From an uncultured Muribaculaceae bacterium (GTDB lineage Bacteria > Bacteroidota > Bacteroidia > Bacteroidales > Muribaculaceae): 42,435 nucleotides of DNA. The notes under the pieces are model-generated. The model was not told where the DNA came from. It ran no database searches and saw only the letters and a program-made list of their open reading frames with translations. Made by a program: the position numbers and the translations under genes. Positions 1 to 42,435 of the stretch are shown piece by piece. Every line of letters begins with the position of its first letter. Positions within the stretch are counted from its first letter, which is position 1. Location: assembly GCA_947625935.1 (NCBI GenBank), contig CANQQE010000029.1, positions 1-42,435 of the forward strand, in the 5' to 3' direction.

Positions 1-77
1 TTTTTATCTTTTGACTCTAGGCGATTATAGCGGACGTGTGCAATGATATTGCGGATTTCCTGTTTACGTTCTTCCTG
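1..77. repeat. Terminal 77-bp direct repeat, left copy
   Basis: These 77 bases are identical to 42359-42435. The reading frame of the giant virion gene runs through the junction without a shift, so the two ends belong together. A 77-base overlap is also what an assembler using that word size leaves at the ends of a circular contig, so this is more likely an assembly overlap than a physical terminal repeat. Confidence 0.95.
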
Positions 78-3000
78 CATATCCTGCCACTGTTTGCGAC
101 CTTGGATGATGATATTGTTGAATTGGGCGAAAGCTGCCTGAGCTTCATTGAGTGATTTGAAGTTCCAGCCGCTGAACGTCATGTAGATATTGATAAGGGA
201 ACGGGCTTCGTCTTTTTCGTCGTCTGAGGATTCTGGGCTATCGATGATGCCCTGTTGTTTTTGGATTTCTTCGTTTAGCTGGTCTTGGAATTGTTCTAAC
301 TCAGAGAGGCGCAAGTTTTCATATTTTTCTCTTTGTTTTGGTGAGAGGTTATGATTAGCGAGCTTCTGATTGATAGCGTCGATGCGGTCTTGGGTAGCCT
401 GATTGGAAGATGGGGCGATACTTTGGAAAGAGAGGGCTTTTTTAACCATCTGGGCGTATCGGTAGGTATCAGCGGTAGCCTTACCCTTGGGGATTTTATC
501 GCCTGGGAATTGTTTTTGGGGGTATAGGGCTTTGATTTGGGCGAGCATAGAATCCCGCATAGAATCTTTGAGGTAATTATCCAGCATTTTTCTGCACTTG
601 GCAGCGACAGATGCGAGGATAGTAACGGCTTTTTTGCCAGCGTACTCTTTAAGGAAGTCCTGAGCGTCTTCTTTTGAGTATTTTTCGGCATATTCAGCGG
701 AAGTGGCAGTAAGTCTGGCGAGGGCATCATCATAAAGCTTGCCTGATAGGGTGGAGGATTTAGAGATGGTGCCATTTTGGAACATATCAGCGTACCACGA
801 GAGCCACTTACGCTGCATATCGAGCCCTGCTGAGCCTTTTTTATACTGTTGGGGGAGGAATTTATAGGTAGCGGTGAGGGTAGCGAGCATGGTGCCCATG
901 ATGTTGCCTGCTTTAGCCTCAGATTCGCTTGTGGGGGAATTATCGACGCTCCACAAATTGAAGTCGTTTATAAGTTTAGTCCACTCCTGAGAGACGGCTG
1001 CACCGATGGCATCATTAGCTGAGCCTTGCAAGACGCGTTGGACTCTATCGGCGAGGGAATCGATAGAGAGGGATGCGGAGAAGTTGAAAGCATCCTGCCC
1101 CTCAGGGACAAAGTCGGCGGTAGTTTTGACGCCCTGCTGCTGCATTTCTTCGGCTACCTGCGCAGATATTTTTTGAGAGAAAGATGGCAGGGTGGATTTA
1201 TCCCACGAGAAAGCTTGTGCGACAAGTTCGGGGTAAGATCCAAAGTTTTTCCACATAGAGTGGGCATCTTTGAGTCTGGCAAGGACTTCTTTATTGTATT
1301 GGGAGGAGGAGATAGTATTGCCTGCGTTGGTAGTTGTTTCGCGTTTGACGGAATCGCGGGCTTTTTCTATTTCGGCTTCGATGGAGTCGATACCTTTTTC
1401 GAGGTTTTTCAGGACGAGGTCGACATATTGGGAGGCGGTTTCGATAGATCCGGTAAAGTCTTCGCCAAGATTGAATAGTCCTTGTTCGATCTTGCCGTCG
1501 TGATTAGCGAGGAAAGAGAGTTGGATTTGGATTTCTTGGAGGGACTTGCCTTGTTTAATGAGTTTGACTGCGGTGGATTGAAGGGACTCTCTTTTTTGAG
1601 GGTCTTCAATGTTCATGGTGAGGAGGCAGATTTGCTCCGTTTTGAGCGGACCGACAGCACCGGAGAGGAACATGTTGTAAAGGTTTTCGGTGGCGTATCT
1701 GCCGATAAGGATGCCGCGTTTAGATCTGGAACCTGATCTCAGCAAGCCGTCTTTGTTTAATTCTGCGTCGGAGCGCTTATATTCTCTGATATAGTAAGCG
1801 GCTGTGCGTTCATCGGCTTCATCGTCGCGCATATTTTCTTCAAAGTCAGTGCGGCGCGCCCATCGGTCATCATGTTCTTCATTTTCGATAAAAACATAGC
1901 AAGTGTGATAGTCGACATCGTCATCTTCCATCAATTTTGCATATCGATGCCTGCCGGTTACGAGTTCGAGGTCGCCATTTTTACGTAGCCACAGGAAGAG
2001 AGGGCCTGTTGTTGGCACGAATTTTCCGGTGAGTTCTTTTCCTGCGATAGTGCCGTACTGCCCTTTACCACCGATTTTGACCTGTGGCGGGCCCATCTTG
2101 ATTTTGTGTTTATCGACTAGCCCTGTATAATATCTACCTGCTGGGCTATAAAAACACTGGTCGTTGATGAAAACGCCTTTTATAGTACTTGGAGCGGCAG
2201 TTGCCTGTTTGTCGGCATAATCAAAGTTGTTTTTGGCAGCTTGTGAATACTGCTGCATCGAGGTATCATCGGGCAGCTTGCCTTTTGCTGTAAAAGCTTC
2301 ATTGCGTTTGATTTCCTCGTCTTCCTGCGTGGTAATGCGTTCGACATAATCAGCAGGAGGGATGAAGTTTTTGCGTTGTTGGGCGATAGCGCGTTCAAGG
2401 CTTTCAGCGATAGATTTTGCGACATTGTTTTGGGCTTCTTCGCTAGCCATGGCGAAAGCAGTTCTGACAGGTTCGCGGAGTTCGTTTAGCGTTTTCTCAA
2501 CAGCTTTGATGCCCTCGCCTGCGTTGGGTGAATTGAGAGCTGTGGAATAGGCGGTTTTGAGCGTGTTTATTGTAGATGCAGCTTCGAGCAAGCCGTCAGT
2601 GAAATCGTGGAGTTGAGCCATCCAGTCCGGCACGACGGAGGAATCCATGAAGTTTCCGACAGCGAGAGAAGACATAGCCTCACGAACAGACATCGGGTCG
2701 GCATTGCTGTTGTTGTTGGGGTCATTTTTATCTACATTGCGCCACCTGATAGGAGAAATGCGGGCGTTGCCGTTTATTTTTTGGATTTCCTCCGTAGCTT
2801 GTGCCAGTTGATGGGCGAGTTCATCCCATGCCTTTTGCAGGGCTTCGGCGTGAGTAGTGCCGTTTTGCTCTTCATCTTGTCTTGCGCGCTGGTCGATAAG
2901 CTGATCCAGTACGCTTTCGGTGACGTCTTCGAGGGTGTTTGTCGGCGTGTTGATGCCTTTACCTAATGAGAAGAGGGTCTGAGAGAGTACTTTTTTGGAA

Positions 3001-6000
3001 TCGATGATTTTGTAATCTCCGTCTTTACTGGTACGGAAGAGTTTTAGTCTGGCGTCATTCGGGTTATCAGTTGCGAGGTTAGCGCGCCGGACAAAGTTAT
3101 CGGCAAAGGCAGCCCAGAATCCGAGAGTTTGGACATGCCCGGCAGCTTCAGCCAGCTTAGCGGTTGAGACAGAAGTTGTTTTTTGTTCTGCTGGTTCCTC
3201 TTCATTTTGCGTCTGCGTTTCTGCCTGTTCCTCTCTTTTTTGGGTGTCCTCTGTTGTTTGAGGGCTTTCTTCTGTTACGCCCTTGCCGGTAAGCTCATCG
3301 AGTTTGCCCTGCGCCCACGCGGAGATCACTTCTGCGGTTTCCTGATCGATGCCACCTCTTGATTGAATTCTGTTGGTGATATATTCCGGCAACTGACTTG
3401 TGACATCCTGCACGTTGATGCCGGTTTGTTCCTCAGTACTCTTCACGTATTCCAGCGATGCTTCGCCTGCTCTGCGAGATGCGGCAGAGACAAGTTCTCT
3501 TCGCAAGCTGACAGTATTCGCGGCTGCTTCACCTAAGGTGCGTCTGATAAAGTTGCGTCTGCTGTCTTCGTAGGCTTGTATCTGCGATTGGAGGTAGATA
3601 TTAGCCTGCTCCTGCTTCATATCGTTTTCGAAAACGACTTGCCCGTTTGCGTCAAACTTGCGAACATGGATTGTGTTGTCAGGATTGAGAGTTACCTCCG
3701 GCAGGTCGCCTTTTCGCACCCTCTCATTCCATTCAAGCTGCATAATATCGCGCAAGAGTGGCGCGACGGCTCTACCCTCAGACGTGACATCAAAGATGCC
3801 TGTATAGTCAAGCGGCGTTCCTTTTTCTTTGCACTCGCGGTTGAATTCAGCCATTCTGCGGGCTGTTTCTTCCGGGCTGTTTTTCCAGTTGAGATCATCG
3901 ATTTTGCCTGCGACTTCTTCTCGTTGCTCCGGCGGTGCAGCCATGACTTGTTCTGCCTGCTCCTGAGAGAATCCGATGCCTCTGTAATGATTGACGCTTG
4001 TTTTGAAGTAATTGACTTCTGCATGGATAGCCCCTTCCGGGAGGAATCCCATTTTTGGCATTGTTTCGCGTGCTGAAAGTGCCGCGCTGAAAAGCATCAT
4101 GCCTGCCCACTGGCGGGGATCACCCCATATCTGACCTAACTCATCGAACGAATCTCGCCACGCCTTGCTTTGTGCGTGCGGGACGTTGAAATAGTCGTAG
4201 ACTTTGCCTGTGCCGAAAGTTGCAGCTCCACCGATAATAGGCTCCATGACTCCCTCTTCAAACGTGCCGAAACTTGTTGAAATGAGGAATCCGCCAGTTT
4301 TGCTTCTGCTGGCAACGTTGAGCATGCGCGTAGCAATCGCGCTGCCGTGTTTGGAGAAGAAAGAAAGAACTTTGTGAAGAGGCACGCTACCTACGACGCC
4401 ACCGGGTATCGCCTCCACGGCGGCATTGATAAATCCCTGCGTGATAGCTTCGTTGCTGGCGGCTTCATGCGTGAGACCGCTTGCGCGCATCTTGTCGTAT
4501 GTGTCTTGATTTGTTTGGACAACGGTATCAACACTGCCAACGGCAATGCCTATCCACGGCGCACCGAAAAGAGATCCGGCAAGCCCTGCTGAAATATATG
4601 CTGAGGTATCACCGGCAAATCCCGAGATAACGCGACCTGTTCCGACGGTAGCATTCCACCAAGCCGAACGATTATCCGGCAGCTCGCGCATGGTATCGAT
4701 GGCAGTCTTAAGGTAGCCTTTTACGGTTGAAAGTTTGTCACGTCTAGCTCTTGCGGCGTTTGAATCTTCTACTGTTTGAGCGAAACGATCAACAACTTTT
4801 TGATTTGCATTGATTGCGTTGTTGTAGAATTGGACTTCTCGCTGGGCAAGTTCTTTCAGGGCGTCTTCTGTTTGTTCGCGAGGCATGCGGATATGCCTTG
4901 CGACAAGATCGTTTTCCTCTTGCGAGCGTTCTTCCTCCGGCTTGTCTAGTATGTCGATTATTTTCGCATAGTTATCCCGCGTTGGCGTGTAGCGATCAAT
5001 GTTTGCCTGTGCGACTTTCGTTTGATTTCTCGCGCCGTAGGTGCCTTCATCTTCTAACCACTCATCGATTTGCTGCCCCCACGATGCGAGTTTGCCGTTG
5101 ACGGCAATCATGAATTCATCCGATACCGAAACAGCTCCCTCTTGCTTTTTGGCGTCAGCAAAAGCATTGAGCATGTCAACCGCTGCTTTGGTGTGGGCTT
5201 CGCTGCGAGATACGACGTCTAGAAAGGGCTCATCAATTTCACGCAGTCTGTTGGCGATTTTGTTGCCGTCTGTCCATGACTGCATGGGGGCAATATACTC
5301 CTCAGCAAACTTGCGCACGTCAGAGAGTGCGGCATAAGCTCCATCGTTGAGACGGCTTGCTGCCTCCGGAAGGTATGCCATCTGCTCCACCGAAAGGGGA
5401 TTGCCTGTGATATATTGTTTCCAGAATGAGGTGTCTTTCGTAAAGTTTTCTTGATCCTGCTGGCGTTTTTTGGTGACAATATCTCGCCGGATGTCAGCAA
5501 TAAGCGCATAATAGTGACTATTGATCGCGTCCGGATCTTCATCAATGCGTTTGACTTCATTTGTCCACCTGTCTTTATCCTGCTGCTCTTTCAAGGCACT
5601 AATCATGCCGAGAGCAATTTGGCGAGGATAGACAGATGCCCCTTCAGGAATTAAACCGCCATTTTCCATAGCGAGCGCATAGTCTCTTCCACGCGACGCG
5701 CGACAATGCAAATCATCTCCACGCATTGTGCCTGCTGAATATACCCACAGATTAGGGTGATCATCGATCATCTTCTTTGCGTTGGCGTCTTCGTCGTAGA
5801 ACCATGTGGCATCAACGGTCGCTATGTCATTAAGAGCCTGATCATATTTTTGTTTTCTTGTTTCCTGAGCGGCTACTTCAGCTTTATCTTCCAGCGGACG
5901 CGGGGATTGAGCGGGTGTTTCGTTTATCTCAAGACCTGTTGCAAACTCATGAGGTTGTCCATCTACTGATACGGGGTGGAATCCTGTATCGGGATCATCT

Positions 6001-6089
6001 GCATCGAGATATTGCGTTGTAAGGCGGACTGTCCCTTGCTTCGGCTCTTCCTCTACAAGGGGCTCTTCGGTGTCTTCAAATAATGGCAT
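1..6089 (-). CDS. Giant internal virion protein with ParB-like domain, N-terminal part (continues at 42358)
   Basis: The frame starts at the ATG at 6089 (MPLFEDTEEP), nine bases after the stop of the upstream virion gene, and stays open to base 1. Joined across the circular junction to 39934 it gives 2,838 codons including the stop. Around residues 476-640 lies a long Gly/Ala-rich, partly hydrophobic stretch, possibly membrane-active. An acidic, Glu/Thr/Gln-rich linker follows at about 937-970. Around 1331-1405 is a ParB/Srx-like segment with the signature LVTGRHRYAKLME (GRHR near 1377-1380), of the kind found in large phage polyvalent proteins. By position (after tube A and the smaller core proteins) it matches T7 gp16, the ejected inner-core protein. 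Size and domain are seen; ejection into the host is inferred. No lytic transglycosylase motif was recognised. Confidence 0.85.
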   Translation of the reverse strand, partial: MPLFEDTEEPLVEEEPKQGTVRLTTQYLDADDPDTGFHPVSVDGQPHEFATGLEINETPAQSPRPLEDKAEVAAQETRKQKYDQALNDIATVDATWFYDEDANAKKMIDDHPNLWVYSAGTMRGDDLHCRASRGRDYALAMENGGLIPEGASVYPRQIALGMISALKEQQDKDRWTNEVKRIDEDPDAINSHYYALIADIRRDIVTKKRQQDQENFTKDTSFWKQYITGNPLSVEQMAYLPEAASRLNDGAYAALSDVRKFAEEYIAPMQSWTDGNKIANRLREIDEPFLDVVSRSEAHTKAAVDMLNAFADAKKQEGAVSVSDEFMIAVNGKLASWGQQIDEWLEDEGTYGARNQTKVAQANIDRYTPTRDNYAKIIDILDKPEEERSQEENDLVARHIRMPREQTEDALKELAQREVQFYNNAINANQKVVDRFAQTVEDSNAARARRDKLSTVKGYLKTAIDTMRELPDNRSAWWNATVGTGRVISGFAGDTSAYISAGLAGSLFGAPWIGIAVGSVDTVVQTNQDTYDKMRASGLTHEAASNEAITQGFINAAVEAIPGGVVGSVPLHKVLSFFSKHGSAIATRMLNVASRSKTGGFLISTSFGTFEEGVMEPIIGGAATFGTGKVYDYFNVPHAQSKAWRDSFDELGQIWGDPRQWAGMMLFSAALSARETMPKMGFLPEGAIHAEVNYFKTSVNHYRGIGFSQEQAEQVMAAPPEQREEVAGKIDDLNWKNSPEETARRMAEFNRECKEKGTPLDYTGIFDVTSEGRAVAPLLRDIMQLEWNERVRKGDLPEVTLNPDNTIHVRKFDANGQVVFENDMKQEQANIYLQSQIQAYEDSRRNFIRRTLGEAAANTVSLRRELVSAASRRAGEASLEYVKSTEEQTGINVQDVTSQLPEYITNRIQSRGGIDQETAEVISAWAQGKLDELTGKGVTEESPQTTEDTQKREEQAETQTQNEEEPAEQKTTSVSTAKLAEAAGHVQTLGFWAAFADNFVRRANLATDNPNDARLKLFRTSKDGDYKIIDSKKVLSQTLFSLGKGINTPTNTLEDVTESVLDQLIDQRARQDEEQNGTTHAEALQKAWDELAHQLAQATEEIQKINGNARISPIRWRNVDKNDPNNNSNADPMSVREAMSSLAVGNFMDSSVVPDWMAQLHDFTDGLLEAASTINTLKTAYSTALNSPNAGEGIKAVEKTLNELREPVRTAFAMASEEAQNNVAKSIAESLERAIAQQRKNFIPPADYVERITTQEDEEIKRNEAFTAKGKLPDDTSMQQYSQAAKNNFDYADKQATAAPSTIKGVFINDQCFYSPAGRYYTGLVDKHKIKMGPPQVKIGGKGQYGTIAGKELTGKFVPTTGPLFLWLRKNGDLELVTGRHRYAKLMEDDDVDYHTCYVFIENEEHDDRWARRTDFEENMRDDEADERTAAYYIREYKRSDAELNKDGLLRSGSRSKRGILIGRYATENLYNMFLSGAVGPLKTEQICLLTMNIEDPQKRESLQSTAVKLIKQGKSLQEIQIQLSFLANHDGKIEQGLFNLGEDFTGSIETASQYVDLVLKNLEKGIDSIEAEIEKARDSVKRETTTNAGNTISSSQYNKEVLARLKDAHSMWKNFGSYPELVAQAFSWDKSTLPSFSQKISAQVAEEMQQQGVKTTADFVPEGQDAFNFSASLSIDSLADRVQRVLQGSANDAIGAAVSQEWTKLINDFNLWSVDNSPTSESEAKAGNIMGTMLATLTATYKFLPQQYKKGSAGLDMQRKWLSWYADMFQNGTISKSSTLSGKLYDDALARLTATSAEYAEKYSKEDAQDFLKEYAGKKAVTILASVAAKCRKMLDNYLKDSMRDSMLAQIKALYPQKQFPGDKIPKGKATADTYRYAQMVKKALSFQSIAPSSNQATQDRIDAINQKLANHNLSPKQREKYENLRLSELEQFQDQLNEEIQKQQGIIDSPESSDDEKDEARSLINIYMTFSGWNFKSLNEAQAAFAQFNNIIIQGRKQWQDMQEERKQEIRNIIAHVRYNRLESKDK

Positions 6090-6098
6090 AAGTGTTAG

Positions 6099-8720
6099 TT
6101 ATTTAGACGTTCTTTTTGCTTTTGTCTCTTCGACTTCGTAGCGGATATACCCGTCAAGGGTGATAATAGGATCTTCTTGTCTCTTGTTTTTTCCTCTACC
6201 AACAGCCTTGTTTCTGTACTGCTGGACTGCATCTTGACTTATGAGAAACTTGTTGCTTCCCGACGGGTGATTCATATCGACAAGGACTCGCGCTTGCGGA
6301 TTCTTTCCGTCAATCTTCATGTAAACGCTATGCCGCTCATCGACGCCTAATGCTTCGAGGCGGTCAAGTTCACTCTGCGGCACCTGCACATAAGCAAATC
6401 CAAACACTCTTGGATCGTTTGACGCCATTTCCTCATCTTTTGTGATCCCGTTCCATTCGATTCTGGCGGGAACGTATGTTTGGAGGCTTTTTGCGTTCAA
6501 GGCAAGCTGTCTCTTAGCTTCTTCCTTTGCTTGTGCTTCCTGAGCTTTCTTTCTAGCTGCGCGCGCTTCTTTAGCTTCTTGGGCTGTTACTGCTGCCTGA
6601 GCTTCTTTTTTCTGAGCATTTTGCGAAAGTTCATTGATCTTGGTGATAGCTTCTGCGCCTTGCTTTCTCACTAACCGCACACGATCCTGAGCTGCTTTTT
6701 CTTGTTTTTCTCTCATTCTGAGAGCTGTTTCGACAGTCGGGCTAAATTTATTTGTTTTCAGTATGTCCTGCAATACTTTTCTGGCATGGGTGACATAACC
6801 AATATAGTTTTGCGCCTTGGTAGCCGCTTCTTTTGCACCTTTTTCTGTGGTCAGGTTAAACACACCTTCATCCGCCATGCGCATGTAAAACTCATTTTCA
6901 AGGAGATCAGCTGCTGCCGCTTTCTTCGCAGCAAGTTCTTTCTTGCCGATTCCTTTGTTGTAGGCGTCGATAATGATTCCTCCCTTGTCCAGCACTTCTT
7001 CGCGCAGAGTTGCCTCATCAGGATTTGGATTATTCGCCCATGTGTTTGGGTCGAGGCGTTGCCTGTTTTGCGCATAGATCTTTACAAGACGATCGATATT
7101 TTTCTTCTCTTGGAGTTTAGCTGTTTCGTCTTTTATGTCATCCGGGTCAATGAGACCACCGGGCTTCCCGTTTTTGTCTAGCGGGAATATATACTGCCGC
7201 ATGAATGCCGCGTCGCACAGTTGCCCGTTTTCGTCGAGGTCGGCATAATCACTTACAGCCCTTTTCAGCAAGTTGGTAGTAAAGTCTTCAGCGCCTACTC
7301 TCTGAATTAATTTGACGCCTAACCGCAGATTTTCGATAGTTTCTAATGCCTGCGTTTTTCCAAGATCTGAGTTTCCACGACCGATCACGCCAAGGATTCC
7401 GGATCCCTCAACTGAGGCGAGGATGTTTGATGCGGCGAGATCCTGGTTATCAATCAAAAGACCTTTTGTCGCGCCGGTAAGGAGATTTTTTGCTTCGTCA
7501 ACGCTCATAAATCCCCTGATATTTGCGCTTTCGGCTATCAGCTTTTCATTTTCCGGCGCATTGTAGCCTATTTCCCACACAGGAGGCTCAAGTTCGCTTT
7601 TAGGCGGCACCATTGTTATGCCTGCATAGTTGTTGTTGAGTAGACGCTGGAAGTCCTCAAATTCATCTTGATTAAGCAAGGAGATCAAGCCTGTTTCGTC
7701 GCCTGTTTCTGCCCACTGGTCACCGATAGATAGCTGAGAGACTTCCCTGTTGTTTTTGGTTATTGCCGTTTCGTTTGAGCGATAGATTTCGTTTGCGGGT
7801 GTTTCCTGCAAGAGATCCGATTTGAGACCGGGCAGGGCGTCTAAGTTGACGCCGTCGGACTGTGCGGCACCTGCGTTTGGGATAAGATCCGACTGGAATC
7901 CGGGCAAGTTATTCAAATTGACGTCTTCGGACTGTGCGGCACCTTGCGGGAAGTAGTCATCGAGCGTTTTTTCACCCTGCTGCTGATTTTCTTGTTTGAG
8001 GCGCATGGCGTTTTGTGCGTCCTGTCTAGCTTTCATGCTTTTCAGCAGCGCGCCGAATTGAGTATAAGTCTGCCCCCCGATGTTGACACCTCCACCACTT
8101 CCAAGACCTTTTTTGCCAAACTTGATAAGCAGGTTTTCGCCCTCTGTTTTGGTAAGGATTCCGGCGTTGACTTGATTATGCACTTCGTCGGCATACGCCT
8201 TGCTGCCTTTGCTTTCTGCGTTTTCAAGAGCCGCACTGGCAACGCGCCGAACCGCTTTTGCCTCATTGTCCGCAGCCTGACCGACAAGACGACCGACGTT
8301 GTTATCGAGGTAGTCTTTCTTTTGATTTTCCCATTTGAGCTTATTTTCAAGGCTCCAGAATGACGGATTGATCGCACCGTATTCTTCGTTATAACGCTGT
8401 TGGAAGTCATCGATTTTGTCTCTATCGAGCGAGCCATCCTCCATGAACCAAGAAGACGGCGAGCCGGGGGCGTCATTTAATCCTTTACGCGCTTCATCCT
8501 CCGCGCGCTTGCGGATGTCGTCCATCTTGAATTCGGCTTCTTTCTGCGCCCGGTAGTCCATCAAAAGGGTAACGGTATCACCGACTCCCTGCATATTTTT
8601 GCGGGTAGCTCTTGTTTGCATCTGCATGAATTCATCGGCATAATTTTTTGCCATGTTAAATGAATTCATGTTGAGCGGGGTTGAAGAATAAGTGTCCCCT
8701 GTTCTGTAATAACTAGCCAT
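6099..8720 (-). CDS. Large internal virion (ejection core) protein, T7 gp15 position
   Basis: 873 residues, soluble, with no signal peptide or membrane segment. The N-terminus (residues 1-110) is polar and helical. Residues about 253-308 contain two near-identical copies of a segment reading GAAQS(E/D)xVNLxxLPGxxSDL. Residues about 675-750 form a highly charged Ala/Lys/Glu/Gln coiled coil. It lies between the 109-residue protein (ATGGCTAG overlap with its stop) and the giant virion protein. The order tube A, ~250-residue protein, this protein, giant protein mirrors T7 gp11, gp14, gp15, gp16. I recognise no sequence motif, so the role rests on size, composition and gene order. Confidence 0.6.
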   Translation of the reverse strand: MASYYRTGDTYSSTPLNMNSFNMAKNYADEFMQMQTRATRKNMQGVGDTVTLLMDYRAQKEAEFKMDDIRKRAEDEARKGLNDAPGSPSSWFMEDGSLDRDKIDDFQQRYNEEYGAINPSFWSLENKLKWENQKKDYLDNNVGRLVGQAADNEAKAVRRVASAALENAESKGSKAYADEVHNQVNAGILTKTEGENLLIKFGKKGLGSGGGVNIGGQTYTQFGALLKSMKARQDAQNAMRLKQENQQQGEKTLDDYFPQGAAQSEDVNLNNLPGFQSDLIPNAGAAQSDGVNLDALPGLKSDLLQETPANEIYRSNETAITKNNREVSQLSIGDQWAETGDETGLISLLNQDEFEDFQRLLNNNYAGITMVPPKSELEPPVWEIGYNAPENEKLIAESANIRGFMSVDEAKNLLTGATKGLLIDNQDLAASNILASVEGSGILGVIGRGNSDLGKTQALETIENLRLGVKLIQRVGAEDFTTNLLKRAVSDYADLDENGQLCDAAFMRQYIFPLDKNGKPGGLIDPDDIKDETAKLQEKKNIDRLVKIYAQNRQRLDPNTWANNPNPDEATLREEVLDKGGIIIDAYNKGIGKKELAAKKAAAADLLENEFYMRMADEGVFNLTTEKGAKEAATKAQNYIGYVTHARKVLQDILKTNKFSPTVETALRMREKQEKAAQDRVRLVRKQGAEAITKINELSQNAQKKEAQAAVTAQEAKEARAARKKAQEAQAKEEAKRQLALNAKSLQTYVPARIEWNGITKDEEMASNDPRVFGFAYVQVPQSELDRLEALGVDERHSVYMKIDGKNPQARVLVDMNHPSGSNKFLISQDAVQQYRNKAVGRGKNKRQEDPIITLDGYIRYEVEETKAKRTSK

Positions 8721-9042
8721 GTTTCACAAATGATTCAAGGTTATAGATATGAGTTTTGACGTGCTTCCCTACAAACTCGCGGCTCCACGATACTTTTTTG
8801 TAACCGAACTCGCGGCAGAAAGCGCGACCGAACCGGATAATGCCTTTCATGCTGCCGTAGGCAAATATGCAGTGCAGGACGTCGCCATTTCCTTTCATGA
8901 CGATAAAGTATTCCGGCGTCTGAATAATGCTTGCGCCAATATCTAGCGCGTATGCAATGAGGCGCGCATAAGCTCCCTCAGATTTATTTTCTAGGAAGTC
9001 GAACACGCCTTGATTTGCGTTTTCTGTGTTTATACTAGCCAT
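8713..9042 (-). CDS. Small protein of the internal virion gene cluster, unknown function
   Basis: 109 residues. It begins inside the end of the upstream gene and ends inside the start of the downstream one. Both junctions use the same ATGGCTAG overlap, pointing to translational coupling. The protein is globular and mixed alpha/beta, with a stretch (IVMKGNGDVLHCIFAYGSMKGIIRFGRAFCREFGYKKVSW) shaped like a small acetyltransferase-like fold. T7 gp13, which is encoded next to the core proteins, is also small, but I cannot show homology. A virion-assembly or accessory role is inferred only from position. Confidence 0.55.
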   Translation of the reverse strand: MASINTENANQGVFDFLENKSEGAYARLIAYALDIGASIIQTPEYFIVMKGNGDVLHCIFAYGSMKGIIRFGRAFCREFGYKKVSWSREFVGKHVKTHIYNLESFVKHG

Positions 9043-9782
9043 GACAATAAAGCATCGCTGACTGCATCTTGCGTTCCTGACAGTCCAGCTTTTTCTGATA
9101 ATTTTGTGGAGGTGCCAAAGGCTAATGCACCGATAACATTTTGACTTTGTTCGCTCATGCCGTAGAGATTTTGCACGCTTCCGACTTGCGAGTTGCCATA
9201 AATATCGCCTATTGTGCTGCCGATCATCATACCTGTTGTTCCACCAAGTACTGTTCCGACGGCTGTTACTATCGCGCTAAAATTGCCTGCGCGTTTTGCG
9301 CCGCTTGCCATGGTGTCGTACATTCTTGCTTGCGCTTCGTAGCTTCTTGCATTGATTTCTGCTAGCTGCACTTCCTGATTTCCATACTGACGCATTGTAG
9401 CGGCTTGCCAACGATAGATCGCATCCTGAGTTGACGCGGCATTAGCGAGAGCATTTGCCTTGTCTTCCACCTGCGCAAGGACGCTTTTTTCCGGCATGGA
9501 TCCTGTGCCTTGCTCAGTGAATCCCCGTGCGCCTGCTTGTGCGCGCACCGCACCACGCGCGAGAGTTCCCTGCTTGCGCAAGGCGGCAAGTTGCTCAGCG
9601 TTTTCTTCCAGCTTAAGTTTGCTGTCGTATTCGCGTCTGGTTGCTTGCGCGTACCAGTTGTTTTTTGCGGACTCGCCTTGCGCGCGAGCAATGCGCGCGT
9701 TTGCCTTTGCAACGGCAGAGTTTGCTTTGTAGTTATAGTAAGAGGTGTAGTTACCCCCTATTCCTGAAAGTGTATCGCCCAT
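9030..9782 (-). CDS. Internal virion protein, T7 gp14-like
   Basis: 250 residues. The N-terminal half is an Ala/Arg/Gln-rich helix (about 15-130) with the repeated small-residue pattern (NYKANSAVAKANARIARAQ) typical of podoviral internal core protein B. Residues about 165-200 form a Gly/Ala-rich hydrophobic segment (IVTAVGTVLGGTTGMMIGSTIG) that could insert into a membrane. In T7, gp14 leaves the virion and forms the outer-membrane part of the DNA-ejection channel. The gene sits directly after tail tube A, overlapping it by 25 bases, as expected for this family. The family assignment comes from pattern and position. Confidence 0.65.
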   Translation of the reverse strand: MGDTLSGIGGNYTSYYNYKANSAVAKANARIARAQGESAKNNWYAQATRREYDSKLKLEENAEQLAALRKQGTLARGAVRAQAGARGFTEQGTGSMPEKSVLAQVEDKANALANAASTQDAIYRWQAATMRQYGNQEVQLAEINARSYEAQARMYDTMASGAKRAGNFSAIVTAVGTVLGGTTGMMIGSTIGDIYGNSQVGSVQNLYGMSEQSQNVIGALAFGTSTKLSEKAGLSGTQDAVSDALLSWLV

Positions 9783-10450
9783 GACTGATTATTAGATTGC
9801 GTTAGATCGTTGTTTTCGAGCATGTATTTCAGCGGGTGTTGGTCGTTGGAATTGTCCTGCTGCGTATCAAGGACGGCTGCACGGTCGAAAGCGTCTTTTG
9901 CGAGATTGAGGAAAGCCATGCTCAAGTTGTTGTCGTGCTTAACTGCTGCTGCAAGAGCGGAGGCAAGACGCAGAGTAAGGATCTGAGCAAATCCGCGCGC
10001 GAGCTCCGGCAACTGTCCATCATCGGAGAGCGAGGAGGAAGTATAGATGCACTCCACTTTTCCATCAGATGGCACTTCTCCCTCTGTGTGGACTTCGCGA
10101 CCGTAGATGCGCCAGTTTTTAAGCCCGCGCAATTCCACGACGCGGAGGCAATCCACCGGCAACTTCCAAGCGGTAGGAGCGGGCTTTGTTTCTTCATCGG
10201 ATCCGTCGTTTTCGTTTTCATCGTCGGGCTGCGCGATATACCCGTCATCGCCTACGATAAGATCCGGCTCCTCATAAATTGGATTCAGGACGCGCATTCT
10301 TCGAGCAAAGCTCCAGTCATGCTGAGAAAGGATTTCTGTGTAGAGATGGCGGAAATAGACGTCGCAAGCCTCATAGCCGGGGCGCTCCGCTGCGTACCGA
10401 CTTTCGCCGATCATGTTCAACGCCATGATGCAAATTGTTGCTTTGTCCAT
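9758..10450 (-). CDS. Tail tubular protein A-like adaptor (T7 gp11-like)
   Basis: 230 residues from the ATG at 10450. A longer frame opens at 10486, but the extra residues overlap the promoter, so MDKATICIMALNMIGES is the sensible start. The pattern is that of podoviral gp11-like adaptors: N-terminal helix ALNMIGES, YFRHLYTEILSQHDWSFARR, then the LPVDCLRVVEL strand and a C-terminal helical domain (ARGFAQILTLRLASALAAAV). An acidic, low-complexity insert at about 75-90 (DDENENDGSDEE) is unusual. The adaptor ring joins the portal to the tail nozzle. There is no Shine-Dalgarno sequence, and the predicted transcript starts at or next to the ATG. Confidence 0.75.
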   Translation of the reverse strand: MDKATICIMALNMIGESRYAAERPGYEACDVYFRHLYTEILSQHDWSFARRMRVLNPIYEEPDLIVGDDGYIAQPDDENENDGSDEETKPAPTAWKLPVDCLRVVELRGLKNWRIYGREVHTEGEVPSDGKVECIYTSSSLSDDGQLPELARGFAQILTLRLASALAAAVKHDNNLSMAFLNLAKDAFDRAAVLDTQQDNSNDQHPLKYMLENNDLTQSNNQSWAIHFQE

Positions 10451-10457
10451 AAGGAAG

Positions 10458-10486
10458 AGTATATGAACGAATGAGCATAAAAGCAA
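10458..10486 (-). promoter_or_regulatory. Sigma-70-like promoter for tail tube A and ejection genes
   Basis: Read on the minus strand: -35 TTGCTT (10481-10486), a 17-bp spacer, and -10 TATACT (10458-10463). The predicted start site is about 10451, immediately before the ATG at 10450, so the mRNA would be leaderless or nearly so. The -35 overlaps the 3' end of the 20-base element shared with the fibre promoter. Confidence 0.7.
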
Positions 10487-10501
10487 GTCCGCAACACAAA
10501 A
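10482..10501 (-). promoter_or_regulatory. Shared 20-bp late-promoter element, copy 1
   Basis: On the minus strand this reads TTTTGTGTTGCGGACTTGCT, identical to 21660-21679 on the plus strand. In both places its last bases form the -35 hexamer of a sigma-70-like promoter that precedes a virion gene. I saw no third exact non-coding copy. It is probably a binding site for an activator or regulator of the virion genes. Confidence 0.65.
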
Positions 10502-10539
10502 AGAGCGGGCGGAGCCAGATTTATTCCGACTCCACCCGC
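10498..10539 (-). terminator. Intrinsic terminator after the capsid gene
   Basis: The minus-strand RNA forms a 14-bp stem from arms at 10526-10539 and 10505-10518. Two pairs are G-U and one position mismatches; the loop is 7 nt. A short U-run follows at 10498-10502. It sits 30 bases after the capsid stop and just ahead of the next promoter. Confidence 0.75.
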
Positions 10540-10568
10540 AGGCTCCTTTTTCTCCGTTGTCTGTTTAT

Positions 10569-11591
10569 TTACTCAGCAGCCCGCTCACGGCTTTCAATGC
10601 CGACGACGGACTCGTTGTAAAGTCGGGTGCAACCAAGAGACAGTGTCGTGATAGTCTGTCCCCAGTTGATGGCGTTCGGGGCGTTCTTCTCAATACGGAC
10701 TTTGAGATCCTGCCACATGCCAAACTTGATATGCTCCTTGATGAAGAGCGGATTCACGCGGATCAGCTTCGTTGCCGGGTCTTTGTACGGCAGCATTTCG
10801 CTAATCATAACCTCGATGCCAAGAACGCGGTTGGTGAAGTTGCCCTTCTTGTAGTCGCCGAACCCGTAGTTCTTGTTGTAAGCGGATTCCCAGTTCTGCA
10901 CGTCCTCCACCTGACGGCTGGAAAGGACAAGAACAGGAGTCGTTACGCCACGCTCAAGGGCATGCCTCTCAGAAAGAAGCTGGATGCCATGGGCGATCTT
11001 GTCAGCAAGCATTCCGGCGTTAGTCTCCGTGCCGTCATAGTGCCAGTTTTGCGCGATACCGAGAGTATCGATGTCGTAGTTCTGCATCACGGTGTCATTG
11101 ATAACACGGGTGCCGAGTACGCCGAACGGCTGACTGACAGCATAGGGATCATCGGGCACTGCTTCAATCTTGTTTACCTTGAAACAGTTGTTTTCTTGAT
11201 CCCACTCAGAGCCAAGAATGATTTGATCCATCTTGCGGGCAGCGGCGGCGCGCACTTCCTCAATGATGTTGCCGATCGTCCAGTCGAATTCGTTGTTATA
11301 CAACTCCTCATCGTTGGGGAAACGGTGAACGTCATAGAAAGGCACGGGGCGCATAGCCACGCGACCGAATTTCTGATCTTTGCGATCGGTGATGGACTGG
11401 AACGCGTTCGTGATCCTATCCATTTCGCTAGTACCGGTGAACGTAAACTGCACGACTTTAGAGCGCACATTAGGTACCACGGTTACGAATTGTCTCAGTT
11501 GAGATACTTTCTGTTGCAGGGCTTTTTCCAGATTTCTCTGCCATTTAGTCCCGTACAGCTGATTCAGTGTTTTGGTAGTTTCTTCTGCCAT
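10569..11591 (-). CDS. Major capsid protein
   Basis: 340 residues, the usual size for an HK97-fold podoviral capsid protein. The middle contains blocks typical of this group: VPFYDVHRFPNDEELYNNEFDWTIGNIIEEVRAAAARKMDQIILG (about 83-127), a central domain, and a C-terminal WGQTITTLSLGCTRLYNESVVGI. The tract IEEVRAAAARKMDQIILG is characteristic of this capsid family. The scaffold gene lies just upstream, the adaptor gene just downstream, and terminators stand on both sides. I see no delta domain or fusion. The assignment rests on family pattern and context. Confidence 0.85.
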   Translation of the reverse strand: MAEETTKTLNQLYGTKWQRNLEKALQQKVSQLRQFVTVVPNVRSKVVQFTFTGTSEMDRITNAFQSITDRKDQKFGRVAMRPVPFYDVHRFPNDEELYNNEFDWTIGNIIEEVRAAAARKMDQIILGSEWDQENNCFKVNKIEAVPDDPYAVSQPFGVLGTRVINDTVMQNYDIDTLGIAQNWHYDGTETNAGMLADKIAHGIQLLSERHALERGVTTPVLVLSSRQVEDVQNWESAYNKNYGFGDYKKGNFTNRVLGIEVMISEMLPYKDPATKLIRVNPLFIKEHIKFGMWQDLKVRIEKNAPNAINWGQTITTLSLGCTRLYNESVVGIESRERAAE

Positions 11592-11680
11592 AGTGCCACT
11601 CTTTTAGCACGAAATGGCAAAAAAAAGAAAGTTCGATAGGCAAAACAGCTTTTCCGTAACTCAAAACAAGTTATGGAGAA

Positions 11681-11723
11681 GAGAAAAAAGTGCCGGGCGC
11701 ATCTCCCGACGAACCCGGCACTT
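11681..11723 (-). terminator. Intrinsic terminator between scaffold and capsid genes
   Basis: The minus-strand RNA pairs AAGTGCCGGG (11714-11723) with CCCGGCACTT (11688-11697) as a perfect 10-bp stem, followed by a run of U (11684-11689). The remainder of the 176-base gap (11592-11767) is T-rich on the minus strand. It holds no clear promoter; TAAAAG at about 11605-11610 is a weak -10 candidate. Confidence 0.8.
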
Positions 11724-11767
11724 AGTTGTTATGAATACCAACTATGAAAAACAATACAAGAAGGGAC

Positions 11768-12445
11768 TCAGTTCATGATACCCATCAACGAATTCAATTT
11801 TGCTTGCACTTCCGCATAATGCGGGTCGGATTGATCCCACGTGGCGCGCGCTAATTTTGGGTCATTGTAGATAGCATCGATCTGAGCGGATTTTGAAAGC
11901 GGAGCGTTATTAGACGACGAACCGGCGAAAGAGCCAGCTTCTCCTCCCTGAATCTTGGAGCGTAGGAAATTTCCAAGAACCATGCCATAAGGCGAGCCAA
12001 GGATGGCGCGCGCTTTCGGCGGGATTTTCGCGTCCTTTAGCGTTTCGTTCCAAAACTTTTTTGTTTCCCGGATATTTGCGTTAAACTTTTCGCCCCATTC
12101 CTTGCGCAGGTCTTGCGCAATCTTACGGTTTTCCTGCTGTTCGCGTTCCTGCCAATACTGATAGGAACGTGCAAGCAGGCGGGCTGATTTATCGCTTGCA
12201 TAACCGAGATCTTTTGCGACAGCGGCAAGTCCCTCATGCATCTCTTGCGGGATGCCGCCATCTCCCTCTTCTCCCCACTGTAAGGAATAGGAGGAAGTTT
12301 CGTCCTCCTGAGTATCGAGGGAAAAGTCGAAATCTTGTTCCGAAGTATCAGCTGAATCTTCGGAGGAAAGAGTGGAATTATCCACTTCCTCATCCGCTGC
12401 GCCGGTCTCTTCCGGCATCACCTCATCTGTTGCTTCGTCATCCAT
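11768..12445 (-). CDS. Capsid assembly scaffolding protein
   Basis: 225 residues. Residues 1-70 are strongly acidic (Asp/Glu/Ser/Thr-rich, MDDEATDEVMPEE). A helical, charged middle follows (KSARLLARSYQYWQEREQQENRKIAQDLRKEWGEKFNANI, about 85-130), and then a basic-to-mixed C-terminus. This acidic-head, helical-body layout and the position immediately before the capsid gene are those of T7 gp9-like scaffolds, which guide procapsid assembly and leave before DNA packaging. It is separated from the capsid gene by an intrinsic terminator. Confidence 0.75.
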   Translation of the reverse strand: MDDEATDEVMPEETGAADEEVDNSTLSSEDSADTSEQDFDFSLDTQEDETSSYSLQWGEEGDGGIPQEMHEGLAAVAKDLGYASDKSARLLARSYQYWQEREQQENRKIAQDLRKEWGEKFNANIRETKKFWNETLKDAKIPPKARAILGSPYGMVLGNFLRSKIQGGEAGSFAGSSSNNAPLSKSAQIDAIYNDPKLARATWDQSDPHYAEVQAKLNSLMGIMN

Positions 12446-12452
12446 TGACAGA

Positions 12453-12797
12453 TTAAGCGGTTACTGTTTCGGTTGCTTCTTGTTCCTTTTGCTGCTCCTC
12501 AATCAATGCAGCGAGAAAGTCCTCTGCTTCCTGCAGGTGGGCGATTTCAAACTTCAATCCACGGATCACGCCAAAGAGCGCATCCTGTTGAGCTGCCATG
12601 TAGGGATCCATCTTGCCGTCGGATCCTTGGCGGAAAGAGAAGACGGAGTCAGAAACACCGAAAAACTTTTCCAGCTCCTCTATGACCTCCGGCGTGAGAG
12701 CCTGAGAAAAGAGGCGGCGGCGTTTCACAACGACTTCCATTTTTGCGATCCTATCTGCGACAGGTTCCTTTTCTTCTTCTGGGAATAAGTTTGCCAT
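12453..12797 (-). CDS. Small morphogenesis-region protein, unknown
   Basis: 114 residues, encoded seven bases before the scaffold gene. It begins MANLFPEEEKEPVADRIAK. The centre (FFGVSDSVFSFRQGSDGKMDPYMAAQQDALFGVIRGLKFEI, about 45-85) resembles small proteins found near the head genes of some podoviruses (Bbp19-like), but this is only an impression. The C-terminus is a Glu/Gln-rich helix. A role in head assembly is inferred from position. Confidence 0.55.
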   Translation of the reverse strand: MANLFPEEEKEPVADRIAKMEVVVKRRRLFSQALTPEVIEELEKFFGVSDSVFSFRQGSDGKMDPYMAAQQDALFGVIRGLKFEIAHLQEAEDFLAALIEEQQKEQEATETVTA

Positions 12798-12839
12798 AAG
12801 CGTATGTTGACAGAAAAAATATAAAACGCAAGGAAAAAA

Positions 12840-13265
12840 TTAATGAGTAGCCGGTCTGCACCCACGGGCTTGGAGAATATCCATAATCGTTGCAATGGTC
12901 ATTGTGCCCTCCACCTGCAATTTTTCAGGCTCATAAGCGCCGTCCATCTTGTTAAGAGTATCAATGACTTTAACAAGCCCTGAGCGATCTTTTTCCTCTG
13001 CTGCCTGTTCTATCTGCTGCGAAAGAATCTCCATGCGCTTATTGCGGGTGATAATGGCGTTTTTTTCTGCTTCTTTGCGTAGCTTTTTCATGAGATCCTG
13101 CGCCAATTTTGAGCGCATGATTTCCGAGGAGGAGGATCTGGCGGATTTATCCGTTTTGCAGAGGGGGTGTGTTTTTCTGTAAGCGTCAGTGGCGTTCATG
13201 CCGGAAAAGACAAGACGCACCATCTCTTCATTCTGCGGTGACAGGTATTTTTTCTTAAGAGCCAT
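12840..13265 (-). CDS. Terminase small subunit
   Basis: 141 residues. The ATG at 13265 (MALKKKYLSP) has an AAGGTGG Shine-Dalgarno sequence five bases upstream; a GTG at 13274 inside that motif is rejected. The N-terminal part LSPQNEEMVRLVFSGMNATDAYRKTHP is the helix-turn-helix of Terminase_2-type small subunits, which bind the packaging site and recruit the large subunit. The middle is a charged helix (ITRNKRMEILSQQIEQAAEEKDRSGLVKVIDTLNKMDGAYEPEKLQ) matching the oligomerisation part of that family. It is unusual that the large subunit is about 20 kb away on the other strand. Confidence 0.75.
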   Translation of the reverse strand: MALKKKYLSPQNEEMVRLVFSGMNATDAYRKTHPLCKTDKSARSSSSEIMRSKLAQDLMKKLRKEAEKNAIITRNKRMEILSQQIEQAAEEKDRSGLVKVIDTLNKMDGAYEPEKLQVEGTMTIATIMDILQARGCRPATH

Positions 13266-13267
13266 AG

Positions 13268-13603
13268 TTACCACCTTTCTTTCATGAGCTTAAAGAGTTC
13301 GCGATAGATTTTTTCATAGGATAAGATAACGCGCTTTCCCTCATCTGTCAAGCTCCATTCGTAGTATGAGCGCGTGTTTTCGTCTTTTACTGTTACTCTT
13401 TCAGCTAGCCCCTTTCGTTCAAGGTAGTAAAGCGACCAGTAGGTATCAGTTTTTCCTATGCCCGCGTGGCGTTGAATCATCTGGGTAGTCATTCTTGGGC
13501 GGCGCATAAGAAACGCCATGACGGCGAGCGTATGCACTCTTATTTTGCCGCGTACGCACACCGAGGCAATAATGAATAGGTCGATAGGTTCGAGAGGTCT
13601 CAT
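13268..13603 (-). CDS. Winged-helix (MarR-like) DNA-binding protein
   Basis: 111 residues. Helices at about 18-45 are followed by a helix-turn-helix (RMTTQMIQRHAGIGKTDTYWSLYYLERKGLAERV, 37-70) and a beta wing with ARSYYEWS-type strands (VKDENTRSYYEWSLTDEGKRVI, 71-93). The closing LTDEGK is typical of MarR/PadR-like proteins. It sits between a Lys-rich small protein and the small terminase. It may act on the phage or on the host; nothing shows the target. Confidence 0.65.
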   Translation of the reverse strand: MRPLEPIDLFIIASVCVRGKIRVHTLAVMAFLMRRPRMTTQMIQRHAGIGKTDTYWSLYYLERKGLAERVTVKDENTRSYYEWSLTDEGKRVILSYEKIYRELFKLMKERW

Positions 13604-13890
13604 AGACTGTTCAGGATTTCATCGCGCTTCGGCTTATTAGGCTCTCCACCTGCCGGGAATTCGTACAAGCCTAAAGCGCGTCTGACTTCATTTATTTTTT
13701 CGCGCTCCATCTTGCTTTCTTTGCTTTCCCATACCACGGGAAGACTCTTTTTGCGCCTGCTGCGCTTCTTGGGTGCAGGCTTCTTCTTTTTCCTCTTCTG
13801 CTGCTGAGACTCCATCTTGAAGAGATCGATATTCATCTCCTCAGCGTCTTGCATGTCGTTGCGTGGATGGAAAACGTCTTTGTTCGTCAT
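13600..13890 (-). CDS. Small lysine-rich protein, unknown
   Basis: About 96 residues if it starts at the ATG at 13890 (MTNKDVFHPRND). An open frame extends up to 14037 but would overlap the end of the replication gene, so the shorter form is preferred. No Shine-Dalgarno site decides the start; 13836 is an alternative. The middle (about 27-52) is a run of Lys/Arg/Pro that could bind nucleic acid. The end overlaps the winged-helix gene by four bases. Confidence 0.5.
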   Translation of the reverse strand: MTNKDVFHPRNDMQDAEEMNIDLFKMESQQQKRKKKKPAPKKRSRRKKSLPVVWESKESKMEREKINEVRRALGLYEFPAGGEPNKPKRDEILNSL

Positions 13891-13954
13891 GGCGTGGTAT
13901 GTATTTCGCGTTCTTTGCCGTCTAGGAGGTCGGTTTAGTATCTTTGCGGGGACT

Positions 13955-15127
13955 TTATGCGGGCGCGTCGTTCGGCGCGTTTTTAGAGGGCATTTCGTCG
14001 CTTGTTGGGGCATTCTCGTTTTCCTGTTCGAGTTCACGCACCATTTTCTTAAAGTTTTCTGCGGCTTCGATGCGTTTCTGTTTGTCTATCTCCTCCTCCT
14101 CCTTTGACATGGGCTGGGGCTTTTTTGCTTTGCGTGCGGCTCGTACCTTGGCAGGCTTCCATCTCGTTTCTCTTGCCCACCGGTGAGCGTTTTCAATCAC
14201 AGTCATCATCTCATCAAAGAAGAGGACGCCAACAGGACGCCAGAAGAAACGCCCGTATTTGTCCTGAGCCATATCTGAATCGTAGTATGCGCCGATCAGT
14301 TCTGCATCGGATATGGCGTTTGGGATGGACTGCCAAGCATCCCGTGCGGCTTTTTCAACTTTTGCGGGAAGAATCCGGTAGCTAGCAAGCCACGATATGC
14401 AGGAAGAAAGCGAGGCGATCCAAGAGGTGAATTCCGGCAGCATGTCTCGCGTACGCGTGCGCGCGGTTATCGTATCTTTTCTTATAAGTATATTATCTAC
14501 CGTGGTGTTAATACCTATATTAAGTTTATTATCTGCTTCGCTAAATTTATTATAAGGTATGCTTCTGTGTAAAGCGGCGCGCGCGCGCGAGGCTTTGTCG
14601 TTGGAATTAAGCGAGTTAGCGGAATCGCCGTTTTCGTTATGCGAATGCATATGCATATGCATAACATTTTCGGTGCTTTCCTCTTCTAAATTATTTTCTT
14701 TTAGGTCATTCTGACTTTTTTCATCCGCTTGCTCAGTTTTTGATGCATTTGCATATGCATTTGCATGTGCGCATGCATATGCATTTGCATTAAATCCCCA
14801 TCTTCTTCTTGCTGCGCTGACGTTATTTCTTTGTCGGCTGATTATCTTTTTTTCAACTTCTTTATCATACAAATCAACGATCAAATTATCGCAATCCCAC
14901 CGCCAGAGACCGGGGCGATTTTCTGTCAGTTGGCGACCAAGATGGACTTTTAAGATCCAGTCAATTTCAGTCCAGTTTTTGGCACCGAGTATGATGCCGC
15001 CATTCATTTTTTCTGCGCAAAACATGGCGAGCAGTAATCCGACGCCTATGTCCTCAAGGGAGAAATTATCGGCTAGTTCTTCTCGCAGATTTGTTCTGAA
15101 TGAAGTATAGTTTAATCCGTCTTTCAT
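13955..15127 (-). CDS. Putative replication initiator/primosomal protein
   Basis: 390 residues. The start overlaps the stop of the upstream winged-helix gene (ATGA). Residues 1-110 look like the winged-helix N-terminus of phage replication proteins, ending in a charged helix (DLYDKEVEKKIISRQRNNVSAARRRWG). Residues 113-129 (NANAYACAHANAYANAS) and 156-163 (MHMHMHSH) are coded by NATGCA hexamer repeats. The linker is Asn/Glu/Lys-rich. The C-terminal domain (about 230-320, with DAWQSIPNAISDAELIGAYYDSD) is helical and ends in a Lys/Glu-rich tail. The layout of DNA-binding head, repeat-bearing middle and C-terminal interaction part recalls lambda O. SSB lies nearby, while no helicase or polymerase was found, so it may load host replication proteins. 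Function is inferred. Confidence 0.6.
   Translation of the reverse strand: MKDGLNYTSFRTNLREELADNFSLEDIGVGLLLAMFCAEKMNGGIILGAKNWTEIDWILKVHLGRQLTENRPGLWRWDCDNLIVDLYDKEVEKKIISRQRNNVSAARRRWGFNANAYACAHANAYANASKTEQADEKSQNDLKENNLEEESTENVMHMHMHSHNENGDSANSLNSNDKASRARAALHRSIPYNKFSEADNKLNIGINTTVDNILIRKDTITARTRTRDMLPEFTSWIASLSSCISWLASYRILPAKVEKAARDAWQSIPNAISDAELIGAYYDSDMAQDKYGRFFWRPVGVLFFDEMMTVIENAHRWARETRWKPAKVRAARKAKKPQPMSKEEEEIDKQKRIEAAENFKKMVRELEQENENAPTSDEMPSKNAPNDAPA
14471..14560. other. AT-rich tract next to the hexamer repeats (possible unwinding region)
   Basis: Within the replication gene, this stretch is visibly richer in A/T than its neighbours (CTTATAAGTATATTATC, then TTAATACCTATATTAAG and AATTTATTATAAGG). 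GC-rich segments flank it (CGTACGCGTGCGCGCGG before, GGCGCGCGCGCGCGAGG after). It lies 80-300 bases from the repeat cluster, as an unwinding element would beside iterons. Confidence 0.4.
14644..14790. repeat. ATGCAT hexamer repeats, iteron-like, inside the replication gene
   Basis: Two clusters. At 14645-14662 ATGCAT is repeated in tandem. At 14742-14790 there are many overlapping ATGCAT/TTGCAT units. The 16-base unit GCATATGCATTTGCAT occurs exactly at 14751-14766 and 14775-14790, 24 bases apart. The hexamer phase follows the codons and gives alternating Ala and His/Met residues. Placement in the middle of the initiator gene is as in lambda ori. Confidence 0.6.
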
Positions 15128-15426
15128 TGTGCAGCCTCCGTTCCTATTTTAGCCAAGATCTTGTTGCACTTGACCATGAATGCATGCCCCTCAGCAGACA
15201 GCCAGACGTCACAGTAACGCCTGTCGTCTTTCTTAAAGCGCAGTGTTGAGATAAAGCGCATACGTCTCAGGTCAAATAGATGCTTGTGGATCGACGCTCG
15301 GGAAATGGCGAGTTTTCTTGAAATGTCAATGATTGAGCAACCTTCATGTTTGCTTACATAACACAATACGACTAGCTGTGTAAAGGTTATTTCATTGAGC
15401 CGCATGAATTTCAGCAAATGTTCCAT
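15124..15426 (-). CDS. Winged-helix (MarR-like) DNA-binding protein
   Basis: 100 residues. The fold is clear: FTQLVVLCYVSKHEG, the helix-turn-helix CSIIDISRKLAISRASIHKHLFDLRRMRFISTL (30-62), then a wing (RFKKDDRRYCDVWLSAEGHAFM, 63-84). It is short, with little beyond the DNA-binding domain. The stop overlaps the start of the replication gene, so the two are translated together. A second winged-helix protein of similar size lies on the other side of the replication gene. It may regulate replication or the operon. Confidence 0.65.
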   Translation of the reverse strand: MEHLLKFMRLNEITFTQLVVLCYVSKHEGCSIIDISRKLAISRASIHKHLFDLRRMRFISTLRFKKDDRRYCDVWLSAEGHAFMVKCNKILAKIGTEAAQ

Positions 15427-15428
15427 GA

Positions 15429-15626
15429 TTATTTATTATCTTTGAGACCTACTAATTCGAGAGCTTGTTTGATACAAATCTGCATTTCGAGCAGCTTGTC
15501 GCGCAGGTCGGTATCACGACCTGTTCCCGACTTGAAGTAATACCAGAATCCACCCATCGCGTTTTTTGTTTTCTTGGCGAGAGAGTAGAGTTTCAAGTCG
15601 CGTTCGTTTAATTCGTCTTTTCCCAT
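15429..15626 (-). CDS. Small protein, unknown
   Basis: 65 residues from the ATG at 15626 (MGKDELNERDLK), which lies inside the last codons of the upstream cysteine-pair gene. A longer frame to 15689 would overlap that gene much further and is not preferred. The sequence is helical and basic, with GGFWYYFKSGTGRDTDLRDKLLEMQ in the middle. No family is recognised. Confidence 0.5.
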   Translation of the reverse strand: MGKDELNERDLKLYSLAKKTKNAMGGFWYYFKSGTGRDTDLRDKLLEMQICIKQALELVGLKDNK

Positions 15627-15829
15627 TTTTCTAAAGATTCTTTTAGCCTGTTCATGAATTCTTGTCGGCATTCTTTCGAACAGAAACAAAGTCCGTCCAG
15701 ATTTGAATCTGATAATCCATTGATAATACAGAATCCGATAGCCGACTCCTTGTCAGCGAAAACTCTTCCCGTTATACGCTTGCGGCAGTTATCGCAAATG
15801 ATTTTGTAGGCAGTAGTCTTTTTGAACAT
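15608..15829 (-). CDS. Small cysteine-pair (zinc-ribbon-like) protein A
   Basis: 73 residues. C12-x2-C15 (ICDNC) and C50-x3-C54 (FCSKEC) form the presumed zinc site, followed by the basic helix RQEFMNRLKESLEKWEK. It is one of seven relatives in this operon. It lacks the conserved Trp seen in the middle of most others and is the only one downstream of SSB. Zinc binding is inferred from the spacing; the function is unknown. Confidence 0.65.
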   Translation of the reverse strand: MFKKTTAYKIICDNCRKRITGRVFADKESAIGFCIINGLSDSNLDGLCFCSKECRQEFMNRLKESLEKWEKTN

Positions 15830-15834
15830 AGCAA

Positions 15835-16194
15835 TTAAAAGGGAATATCCTCTTCGTTCATGTCATTGTTTGCGGGCTTAGGCTTCGGCGTGTAGTTGGA
15901 CTTTTCCGCTATGCTTTTGTATATGTTGTCGCCGTAAAAATTGACGTTAAAAAAGCCTTTGTATTTTCTGCCGTTTATTGATCCTGTGGTGTGGATAAAG
16001 TCACCCGGTTTCAACTTTTGGATGGCGTCAAAAAGCACCTTGTCGAAATAGCTGACGTTGTAAAAGTTCGGAGCTTTCTTGCCGGGTGTCGTGATCTGCA
16101 CCTCGTAGAATTCGCTGGATCCATCAACGTTCACCATGGGAGTTGGCGGTTCTGCCACTTTCCCGGACAGCTCAAATCTAGCTAGTGATTTCAT
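15835..16194 (-). CDS. ssb: Single-stranded DNA-binding protein
   Basis: 119 residues from the ATG at 16194 (MKSLARFELSGKV); a longer frame to 16227 would only add a weak extension. The body fits an OB fold: FELSGKVAEPP, FYEVQITTPG, FYNVSYFDK, LKPGDFIHTTGSINGRKY, FFNVNFYGDNIY. The tail DMNEEDIPF is the classical acidic SSB tip, which docks SSB partner proteins, possibly host ones. It sits among the cysteine-pair genes and downstream of the RecT/RecE-like pair. Confidence 0.85.
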   Translation of the reverse strand: MKSLARFELSGKVAEPPTPMVNVDGSSEFYEVQITTPGKKAPNFYNVSYFDKVLFDAIQKLKPGDFIHTTGSINGRKYKGFFNVNFYGDNIYKSIAEKSNYTPKPKPANNDMNEEDIPF

Positions 16195-16199
16195 GATTA

Positions 16200-16424
16200 T
16201 TATTTGTGTCTGTATTGTTTTGCGCATTCAAGGCTGCAAAAATGGAGTTTGCAATCTTCGTTGTAAAGCGAGCCGACATGTGCGATATTGCCGACTATTT
16301 TTCCGCCATACCAGCCCTCTTTTTGCGCGTTATATAGCAGGAGTGACATTCTCTTGGATTCAGTATGATTCCAGCAATGATCGCATGTGAGCGTGTGCAG
16401 GTTCGCTTTGTTAGTTGTTAGCAT
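16200..16424 (-). CDS. Small cysteine-pair (zinc-ribbon-like) protein B
   Basis: 74 residues. C14-x2-C17 (LTCDHC), W38 (KEGWYGG) and C63-x3-C67 (LHFCSLEC), then AKQYRHK. This is the same plan as its neighbours, with a long middle loop. The start lies inside the last codons of protein C. Confidence 0.7.
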   Translation of the reverse strand: MLTTNKANLHTLTCDHCWNHTESKRMSLLLYNAQKEGWYGGKIVGNIAHVGSLYNEDCKLHFCSLECAKQYRHK

Positions 16425-16656
16425 GTTTCATATTTGATTTGAGTTCATTCATAAATTTTTCCCGGCATTCAGGGCAGCAGAATTCATACCCTGATGAGAA
16501 GAGAGACATGCCCGGATAGTCTCCGCACCACCCGGCAGCTTCGGCAGCAATAAGCAGGTTGCACGTGTCCGGAGATTCTGTGTCTCCTTTTGTTACTCTA
16601 AACTCTTTCTTGCAGTTGTCGCAAGTGAGCCATACTTTATGCAATCGGTGTATCAT
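16411..16656 (-). CDS. Small cysteine-pair (zinc-ribbon-like) protein C
   Basis: 81 residues. C12-x2-C15 (LTCDNC), W43 (AAGWCGD) and C60-C61-x2-C64 (FCCPEC), followed by the helix REKFMNELKSN. There are extra cysteines at 32 and 44. The start overlaps the stop of protein D (ATGA). Confidence 0.7.
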   Translation of the reverse strand: MIHRLHKVWLTCDNCKKEFRVTKGDTESPDTCNLLIAAEAAGWCGDYPGMSLFSSGYEFCCPECREKFMNELKSNMKHANN

Positions 16657-16898
16657 TTTTTTATGTGTTTTTCGAGGTTTTTAATTTCATACTCTGCCGC
16701 GCACTCGTCACAGCAAAAATGAAGTTTGCTTTTTTTGTAGTTGTAGATATTTTTCGGATTTTTGTTTTCAACGTCACCGACCCACCATCGCCGTTTTGCT
16801 TCCTGTGACAGCGAGCGCATCGTTGAAAATCCGTCGTAGCGGTCATCGAGATAATGCCCGCAGTTGTCGCATATCAGGTTATATTTAGTGGTCAACAT
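16653..16898 (-). CDS. Small cysteine-pair (zinc-ribbon-like) protein D
   Basis: 81 residues. C10-x2-C13 (LICDNC), W38-W39 and C62-x3-C66 (FCCDEC), then a charged helix (AAEYEIKNLEKHIKK). It starts MLTTKYN, close to MLTTNKAN of protein B, as expected of recent duplicates. Its start lies 14 bases inside the upstream gene. Confidence 0.7.
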   Translation of the reverse strand: MLTTKYNLICDNCGHYLDDRYDGFSTMRSLSQEAKRRWWVGDVENKNPKNIYNYKKSKLHFCCDECAAEYEIKNLEKHIKK

Positions 16899-17112
16899 AT
16901 TCTTTGATATATTCGTCTACCATTTGGATCATGCTATCCACTATCTCAGCAAGCTCAAAAGTCGCGTCAAACATATCACGTACACGCTTTTTCACTGTCG
17001 GATAAATAGGCGAGTCATGAGGAGTCTCAATCTCTATGCAAGTTATGTTTGTTACCATTTGATGCACAAGATACTTTGCCCTGCGTCTAGCCCTTTTTCT
17101 GTCGTATTCCAT
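16885..17112 (-). CDS. Small helical protein, unknown
   Basis: 75 residues with no cysteine pairs; it sits between two cysteine-pair genes. The N-terminus is very basic (MEYDRKRARRRAKY). The C-terminal half is acidic and helical (ATFELAEIVDSMIQMVDEYIKEY). It starts six bases after the upstream stop and overlaps the next start. No family is recognised. Confidence 0.6.
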   Translation of the reverse strand: MEYDRKRARRRAKYLVHQMVTNITCIEIETPHDSPIYPTVKKRVRDMFDATFELAEIVDSMIQMVDEYIKEYVDH

Positions 17113-17118
17113 ATTGAT

Positions 17119-17316
17119 TCAGTGGTTGCACCATCCGCAAAGTTGGCGTATATGTTTTCCTTTGCTGTCTCTAATGAACGTCCATCCCTCTGATGCCGCA
17201 TTGACAAGCATATCGCAAAAGCTTGCGAATTCGTCTCTTTCTGCGACTGTGAAAAAGCGGTGTCCGCACTTGTCGCACGTTAGGCTATACACGATCTTTC
17301 TTTTCTTTTCTATCAT
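17119..17316 (-). CDS. Small cysteine-pair (zinc-ribbon-like) protein E
   Basis: 65 residues. C14-x2-C17 (LTCDKC), W45 (SEGWTFI) and a terminal C60-x2-C63 (LCGWCNH). This is the shortest member; its second pair has two residues between the cysteines instead of three, and the usual C-terminal helix is missing. It overlaps the end of the membrane-protein gene upstream. Confidence 0.65.
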   Translation of the reverse strand: MIEKKRKIVYSLTCDKCGHRFFTVAERDEFASFCDMLVNAASEGWTFIRDSKGKHIRQLCGWCNH

Positions 17317-17482
17317 TGTTTTTTGTTGTTTTTTGCTTGTCCTTGATTGACTTGATATCTAAGTAGTCACGCCAGAAATTCATCCCGCACGCGACTACGG
17401 CGAAAAACAAGAATATACACATGGGCACGATGAGACCAATGGTAAAAAAGATCCATTCAAATGTTGACATCTCAGTTTGCAT
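17285..17482 (-). CDS. Single-span small membrane protein
   Basis: 65 residues. One long hydrophobic segment (WIFFTIGLIVPMCIFLFFAVVACGM, about 10-34) is followed by a strongly basic tail (KDKQKTTKNNDRKEKKDRV), which predicts a cytoplasmic C-terminus. The start at 17482 is supported by AAAGGAGG five bases upstream. No family is recognised; it is not next to the lysis genes. Confidence 0.6.
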   Translation of the reverse strand: MQTEMSTFEWIFFTIGLIVPMCIFLFFAVVACGMNFWRDYLDIKSIKDKQKTTKNNDRKEKKDRV

Positions 17483-17648
17483 CTTTTCCTCCTTTCATCG
17501 TTGCTAAATATTCAAGATCTATCAACACGGAAACTATTTTCAAAAGTTCCAAATCAGCGGCGCATTTATCCGGAGCCATAGCATAGAGATTCCCGATAGC
17601 TTCAATCCCCTCACTTACTAGATTTTTTACTCTGTCTCGATTCTTCAT
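17472..17648 (-). CDS. Small helical protein, unknown
   Basis: 58 residues from the ATG at 17648 (MKNRDRVKNLVSEG), which overlaps the stop of protein F (ATGA). The longer frame to 17711 lies wholly over protein F and is rejected. It is helical and ends MKGGKDAN; these last codons carry the ribosome-binding site of the next gene. Confidence 0.55.
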   Translation of the reverse strand: MKNRDRVKNLVSEGIEAIGNLYAMAPDKCAADLELLKIVSVLIDLEYLATMKGGKDAN

Positions 17649-17887
17649 TTTTCTTCTGCTTCCTTTGCAAACGACGAAAGGCGATATGCATTGTAACACG
17701 CCTCGCAACAAAAATGATGCTCAACGCCATTTATGCTTTTGATTAGCCAAGTAGTCCAATCATCGGCTAGCCTAAGGAGAGTATATCTTGAATTTTCAGA
17801 CCATCCATCATTAAAGCCATCTTGAAATACCTTGTGGCATGTATCGCAAGAGAGCTGGCGGAGTTTAGCTGTTCTTTCTTTAATCAT
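17645..17887 (-). CDS. Small cysteine-pair (zinc-ribbon-like) protein F
   Basis: 80 residues. C14-x2-C17 (LSCDTC), W44 (ADDWTTW) and C60-x3-C64 (FCCEAC), then YNAYRLSSFAKEAEEK. It starts within the last codons of the amber-interrupted relative (ATGATTAA) and is intact. Confidence 0.7.
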   Translation of the reverse strand: MIKERTAKLRQLSCDTCHKVFQDGFNDGWSENSRYTLLRLADDWTTWLIKSINGVEHHFCCEACYNAYRLSSFAKEAEEK

Positions 17888-18107
17888 TGTCCCAGCTTTT
17901 CTTTGCCATTCGAGAGAGATATTTTATCTCGCAGTCAAGGCTGCAAAAGTGCTTGTCCACGAGCCAAGTTTTCTGTCTCTATCCGTCTTTCATTGCTTCC
18001 AGTGCTAGTTTGCTTTCGCTGTCGTAACAAATAGTGAAATCATGGCAGTTGTTGCATATCATCCAATAATATTTATTCCCATCGTCTCTTTCTTCTACTT
18101 CAATCAT
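17880..18107 (-). pseudogene. Cysteine-pair protein G, interrupted by an amber codon
   Basis: Starting at the ATG at 18107, with GGAGG six bases upstream, the frame reads 42 codons with C18-x2-C21 (ICNNC). It meets TAG at 17979-17981 and then continues for 32 sense codons with TWLVDKHFCSLDC (C55-x3-C59 counting the stop as 43) to TAA at 17880. The amber falls where five relatives have Trp, so it is probably one TGG-to-TAG change. Other genes here use TAG as a normal stop, so the code is standard. Both ends keep the operon's overlaps. It is either recently broken or dependent on suppression or a mixed population. Confidence 0.75.
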
Positions 18108-18516
18108 CTCTCCCTCCTTTCCACTCGGTAAGTTTCTCGACCTCTTCGGCAGGCAGCAGAAGAGTCACTTCAGAGCCTTTGACGTACAAGTCGTCAAAGA
18201 GTACTACTTGTCCGTCCACTCCTTCGTCTTTTTCTAACACATATATTTCGTCTCCGATTTTGACGAGGTCATTGTATTTGAATTTCCTCCGTTCCGTGGA
18301 TTTCTCGGGCTCTTTCGTGGATTTCTCGGGCTCTACGTCCCCGGCATAAAAAACAGCAGATGCAACCGTACTGTATCTAGCAGCCTCACCAAGCACGAGC
18401 CGCACCCTCGGAAGCTGCGCAACCACAATATCTTTCTCTACGTTCACGATCTGGACAATATAGGGAACAGTGATCACATCCCCTGCCTTAAGATTTTTCA
18501 ATTCTTCTTTAGTCAT
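18100..18516 (-). CDS. Hypothetical protein, beta-rich
   Basis: 138 residues. Two similar beta-rich halves (AGDVITVPYIVQIVNVEKDIVVAQ and YNDLVKIGDEIYVLEKDEGVDGQVVLFDDLYVKG) look like small barrel domains. They are joined by a linker with the repeated motif EPEKSTKEPEKSTE (about 62-75). The last residues, WKGGRDD, coincide with the ribosome-binding site of the next gene. No family is recognised. Confidence 0.6.
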   Translation of the reverse strand: MTKEELKNLKAGDVITVPYIVQIVNVEKDIVVAQLPRVRLVLGEAARYSTVASAVFYAGDVEPEKSTKEPEKSTERRKFKYNDLVKIGDEIYVLEKDEGVDGQVVLFDDLYVKGSEVTLLLPAEEVEKLTEWKGGRDD

Positions 18517-18667
18517 TGTTTTCTCCTTTCAGGCGCACGCATTGGCATGCGGGTTCTTTGGTGTCGTTGTGTTTGCCAAAAACGGAAGCTATCGTGCATA
18601 AAAGGAGTGTCAATCCGCATATAAATAGCGTAAGGGCTATAATCTTTTTGTCCCAATCTTCAGGCAT
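18509..18667 (-). CDS. Single-span small membrane protein
   Basis: 52 residues from the ATG at 18667 (MPEDWDKK), which follows AAAGGAGG by five bases; the longer frame is rejected on that basis. One membrane segment (IIALTLFICGLTLLLCTIASVFG, about 9-31) precedes a tail with two cysteines (ACQC). The gene overlaps both neighbours. Confidence 0.6.
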   Translation of the reverse strand: MPEDWDKKIIALTLFICGLTLLLCTIASVFGKHNDTKEPACQCVRLKGENND

Positions 18668-18923
18668 TTTGTCCTCCTTTCTCGTTTGTCTCTGAATCCT
18701 TGTCCAGATAGAGAGAAAATCCATTTTCAGTCACTTCGAACCTTGGATTTTTACATTTTGTTAATAACTTAATGATCTCATGAAGATTTGAAACATCCTC
18801 GATAATTGCGTACGCCAGTTTTTTAATCTGATCTGCGTTATCGTCTGTGACTCCACCAATTTTTATTATTTCAAGCACAGATTTAACAATATCATCGCAT
18901 CTCTCCTTTAAACTCTTAACCAT
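18660..18923 (-). CDS. Small helical protein, unknown
   Basis: 87 residues, amphipathic helices (ERCDDIVKSVLEIIKIGG, DQIKKLAYAIIEDVSNLHEIIKLL) then short strands. It is preceded by AAAGGAGGG and starts within the end of the RecE-like gene. It ends EKGGQNA, the same reading of the ribosome-binding site as the KKGGQNG end of the gene before it. No family is recognised. Confidence 0.6.
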   Translation of the reverse strand: MVKSLKERCDDIVKSVLEIIKIGGVTDDNADQIKKLAYAIIEDVSNLHEIIKLLTKCKNPRFEVTENGFSLYLDKDSETNEKGGQNA

Positions 18924-19842
18924 TTTGCCCTCCTTTCTTCAAATCCCATGCGGGCACTTCGTAAGTCATATAGGGCAGCATAGCGTCCCCCCAGTCGTCA
19001 TTTTTCCAGCAAGAGGTATATTCATGGAGAGCCTGATAGTATCTCGCACGGTACATCTCAACGTCGCAAGGATTGATATTCACCCAGCGCATGCGGGTAG
19101 GCTGATCCAGCGAGACGTATAAAAACAGGAACGGTCTATCCTGTTTCAGCACCAGAGAGGATAAATCGGAATAGATAGCCGCTTGGATGCCGTAGCCGTA
19201 TTCTGCCATGTTCCTGTTGATTTCTGCCTTTGAAATGATGGAGCGTGACGTTGTTTTGAGGTCAACGATAGGAGAATTCAACTGTTCACCCCCTATCGCG
19301 TCAAACATGCCTGTGAGAATGACTTTGCATGGCAGTTTTTCGCCGTTCACCTCATCCAGCATAGCCCAGCAGGCGAGCTGCGTATGGTATACGGACAGAT
19401 AATTTTCAATCGCGGTTCTTGCGAGCGTGGCAACGCGCTTGGCATCTTCGTATTCTTTCGGCGTGATAATCGATTTGCCTGCCTCTTCCAGCTCCGCAGC
19501 GCGCGCCTTGCCCGCGTTTGTGCGCCGGTTGATCTCCTCCACGGCATACAAGTTTTCAAAGCATTCAGGCGTCAGCGTGAGGCAGTCGATGAGAGACCCC
19601 TTGCGCAAGGCTTCTGTATCTTTCTTCTCCTCGGAGATAGCGCGCCATCGCGCGCCGTAGGGATCATTCATGAAATCCCACAAGATAGACTTGCTCACGA
19701 CCGGGCACTTAAATTTTTCTTCCAGTTCCTTTTTTGCCGCGTGGTACACATCAGGCTCAACGAATTTATGGTAGCACCCATCTTTTTTGATTTGAGATGA
19801 TACCTCCGCGACAAGCGCTTTTGCTTTATCTTCAGTATTCAT
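18916..19842 (-). CDS. RecE-like PD-(D/E)xK exonuclease
   Basis: 308 residues. The arrangement of a phage RecE/YqaJ-like 5'-3' exonuclease is visible: SKSILWDFMNDPYGARWRA near 50-68, KGSLIDCLTLTPECF (81-95, where the family often has His in place of D86), GMFDA with D181, VDLKTTS with D194 and K196, and YGYGIQAAIYSD with Q220. D181, D194 and K196 would be the metal site, and Q220 the supporting glutamine of motif III. It is shorter than full E. coli RecE and matches its nuclease domain. The RecT gene lies one gene upstream. Together they would resect and anneal DNA ends for recombination or concatemer formation. Confidence 0.8.
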   Translation of the reverse strand: MNTEDKAKALVAEVSSQIKKDGCYHKFVEPDVYHAAKKELEEKFKCPVVSKSILWDFMNDPYGARWRAISEEKKDTEALRKGSLIDCLTLTPECFENLYAVEEINRRTNAGKARAAELEEAGKSIITPKEYEDAKRVATLARTAIENYLSVYHTQLACWAMLDEVNGEKLPCKVILTGMFDAIGGEQLNSPIVDLKTTSRSIISKAEINRNMAEYGYGIQAAIYSDLSSLVLKQDRPFLFLYVSLDQPTRMRWVNINPCDVEMYRARYYQALHEYTSCWKNDDWGDAMLPYMTYEVPAWDLKKGGQNG

Positions 19843-20134
19843 TGTTTTTGGTTGTTTGGTTTGATTTGTTATTTATTTCGAGCCCCAGTCTTTCTTTTTC
19901 CTCTTCCAGTCTGTTTCCTTGATAGTCTGTCAGCGAGTCAAGGATCATGATAACACGGGAAATTTGTTTCAATCCGTGTTCCATCCTCATTTCTCTTTTG
20001 ACATCGTCTTGGAGAGTGTCAATGAAAGCCGCTGTTAAAACTATGTGGGCTTGGAAAAGCGCCTCTGCTATTTCTTTGAAATCATCAAGAGTCAACTCTG
20101 AATCGTTGATCGCTGTCTCAAGATCTTTTTCCAT
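19832..20134 (-). CDS. Hypothetical helical protein between RecT and RecE-like genes
   Basis: 100 residues, acidic N-terminal half (MEKDLETAINDSELTLDDFKEIAEALFQAH), helical throughout, with an Asn/Lys/Gln-rich end (NNKSNQTTKNNEY). It starts three bases after the RecT stop and overlaps the RecE-like start. It could be a small partner of the recombination pair, but no family is recognised. Confidence 0.6.
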   Translation of the reverse strand: MEKDLETAINDSELTLDDFKEIAEALFQAHIVLTAAFIDTLQDDVKREMRMEHGLKQISRVIMILDSLTDYQGNRLEEEKERLGLEINNKSNQTTKNNEY

Positions 20135-20136
20135 AG

Positions 20137-21171
20137 TTATTCAGCAATAAAGACGATACCGCTTTCTTCAAGAGCCTTGCGCGCGTCTGCGTCTGAGCGG
20201 ATAGCCAGAGCAAAGTCTGCAAGTTCCTCACGGCTGCACCCTACTTCTGGATGCGAGAATCCGATAGCCTCCATGACGCGGTAAACTTTGAGCCACCCGG
20301 CGCCACTCTGCTTCATGGACTTTTCAATCCATTTCAAAGCGGATTCCATTTCTTCGATGCCCTCTTTCAAAAGCAACTCTTCATCAGTGGGGGCTTCCTG
20401 CGGCTTTGGCGCATCTTGTACAGGCTTTTTCCGCTTGGTGACGGGCTTTTGGGGCTTATCTTGTTCATCTTGTACAAGATCCTGATCGGGCGTCTCTTCG
20501 GGAACGGTGCTTGCTTTTTCCTGAGCCGGTGCAGGTTTTGCAAGCTTAAGCCCGGATTTCGTGGGGGTGACGTTTCGGATTTCCTGAGACGCGACATCGA
20601 CATCCTCCAGCTCCTCTGCCGTCTGCATGCCCAGCAACTCTTCCGGGACGAATGCGCGAGCAAAGAAAGCGGCTGCACGGTAGCGCATCATCTGCTCCGG
20701 CATGGTTTGCCATTTCTTGTTTGCCGTCCATCCCTCAGCGCGCGCCATCTCCATGGTGATCGGCGTGCCGTAGTCCGGTGCTTTGTCCTCCGGGTCGTCG
20801 GCACGGTGTCCGACAACTTGGATGCCGCCAGTGTAGTCTTTGCCGTTCGCAAAGCGATACTCAATTCTGCGGTACTTCGGGGATCGGTTGAGCAAGGCGA
20901 TAGCCATCTTGCCGCTGATGCCTGCGTTGCCGTGGACAATGACGATATTTTGGCAGACCATCAACGGATCCATCCGGAGGCGTTGAGCCATGTTGAGAGC
21001 AATCATGACGTTTCCTGCGTTGTTCTGGAACGTGGCGGGAAGCAACGTGGATTTGCTCAGGAAATCAGCAAACTTGAACATCTGCTCAAGGTCGCGGAAT
21101 GTGGTAAGCATGCCTCCTCCTTGCGGAGCGTACGAGGCAAGTTCGTTTTGATTTGGGAGTGTGGTACTCAT
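20137..21171 (-). CDS. recT: RecT-family single-strand annealing protein
   Basis: 344 residues. The RecT core is plain at about 28-195: LEQMFKFADFLSKSTLLPATFQNNAGNVMIALNMAQRLRMDPLMVCQNIVIVHGNAGISGKMAIALLNRS, then GKDYTGGIQVVGHR and TPITMEMARAEGWTANKKWQTMPEQMMRYRAAAFFARAFVPEELLGMQTAEE. The C-terminal part (about 215-270) is a Lys/Pro/Gln-rich linker followed by a helical tail, variable in the family. It anneals complementary single strands and normally works with the nearby nuclease and SSB, both present here. Confidence 0.88.
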   Translation of the reverse strand: MSTTLPNQNELASYAPQGGGMLTTFRDLEQMFKFADFLSKSTLLPATFQNNAGNVMIALNMAQRLRMDPLMVCQNIVIVHGNAGISGKMAIALLNRSPKYRRIEYRFANGKDYTGGIQVVGHRADDPEDKAPDYGTPITMEMARAEGWTANKKWQTMPEQMMRYRAAAFFARAFVPEELLGMQTAEELEDVDVASQEIRNVTPTKSGLKLAKPAPAQEKASTVPEETPDQDLVQDEQDKPQKPVTKRKKPVQDAPKPQEAPTDEELLLKEGIEEMESALKWIEKSMKQSGAGWLKVYRVMEAIGFSHPEVGCSREELADFALAIRSDADARKALEESGIVFIAE

Positions 21172-21319
21172 AATTTAGTTTGTTTTTGGGTTAGGAAAGG
21201 GATTTTTCCCTGCTAGGAGCAATGCCCCCGACGTTATTATACTCTCGCAGTTTTCTTCTCACATCTCTAGCATGAGCCGTCCCGGAACCTCCCGGAGCAG
21301 GGAAAAGATTTTCATGGCA
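21172..21319 (-). other. Gap with inverted repeats and a possible -10 box
   Basis: This 148-base gap between the RHH gene and recT has no credible gene (an 18-codon frame is ignored). It holds 11-base inverted arms TTTTCCCTGCT (21204-21214) and AGCAGGGAAAA (21296-21306). Two direct TCCCGGA units lie ten bases apart (21280-21286 and 21290-21296). A minus-strand TATAAT lies at 21236-21241 without a good -35. Confidence 0.4.
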
Positions 21320-21544
21320 TCAATAGTCCTTGGCGGTTTTGCCGAAAAGATAATCAGCTTGCGTGGCGTCCTTTTCAATGGATCGAAGACCATTCAGGAC
21401 AAAAAGCTCAGCGATACTGCGCTTTGACCTGCGGTGATGACGGGCAAGGAGGATGATGCGCGTGTTGAGATCTGCGCTGAGACGGACTGCGATAATGGCA
21501 GGGCGAGGCTTGCGGACTTTAGGCGTTTTCTTTTTGTAAATCAT
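21320..21544 (-). CDS. Ribbon-helix-helix regulator
   Basis: 74 residues. A basic N-terminus (MIYKKKTPKVRKPRP) leads to a short strand (IAVRLSADL) and two helices (NTRIILLARHHRRSKRSIAELFVLNGLRSIEK), the Arc/MetJ plan. Such dimers bind short repeated operators and often repress their own promoter. It is the first gene of the leftward arm, behind a strong promoter and facing the divergent fibre promoter, so it is well placed to control the switch between the two arms. The leader lacks a near Shine-Dalgarno sequence. Confidence 0.7.
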   Translation of the reverse strand: MIYKKKTPKVRKPRPAIIAVRLSADLNTRIILLARHHRRSKRSIAELFVLNGLRSIEKDATQADYLFGKTAKDY

Positions 21545-21579
21545 GGGTGATTTAAGGTTTGTGTTCCTTTGATGACGCC

Positions 21580-21608
21580 ATTATATGAAAGGCTTGCGAC
21601 AAAAGCAA
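21580..21608 (-). promoter_or_regulatory. Sigma-70 promoter of the leftward operon
   Basis: On the minus strand: TTGCTT (21603-21608), 17-bp spacer, TATAAT (21580-21585). The sequence around it (ACTTGCTTTT and TTCATATA) resembles the tube A promoter at 10458-10486. The predicted leader is about 29 bases before the ATG at 21544. Confidence 0.75.
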
Positions 21609-21652
21609 GTAAAAAATATATTTTTTTGAACTTTTTTATTAAACTCTGACGT

Positions 21653-21670
21653 GCAACAGTTTTGTGTTGC
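21653..21670. promoter_or_regulatory. Inverted repeat between divergent promoters (possible operator)
   Basis: GCAACA (21653-21658) and TGTTGC (21665-21670) face each other across six bases. The right arm lies within the shared 20-base late element. The site lies between the two divergent -35 boxes, a natural place for a regulator. Confidence 0.4.
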
Positions 21671-21679
21671 GGACTTGCT
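21660..21679 (+). promoter_or_regulatory. Shared 20-bp late-promoter element, copy 2
   Basis: TTTTGTGTTGCGGACTTGCT, identical to the minus-strand copy at 10482-10501. Its end overlaps the -35 of the fibre promoter by five bases, the same phasing as in the other copy. Confidence 0.65.
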
Positions 21680-21703
21680 AAAGAAAAGGAAAGTGCATAA
21701 AAT
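21675..21703 (+). promoter_or_regulatory. Sigma-70-like promoter of the fibre gene
   Basis: TTGCTA (21675-21680), 17-bp spacer, TAAAAT (21698-21703). The predicted start site is about 21710, which is the A of the fibre ATG, so the mRNA would begin at the start codon. Confidence 0.6.
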
Positions 21704-21709
21704 GAGAGC

Positions 21710-24700
21710 ATGTTAAACTTCCTTGGATTAGAGACAAATTTTTCTGTGGTGGCAGGCATGCAGTGGGTGTGCCAATTTCTTTTTCGCTACGACACGACAG
21801 GGGAACCGGCAAATCTTGATGATCTGACGTTTAAGGGGTCAGTATTTTATCTGGACGGCAACGGGAAAGAGAAAGAGGGGAAGATCGAATTTGCTCGGTC
21901 AGATCTGGATGCTCAGCGAAACGTGATCCGATGCGACATCCCGGCGTTACCGGAAGGACGTTGGCGTTACAGCATCATGGCAACGGATGACGGCGGATCG
22001 AACAGGCGACTTCTGTCGGGCTTTGTAACGGTGCTAGGCAAGATCCCCGATATGAACAACGGGGAATATGCCCAGCGCACATTGATTTTGCGCCTGCCGA
22101 ACGAGACGGGGCGCAAGTTGCAAGCAGAATGGAGTGCCACGACGATTTCTGAATTCTTTGCCAAGCAGAGCAAGCAGAGCGCGGCGGAATCAGCGGCGAG
22201 CGCCAAGCAATCTGAGGCGAGTGCCAAGCGGTCAGAGACGGCAGCGCAGCAATCCGAGGCGAGCGCGAAAGCGTCCGCCGCCAGTGCCGCAGAGGCATTG
22301 AAGAGCCAGCAGGCAGCGAGGCAGAGCGAACTCAACGCGAAAGACAGCGAGAAACAAGCGACATCCAGCGCAACGGCGGCAGCCAAGAGTGCCAAGGATG
22401 CGGCAGCGAGCGCGCAGGTGGCAAGCTCAAAAGCGGATGCCGCCAGTGACTCCGCAGCGCGTGCCAAAGCGAGCGAGACGGCAGCAGCCAAGAGCGAGGA
22501 AAAAGCAGCGGCGAGCCAGAATGCAGCCAAGCAGAGCGAACTTGAAGCCAAGTCTGCGGCGGAGAATGCGAAAGCGCGAGCGCAGGACGCCGCGAACAGT
22601 GCCGACGCGTCAGCCGCCAGTGCGGCGGAGTCTGAGGCGAGCGCGCAGAGGTCGGCAACTAGTGCATCCGAATCAGCGGCGAGTGCGGCGGAATCAGCGG
22701 GAAGTGCGCAGGAGTCAGCCGCCAGCGCAGCAGAATCCGCTCAATATGCCTCAAACTCAGCCGCCAGCGCAGGCGAATCAGCAGGCAGCGCAGAGGAGGC
22801 GAAAAACGCCGCGGCAAATGCAGCGAAAGAAACGGGTGATTATTTGGAAGATCGATTTGAGGAAAAGGCGCAGCGCGCAGAAGCAGCCGCAGGACGCGCT
22901 GCTGAGGAGACAGCGCAAAAGCTGGAAGAAGCTTTTGAGGAAAAGGCGCAGCGCGCAGAAACTGCCGCGCAAAACGCCGCAGCATCAGCGGAACAGGCGG
23001 AAGAAATTGTAGGCTTTGACATCAACGACTACACGCTGAAAGCGGACTTTCAGGCGCATGTTGACGACACCGCGAAGCACCCGACGGACGCGAGAAAAGC
23101 AGAGTGGGACGCAAAAGCTGAACTTTTTGATCTGACGGAAGAAGTTTCTGAGCCTCTACAATCCGACATCACAATTTCGAATAGTGAGGCAGGAAACGGC
23201 GTGGCGAGGTATGTTCAGATAGGAGATAACGATCAATTTCTGCAAGCGCCTATTGAAAATATGGAGGGATCCACTCTCGACGTGTTTGAATTAGTCAGCG
23301 TATCCATCAAGTGCCGCTCAAACGCATTTCAAGGCGTAGGGGGTCAGGAATACTATCTCGGCGTATGGGAGAAAGACGAAACGGATGATCCCGACTCGTT
23401 CCGGCGCATAGGAACGTCCACAAATAAGGTTGAACAGGTTCTTGGCGAGGTGGGTACGTGGACATTCAGCAAGACGGTTATAAACCACAGGCATCTACGC
23501 TTTGCGCTCCTTTCGTCACGTGATGAGACATGGCCTGCCGGGAACTGGCATCTCATGGGCATTACGCTGCTTAACAAAGTAGCTATATTTTCAGACCTAA
23601 CAGGCATTGGCGCCACGAACGGAAAATTCAATACAGATTATGCGCCGCATGTTGTGCTGACATACCGACAACTAATAGACCGATTTTCTAAAAACGAATC
23701 GAAGATAGCAGACGTTGCAAACTCACTCGCTAGGTTTGAAGATCCGCCACTGATTATCGGGCATGAGCAAGATCCGACGAAAGCCAATGGCAGCGTGTGG
23801 ATCTACAAAGAGTCCATGTCTGTTGACGTTGGGGACGGAACGCAATTTCCTGTTGTGATAGGAGGCAACACCACGACCATCAATAATCCGCGCACGCTCA
23901 GCAGCGTGTTTGCAGGGAAGTATCTCACGCTGCATCAGGAAACTGGAGATGCCGATGACGTCGTTATTGGCGGCGGAGGGTCGAATATCTACCACACCAA
24001 CGAGGTTGGCGGGATTCATGTTATCGGCAGCGGGTCGCCAGTAGAAAACACCAAGGGCATGATGGGCGTCACTGTTGTTGGCAAGAACTCCACACTGAAA
24101 GACATCAACGGCGGCGGCGTGTTTATCGGCGGTTATGGAGCAAGACGAGAGAAAGACGCAGGAGCATCATCACAAGATAGAGGCGTCTCCATCTTGGGTG
24201 AATACGGACAGCATAATGGCGGGTACAGAGGGACAGTCATCGGCGGTTATGGGCTTTCGTTCAAGTCAAATGAATATGGAGTAATCATCGGCGGGGAGAA
24301 TTCGCATCAAGACGAAGAAGATATTTTAGATAACTGGGGCGTGCAGATACTCGGTTATAATTCCTCCACAAAAAATAACTGTGCAGGCGTATCGATATTA
24401 GGCTACGGCGGCAATTACTCAAGCACGAAAACAACAAGTGACGGCGTCGTCATCACAGGGCAGTTATCCAATTTCGATTCGCCACGATCCGGCGTTCATA
24501 TCGTCGGGCAAGGTTCAACTATTACAGACCCTCAAACAGGAGTTGATGTTTCTTCCAGACACGGCGGAGTCTTGATCGCCGGGCGAAACGTGACGCATCA
24601 TGCAACGAATAATTATAGCGTTCTCTACGGATTGAACCTGTATGGTGATCATCCGCATTTCCACGGGCAGACGTACACGACGGAGACAAACGACGAACTG

Positions 24701-25729
24701 AATCTTGAAAGTCTTGCGCTTGTCGCGTGGACTCGGTCGAAACCGGGCAGCGCGACATTTACCAAGACCGGGCGCGGCATGCTCATTCACGGCGGCACGA
24801 ACAGCGGGATCTACTTCTCGTCGACTTCGTTACACCCATCAATCTTGCAGGGCTATCTGACGGACAAAAACGGGACGACGATTCTGGATAACGGCGTGTT
24901 CAAGTCCGGCGGCGGGAAGTGGGATGATCACTTTGAGTTTAGCTCGAACGTTCGATTCAAGGTATTAAATCCGAATTGTATTGATATAGATAACTACAAA
25001 ATAACGATTGGTCTTGGAGCTGGACAAACGGGGATCAGCACTGATGGCGTGGCGATAGGAAGAAACGCAATGAGCGGCGGAGGTGTGGCGATCGGTTCTG
25101 GTGCGGGAACGACCGGTCTTCATTCAGTTGCAATAGGACACAATGCTTTTTCCCATCAAGGCATAAGGATCGGTGGTTCAAATGATCAGGTAGAGATGTC
25201 GGAGGGGATTTGGATTGGTACAGAAATTAAAGGCTCAGACGGAGCTGGCATTTGTATCGGCGACAATACTAATAAAGAAATCGCCTCAATTGCTATTGGC
25301 AACAAATTAACTGGCGGAAATGCCGATGTTATTATTGGCAACTCGGCAGAAGCGGGAAGTGCTGGTGTTGTTATTGGCGGCTCAGCCAAAGGAGGAGACG
25401 CCGGATCAATGGCAATAGGGACTAGAGCTAACGGACAAGGAACCTGTTCAACGGCAATCGGTGAAGGCGCTCAGGCGATAGGACATTACGGAGCGGCTAT
25501 CGGAAACGGTGCTTATAATCCGATAGATTATGCGTCGGTCATTTCCTGCGGTGATAGCCCTAGACTTCAACTTTTTATTATCGCGCCCGATAGCCCGCAA
25601 GCTAAAAACGGGAAAGCGTCCATAGCTTACAGTGTGGATGTTGGAGGAGAAGTACTCGAGGGACGTATAACCACGCTGCTAGCTTTGTTTGAGGCAGCAG
25701 GCGGAACCATTTTCACACCATATTACTAA
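21710..25729 (+). CDS. Tail fibre with coiled-coil shaft and YadA-head-like repeats
   Basis: 1,339 residues. Residues 1-140 form a beta-rich domain (probably attaching to the tail). Residues about 145-435 are an Ala/Ser/Glu/Lys coiled coil with a seven-residue beat, like lambda Stf shafts, ending in a duplicated EEKAQRAE(A/T)AA motif. Residues about 440-720 are mixed. Residues about 735-1000 carry GV-x-I-x-G repeats, and about 1095-1275 carry repeats such as GVAIGRNAMSGGGVAIGSGAG and SIAIGNKL, the left-handed roll repeat of YadA-type trimeric adhesin heads. The C-terminus is a short conserved-looking end (EAAGGTIFTPYY). It is probably a trimeric receptor-binding fibre. The start at 21710 has no adjacent ribosome-binding site and matches the predicted transcription start. 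Confidence 0.85.
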   Translation: MLNFLGLETNFSVVAGMQWVCQFLFRYDTTGEPANLDDLTFKGSVFYLDGNGKEKEGKIEFARSDLDAQRNVIRCDIPALPEGRWRYSIMATDDGGSNRRLLSGFVTVLGKIPDMNNGEYAQRTLILRLPNETGRKLQAEWSATTISEFFAKQSKQSAAESAASAKQSEASAKRSETAAQQSEASAKASAASAAEALKSQQAARQSELNAKDSEKQATSSATAAAKSAKDAAASAQVASSKADAASDSAARAKASETAAAKSEEKAAASQNAAKQSELEAKSAAENAKARAQDAANSADASAASAAESEASAQRSATSASESAASAAESAGSAQESAASAAESAQYASNSAASAGESAGSAEEAKNAAANAAKETGDYLEDRFEEKAQRAEAAAGRAAEETAQKLEEAFEEKAQRAETAAQNAAASAEQAEEIVGFDINDYTLKADFQAHVDDTAKHPTDARKAEWDAKAELFDLTEEVSEPLQSDITISNSEAGNGVARYVQIGDNDQFLQAPIENMEGSTLDVFELVSVSIKCRSNAFQGVGGQEYYLGVWEKDETDDPDSFRRIGTSTNKVEQVLGEVGTWTFSKTVINHRHLRFALLSSRDETWPAGNWHLMGITLLNKVAIFSDLTGIGATNGKFNTDYAPHVVLTYRQLIDRFSKNESKIADVANSLARFEDPPLIIGHEQDPTKANGSVWIYKESMSVDVGDGTQFPVVIGGNTTTINNPRTLSSVFAGKYLTLHQETGDADDVVIGGGGSNIYHTNEVGGIHVIGSGSPVENTKGMMGVTVVGKNSTLKDINGGGVFIGGYGARREKDAGASSQDRGVSILGEYGQHNGGYRGTVIGGYGLSFKSNEYGVIIGGENSHQDEEDILDNWGVQILGYNSSTKNNCAGVSILGYGGNYSSTKTTSDGVVITGQLSNFDSPRSGVHIVGQGSTITDPQTGVDVSSRHGGVLIAGRNVTHHATNNYSVLYGLNLYGDHPHFHGQTYTTETNDELNLESLALVAWTRSKPGSATFTKTGRGMLIHGGTNSGIYFSSTSLHPSILQGYLTDKNGTTILDNGVFKSGGGKWDDHFEFSSNVRFKVLNPNCIDIDNYKITIGLGAGQTGISTDGVAIGRNAMSGGGVAIGSGAGTTGLHSVAIGHNAFSHQGIRIGGSNDQVEMSEGIWIGTEIKGSDGAGICIGDNTNKEIASIAIGNKLTGGNADVIIGNSAEAGSAGVVIGGSAKGGDAGSMAIGTRANGQGTCSTAIGEGAQAIGHYGAAIGNGAYNPIDYASVISCGDSPRLQLFIIAPDSPQAKNGKASIAYSVDVGGEVLEGRITTLLALFEAAGGTIFTPYY

Positions 25730-25768
25730 TTTTTCCACAAACAAGGGAACAAGAAAGGACAATAAGCC

Positions 25769-25993
25769 ATGAATATATTAACGCTACTGAGTGCATTAGG
25801 CACGAATTCTGGCACAGTCGCAAACCAACTGAGCCAGTACGGGAACGCGCAGCAAATCAAAGACGCGTTGGACAGCGGCGACACAAAGCAGTTGGGGTTC
25901 ATTGCAAAAGAAGCGGAGCGGATAAGGCGCGAGAATCCGCAAATGTATAACATGGCACAAAAAATCTTTGCCTCTTTCGGGGGGCAAAGATGA
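25769..25993 (+). CDS. Small protein after the fibre gene, unknown
   Basis: 74 residues, behind AAAGGA. Ser/Gly/Asn-rich N-terminus (MNILTLLSALGTNSGTVANQLSQYGN), then a charged helix. It could be a fibre chaperone or minor virion protein by position only; no family is recognised. Confidence 0.6.
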   Translation: MNILTLLSALGTNSGTVANQLSQYGNAQQIKDALDSGDTKQLGFIAKEAERIRRENPQMYNMAQKIFASFGGQR

Positions 25994-26075
25994 TCCTCTT
26001 CCCCTTGTCTCTAAGGTTGAGGCAGGGGATAACAAACACACAAAACAAAAATAAGAAATAGAAAGGACTCACACA

Positions 26076-26849
26076 ATGAGCAACGAATATAATGCAGGCG
26101 GGTTCGGATATGGTTGCGGATGGGGAGCAGAAATGCTGATTCTGCTTATCTTTTTCGCGCTGTTTGCGAACGGAAACAACGGATGGTGCAACAACAACGG
26201 CAACGCAGCAACGGCGGCGGAAACTGCCGCTCTTGTGCAGCAGGACAATCTCCGCGCGAACGTGGCAAACATCGGCGCGCAGACGAATTGGACGCAGCAG
26301 CTTACCGGCGGGCTTGTGCAGGCAGCAGAGCGCATCGGCGACAAAGTAGATCGCAATGCGGCTACCATGCAGCAGCTCGCAGGGCAGGAGCAGCTTAATC
26401 TCTGCCAGCTTGGGAATAACCTCACGCAGCAGCTCAACGGCATCAACACGAACATCAACGAGAAAGCTTGCGCCACGAACGCCCACATCGACTGCGCGAA
26501 AGACCAGATCATCGGGTATATGGTGCAGCAGCAGATTGCACAGCTCCAGCAGCAGAATGCCGATCTGAAAGTGGCACTCGCTACCAAGACGGCTGAGTAT
26601 TCCCGCGAGACAGACAAGAACGAGATTTTGGCAGCTATCCGCTGCGGGGCATCCTCCGGTTGCGGTAGCGCATACAACACCTTTAACGCCGGGTGCTGCG
26701 GCAGCGGATTAAACGTTTACCAGCAGGCGGCACTCGGACAGCTTGCGGCGATTGCCGGGGGCATTGCAGGCATCCAGCAGAGCCAGACGGCGCAGACCGC
26801 ACAACTTACTGCCCTCCAGACGGCGGTAGCGAAGATTCCTACGACCTGA
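26076..26849 (+). CDS. Membrane-segment plus coiled-coil phage protein
   Basis: 257 residues, behind AAAGGAC. A Gly-rich start (GGFGYGCGWG) leads to one hydrophobic segment (EMLILLIFFALFANG, about 19-33) and an Asn/Gly-rich turn. A long Gln/Ala/Asn-rich helix follows (about 45-185, many QQ pairs), then a Cys/Gly knot (CGASSGCGSAYNTFNAGCCGSG, about 189-210) and a final Ala/Gln helix. Phages of gut bacteria often carry such proteins. The layout of a membrane segment followed by a long coil recalls DNA-pilot proteins. Function is not known. Confidence 0.6.
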   Translation: MSNEYNAGGFGYGCGWGAEMLILLIFFALFANGNNGWCNNNGNAATAAETAALVQQDNLRANVANIGAQTNWTQQLTGGLVQAAERIGDKVDRNAATMQQLAGQEQLNLCQLGNNLTQQLNGINTNINEKACATNAHIDCAKDQIIGYMVQQQIAQLQQQNADLKVALATKTAEYSRETDKNEILAAIRCGASSGCGSAYNTFNAGCCGSGLNVYQQAALGQLAAIAGGIAGIQQSQTAQTAQLTALQTAVAKIPTT

Positions 26850-26875
26850 TAAGTTGGTGTTTCATGTGACAAATA

Positions 26876-26905
26876 GCCCGGGCAGCATGTAGGAGCTGCC
26901 CGGGC
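26876..26905. terminator. Strong hairpin between genes, without a U-run
   Basis: GCCCGGGCAGC (26876-26886) and GCTGCCCGGGC (26895-26905) form a perfect 11-bp stem with an 8-base loop. No T-run follows on either strand, so it may be a processing or stability element rather than an intrinsic terminator. Confidence 0.55.
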
Positions 26906-26933
26906 ACCCCACAAAAAAGAAACAGACAAAAGC

Positions 26934-27416
26934 ATGAATCCTTTACAACTAGCAGCTCAAAACTTTGTGCAGGAGATGGGCGCACAAGTCATGCGTGGGT
27001 TTAATTCACGCATCGGCTCGCCGAAAGCGTACCAGCGCGCCATTGCCCACGAGATGGAAGAGTATTTTCAGCGCGTGAAACGCGGAGAAGAGCAACTTCC
27101 ACCGTCCATGACAGAGTACGTGATGACCGTGGCGACCGAAGCATGCCGCGCCATGCTCGGAGGCACCGACGAGGAAGAAACGGACGTGAAAGAGTATAAA
27201 GAAGTCCTTGACAAACTCAAGGAAGAGACTATGGTGGCGAATCAGAAAGAGATTATCAACGAACATTTTGATGGACTGACGGAGAAAGAAACAAACGTGT
27301 TGCTGGAAGCCGCGCGAGATATGAGCCTCAAACAGCACGCCAGAAACACCGGGCTTTCCGAAGCCGAATACATGTCGATCAAACACAGCATGGCACATAA
27401 ACTCAAAAAACACTAA
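26934..27416 (+). CDS. Protein with C-terminal LuxR-like helix-turn-helix
   Basis: 160 residues. The N-terminal part is helical and charged (MNPLQLAAQNFVQEMGAQVMRGF; a Lys/Glu-rich linker near 80-110). Residues 114-160 (GLTEKETNVLLEAARDMSLKQHARNTGLSEAEYMSIKHSMAHKLKKH) follow the LuxR/sigma region 4 pattern: L-T-x-x-E-x-x-V-L, S-x-K-x-x-A, GLSE, then the recognition helix. It sits between the fibre and lysis genes and could be a late-gene regulator or a small-terminase-like DNA binder. The fold is my reading of the pattern. Confidence 0.55.
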   Translation: MNPLQLAAQNFVQEMGAQVMRGFNSRIGSPKAYQRAIAHEMEEYFQRVKRGEEQLPPSMTEYVMTVATEACRAMLGGTDEEETDVKEYKEVLDKLKEETMVANQKEIINEHFDGLTEKETNVLLEAARDMSLKQHARNTGLSEAEYMSIKHSMAHKLKKH

Positions 27417-27427
27417 CACATAAAAAC

Positions 27428-27664
27428 ATGGAAGAAGAAAAACACGAAAAGGAAGAAAAGGCGGCTGGTTGGTTGATCACTGTATTAACCGGCTGGGGAG
27501 TACCTGGGACGTTGGCGCGCATTATCGCCGGGGCAGTCGTTGGCGCGATTGCCGGGTACTACGTGGCGGCGACTACCGGATGCACGGTGAGTTACACCAA
27601 GTTGCCGGATGGCACGGTGCAAGCTCACGGATCAGTTGTTAAGCCTGTACACGTGACCAAGTAA
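27428..27664 (+). CDS. Small membrane protein of the lysis cassette (holin-like)
   Basis: 78 residues. A charged start (MEEEKHEKEEKAAG) is followed by two close hydrophobic stretches (WLITVLTGWGVPG, RIIAGAVVGAIAGYYVAATTG) and a short polar end (SYTKLPDGTVQAHGSVVKPVHV). The end would lie on the far side of the membrane if the pair acts as one long or two short spans. It lies two genes before the endolysin. A holin role is inferred from place and topology. A Cys follows the second stretch, but the lipobox is poor. Confidence 0.5.
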   Translation: MEEEKHEKEEKAAGWLITVLTGWGVPGTLARIIAGAVVGAIAGYYVAATTGCTVSYTKLPDGTVQAHGSVVKPVHVTK

Positions 27665-27667
27665 GAA

Positions 27668-27925
27668 GTGGACGAAGAGATGTGCGAGAAACATGAGGGG
27701 GAAGCGTGGTACAGCTACGCATGGAGGCAGCTATGCGAAAAGCCGCAAATGGTTCTTGCCGTGATCGGGTTAGTAGCAGCGGGATTCCTCTATCATGACT
27801 TGCGCGAACTCATGCACAGTCAGACAGCAACTAATCTGCAAATTGCAAATGAACTCCGCGAGTTGAATATCCGCGTATCGCATCTGGAAAGTTACAGACA
27901 ACGAGACAATGAAAGAAACAATTAA
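27668..27925 (+). CDS. Single-span coiled-coil membrane protein of the lysis cassette
   Basis: 85 residues from GTG at 27668, or 81 from ATG at 27680; neither start has a clear ribosome-binding site. A cytoplasmic-looking head (CEKHEGEAWYSYAWRQLCEKPQ) precedes one span (MVLAVIGLVAAGFLYH) and a coiled coil (LRELMHSQTATNLQIANELRELNIRVSHLESYRQRDNE). An inner-membrane spanin or holin is likely. It overlaps the endolysin gene by 17 bases. Confidence 0.55.
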   Translation: MDEEMCEKHEGEAWYSYAWRQLCEKPQMVLAVIGLVAAGFLYHDLRELMHSQTATNLQIANELRELNIRVSHLESYRQRDNERNN

Positions 27926-28499
27926 AGCGATCCAGAGGAAAGTCGGTGTGACAGCCGACGGCATCATCGGCAAAAATACCCTTGCCGCATTGTGCAAGGC
28001 ACTTGGCATCGAGGAAGCTCAACAGACGCTTGTCATCCCCACGCAGGCAGAAGTCCGCAGCGGGAGAAGCATCTTTGGGCACGTCGGGTGCGAAGAGAAT
28101 CTTGTGAACATTGAGCCTCCTTATCCGCTCTATTATGAGGGCACAAAAGTTAAGACGATACGTGTTCACAAGTTGATTGCTGAGCCTGTGAGAAACGCCT
28201 TAAAAGAGGTGCTGGATCGCTACGGCGTGGATGCTATCCATCGTCTCGGTTTAGATCAGTACTCCGGCAGCTACAACTACCGGCGGACAACTTCCGGCGC
28301 GTCGTACTCTATGCACGCATGGGGCATTGCCCTTGACTTTGCAGCGGAGGACAACGCGTACCACATGCACCGACCGCATGCCTCACTCTCCTCTCCTGAG
28401 TGTTCCGCTTGGTGGGAGATTTGGGAGAAGCATGGTGCGGTATCTCTCGGGCGTGAGCGTGATGTGGACTGGATGCACCTTCAATTCGCTAAACTCTAA
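27909..28499 (+). CDS. Endolysin: peptidoglycan-binding domain plus M15 peptidase
   Basis: 196 residues. Residues 3-34 (TIKAIQRKVGVTADGIIGKNTLAALCKAL) are a peptidoglycan-binding PG_binding_1 motif. The C-terminal part is an M15-type metallopeptidase with S134-M-H136-x2-G-x3-D143 and D187-W-M-H190-x-Q192. H136, D143 and H190 are the zinc ligands in this family, which cuts peptide bonds in peptidoglycan stems. There is no signal peptide, so release needs a holin, and membrane genes lie just upstream. Confidence 0.85.
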   Translation: MKETIKAIQRKVGVTADGIIGKNTLAALCKALGIEEAQQTLVIPTQAEVRSGRSIFGHVGCEENLVNIEPPYPLYYEGTKVKTIRVHKLIAEPVRNALKEVLDRYGVDAIHRLGLDQYSGSYNYRRTTSGASYSMHAWGIALDFAAEDNAYHMHRPHASLSSPECSAWWEIWEKHGAVSLGRERDVDWMHLQFAKL

Positions 28500-28521
28500 A
28501 CAAAGAAAGGAAAACAAAACA

Positions 28522-28824
28522 ATGGGAAGCAGCGCAGGATGGATGGATGTACTTACTCTTGGCGGCGCAAGCGCGGCGCGCAAGCAGCAAAGGCAGGCAG
28601 AAGCAGCAGCAAAGGAACAAGCAGAACTTGCAGAAAAGGCGGCAGCAGCGCAAAAAGCGCGTGAGCTGGCACCTGTTTCTGTGGCACCTGTCACAAAGGA
28701 TCCGATGCAGGCAGCAGAGGAACAAGTGGACAAAGCCAACAAGCGAAAGCGTACTGTCTCTAGCACGGCTTCCGGGCTCTCTTCATATGATATGACGGGA
28801 TCCGGACGCCGCACGTTGGGATAA
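28522..28824 (+). CDS. Small Ala/Lys-rich protein before the portal gene
   Basis: 100 residues from the ATG at 28522 (MGSSAGWMDVLTLGG), with AAAGG upstream; a longer frame overlapping the endolysin is rejected. Residues about 17-50 are an Ala/Glu/Gln/Lys coiled coil, followed by a Ser/Thr-rich, basic end (KRKRTVSSTASGLSSYDMTGSGRRTLG). The end resembles short proteins encoded next to podoviral portal genes; its function is unknown. Confidence 0.55.
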   Translation: MGSSAGWMDVLTLGGASAARKQQRQAEAAAKEQAELAEKAAAAQKARELAPVSVAPVTKDPMQAAEEQVDKANKRKRTVSSTASGLSSYDMTGSGRRTLG

Positions 28825-28840
28825 AACTTAATCAAAACTC

Positions 28841-30517
28841 ATGATTGACGACGAAGAAAGGTCTGACCTGCGGCGAGTCATTGAGGCGTTATTTGCCTCA
28901 TACGATGATTCTGTGCGCGCTGAGATCGAGGAGTTGCAGGAATATATTAATCCGCGAGGATTGAAGCTTGCTAATCCGAAGAGTACTCATAACGCACGGG
29001 ATAGGCATTTGCCTATCGCGAAACGCTGCAAAGATACGCTAGTTTCAGCGCATAACACCTATATCACACCGACCGCGCAAAAGTGGTTCTCTCTGCGACC
29101 GCGCAGGAAGAAAAAGCGCAAAGGTGATGACCGGGTGACTCGGTGGTATTCTAAAACGACCGATGTTGTGCGTGATGAGCTGGCGGAATCCAACTTCTAC
29201 CCCACAAATCATGAGGTGAATGATGACCGATGCACGGGTGGCACCGGCGCATGCTTTATCGGTGGAGATGAAACGACACCGCTTTATTTTGTGCATGTTC
29301 CGCTTGGCACCTTTGCTATCGCCGAAGATACCCGGCAACGCGTCAATACATTTGTCCGTCGCTTTAGCTACACGCCGCAGCAGGCGTTTGAAGAGTGGGG
29401 TGACGATGTGCCGGAGTATATCAAGGACGACCTCAACAACAGCAAAAAACGTTACACGGAAAAATATATATTCTATCATCTTGTCCGTCCGCGTAAAGAT
29501 TACCGGCGCGATTGGCATGCCTTGCCAAAAGAGGCACGACCTTTCGAGGGGTATTATATCGACGAAAAGGAGTGGGGGGTGATACGGCAAGAGGGATATT
29601 ATGAATTCCCGTTCTTTGTTACGCGCTTTTTGCGTGGCAACTCCGGCGTCTATGGTGAAGCGCCAGGGCTTGCGGTCTTGCCTGTCATTAAGCAGCTATT
29701 GGAGATCGACAAGCTCATGGACAAGATGGCGCAGAATGCAGCATTCCCGCGCATCTTGCAACTCGCAGGGCAGAATAAGCAGATTGATTTTCGCTCCGGC
29801 GGCATAACCACGATCTCGCACGAGGAAGCGAAATTAGGCTATCCCCGCGAATGGGGCACGGCTGGAAGAGTGGATGGCGAACTGGAACGCAAGCAGGCAA
29901 AAGAAGAGGAAGTTAAAGGTGCTTTCTACGTTGACATGCTCAACGCTATTTCGCAGATCGAGCGACAGATGACAGCCACTGAAGTCTCCGCACGTGAAGC
30001 CGAAAGAATCCTTGCTTTCTCCTCCTCCTTTACCGGGTGGACGTACGAATTCCAAGACGCCATGCGGCGCATTATCGGCATCCTCATGCGGCAGGGCAAG
30101 ATCTCGGTTGATGACGCACCGGAAGATGTCTTTGAACGGACAGAGAGCGGCGAGGTCGCTTTGCTTTCTCCGACTGTTTCCTATCTTGGAAAGATCTCGC
30201 AGGCGGTGGAGCTTGTCATGCAGAGGTCGGTGGATCAAGTCGTGGAAAAAATTATCACGTTCACGCAGCAGACGGGCGATACAAGAATGCTGAAACTACT
30301 CAAGCCGGAAGTCTTGCTCCGCATGTGGATCGAGTCCTCCGGGGCGAACTCTGACATTATCGAGAGCGAGATTGAAGAGGAGCAACGCAAGCAGGCGGAG
30401 GCGTACGCAGCGCAAGTGCAGCAGGCGCAGATGGAGCAGGCTCAGCGTGCCGCCACGATGAAAGACAGCTCAGTAGCCGTCAATAACTTAGCAACAGCAC
30501 AACGCACGGCAGGATAA
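28841..30517 (+). CDS. Head-tail connector (portal) protein, podovirus type
   Basis: 558 residues, the usual size. Family pattern: a helical start with LQEYINPRG, RDRHLPIAKRCKDTLVSAHNTYITPTAQKWFSL (about 53-85), ESNFYPTNHEVNDDRCTGGTGACFIG (about 115-140), VPLGTFAIAED, RVNTFVRRFSYTPQQAFEEWG, YEFPFFVTRFLRGNSGVYGEAPGLAVLPVIKQLLEIDKLMDK, and TATEVSAREAERILAFSS (about 384-402). The Gln/Ala-rich C-terminus is low complexity. It forms the dodecameric ring that DNA passes through. It is followed directly by tube B and the large terminase. Confidence 0.85.
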   Translation: MIDDEERSDLRRVIEALFASYDDSVRAEIEELQEYINPRGLKLANPKSTHNARDRHLPIAKRCKDTLVSAHNTYITPTAQKWFSLRPRRKKKRKGDDRVTRWYSKTTDVVRDELAESNFYPTNHEVNDDRCTGGTGACFIGGDETTPLYFVHVPLGTFAIAEDTRQRVNTFVRRFSYTPQQAFEEWGDDVPEYIKDDLNNSKKRYTEKYIFYHLVRPRKDYRRDWHALPKEARPFEGYYIDEKEWGVIRQEGYYEFPFFVTRFLRGNSGVYGEAPGLAVLPVIKQLLEIDKLMDKMAQNAAFPRILQLAGQNKQIDFRSGGITTISHEEAKLGYPREWGTAGRVDGELERKQAKEEEVKGAFYVDMLNAISQIERQMTATEVSAREAERILAFSSSFTGWTYEFQDAMRRIIGILMRQGKISVDDAPEDVFERTESGEVALLSPTVSYLGKISQAVELVMQRSVDQVVEKIITFTQQTGDTRMLKLLKPEVLLRMWIESSGANSDIIESEIEEEQRKQAEAYAAQVQQAQMEQAQRAATMKDSSVAVNNLATAQRTAG

Positions 30518-30520
30518 ACT

Positions 30521-33226
30521 ATGTTCAGAAACTCTTTCAACGCAGGCGAACTTTCAGAGCAGGTTTCGTTACGACCTGAATTAGACGTGTATTCTCGCGG
30601 GTGTTCGCTCATTAAAAACTTTGACCTGTCGGAGCAGGGAGGAGTATCGAGGCGCAAGGGCTTTAGGTGGGTATACACCGATAGGGCGGCCGGATGGTCT
30701 TGTCTTCACCAAGAGGCAGCGGCTGATGCGGCAGTGCATATTTTCAACGCGTCTGATAACGCGTCTTTCGTTCTTCTGTTTTTTGTGGAAAAGAGCGGCA
30801 CGACGTATACGCTGTATGTCAACATTATAACGCGAGATCCGAAAGAAAAATACAAGCGAACACTTGTCAAGCGGCGACTTGGTATCGCCATCAACGCGCA
30901 AGTCAATGTCCACGAGTTGCAATTCATGCAGCTCAACGCCTCACTCATTATCACGCACAATGACATTCCTCCACTTGAATTAAGACTTGATGCGGAGAAA
31001 AATAATTGGACTCTCACTTATTTTTTTGACACCTCAAACAAAAGAAAATTGCCGAATTATCCTTGGCGTAACTACGAGCTGCAAGACGAAATAGAATTGA
31101 AATTGAACGGCTCAGTTTGGAATGCGACCGGTGCTAATATTGACGATTTGAAAAGCAAGGCAGACTATTTGCGCGTCTCGGTTTACACGGATGAAGCGGT
31201 TATGCGGTATGGTCTTGGCGTAAATGTAACTCAATATTCGATGAGATATGTCACGGAATTCAGAAACTTCAAGAAAGGAGACATTATTTATTATGATGCA
31301 ACCGTTGAGGACAGTTGGTGGACGTTCAAGGAGGATTTTATAGCCGGACAAGACGATCCGGAAGCTGATATTTTCGCCGAGGGAATGACACACCCATCGA
31401 GCTATCCGAATGTTTTTCAAAAAGTTGATAAAAAGCCAAAAATTCAGAATGGACATGCTGTTGATTTTCCGAACAAACTTTGCGTGACAGAGGATCTTAA
31501 ATCAGCAGTCGGGTATAAGAAGGGGGATCTCCTGTGTTTTGAGACAAGATTTTCAAGGGTTTTCACGTGCATTGCCGATTATGTATCATTTTCGCCAACT
31601 GACACAACACATTTCGTTGAGGGTTTTGTCGTTGCTAAGGCTCCATGTAAAGGTAAATGGCGTTTTGTTAATACCGGAACATGGTTTGGAGAATACGAGG
31701 TGCGCGCATCTTACGATGACGAATTTTCAGAGAAAGGAGAATTCGAAGTTCGTGGATCTGTAAAGTCGTTACCGGGCGAACCTATCAATCAAGAAATAGC
31801 TGGTGACGAGAGTGACGAAGAATGCTGGATCTCGCTTTGGTTGACAAAAGCTTATATGTTACAAGACTGTGTGCCGGATCTTTCCGGAACTGTGGAGCCG
31901 CTGATTCGTAACATGAAAATTTGGTATAATCACGATCCGGCAACAAGGCCTTGGAGTTACAAGAATTATAGAGCTTATGAACCGCTGGCGGATCAGATAA
32001 AATTGATCGTCGATTCGTACAAAAAAGATCTTGTTTTCGTGAAGTCCGGGAACGGCTACAAAATGCAAACAGGCATGCAAGGCGGGCTGTCGTCTGTCAA
32101 AACGTACAAAACAGAAAATTGGTCGGTGGAGGCATTTTCGAAAGGCAATTATCCGGCATGCGTGGCAATGATTGACCAGCGCATGTGCTTTGGCGGTACG
32201 AGGGAGCAGCCGATGACCGTCTGGATGTCGAAAACAAATGATATAGACAATTTCGGGGTAACAGAAAGTGACGACTCGGCGCTTATTCTGACGGTTGCGA
32301 GCGACACGCAGAATCCTATCCGCTGGATGAGTTCGCAGCGTGGCGCGTTGTTCATCGGGACGTCACGCGGTGAGTTCGTTATAGATGCCGGAGGAAGCGG
32401 CGGGGCGATCACAAACAAAACGGCGACTGTTGTTCGCCATGGGTTTAACGGGTCGGAAAAAGTTCCAGCCGTTGTGGCGGATGACTCTATAATCTATCTG
32501 ACCAAGGGCGGGCAGCGGATGAAAATGTTCGGCTACCAAGAAAATGTCGGAGGATATATCTCCACCGACCTCAACACGTTCGCCGACACAATTCTGTTAA
32601 ACGGCGGAGGCGTTAGGAAATTCGCCGTGCAGAAAAGCCCTATCTCGCGCATTTTGTGCGTCCTGAATGATGGGACTATGGCGGTTTTGACATTCAATAA
32701 TCTTCAACAGGTGCAGGCGTGGGCGCACTACGAGCTTTCGGATCAGTTGCTAGATTACAATGACGAAACGTATAAGTTTATCGATGTCGCCGTTGAGACG
32801 AACAAATCTCTGAATGATACGCTTTATGCCATTGTCACGTACCGAACGGGGCTGAATACTTGGGTCACGGATTTGATGGAACAGTCAGACGATGCAGAAT
32901 TTTTTGATTATACCGATGTCGCGTCTAACATACCATACGAATCATGCATCATATCCAATATCTTGTCTACTACGCAGATCCGGAATCCAAAGCAAGATGT
33001 CGGTGAAATTATGTTCTATCTCGGCGAAGATAGACAAGCTGATGGCATAGAAATAACCGTTGACGGCGGGGAAACGTGGAGTGCTCTTGACTATCCGCCA
33101 AATCATATACTGAAAAAAGGCTGGCATTCTCAACTCGGTTTTGGTACCGTGACATGGGACACGAAAGTCGGTATTCGCGTAAAAGAAGGTGAAGGGCTTA
33201 TCATTCGCGCAATTCAGGTTATATGA
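30521..33226 (+). CDS. Tail tubular protein B-like nozzle (T7 gp12-like)
   Basis: 901 residues. The N-terminus FRNSFNAGELSEQVSLRPELDVYSRGCSLIKNFDLSEQGGVSRRKGFRW (2-50) is the signature of the podoviral nozzle family. Residues about 580-700 carry typical blades (ACVAMIDQRMCFGGTREQPMTVWMSKTNDIDNF, SSQRGALFIGTSRGEFVIDAGG). The tail nozzle receives the adaptor ring and closes DNA exit. It starts four bases after the portal stop, and its stop overlaps the large terminase start (ATGA). Confidence 0.8.
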   Translation: MFRNSFNAGELSEQVSLRPELDVYSRGCSLIKNFDLSEQGGVSRRKGFRWVYTDRAAGWSCLHQEAAADAAVHIFNASDNASFVLLFFVEKSGTTYTLYVNIITRDPKEKYKRTLVKRRLGIAINAQVNVHELQFMQLNASLIITHNDIPPLELRLDAEKNNWTLTYFFDTSNKRKLPNYPWRNYELQDEIELKLNGSVWNATGANIDDLKSKADYLRVSVYTDEAVMRYGLGVNVTQYSMRYVTEFRNFKKGDIIYYDATVEDSWWTFKEDFIAGQDDPEADIFAEGMTHPSSYPNVFQKVDKKPKIQNGHAVDFPNKLCVTEDLKSAVGYKKGDLLCFETRFSRVFTCIADYVSFSPTDTTHFVEGFVVAKAPCKGKWRFVNTGTWFGEYEVRASYDDEFSEKGEFEVRGSVKSLPGEPINQEIAGDESDEECWISLWLTKAYMLQDCVPDLSGTVEPLIRNMKIWYNHDPATRPWSYKNYRAYEPLADQIKLIVDSYKKDLVFVKSGNGYKMQTGMQGGLSSVKTYKTENWSVEAFSKGNYPACVAMIDQRMCFGGTREQPMTVWMSKTNDIDNFGVTESDDSALILTVASDTQNPIRWMSSQRGALFIGTSRGEFVIDAGGSGGAITNKTATVVRHGFNGSEKVPAVVADDSIIYLTKGGQRMKMFGYQENVGGYISTDLNTFADTILLNGGGVRKFAVQKSPISRILCVLNDGTMAVLTFNNLQQVQAWAHYELSDQLLDYNDETYKFIDVAVETNKSLNDTLYAIVTYRTGLNTWVTDLMEQSDDAEFFDYTDVASNIPYESCIISNILSTTQIRNPKQDVGEIMFYLGEDRQADGIEITVDGGETWSALDYPPNHILKKGWHSQLGFGTVTWDTKVGIRVKEGEGLIIRAIQVI

Positions 33227-34893
33227 TGCAGGAAAAAGTAGAAGATGAAAACAAAGAGGAGTCTATTTTAAGTATTATGGGGTCGCAAGAGTGGCGGCTC
33301 AATAATCTATACTGGATAGAAAACAAAGAGGGAACTCTGGTGCGCTTCCACATGAACGCCGCACAGCAGGAACTCTTTAAGGACTTCCACTTCCGCAATG
33401 AGATCCTAAAGGCGCGTCAGTGGGGCATTTCAACGTTTATCGCCTTGCTGATTTTGGACTTGTGCTTGTTCAACAAGTTGTGGAGCGCTGGCATCGTTGA
33501 CAAAACTTTGGACGATGCGAAACTTAAAATTGGGAAAATAGCCTTGGCGTATGACAAGCTGGATTATATTCCCCCGGATGCCACGCCGGAAGATACCGCA
33601 CTGGCGGTGATTGGCAAGCAGATCAAGGCGCACACAAGAATCACAAAACGCGGTGCGTCGTTTCTGGAATGGAGCAACGGATCCAACATTCGCGCGTCTA
33701 CCTCAATGCGAGGCGGTACACTCCAGTTTCTGCACGTTTCTGAGTTGGGGCATGTCGCTTGTCATAATCCTCAGCGCGCGCAGGAAATCATAACGGGGTG
33801 TATCAACGCTGTACCCCGTGGCATGTATGTTGTCAAGGAGTCCACGCATGAGGGAGGAAAGCAAGGACTCAATTATGACGGCTTGCGCGCCGCCATGAGC
33901 AACGCAGGCAAAAAGGATTTGTCCATGCTGGATTTTCGCTTTTTCTTTTTCACGTGGTGGAAGAATCCGGAATATGAGTTGGATGAAAGGTTTTGGGAGG
34001 AGCCTCCGGAAGATAACGACGGGATCGCACGCAGAAAACGACTGACAGAATACTTTGACAGATTGGAGTTGCAAGGCATTCAACTCTCGCCGCGGAAAAA
34101 AGCGTGGTACGAAAACATGGAAAAGACGCTGAACTTTGCTATTAAGCAAGAATACCCGTCTACCGTCGCTGAATCCTTTGAACAGATGGCGGAAAGATCT
34201 ATTTATGCGTCTGAGCTTTCCGTTGCCATGCAACAAGGAAGAGTGGACGCTGAATTTGAGCCGGATGGACTTCTTCCAACTTATGCCGCATGGGATCTTG
34301 GGCGCCGGGATTTGACCACGATTTGGCTTGCGCAAATATCCCCGGATGGAAAGTTTTATATCCTTGACCACTATGCTCAAAACAGGCAAACGGTCGATCA
34401 TTATATCGCCGTGGTGCGGGAATGGGAAGCTCGCTACCGTCTGAAAATAACACGGCATATTCTCCCTCATGACGGGCGTGTCAAGGGATGGGACGGCGTT
34501 TCGTTTTCCGACTGGTTGGAGCGTGCGGGGCTTTCCGTTATCAATCTTCCAGTAACGCGGGATGTTTGGGCTGGTATCAACGCGGCGCGCCGTCTCATTG
34601 GGCATTGCATTTTCCATGAGCGTTGCTCGGTCGCTATACGTCAAGGGCTGGAAGAATGGCCGTCCGGGATGGATGCGCTGGGCAAATACCAGACTGCGCC
34701 GCTCGGTTCTAACGGCGTTATGAATGCTACGCCTTTGCATGATGTGTATTCGCATAGTGCGGACTCTTTCCGCTACTTGGCTGAGGCAAAGGAAAGCGGC
34801 TTGTTAGAAGATTACGGTAGCGCGGGAACGGCTCTACGCCGTTTTGAGGAAGAGCCGCGCCGCGCCATCGGGTGCGAGTGGTTGAGCGATTAG
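33223..34893 (+). CDS. terL: Terminase large subunit
   Basis: 556 residues. The Walker A-like site is KARQWGIST (63-71), and the Walker B region is LQFLHVSELGH (about 167-177), with Ser-Glu where many have Asp-Glu, as in several podoviral enzymes. The nuclease part has AAWDLGRRDLTTIWL (catalytic Asp near 358) and ends with HSADSFRYL (about 509-517). The C-terminus is basic and acidic. It packages DNA into the head with the small subunit encoded at 12840-13265. The ATG pair at 33223/33226 leaves the exact start open by one codon. Confidence 0.88.
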   Translation: MMQEKVEDENKEESILSIMGSQEWRLNNLYWIENKEGTLVRFHMNAAQQELFKDFHFRNEILKARQWGISTFIALLILDLCLFNKLWSAGIVDKTLDDAKLKIGKIALAYDKLDYIPPDATPEDTALAVIGKQIKAHTRITKRGASFLEWSNGSNIRASTSMRGGTLQFLHVSELGHVACHNPQRAQEIITGCINAVPRGMYVVKESTHEGGKQGLNYDGLRAAMSNAGKKDLSMLDFRFFFFTWWKNPEYELDERFWEEPPEDNDGIARRKRLTEYFDRLELQGIQLSPRKKAWYENMEKTLNFAIKQEYPSTVAESFEQMAERSIYASELSVAMQQGRVDAEFEPDGLLPTYAAWDLGRRDLTTIWLAQISPDGKFYILDHYAQNRQTVDHYIAVVREWEARYRLKITRHILPHDGRVKGWDGVSFSDWLERAGLSVINLPVTRDVWAGINAARRLIGHCIFHERCSVAIRQGLEEWPSGMDALGKYQTAPLGSNGVMNATPLHDVYSHSADSFRYLAEAKESGLLEDYGSAGTALRRFEEEPRRAIGCEWLSD

Positions 34894-35399
34894 CCGTCTA
34901 GCTGGTCAATCAGTCTCCGCACCACGGCTGTTCTGGTGATGCCAAGCCGCGCCGCTTCCGCGCATACTTTCAGAAATTGGCGGCTGCTCAGATAAACTTG
35001 GAGCTTTGTCTCATATGATGCGTGCTTCCGCGTTGGCGGTGCGTACCCCGCTGCTGATAGCATGAGGGCATAAGCCACGTAGTCCAGTCCGTATTGCTTG
35101 TATTTCTCGGGGTCAAGCATGATGCCCGGACGCATGCCCGTCTGCTCTTCATCCCCTACCTTGCCAAGCCCCCGCGTGATAGCTCCGTCAAGCGTCGTAT
35201 AATACAAGCCGTCACGCTCAAACAGTACCACCATGCGCATGGAACGACCCCCACCCCACGAAAAGATGCGGGCGCCCACGTCATGCAATGCTTTCTGTTC
35301 TATCCATTTGTCCGTCTCTTCCATAATCTTTTTTCCGCGAACGCGGTAAAATGTCATGTCAACGGGTAGTGAATTCAAATGTACTTTGTTATTGTTCAT
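34890..35399 (-). CDS. Accessory-cluster protein with C-terminal ribbon-helix-helix
   Basis: 169 residues, the last gene of the leftward right-end cluster. The middle (GARIFSWGGGRSMRMVVLFERDGLYYTTLDGAITRGLGKVG) is not recognised. Residues about 125-169 (HASYETKLQVYLSSRQFLKVCAEAARLGITRTAVVRRLIDQL) read as strand-helix-helix, the RHH plan. Its stop overlaps that of the large terminase on the other strand, so the two transcripts collide. It is led by an A/C-rich leader without a Shine-Dalgarno sequence. Confidence 0.6.
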   Translation of the reverse strand: MNNNKVHLNSLPVDMTFYRVRGKKIMEETDKWIEQKALHDVGARIFSWGGGRSMRMVVLFERDGLYYTTLDGAITRGLGKVGDEEQTGMRPGIMLDPEKYKQYGLDYVAYALMLSAAGYAPPTRKHASYETKLQVYLSSRQFLKVCAEAARLGITRTAVVRRLIDQLDG

Positions 35400-35421
35400 A
35401 CTTGTTTATTTGTTTTATTGT

Positions 35422-36039
35422 TTAATTGTTGTTGTCGTCGTCGATAATGGTGAAGTAAAAGCATACGCGCTTGTACTTCCGGTATTCGCTGAATTCTTCG
35501 TATTCGCAGGTTCTAGCCTTGTTAGCCGTATTAGTATCAATGACTTTCTCCACGAAAGCGAAAAGTGTTTTGTCCGCGTCGTCGTAGTGCGCCATGAACT
35601 CATACAGCTCTTCTTTGGCGTCAAGCTGGTATGTCCGTATCTTATCGTCTGGGCGCCGCATGCACAAATTATCGTATTCTTCCCGCGTGATTGCCACGGA
35701 GTCATACTCAAATTGTCCTCTATTTCCCCACTGTACGCAAACGACCGTGTGCGGCTCAATTCTCTTTACGTACACCCGCCACTCCGCAAGGCGTTCCGTG
35801 ATGGGTATGTCGGGGTCAAGTGACAAATTATTGTTGCATACCCTATCGACGAATAAAGCGACTTCAACGCGGCTCCACTTGTCTTTTGGAAATTTCATGA
35901 CATGCGAGGCTTTCGGCTCGCCGTCCGGCGCCTTTTCCACGGTCATGACATTTTTCAGCCGTGCGACAAACGAAAGATATTCTATCTGTTTGTCTGTCAA
36001 TGCAAGATACCTCTTCTCTCCTAAAATATACGTTTTCAT
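35422..36039 (-). CDS. Accessory-cluster protein, unknown
   Basis: 205 residues from the ATG at 36039 (MKTYILGEKRYLAL), behind CTTCAAAAAACACC and no Shine-Dalgarno sequence. A longer frame to 36144 overlaps the upstream gene and is rejected. It is acidic, mixed alpha/beta, with a Asp/Asn-rich tail (IIDDDNNN). No family is recognised. Confidence 0.6.
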   Translation of the reverse strand: MKTYILGEKRYLALTDKQIEYLSFVARLKNVMTVEKAPDGEPKASHVMKFPKDKWSRVEVALFVDRVCNNNLSLDPDIPITERLAEWRVYVKRIEPHTVVCVQWGNRGQFEYDSVAITREEYDNLCMRRPDDKIRTYQLDAKEELYEFMAHYDDADKTLFAFVEKVIDTNTANKARTCEYEEFSEYRKYKRVCFYFTIIDDDNNN

Positions 36040-36055
36040 GGTGTTTTTTGAAGAG

Positions 36056-36448
36056 TTAGTTGTTATTTGTTGGAGCTGTTGGAGTTGGTTTGAAGAATTC
36101 CAAGAATTCGCGGTATTCGTCACTGTTGTTTTCGTAGAATTCATCCGTCAAGGCGTCTACCATTTGCGGGTCAAGCAAGTATATGCTTTGGCGCTGGATG
36201 GTATCTTGAATGGTGCAATCTTCAAGAATGTTGAATGTCACTTCAAATTCATCTTCCAGATTTTCCGCTGCGAGAATGTCAGCACGGGTGAATTTTCCCC
36301 CGTCACGGCGGCGGCATTCGTAGCTCAACGCGTCTTTGACGCGGCATAGCTCCGTATCGTCCGCTTGTAAAACAATATCGCATTGAATTGCGTAGGAGTC
36401 GTTGGAGATAGTACGACTTTTCTCTTGTTTGAATAGGTATATGTTCAT
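36056..36448 (-). CDS. Accessory-cluster protein, unknown
   Basis: 130 residues from the ATG at 36448 (MNIYLFKQEKSRTISND). The leader is AACCAACAAACCAACACC, with a hairpin at 36469-36496 before it. Residues about 60-105 are acidic (ENLEDEFEVTFNILEDCTIQD). It ends with Thr/Pro/Asn-rich residues. No family is recognised. Confidence 0.6.
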   Translation of the reverse strand: MNIYLFKQEKSRTISNDSYAIQCDIVLQADDTELCRVKDALSYECRRRDGGKFTRADILAAENLEDEFEVTFNILEDCTIQDTIQRQSIYLLDPQMVDALTDEFYENNSDEYREFLEFFKPTPTAPTNNN

Positions 36449-36468
36449 GGTGTTGGTTTGTTGGTTGC

Positions 36469-36496
36469 GGGCAACGGGCATTGCTACCCGTTGCCC
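36469..36496 (-). promoter_or_regulatory. Hairpin ahead of the 36448 gene
   Basis: On the minus strand GGGCAACGGG pairs with CCCGTTGCCC (36487-36496 and 36469-36478), 10 bp with an 8-base loop. It lies 7-46 bases after the upstream stop. No U-run follows, but the A/C-rich leader of the next gene does. Confidence 0.55.
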
Positions 36497-36503
36497 TGTG
36501 TTT

Positions 36504-37157
36504 TTAGTTTTCGTTGTCGGTCTTGCTAAGCTTTCGGAAGTAGCGCATGACAAGCGGTCTTATCATGGTGCGATACTGCAGCTTGTTTTTGATGCGGTAC
36601 GCGTTTTCCTCCACGGCGTATTCTGTGTTGACGGAAAACGGCTTTAACGCCGGATCAAGCCAGTATGCAAGCGTGCTTTCTCGCAGTATCTCGTTCACGC
36701 GGGAAATAAATTCTTCCTGCGTGTGGGAATTATAATACGCGCATTTTACGCGCCTTGCGCACTCGTCTGCGGTATCGAAATACGGTTTCGGCTCCTCTTC
36801 GTCGTCAACTTTTTCGTCACAGAAGAGCCAGATGGCGCACTCGTTAGAATAATAATCCGACTCGCACAAATTATAGAGTGCGTCCTCTGTTTCCCCCGCG
36901 TAGAAACGCACGAAACGATCCATGAAGATGGATGGCGTCAACTGGGCTGAATGGAATGAGAGACGTGCGAGTTTTCCGCCACGCTTCCATTCTTTGAAGT
37001 CCGCAAACTGGCGGAATATAATGTGTTCGTCGAGCCCTGCGGCGTCGTAAGCGGCGTTTTCGATATTGGTAAAGCCGTGTTCACCAATAATCAACGCCTC
37101 TTTTTCAATCATTTTTCCAGTGGTGTGGTTTTTAATATGGACTTTTTTTGTGTTCAT
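36504..37157 (-). CDS. Accessory-cluster protein, paralogue of the 37240-37899 product
   Basis: 217 residues, behind an A-rich leader (CAATACC before the ATG). The C-terminal half (FISRVNEILRESTLAYWLDP, then IRPLVMRYFRK) aligns by eye with the next gene upstream (FIDGVNSLLKISTLRYLFD, then LEPIVERRLND). N-terminal motifs (GFTNIENAAYDAAGLDE and GIRNIHRAVNDLNCEN) also match. No family is recognised. Confidence 0.6.
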   Translation of the reverse strand: MNTKKVHIKNHTTGKMIEKEALIIGEHGFTNIENAAYDAAGLDEHIIFRQFADFKEWKRGGKLARLSFHSAQLTPSIFMDRFVRFYAGETEDALYNLCESDYYSNECAIWLFCDEKVDDEEEPKPYFDTADECARRVKCAYYNSHTQEEFISRVNEILRESTLAYWLDPALKPFSVNTEYAVEENAYRIKNKLQYRTMIRPLVMRYFRKLSKTDNEN

Positions 37158-37193
37158 GGTATTGTATTTTCTGGTTTGTTTTATGGTTGTTTA

Positions 37194-37228
37194 GCCGCGG
37201 GGATTGAGTGCGACTCTTTCCCCGCGGC
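37194..37228 (-). promoter_or_regulatory. Hairpin ahead of the 37157 gene
   Basis: GCCGCGGGGA (minus strand, 37219-37228) pairs with TCCCCGCGGC (37194-37203), 10 bp with a 15-base loop. It sits in the gap between the two paralogous genes and is followed by an A-rich leader, not a U-run. Confidence 0.55.
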
Positions 37229-37239
37229 GTTTCTTTCGG

Positions 37240-37899
37240 TCAGTAGAAGAGTGCGAAATTCTTAATATCGTTCAAACGGCGCTCAACAATGGGCTCAAGC
37301 CAGTTTTTGAATTTGTAGTTTCGCATGAGCTGGTAGGAGCCGGGCATAAAATGGACTTGTCCGGCGTTGTCAACGGCGTACGCGTCTATGTCAAACAAGT
37401 ATCTTAATGTACTAATTTTAAGTAGGCTGTTCACTCCGTCAATGAATTTCCGCGTTGCGTCGTCCGCGTCGGTCCCTTCCCGTTGAGCGTCGTGGTATGC
37501 ACTATCATTGATTAGTGTGACTAAGTCGCCGCATGACAGTAGAGACTTGACTGGCGTTGTCAACTCCTTGTCTGCATAGAAATACATCCCCCCGACGTTT
37601 TCGGAATTTTCGGAGACCCATACTGCGGATTCTGGGGGAAGTTTCCCTGTATAGTCCTTAACAAAGCCTTGTAAATCAACGCGGACTAAGTGAGAGCGCA
37701 TGATAGTAACGCACGATATTTGTTCCCCCTCTTCCGACGGGGAAACGCAGGAAAGAGGATGGAGGTTTTCGCAGTTCAAATCATTGACGGCTCTATGAAT
37801 ATTCCTAATTCCTACCTCAGAGGTAGGAATTGCAATGACCTTTTGATTAGTCGGTAGCAAGGTGAATTCTTTGAGCTGAATATCGGTGTTTGTTTTCAT
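37240..37899 (-). CDS. Accessory-cluster protein, paralogue of the 36504-37157 product
   Basis: 219 residues (MKTNTDIQLKEFTLLPTNQ), leader ACCACAAACCAACCAAAACC. It shares order and motifs with the downstream gene over its length. A 25-base palindrome (37807-37831) lies in its 5' part, over codons for residues about 24-31. Function unknown. Confidence 0.6.
   Translation of the reverse strand: MKTNTDIQLKEFTLLPTNQKVIAIPTSEVGIRNIHRAVNDLNCENLHPLSCVSPSEEGEQISCVTIMRSHLVRVDLQGFVKDYTGKLPPESAVWVSENSENVGGMYFYADKELTTPVKSLLSCGDLVTLINDSAYHDAQREGTDADDATRKFIDGVNSLLKISTLRYLFDIDAYAVDNAGQVHFMPGSYQLMRNYKFKNWLEPIVERRLNDIKNFALFY
37807..37831. repeat. 25-bp perfect palindrome within the gene
   Basis: Twelve-base arms (AATTCCTACCTC and GAGGTAGGAATT) around a single central base. 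A match of this length is unlikely by chance in 42 kb. It could be an operator or an RNA hairpin near the start of the mRNA. Confidence 0.7.
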
Positions 37900-37924
37900 G
37901 GTTTTGGTTGGTTTGTGGTTGGTG

Positions 37925-38245
37925 TTAACGAACGTTCTCTGTTATGTCTCCTTCTGATGTATATGTGCGCGTTATGGTTCGACCTCCGTACAATTTGCAA
38001 AGCGTATTAATGCGCCTCATTTGCGCATCGAAATTCCAACCGTACAGTGCTATAGCTCCACGCAGGAATTTTTCTTCCGCGTTGTACCGTTTCAGGAATT
38101 CAAATTTTTCTGGCGTGGTCTTCCCCACCGCGGAAAAGCCATACTCTTCGTCTCCAAAATATTCATATGCTTTGATTCTTACGTAGTAAGTGTTAGCTTT
38201 TCGCGGTGAAATTTCGAGTTCGACTCTTGTTTGGTTTGTGTTCAT
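37925..38245 (-). CDS. Accessory-cluster protein, unknown
   Basis: 106 residues (MNTNQTRVELEISPRKAN). The leader contains repeats of ACATATAAC. A strand-rich start (RVELEISPRKANTYYVRIKAYEYFG) is followed by helices. No family is recognised. Confidence 0.6.
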   Translation of the reverse strand: MNTNQTRVELEISPRKANTYYVRIKAYEYFGDEEYGFSAVGKTTPEKFEFLKRYNAEEKFLRGAIALYGWNFDAQMRRINTLCKLYGGRTITRTYTSEGDITENVR

Positions 38246-38279
38246 GTTATATGTTATATGTTAATTGTTATATGTTATA
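38246..38279 (-). repeat. Tandem ATATAAC repeats in a leader
   Basis: On the minus strand the 29-base gap and its right edge read as copies of (AC)ATATAAC, with an AATTAAC interruption. They form the untranslated leader of the gene starting at 38245. The unit count may vary between isolates. Confidence 0.55.
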
Positions 38280-38670
38280 CTATTTCCCCCACGTTTTCGG
38301 CGTGAATTTCGCAAATTTCCGCACGCCATAAGTCATGCGAGGAGAACGGCATGGCGGGGGATCCGTCTTTGAGGTAGAACGCAACTTGAGCGGTGCATGC
38401 TGGTTTATTGAGCCGCGCCATTTTCCAAGCGAAACAGCGTATGACCTTGCCAAGCGTGTGCGAAAAATAGTCAGTTACCGTTTTTGTACTCAACTCCTTG
38501 CCAATCCATCGATTGAGTAGCCATTGGAGGCTCTGTCCGTCAACGGCGTATCCCCACTTCGTTACGCGCGTTTTTTCGCCGTTTGGAAGTGCGAAAATTA
38601 TGTTTTCGTTATCAATAATTTTGACGAAACACGTCAGTTTCTCGGTGTAGTGTAGTAGTTTGTTTTCCAT
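38275..38670 (-). CDS. Accessory-cluster protein, unknown
   Basis: 131 residues from the ATG at 38670 (MENKLLHYTEKLTCFVKI), leader CAAACCAACATAACACC, hairpin at 38693-38728 just upstream. A much longer upstream extension crosses the hairpin and the previous gene and is rejected. Residues about 35-55 (KTRVTKWGYAVDGQSLQWLLNRW) and a Cys-containing middle are visible. No family is recognised. Confidence 0.6.
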   Translation of the reverse strand: MENKLLHYTEKLTCFVKIIDNENIIFALPNGEKTRVTKWGYAVDGQSLQWLLNRWIGKELSTKTVTDYFSHTLGKVIRCFAWKMARLNKPACTAQVAFYLKDGSPAMPFSSHDLWRAEICEIHAENVGEIV

Positions 38671-38692
38671 GGTGTTATGTTGGTTTGAGTTT

Positions 38693-38728
38693 CCGTGCGG
38701 AAAGAGCCCTGCGACCCTTTCCGCACGG
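38693..38728 (-). promoter_or_regulatory. Hairpin ahead of the 38670 gene
   Basis: CCGTGCGGAAAG pairs with CTTTCCGCACGG, a perfect 12-bp stem with a 12-base loop. No U-run follows; the A/C-rich leader begins three bases later. Bases 38729-38815, between this and the upstream gene, show no feature I can support. Confidence 0.6.
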
Positions 38729-38815
38729 GGTAAATTGGTGTTAGTCCTGTATGCCGCGGATAATCGCCGAAGACGCTTGGAACAGTGCTCGCGCTTGAGT
38801 CTTAAGCCATTCCCC

Positions 38816-39133
38816 TTACCACGCGTTAGGCGGAAGTTGTCCGTTCCGCGTGCGCCTCTGCTCGCTCTTGGTTGCGAGTCGCTTACACACGTCTCCGTCG
38901 TAGATGAGCGAACAGCCGCCATAGCTGTAACTTGTCCAATCCGCCGCGCCGCCAAGCAATATCTCTTCAGCCTTGCAAAATTCCCCACGCCTTGCACGTG
39001 TTATCAAAATTTCGCGGCTCTCGCGGCTCATGTCCTCCATGAGCTCGTCAATGTACTTGCGTAATCCGCGCGCCCATGCGCTTTTCTTTCCTACCATGTT
39101 CTTCGCGCGGCGGATAATTTCTTTCTTGTTCAT
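38816..39133 (-). CDS. Accessory-cluster protein, unknown
   Basis: 105 residues, one of the few in this cluster with a Shine-Dalgarno sequence (AAAGGAA, nine bases before the ATG). A basic helical start (MNKKEIIRRAKNMVGKKSAWARGLRKYIDEL) is followed by CKAEEILLGGAADWTSYSYGGCSLIYDGDVCKRL and a Arg/Asn/Pro-rich end (RRTRNGQLPPNAW). The GGCSLIYDGD block resembles a family seen often in gut phages and plasmids; its role is not known. Confidence 0.6.
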   Translation of the reverse strand: MNKKEIIRRAKNMVGKKSAWARGLRKYIDELMEDMSRESREILITRARRGEFCKAEEILLGGAADWTSYSYGGCSLIYDGDVCKRLATKSEQRRTRNGQLPPNAW

Positions 39134-39185
39134 AGTGTGGTATTCCTTTCTTTTTGTTAGTTGTTTAATTGTTTAATTGTTTGGA

Positions 39186-39722
39186 TTATGCGAACTCAAG
39201 GAACAGACGCTCCGTATTATTGTCGTAGTCGTCCCTTGTCCAGTACAGCCAAGACTGTGTCATGTCAAGCTCCGTGTAGGAGGATCCAAGCGCGAATTTG
39301 AGGTGCGTGCGCTCCTCCGCGTCACGCGGCGTGATTGTCAACTCCATAACGCTGTCTGTGCGTTGCGTACAGATGATACCAAGACGCGCGCACAACTCCT
39401 TGACTCTCGGCGCCAAGACCTTGCGCAGTCGCATAGTGTATTGACCTATGTCAAGAGTTAAGCGGAGCGTGTTGTTGCGGACTAACTCAGCCGCTGCGCG
39501 CGCCTTGTCTCCGTCGGAGATGGACTTGACAAGCCGCACAATATCCCCGCCGCGCGCAATGATAATATCGGTTGCGCCGTGTTTGAGCTTCCGAATTTTT
39601 GAGCCGTATCTCGCCGCCTCGTCAAGGAGGCGGAAATATTGGTTGAGCGTAATTTTCACGCACTTTACTGGACGTGTTGTCAAGTTGAGCGTCATTGTGT
39701 GGTTGTTGGTGTTGGTATTCAT
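39186..39722 (-). CDS. First accessory-cluster gene, unknown
   Basis: 178 residues from the ATG at 39722 (MNTNTNNHTMTLN), leader CAAACCACAACAACCC; 39695 is an alternative start. The first predicted mRNA bases form a hairpin (39745-39764). Mixed alpha/beta, basic (NQYFRLLDEAARYGSKIRKLKHGATDIII), ending DDYDNNTERLFLEFA. No family is recognised. As the first gene behind a strong promoter it is probably made early. Confidence 0.6.
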   Translation of the reverse strand: MNTNTNNHTMTLNLTTRPVKCVKITLNQYFRLLDEAARYGSKIRKLKHGATDIIIARGGDIVRLVKSISDGDKARAAAELVRNNTLRLTLDIGQYTMRLRKVLAPRVKELCARLGIICTQRTDSVMELTITPRDAEERTHLKFALGSSYTELDMTQSWLYWTRDDYDNNTERLFLEFA

Positions 39723-39744
39723 GGGTTGTTGTGGTTTGTGCTTG

Positions 39745-39764
39745 AGTGAGAGTCCTCTCTCACT
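39745..39764 (-). promoter_or_regulatory. 5'-end hairpin of the accessory-cluster mRNA
   Basis: AGTGAGAG (39757-39764 on the minus strand) pairs with CTCTCACT (39745-39752), eight bp with a four-base loop. It begins about four bases after the predicted transcription start and precedes the A/C-rich leader. Confidence 0.55.
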
Positions 39765-39774
39765 GTCTTCGCAT

Positions 39775-39803
39775 AGTATAACATGTGTGGTTTTTGGAGT
39801 CAA
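39775..39803 (-). promoter_or_regulatory. Strong sigma-70 promoter of the accessory cluster
   Basis: Minus strand: TTGACT (39798-39803), exactly 17 bp, TATACT (39775-39780). An A/T-rich stretch directly upstream (39806-39850) could act as an UP element. Confidence 0.85.
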
Positions 39804-39866
39804 GTCCAAATTTAAACTTTTTTTCTAACAATTTTTTGTTCTTAATTGTCAACGCCTTGCGACTCC

Positions 39867-39921
39867 GTGGAACATCTGTGGAACATTTACAGCGCCGCTG
39901 GTCTTGTTCCACATGGAACAA
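39867..39921. promoter_or_regulatory. parS-like palindrome and two half sites
   Basis: TTGTTCCACATGGAACAA (39904-39921) has two perfect 8-base arms. Its core TGTTCCACATGGAACA differs by one base from TGTTCCACGTGGAACA, a bacterial parS-type sequence. GTGGAACA half sites lie at 39867-39874 and 39878-39885, 11 bases apart. They lie upstream of the promoter at 39775-39803 and just after the giant gene's end. Confidence 0.5.
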
Positions 39922-39933
39922 TTTTCTCTCGCC

Positions 39934-42435
39934 TCATTTTTCCGCGAATCTATCCGCAATATTCTTTGGCAAATTCTGCGCGCCGCATATCGCTAGCCAT
40001 AACTCCAAGATGCCGCTGCATGACGGTACCGCGTAAGATAGTGCGCTCGCATATCCAGCGTACTTAAGCATGTCGCATGTTCCGCGTATCTGCTCCGCGG
40101 TCTCGCCGCCATCGTAAGCCCTGAATGTCTTTATTGCTTTGCTCCACACCGCCGCAAAGAAATTCTGAGTATATGCGCGCTTTCCAGCCGCAAGATGCAC
40201 TAATCCCTCAAGTCCTGGACCTACCAATGGTACGCTGCTTAATTCCCCTCCTAATCCGTACGCAAAGAAATTTGCCCAAAAATCTTCATAGTCCTCATAT
40301 AACGCTTCCTGCTCGTCTCCACTGAGCAACGCCCATGCCGCGCCAAGTCCATACTTGACTGCTTCGCCAAGCAACCATGCGCTCAATCCTTTGACGAGGA
40401 AGAAATTCGCACCTCCAAGCCGCTGTCCTATTGTCTCGCCTCCTATCATGTCCGCAAGGGCTTTTGAAAATGACGCCATCTGTTCTGACTTAAACATGTA
40501 AAGCGAAAAATCTGCGAACGCTCCGCCAATGCCCTTGGTGCTAACCGCTGTCACCTTCTGTGACGAGATTATCGGCTGCGCAACATAATCCAATGCCTTT
40601 TGAGCCGACTTGAGACTCCACGCGCGTTTCTCCTCTCGCGTCAATCCGTTCATTGCTGGATTTTTCGATAGCGCGCGATAAGTCGCGTTAGCCAACCATA
40701 ATGCGCTGATGATATTCCCCTCAACATCTGCTACTTCTATCGGCTTCATTCCAATCTCCTGCGTTTTAATTCCTACCATTTCGATAGGATTTAGCGTGTG
40801 ACGCAACTTCGTGCCGATCCCCTCTTTCTTCGCGTCTTCCGACGCTTGACCTAAAATTCTCTTTGAGGGATTCATCTTCCTTGTTCGTATGAACAACTGT
40901 TCAACTATCTCTTTGCGGCTGAATTCCCCGCTTCCGCCGCACAGATATTCCAACAAGCCAACTCCGCGCTCTTCCAGCGCAAGAGCTATGCCGCTTTTTG
41001 CGTCTCTTTCGTACTCTGTCGGTATTGAGCCGCCTTTCCATCCGTTGAGGATCGAGGTGAAATTCTTGGCAACCGTGATGGGATTGTAGCCAAGCGCCGT
41101 AAATGCTAGCGTCTTGCATAGTAAGCTCACCGCCTTGTTGATTGCGGTGAGGTTGACATCACCAAGTGTTGCGTTGGCGAGAGTCCGCAAGTCCTGTTTA
41201 AGGTAAGACAGGTATATATCTCCAAGATTCGCGCGCATCTCCACTCCAAATTCACGGTCACTCAGGAGGCTTGCAAAGTCCGCTATGAAGTCTCCTGTGA
41301 TTAGCCAGTTGTTTTCTTGTCTAACTGTTGAAATGAATTTATCCAGTGCGCTAACACCCCAGTCGATGCGGCGATAGTGGATGGTGCGTGTTCGCATTGA
41401 GTCTGGACGTCCCGGAAGTCCGCTCTTGTTGGATATGGTAACTTGTCCTGCTTCGTCCGCGCCTCCTGAGCTTCCCTGCGTTTGGAACGATGCTGGAAAG
41501 TATAGGTCGTGTTGAGGGAACGGGATGCCATAGATTCTTTCGTGGCGATCTGAGACGAATGGTCGTATCTCCGCCAGATGGGCGCGCATGCGATAGCCGA
41601 ATTCAATCAACTCTTTTCCTACGTAGGTGCGCATTTGGTCAAGGGTATCGGCGTTGATGCCATTGTCTTGGAGTAGGTGCGCATAATAAGGTTGCTCAGC
41701 GGTCAGGATAGCATTCAGCACTCCCCATTTGGTTGATTTGATGCTTGTGGGATTAGTCTCTTCTGAGGTAGCGATATAGTACTTTCTTGGTGCGTATTGT
41801 CTACCAGATGCGGCTTGTGATAGCAAGTCATTAGCGAGTTCATTCCGTAGTTCCTGCAATATCTCTTCAGGAGGATTTTTCTTTTTATCCCTGCGGGCGT
41901 CGTTTCTGCGAGCCTCACGTTCCTCAGGGGATAGGGCTGTGAGTTTGTCTATTTCATCTTTTGTGAGTTGGTATACGGTGCGATTGACGAGATTTAACTT
42001 GATACCCGTATCACGGATAATCTCATTTTGTCTGACGTAGTCGCAGATGCCCTCAATGGAGCGTTTGCCACTGGCAATGGATAGCTCACGATATAGCCAG
42101 TTAAGTTCCTCGTCCTGTTTAGCTTTGAGGCTGGTGTGCATATCCGCGATAGCGGACGTATATTTGGAAACGAACCACGTGCCAAGGATTTTTCTCGCCA
42201 TGTTGAGTTTGCCAACTAGCGAGGTGTATGAGGAGAAGATAGTTTTATTAAGGGCTTTGATATTGCGGCTTTTGAAGGCTTTTTCTTCTGTGAGCTTGTT
42301 AGTAGTTTCGGGTGCTAGCAACCAGTTAGGATTGAGCTTGGCTGGGGTGGGATTGCCGTTTTTATCTTTTGACTCTAGGCGATTATAGCGGACGTGTGCA
42401 ATGATATTGCGGATTTCCTGTTTACGTTCTTCCTG
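39934..42435 (-). CDS. Giant internal virion protein, C-terminal part
   Basis: The same gene as at 1-6089: frame and phase continue across the junction, and bases 42359-42435 repeat 1-77. This part codes for about residues 2030-2837. It contains polyvalent-protein-like blocks: YGIPFPQHDLYFPASFQTQ (about 2315), TLAFTALGYNPITVAKNFTSILNG, SLKSAQKALDYVAQPIISSQKVTAVSTKG, then hydrophobic helices (FFLVKGLSAWLLGEAVKYGLGAAWALL, about 2675-2705) and a Gly/Ala/Leu-rich end. The hydrophobic helices could help form a channel when ejected. It is the last gene of the leftward arm, ending 13 bases before the parS-like palindrome. Confidence 0.85.
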   Translation of the reverse strand, partial: QEERKQEIRNIIAHVRYNRLESKDKNGNPTPAKLNPNWLLAPETTNKLTEEKAFKSRNIKALNKTIFSSYTSLVGKLNMARKILGTWFVSKYTSAIADMHTSLKAKQDEELNWLYRELSIASGKRSIEGICDYVRQNEIIRDTGIKLNLVNRTVYQLTKDEIDKLTALSPEEREARRNDARRDKKKNPPEEILQELRNELANDLLSQAASGRQYAPRKYYIATSEETNPTSIKSTKWGVLNAILTAEQPYYAHLLQDNGINADTLDQMRTYVGKELIEFGYRMRAHLAEIRPFVSDRHERIYGIPFPQHDLYFPASFQTQGSSGGADEAGQVTISNKSGLPGRPDSMRTRTIHYRRIDWGVSALDKFISTVRQENNWLITGDFIADFASLLSDREFGVEMRANLGDIYLSYLKQDLRTLANATLGDVNLTAINKAVSLLCKTLAFTALGYNPITVAKNFTSILNGWKGGSIPTEYERDAKSGIALALEERGVGLLEYLCGGSGEFSRKEIVEQLFIRTRKMNPSKRILGQASEDAKKEGIGTKLRHTLNPIEMVGIKTQEIGMKPIEVADVEGNIISALWLANATYRALSKNPAMNGLTREEKRAWSLKSAQKALDYVAQPIISSQKVTAVSTKGIGGAFADFSLYMFKSEQMASFSKALADMIGGETIGQRLGGANFFLVKGLSAWLLGEAVKYGLGAAWALLSGDEQEALYEDYEDFWANFFAYGLGGELSSVPLVGPGLEGLVHLAAGKRAYTQNFFAAVWSKAIKTFRAYDGGETAEQIRGTCDMLKYAGYASALSYAVPSCSGILELWLAICGAQNLPKNIADRFAEK
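42359..42435. repeat. Terminal 77-bp direct repeat, right copy
   Basis: Identical to 1-77; the unique genome is therefore 42,358 bases. See the left copy for the reading-frame test. Confidence 0.95.

Follow-up and report, generated by a model that had tools for sequence, protein, structure and literature searches.

The window analysed here, an entire contig 42,435 bases long, carries on its minus strand, between positions 15608 and 18107, an array of seven small genes (A to G) that sequence comparison identifies as diverged members of one family, six of them intact and one interrupted. The encoded mini-proteins are built around two cysteine pairs and probably hold zinc, and a second array of the same kind is found in a relative phage. 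A sequence-only reading had first pointed out the seven-gene array, an observation that largely holds and is partly confirmed below.

Gene layout and phage context

The ends of the window share an exact 77-base repeat, and the end pieces of one very long open reading frame (3–6089 and 39934–42435) both match a single 3128-residue reading frame of a relative (L351 3072–12458), so that the window looks like a closed phage genome. At E ≤ 0.01, Pfam gave no match for either piece of the very long gene. The genome encodes head-tail adaptor, tail and terminase proteins. The window's bin and G492, the genome that carries the second array, are of one family, and, from binning only, the phage host would be a Muribaculaceae bacterium. 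The window's bin also contains two more RecT-like genes (G000:C118 3685–4218 and G000:C26 45866–46354), which perhaps belong to other phages or prophages.

Mini-genes A (15608–15829, 73 residues), B (16200–16424, 74 residues), C (16411–16656, 81 residues), D (16653–16898, 81 residues), E (17119–17316, 65 residues) and F (17645–17887, 80 residues) are intact open reading frames, whereas G (17880–18107) is broken by one in-frame TAG after residue 42, its first open reading frame covering 17979–18107; all seven positions, and the interruption of G, agree with those first proposed. The genes form a tight head-to-tail series in which neighbours overlap or stand a few bases apart, and other minus-strand genes are interspersed among them, as had been noted: an SSB-like gene between A and B (15835–16227, with a probable start inside the open reading frame) and small genes at 16885–17112 (75 residues, no Pfam match at E ≤ 1), 17285–17482 (65 residues, containing a hydrophobic stretch by sequence) and 17472–17651 (inner ATG chosen as start, no Pfam match). 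The name of the SSB-like gene is weakly supported, its Pfam SSB score of 14.7 bits lying under the cut-off of 26. On the same strand, the array is bordered by a 138-residue gene (18100–18516), which adjoins G in both phages, and, at the opposite end of both arrays, by a small gene with a GRDTDLRD motif (15429–15626). RecT (20137–21171), an exonuclease VIII-like gene and the array follow one another in one run, which is likely a single transcript since its genes overlap or nearly touch. Recoding of TAG was considered as the cause of the interruption of G and found no support: TAG terminates five other listed open reading frames, and frames of 873–2029 residues stay open without an in-frame TAG.

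Kinship and fold of the mini-proteins

All seven mini-proteins have a C-x2-C pair near the start, which in five of them, A, B, C, D and F, is followed after 33–47 residues by F-C-[SC]-x2-C, and the interrupted G retains both pairs. The common cysteine plan claimed for all seven thus stands with the exception of E, in which the second pair is C-x2-C without the F-C motif and the chain ends two residues after the pair. The span between the pairs varies while the cysteines stay; it is short in A, which also lacks the middle Trp said to be usual near residue 40. Could such pairs be chance features of spurious small reading frames? The genes are indeed short, and a strict motif (C-[DN]-x-C then [FW]-C..C), defined after the genes had been seen, is found in five open reading frames of 15001–18500, namely A, B, C, D and F, against none in any of 300 versions of that segment shuffled by dinucleotides and none in 1.39 Mb of sequence from 92 further viral loci. 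Together with the counterparts in the second phage, whose conservation refutes the idea for A, B and G, these counts make a chance origin scarcely credible.

Kinship was assessed with leave-one-out profiles built from A–F only, G being scored with X at its stop. The members score 16.8–38.0 bits, against maxima of 8.5–15.7 bits for shuffles, and the real score is reached by none of the 500 cysteine-fixed shuffles in each of the seven cases; F is the weakest fit to its sisters among the intact members. Unrelated-looking singletons from other viral contigs that carry the same CD-x-C ... FC-x3-C motif reach up to 27.4 bits against the A–F profile, within the leave-one-out range of the members, so that kinship within the array is no closer than to some outside proteins. 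In a tree of 23 mini-proteins, 14 of the 20 inner branches are open and few pairs are settled, among them B with its counterpart in the second phage (support 83/88); the seven of the window need five changes, no fewer than in 105 of 500 shuffles. The outside scores and the tree would suit loosely related zinc fingers of separate ancestries, gathered singly from a widespread phage pool, an origin that we consider improbable.

No array member of the window reaches a Pfam cut-off. The nearest is F, with 26.5 bits for TRASH_HVO_1752_C (cut-off 27) and 19.3 bits for zf-FCS (cut-off 22.4), and seven of the 21 members scanned match zf-FCS at E ≤ 0.1. The weak matches include the TRASH-type treble clefs MYM5 and eL24, the latter a ribosomal protein, and, by fold, YacG; C2H2, zinc-ribbon and other finger families are also among them. 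The structural model of C (mean pLDDT 79.2, pTM 0.64) shows a pair of short strands, a helix in the middle and a second cysteine pair that runs on into a long helix at the C-terminus, and the model of A has helices at the same places. Foldseek searches against viral models gave probabilities of 0.94–1.00, yet E-values of 0.02 or worse. On the cysteine motif and part of these matches, all of them weak, the array proteins are closer to treble clefs of the TRASH/FCS (MYM) type than to zinc ribbons; the zinc-ribbon-like assignment of the sequence-only reading was set aside accordingly. A search of 11 array domains with PADLOC matched two anti-phage defence families, one member each, with a best E-value of 0.0045, which is unconvincing.

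The array proteins and the zf-FCS/TRASH-type treble clefs share C-x2-C followed by F-C-[SC]-x2-C, with the last pair opening a helix, a signature from which the second pair of E departs; the spacer of 33–47 residues in A, B, C, D and F exceeds the 14–30 reported for zf-FCS (PMC4047054). YacG, a gyrase inhibitor of many proteobacteria, is the product of a cellular gene. It is reported to use its zinc finger, a single Trp and the tail to act on gyrase (PMC10886550). By sequence, no YacG family appears among the Pfam matches at E ≤ 1 and no YacG chain among the PDB profile matches at E ≤ 10. Its spacer is also shorter than that of the array proteins.

The second array in a relative phage

The second array lies on a piece of 4477 bases (L314, from contig G492:C101) and comprises five such domains, namely counterparts of A, B and G and two others. 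The counterpart of A (3041–3250, E = 6e-13 in a single comparison) occupies a different position in the array. That of B, 39–41% identical, is the second domain of a 160-residue gene (1891–2373) in which two domains are joined head to tail. Joined genes often mark interacting partners, and this one would fit paralogues kept together as subunits of one hetero-oligomeric complex; the number and order of the members differ, seven in the window and five on the L314 piece with A moved, and G is interrupted in the window, which makes such a complex quite unlikely. The uninterrupted counterpart of G (3615–4031) is recognised by its place beside the same flanking gene and by its sequence, with E-values of 1.9e-6 against the first reading frame of G and 7e-5 against B. 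This gene runs in frame into a different second stretch with an internal strong ribosome site and ATG (3819–3834), so that two products may come from it. The flanking genes are shared as well: 18100–18516 matches 4028–4477 (E = 2e-8, single comparison) and the GRDTDLRD gene has its counterpart at the array end (E = 1e-9, single comparison with the longer reading frame 15429–15689).

Since A, B, G and both flanks have counterparts in L314, at least some distinct members predate the split of the two phages, and the paralogues have been kept as separate genes. The sequence-only reading had proposed a within-genome expansion with diversifying selection. The kinship that it assumed is borne out by the shuffle controls, and a fresh expansion is not: the second array indicates that the array is old and maintained. 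Diversifying selection is not supported, because the identities of A and B between the two phages (33% and 41%) are close to those of the two flanking genes (37% each); for this one distant phage pair, in a comparison confined to members with a clear counterpart, A and B give no sign of faster evolution than their surroundings.

Virion genes on another contig of G492 are 21–43% identical to those of the window. The terminase stands apart, with 76% identity between 33223–34893 and L351 1387–3060 against 21–43% for the other matched virion genes, so that an exchange of the terminase looks likely; its DNA is 71% identical across 1.55 kb between the two phages.

Occurrence elsewhere and possible role of the array

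Within the family, the A–F profile matched 18 of 398 genomes at E ≤ 0.05, the window's own included. Several matches were found only in the window's own genome (six) and in G492 (five), the other 16 genomes having one weak match each; the search for genomes with two or more such genes thus returned one further array among the 397 other family genomes. In the genus of G492, only G492 itself matched among 34 genomes at E ≤ 0.005. At the order level, 22 of 393 genomes matched at E ≤ 0.02, and more than one match was seen in the window's own only. At most 14 candidates were scored per genome in the family and order searches, in which weak copies may be missed. A scan of genome contigs gave three loci, two of them matching over 21 residues only.

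Pattern scans of IMG/VR selected 92 and 69 stretches, and these 161 loci held 28 strict-motif open reading frames, two in each of 2 loci and more than two in none. These singleton phage proteins are close to the array members in length and cysteine plan and differ from them in occurring mostly one per locus. Arrays elsewhere may be missed, as the patterns cover some codon choices and spacings only. An identical 105-residue singleton was seen in five viral loci (L139 6704–7021, L141, L173, L191 and L210). The terminase and RecT retrieved 21 and 71 distant relatives from IMG/VR, none with such an array, while the portal, the B pair and the small flanking gene retrieved no relative and the pattern RDTDLRD gave no hit. 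Among phage records, 15 kb of the window had no near match, and tblastn found six records with C, all at E-values of 1 or worse, and none with D. This absence of close relatives from the phage and viral collections suggests that the lineage is little sampled there.

Literature searches on phage zinc-finger mini-protein arrays and on treble clef and TRASH terms brought up no description of such an array. HF1-group haloviruses resemble our phage in having many small CxxC proteins within one viral genome, 14 and 12 micro-proteins of less than 100 residues in two genomes (PMC7230728). They are archaeal viruses, and the available part of that report describes neither a single paralogous family nor a tandem array (PMC7230728).

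We tentatively favour, at somewhat less than even chances, a role of the array as early small binding adaptors or inhibitors with a separate partner for each member. This reading draws on the common scaffold and its varying loops, on the coexistence of several members in two phages and on the reported roles of TRASH/FCS domains (PMC4047054, PMC10886550), zf-FCS domains being reported to bind either proteins or nucleic acids (PMC4047054). The mini-proteins would be made early, as their neighbouring genes suggest, and each would fold around one metal ion, stand alone and bind host or phage proteins of replication, transcription or defence through a surface formed by its variable middle and C-terminal helix, much as YacG, a small protein with a zinc finger, blocks DNA gyrase; several copies would coexist because every partner requires its own. 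Host-enzyme inhibitors are known among small early phage proteins, phage gyrase inhibitors being cited in PMC10886550.

The main rival, to which we give a lower but appreciable chance, is that the mini-proteins are accessory nucleic-acid binders of phage replication or recombination, acting on ssDNA, RNA or DNA ends with SSB and RecT. The SSB-like gene between A and B, and the exonuclease-like and RecT genes in the same run, point that way, as do 2 of the 7 singleton loci with neighbours inspected, which by eye seem to lie near an SSB-like or ERF-like gene. So do eL24 among the weak matches and the RNA and DNA binding reported for some zf-FCS domains (PMC4047054). Set against this, the C-terminal helix described as basic in most members is only mildly so: the tails hold 3–5 Lys and Arg against 0–4 Asp and Glu, F being balanced and E having no such helix, and the net charge of the proteins is low (−4 to +4). 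Moreover, L314 keeps its array with no match to the SSB-like gene on the piece, and RecT was not found in G492.

A bolder version of the adaptor reading, which we hold to be doubtful, is that a Muribaculaceae phage lineage keeps a modular deck of one-domain treble-clef proteins that vary in their loops on a common scaffold and target a separate host protein each, the members being added, dropped, moved and joined between phages. Such a set of paralogues would allow a direct study of how one fold is redirected by a phage to new targets, and the L314 array supplies natural variants and a natural two-domain protein for comparison.

In Bacteroidia, ribosomes reportedly do not recognise Shine-Dalgarno sites, owing to bS21, bS18 and bS6 (PMC9976891). 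On the minus strand of the window, 17480–18937 contains six AAAGGAG-before-ATG sites against 0.78 expected, five of them at listed gene starts, and L314 1710–4045, also on the minus strand, contains seven against 0.09 expected; strong sites are absent from other genes of the same runs. In the window's bin (G000), a site one base longer occurs 98 times against 16 for the reversed pattern, with many copies on a few contigs and five on the phage. The phage genes with strong Shine-Dalgarno sites may form a separate translation class.
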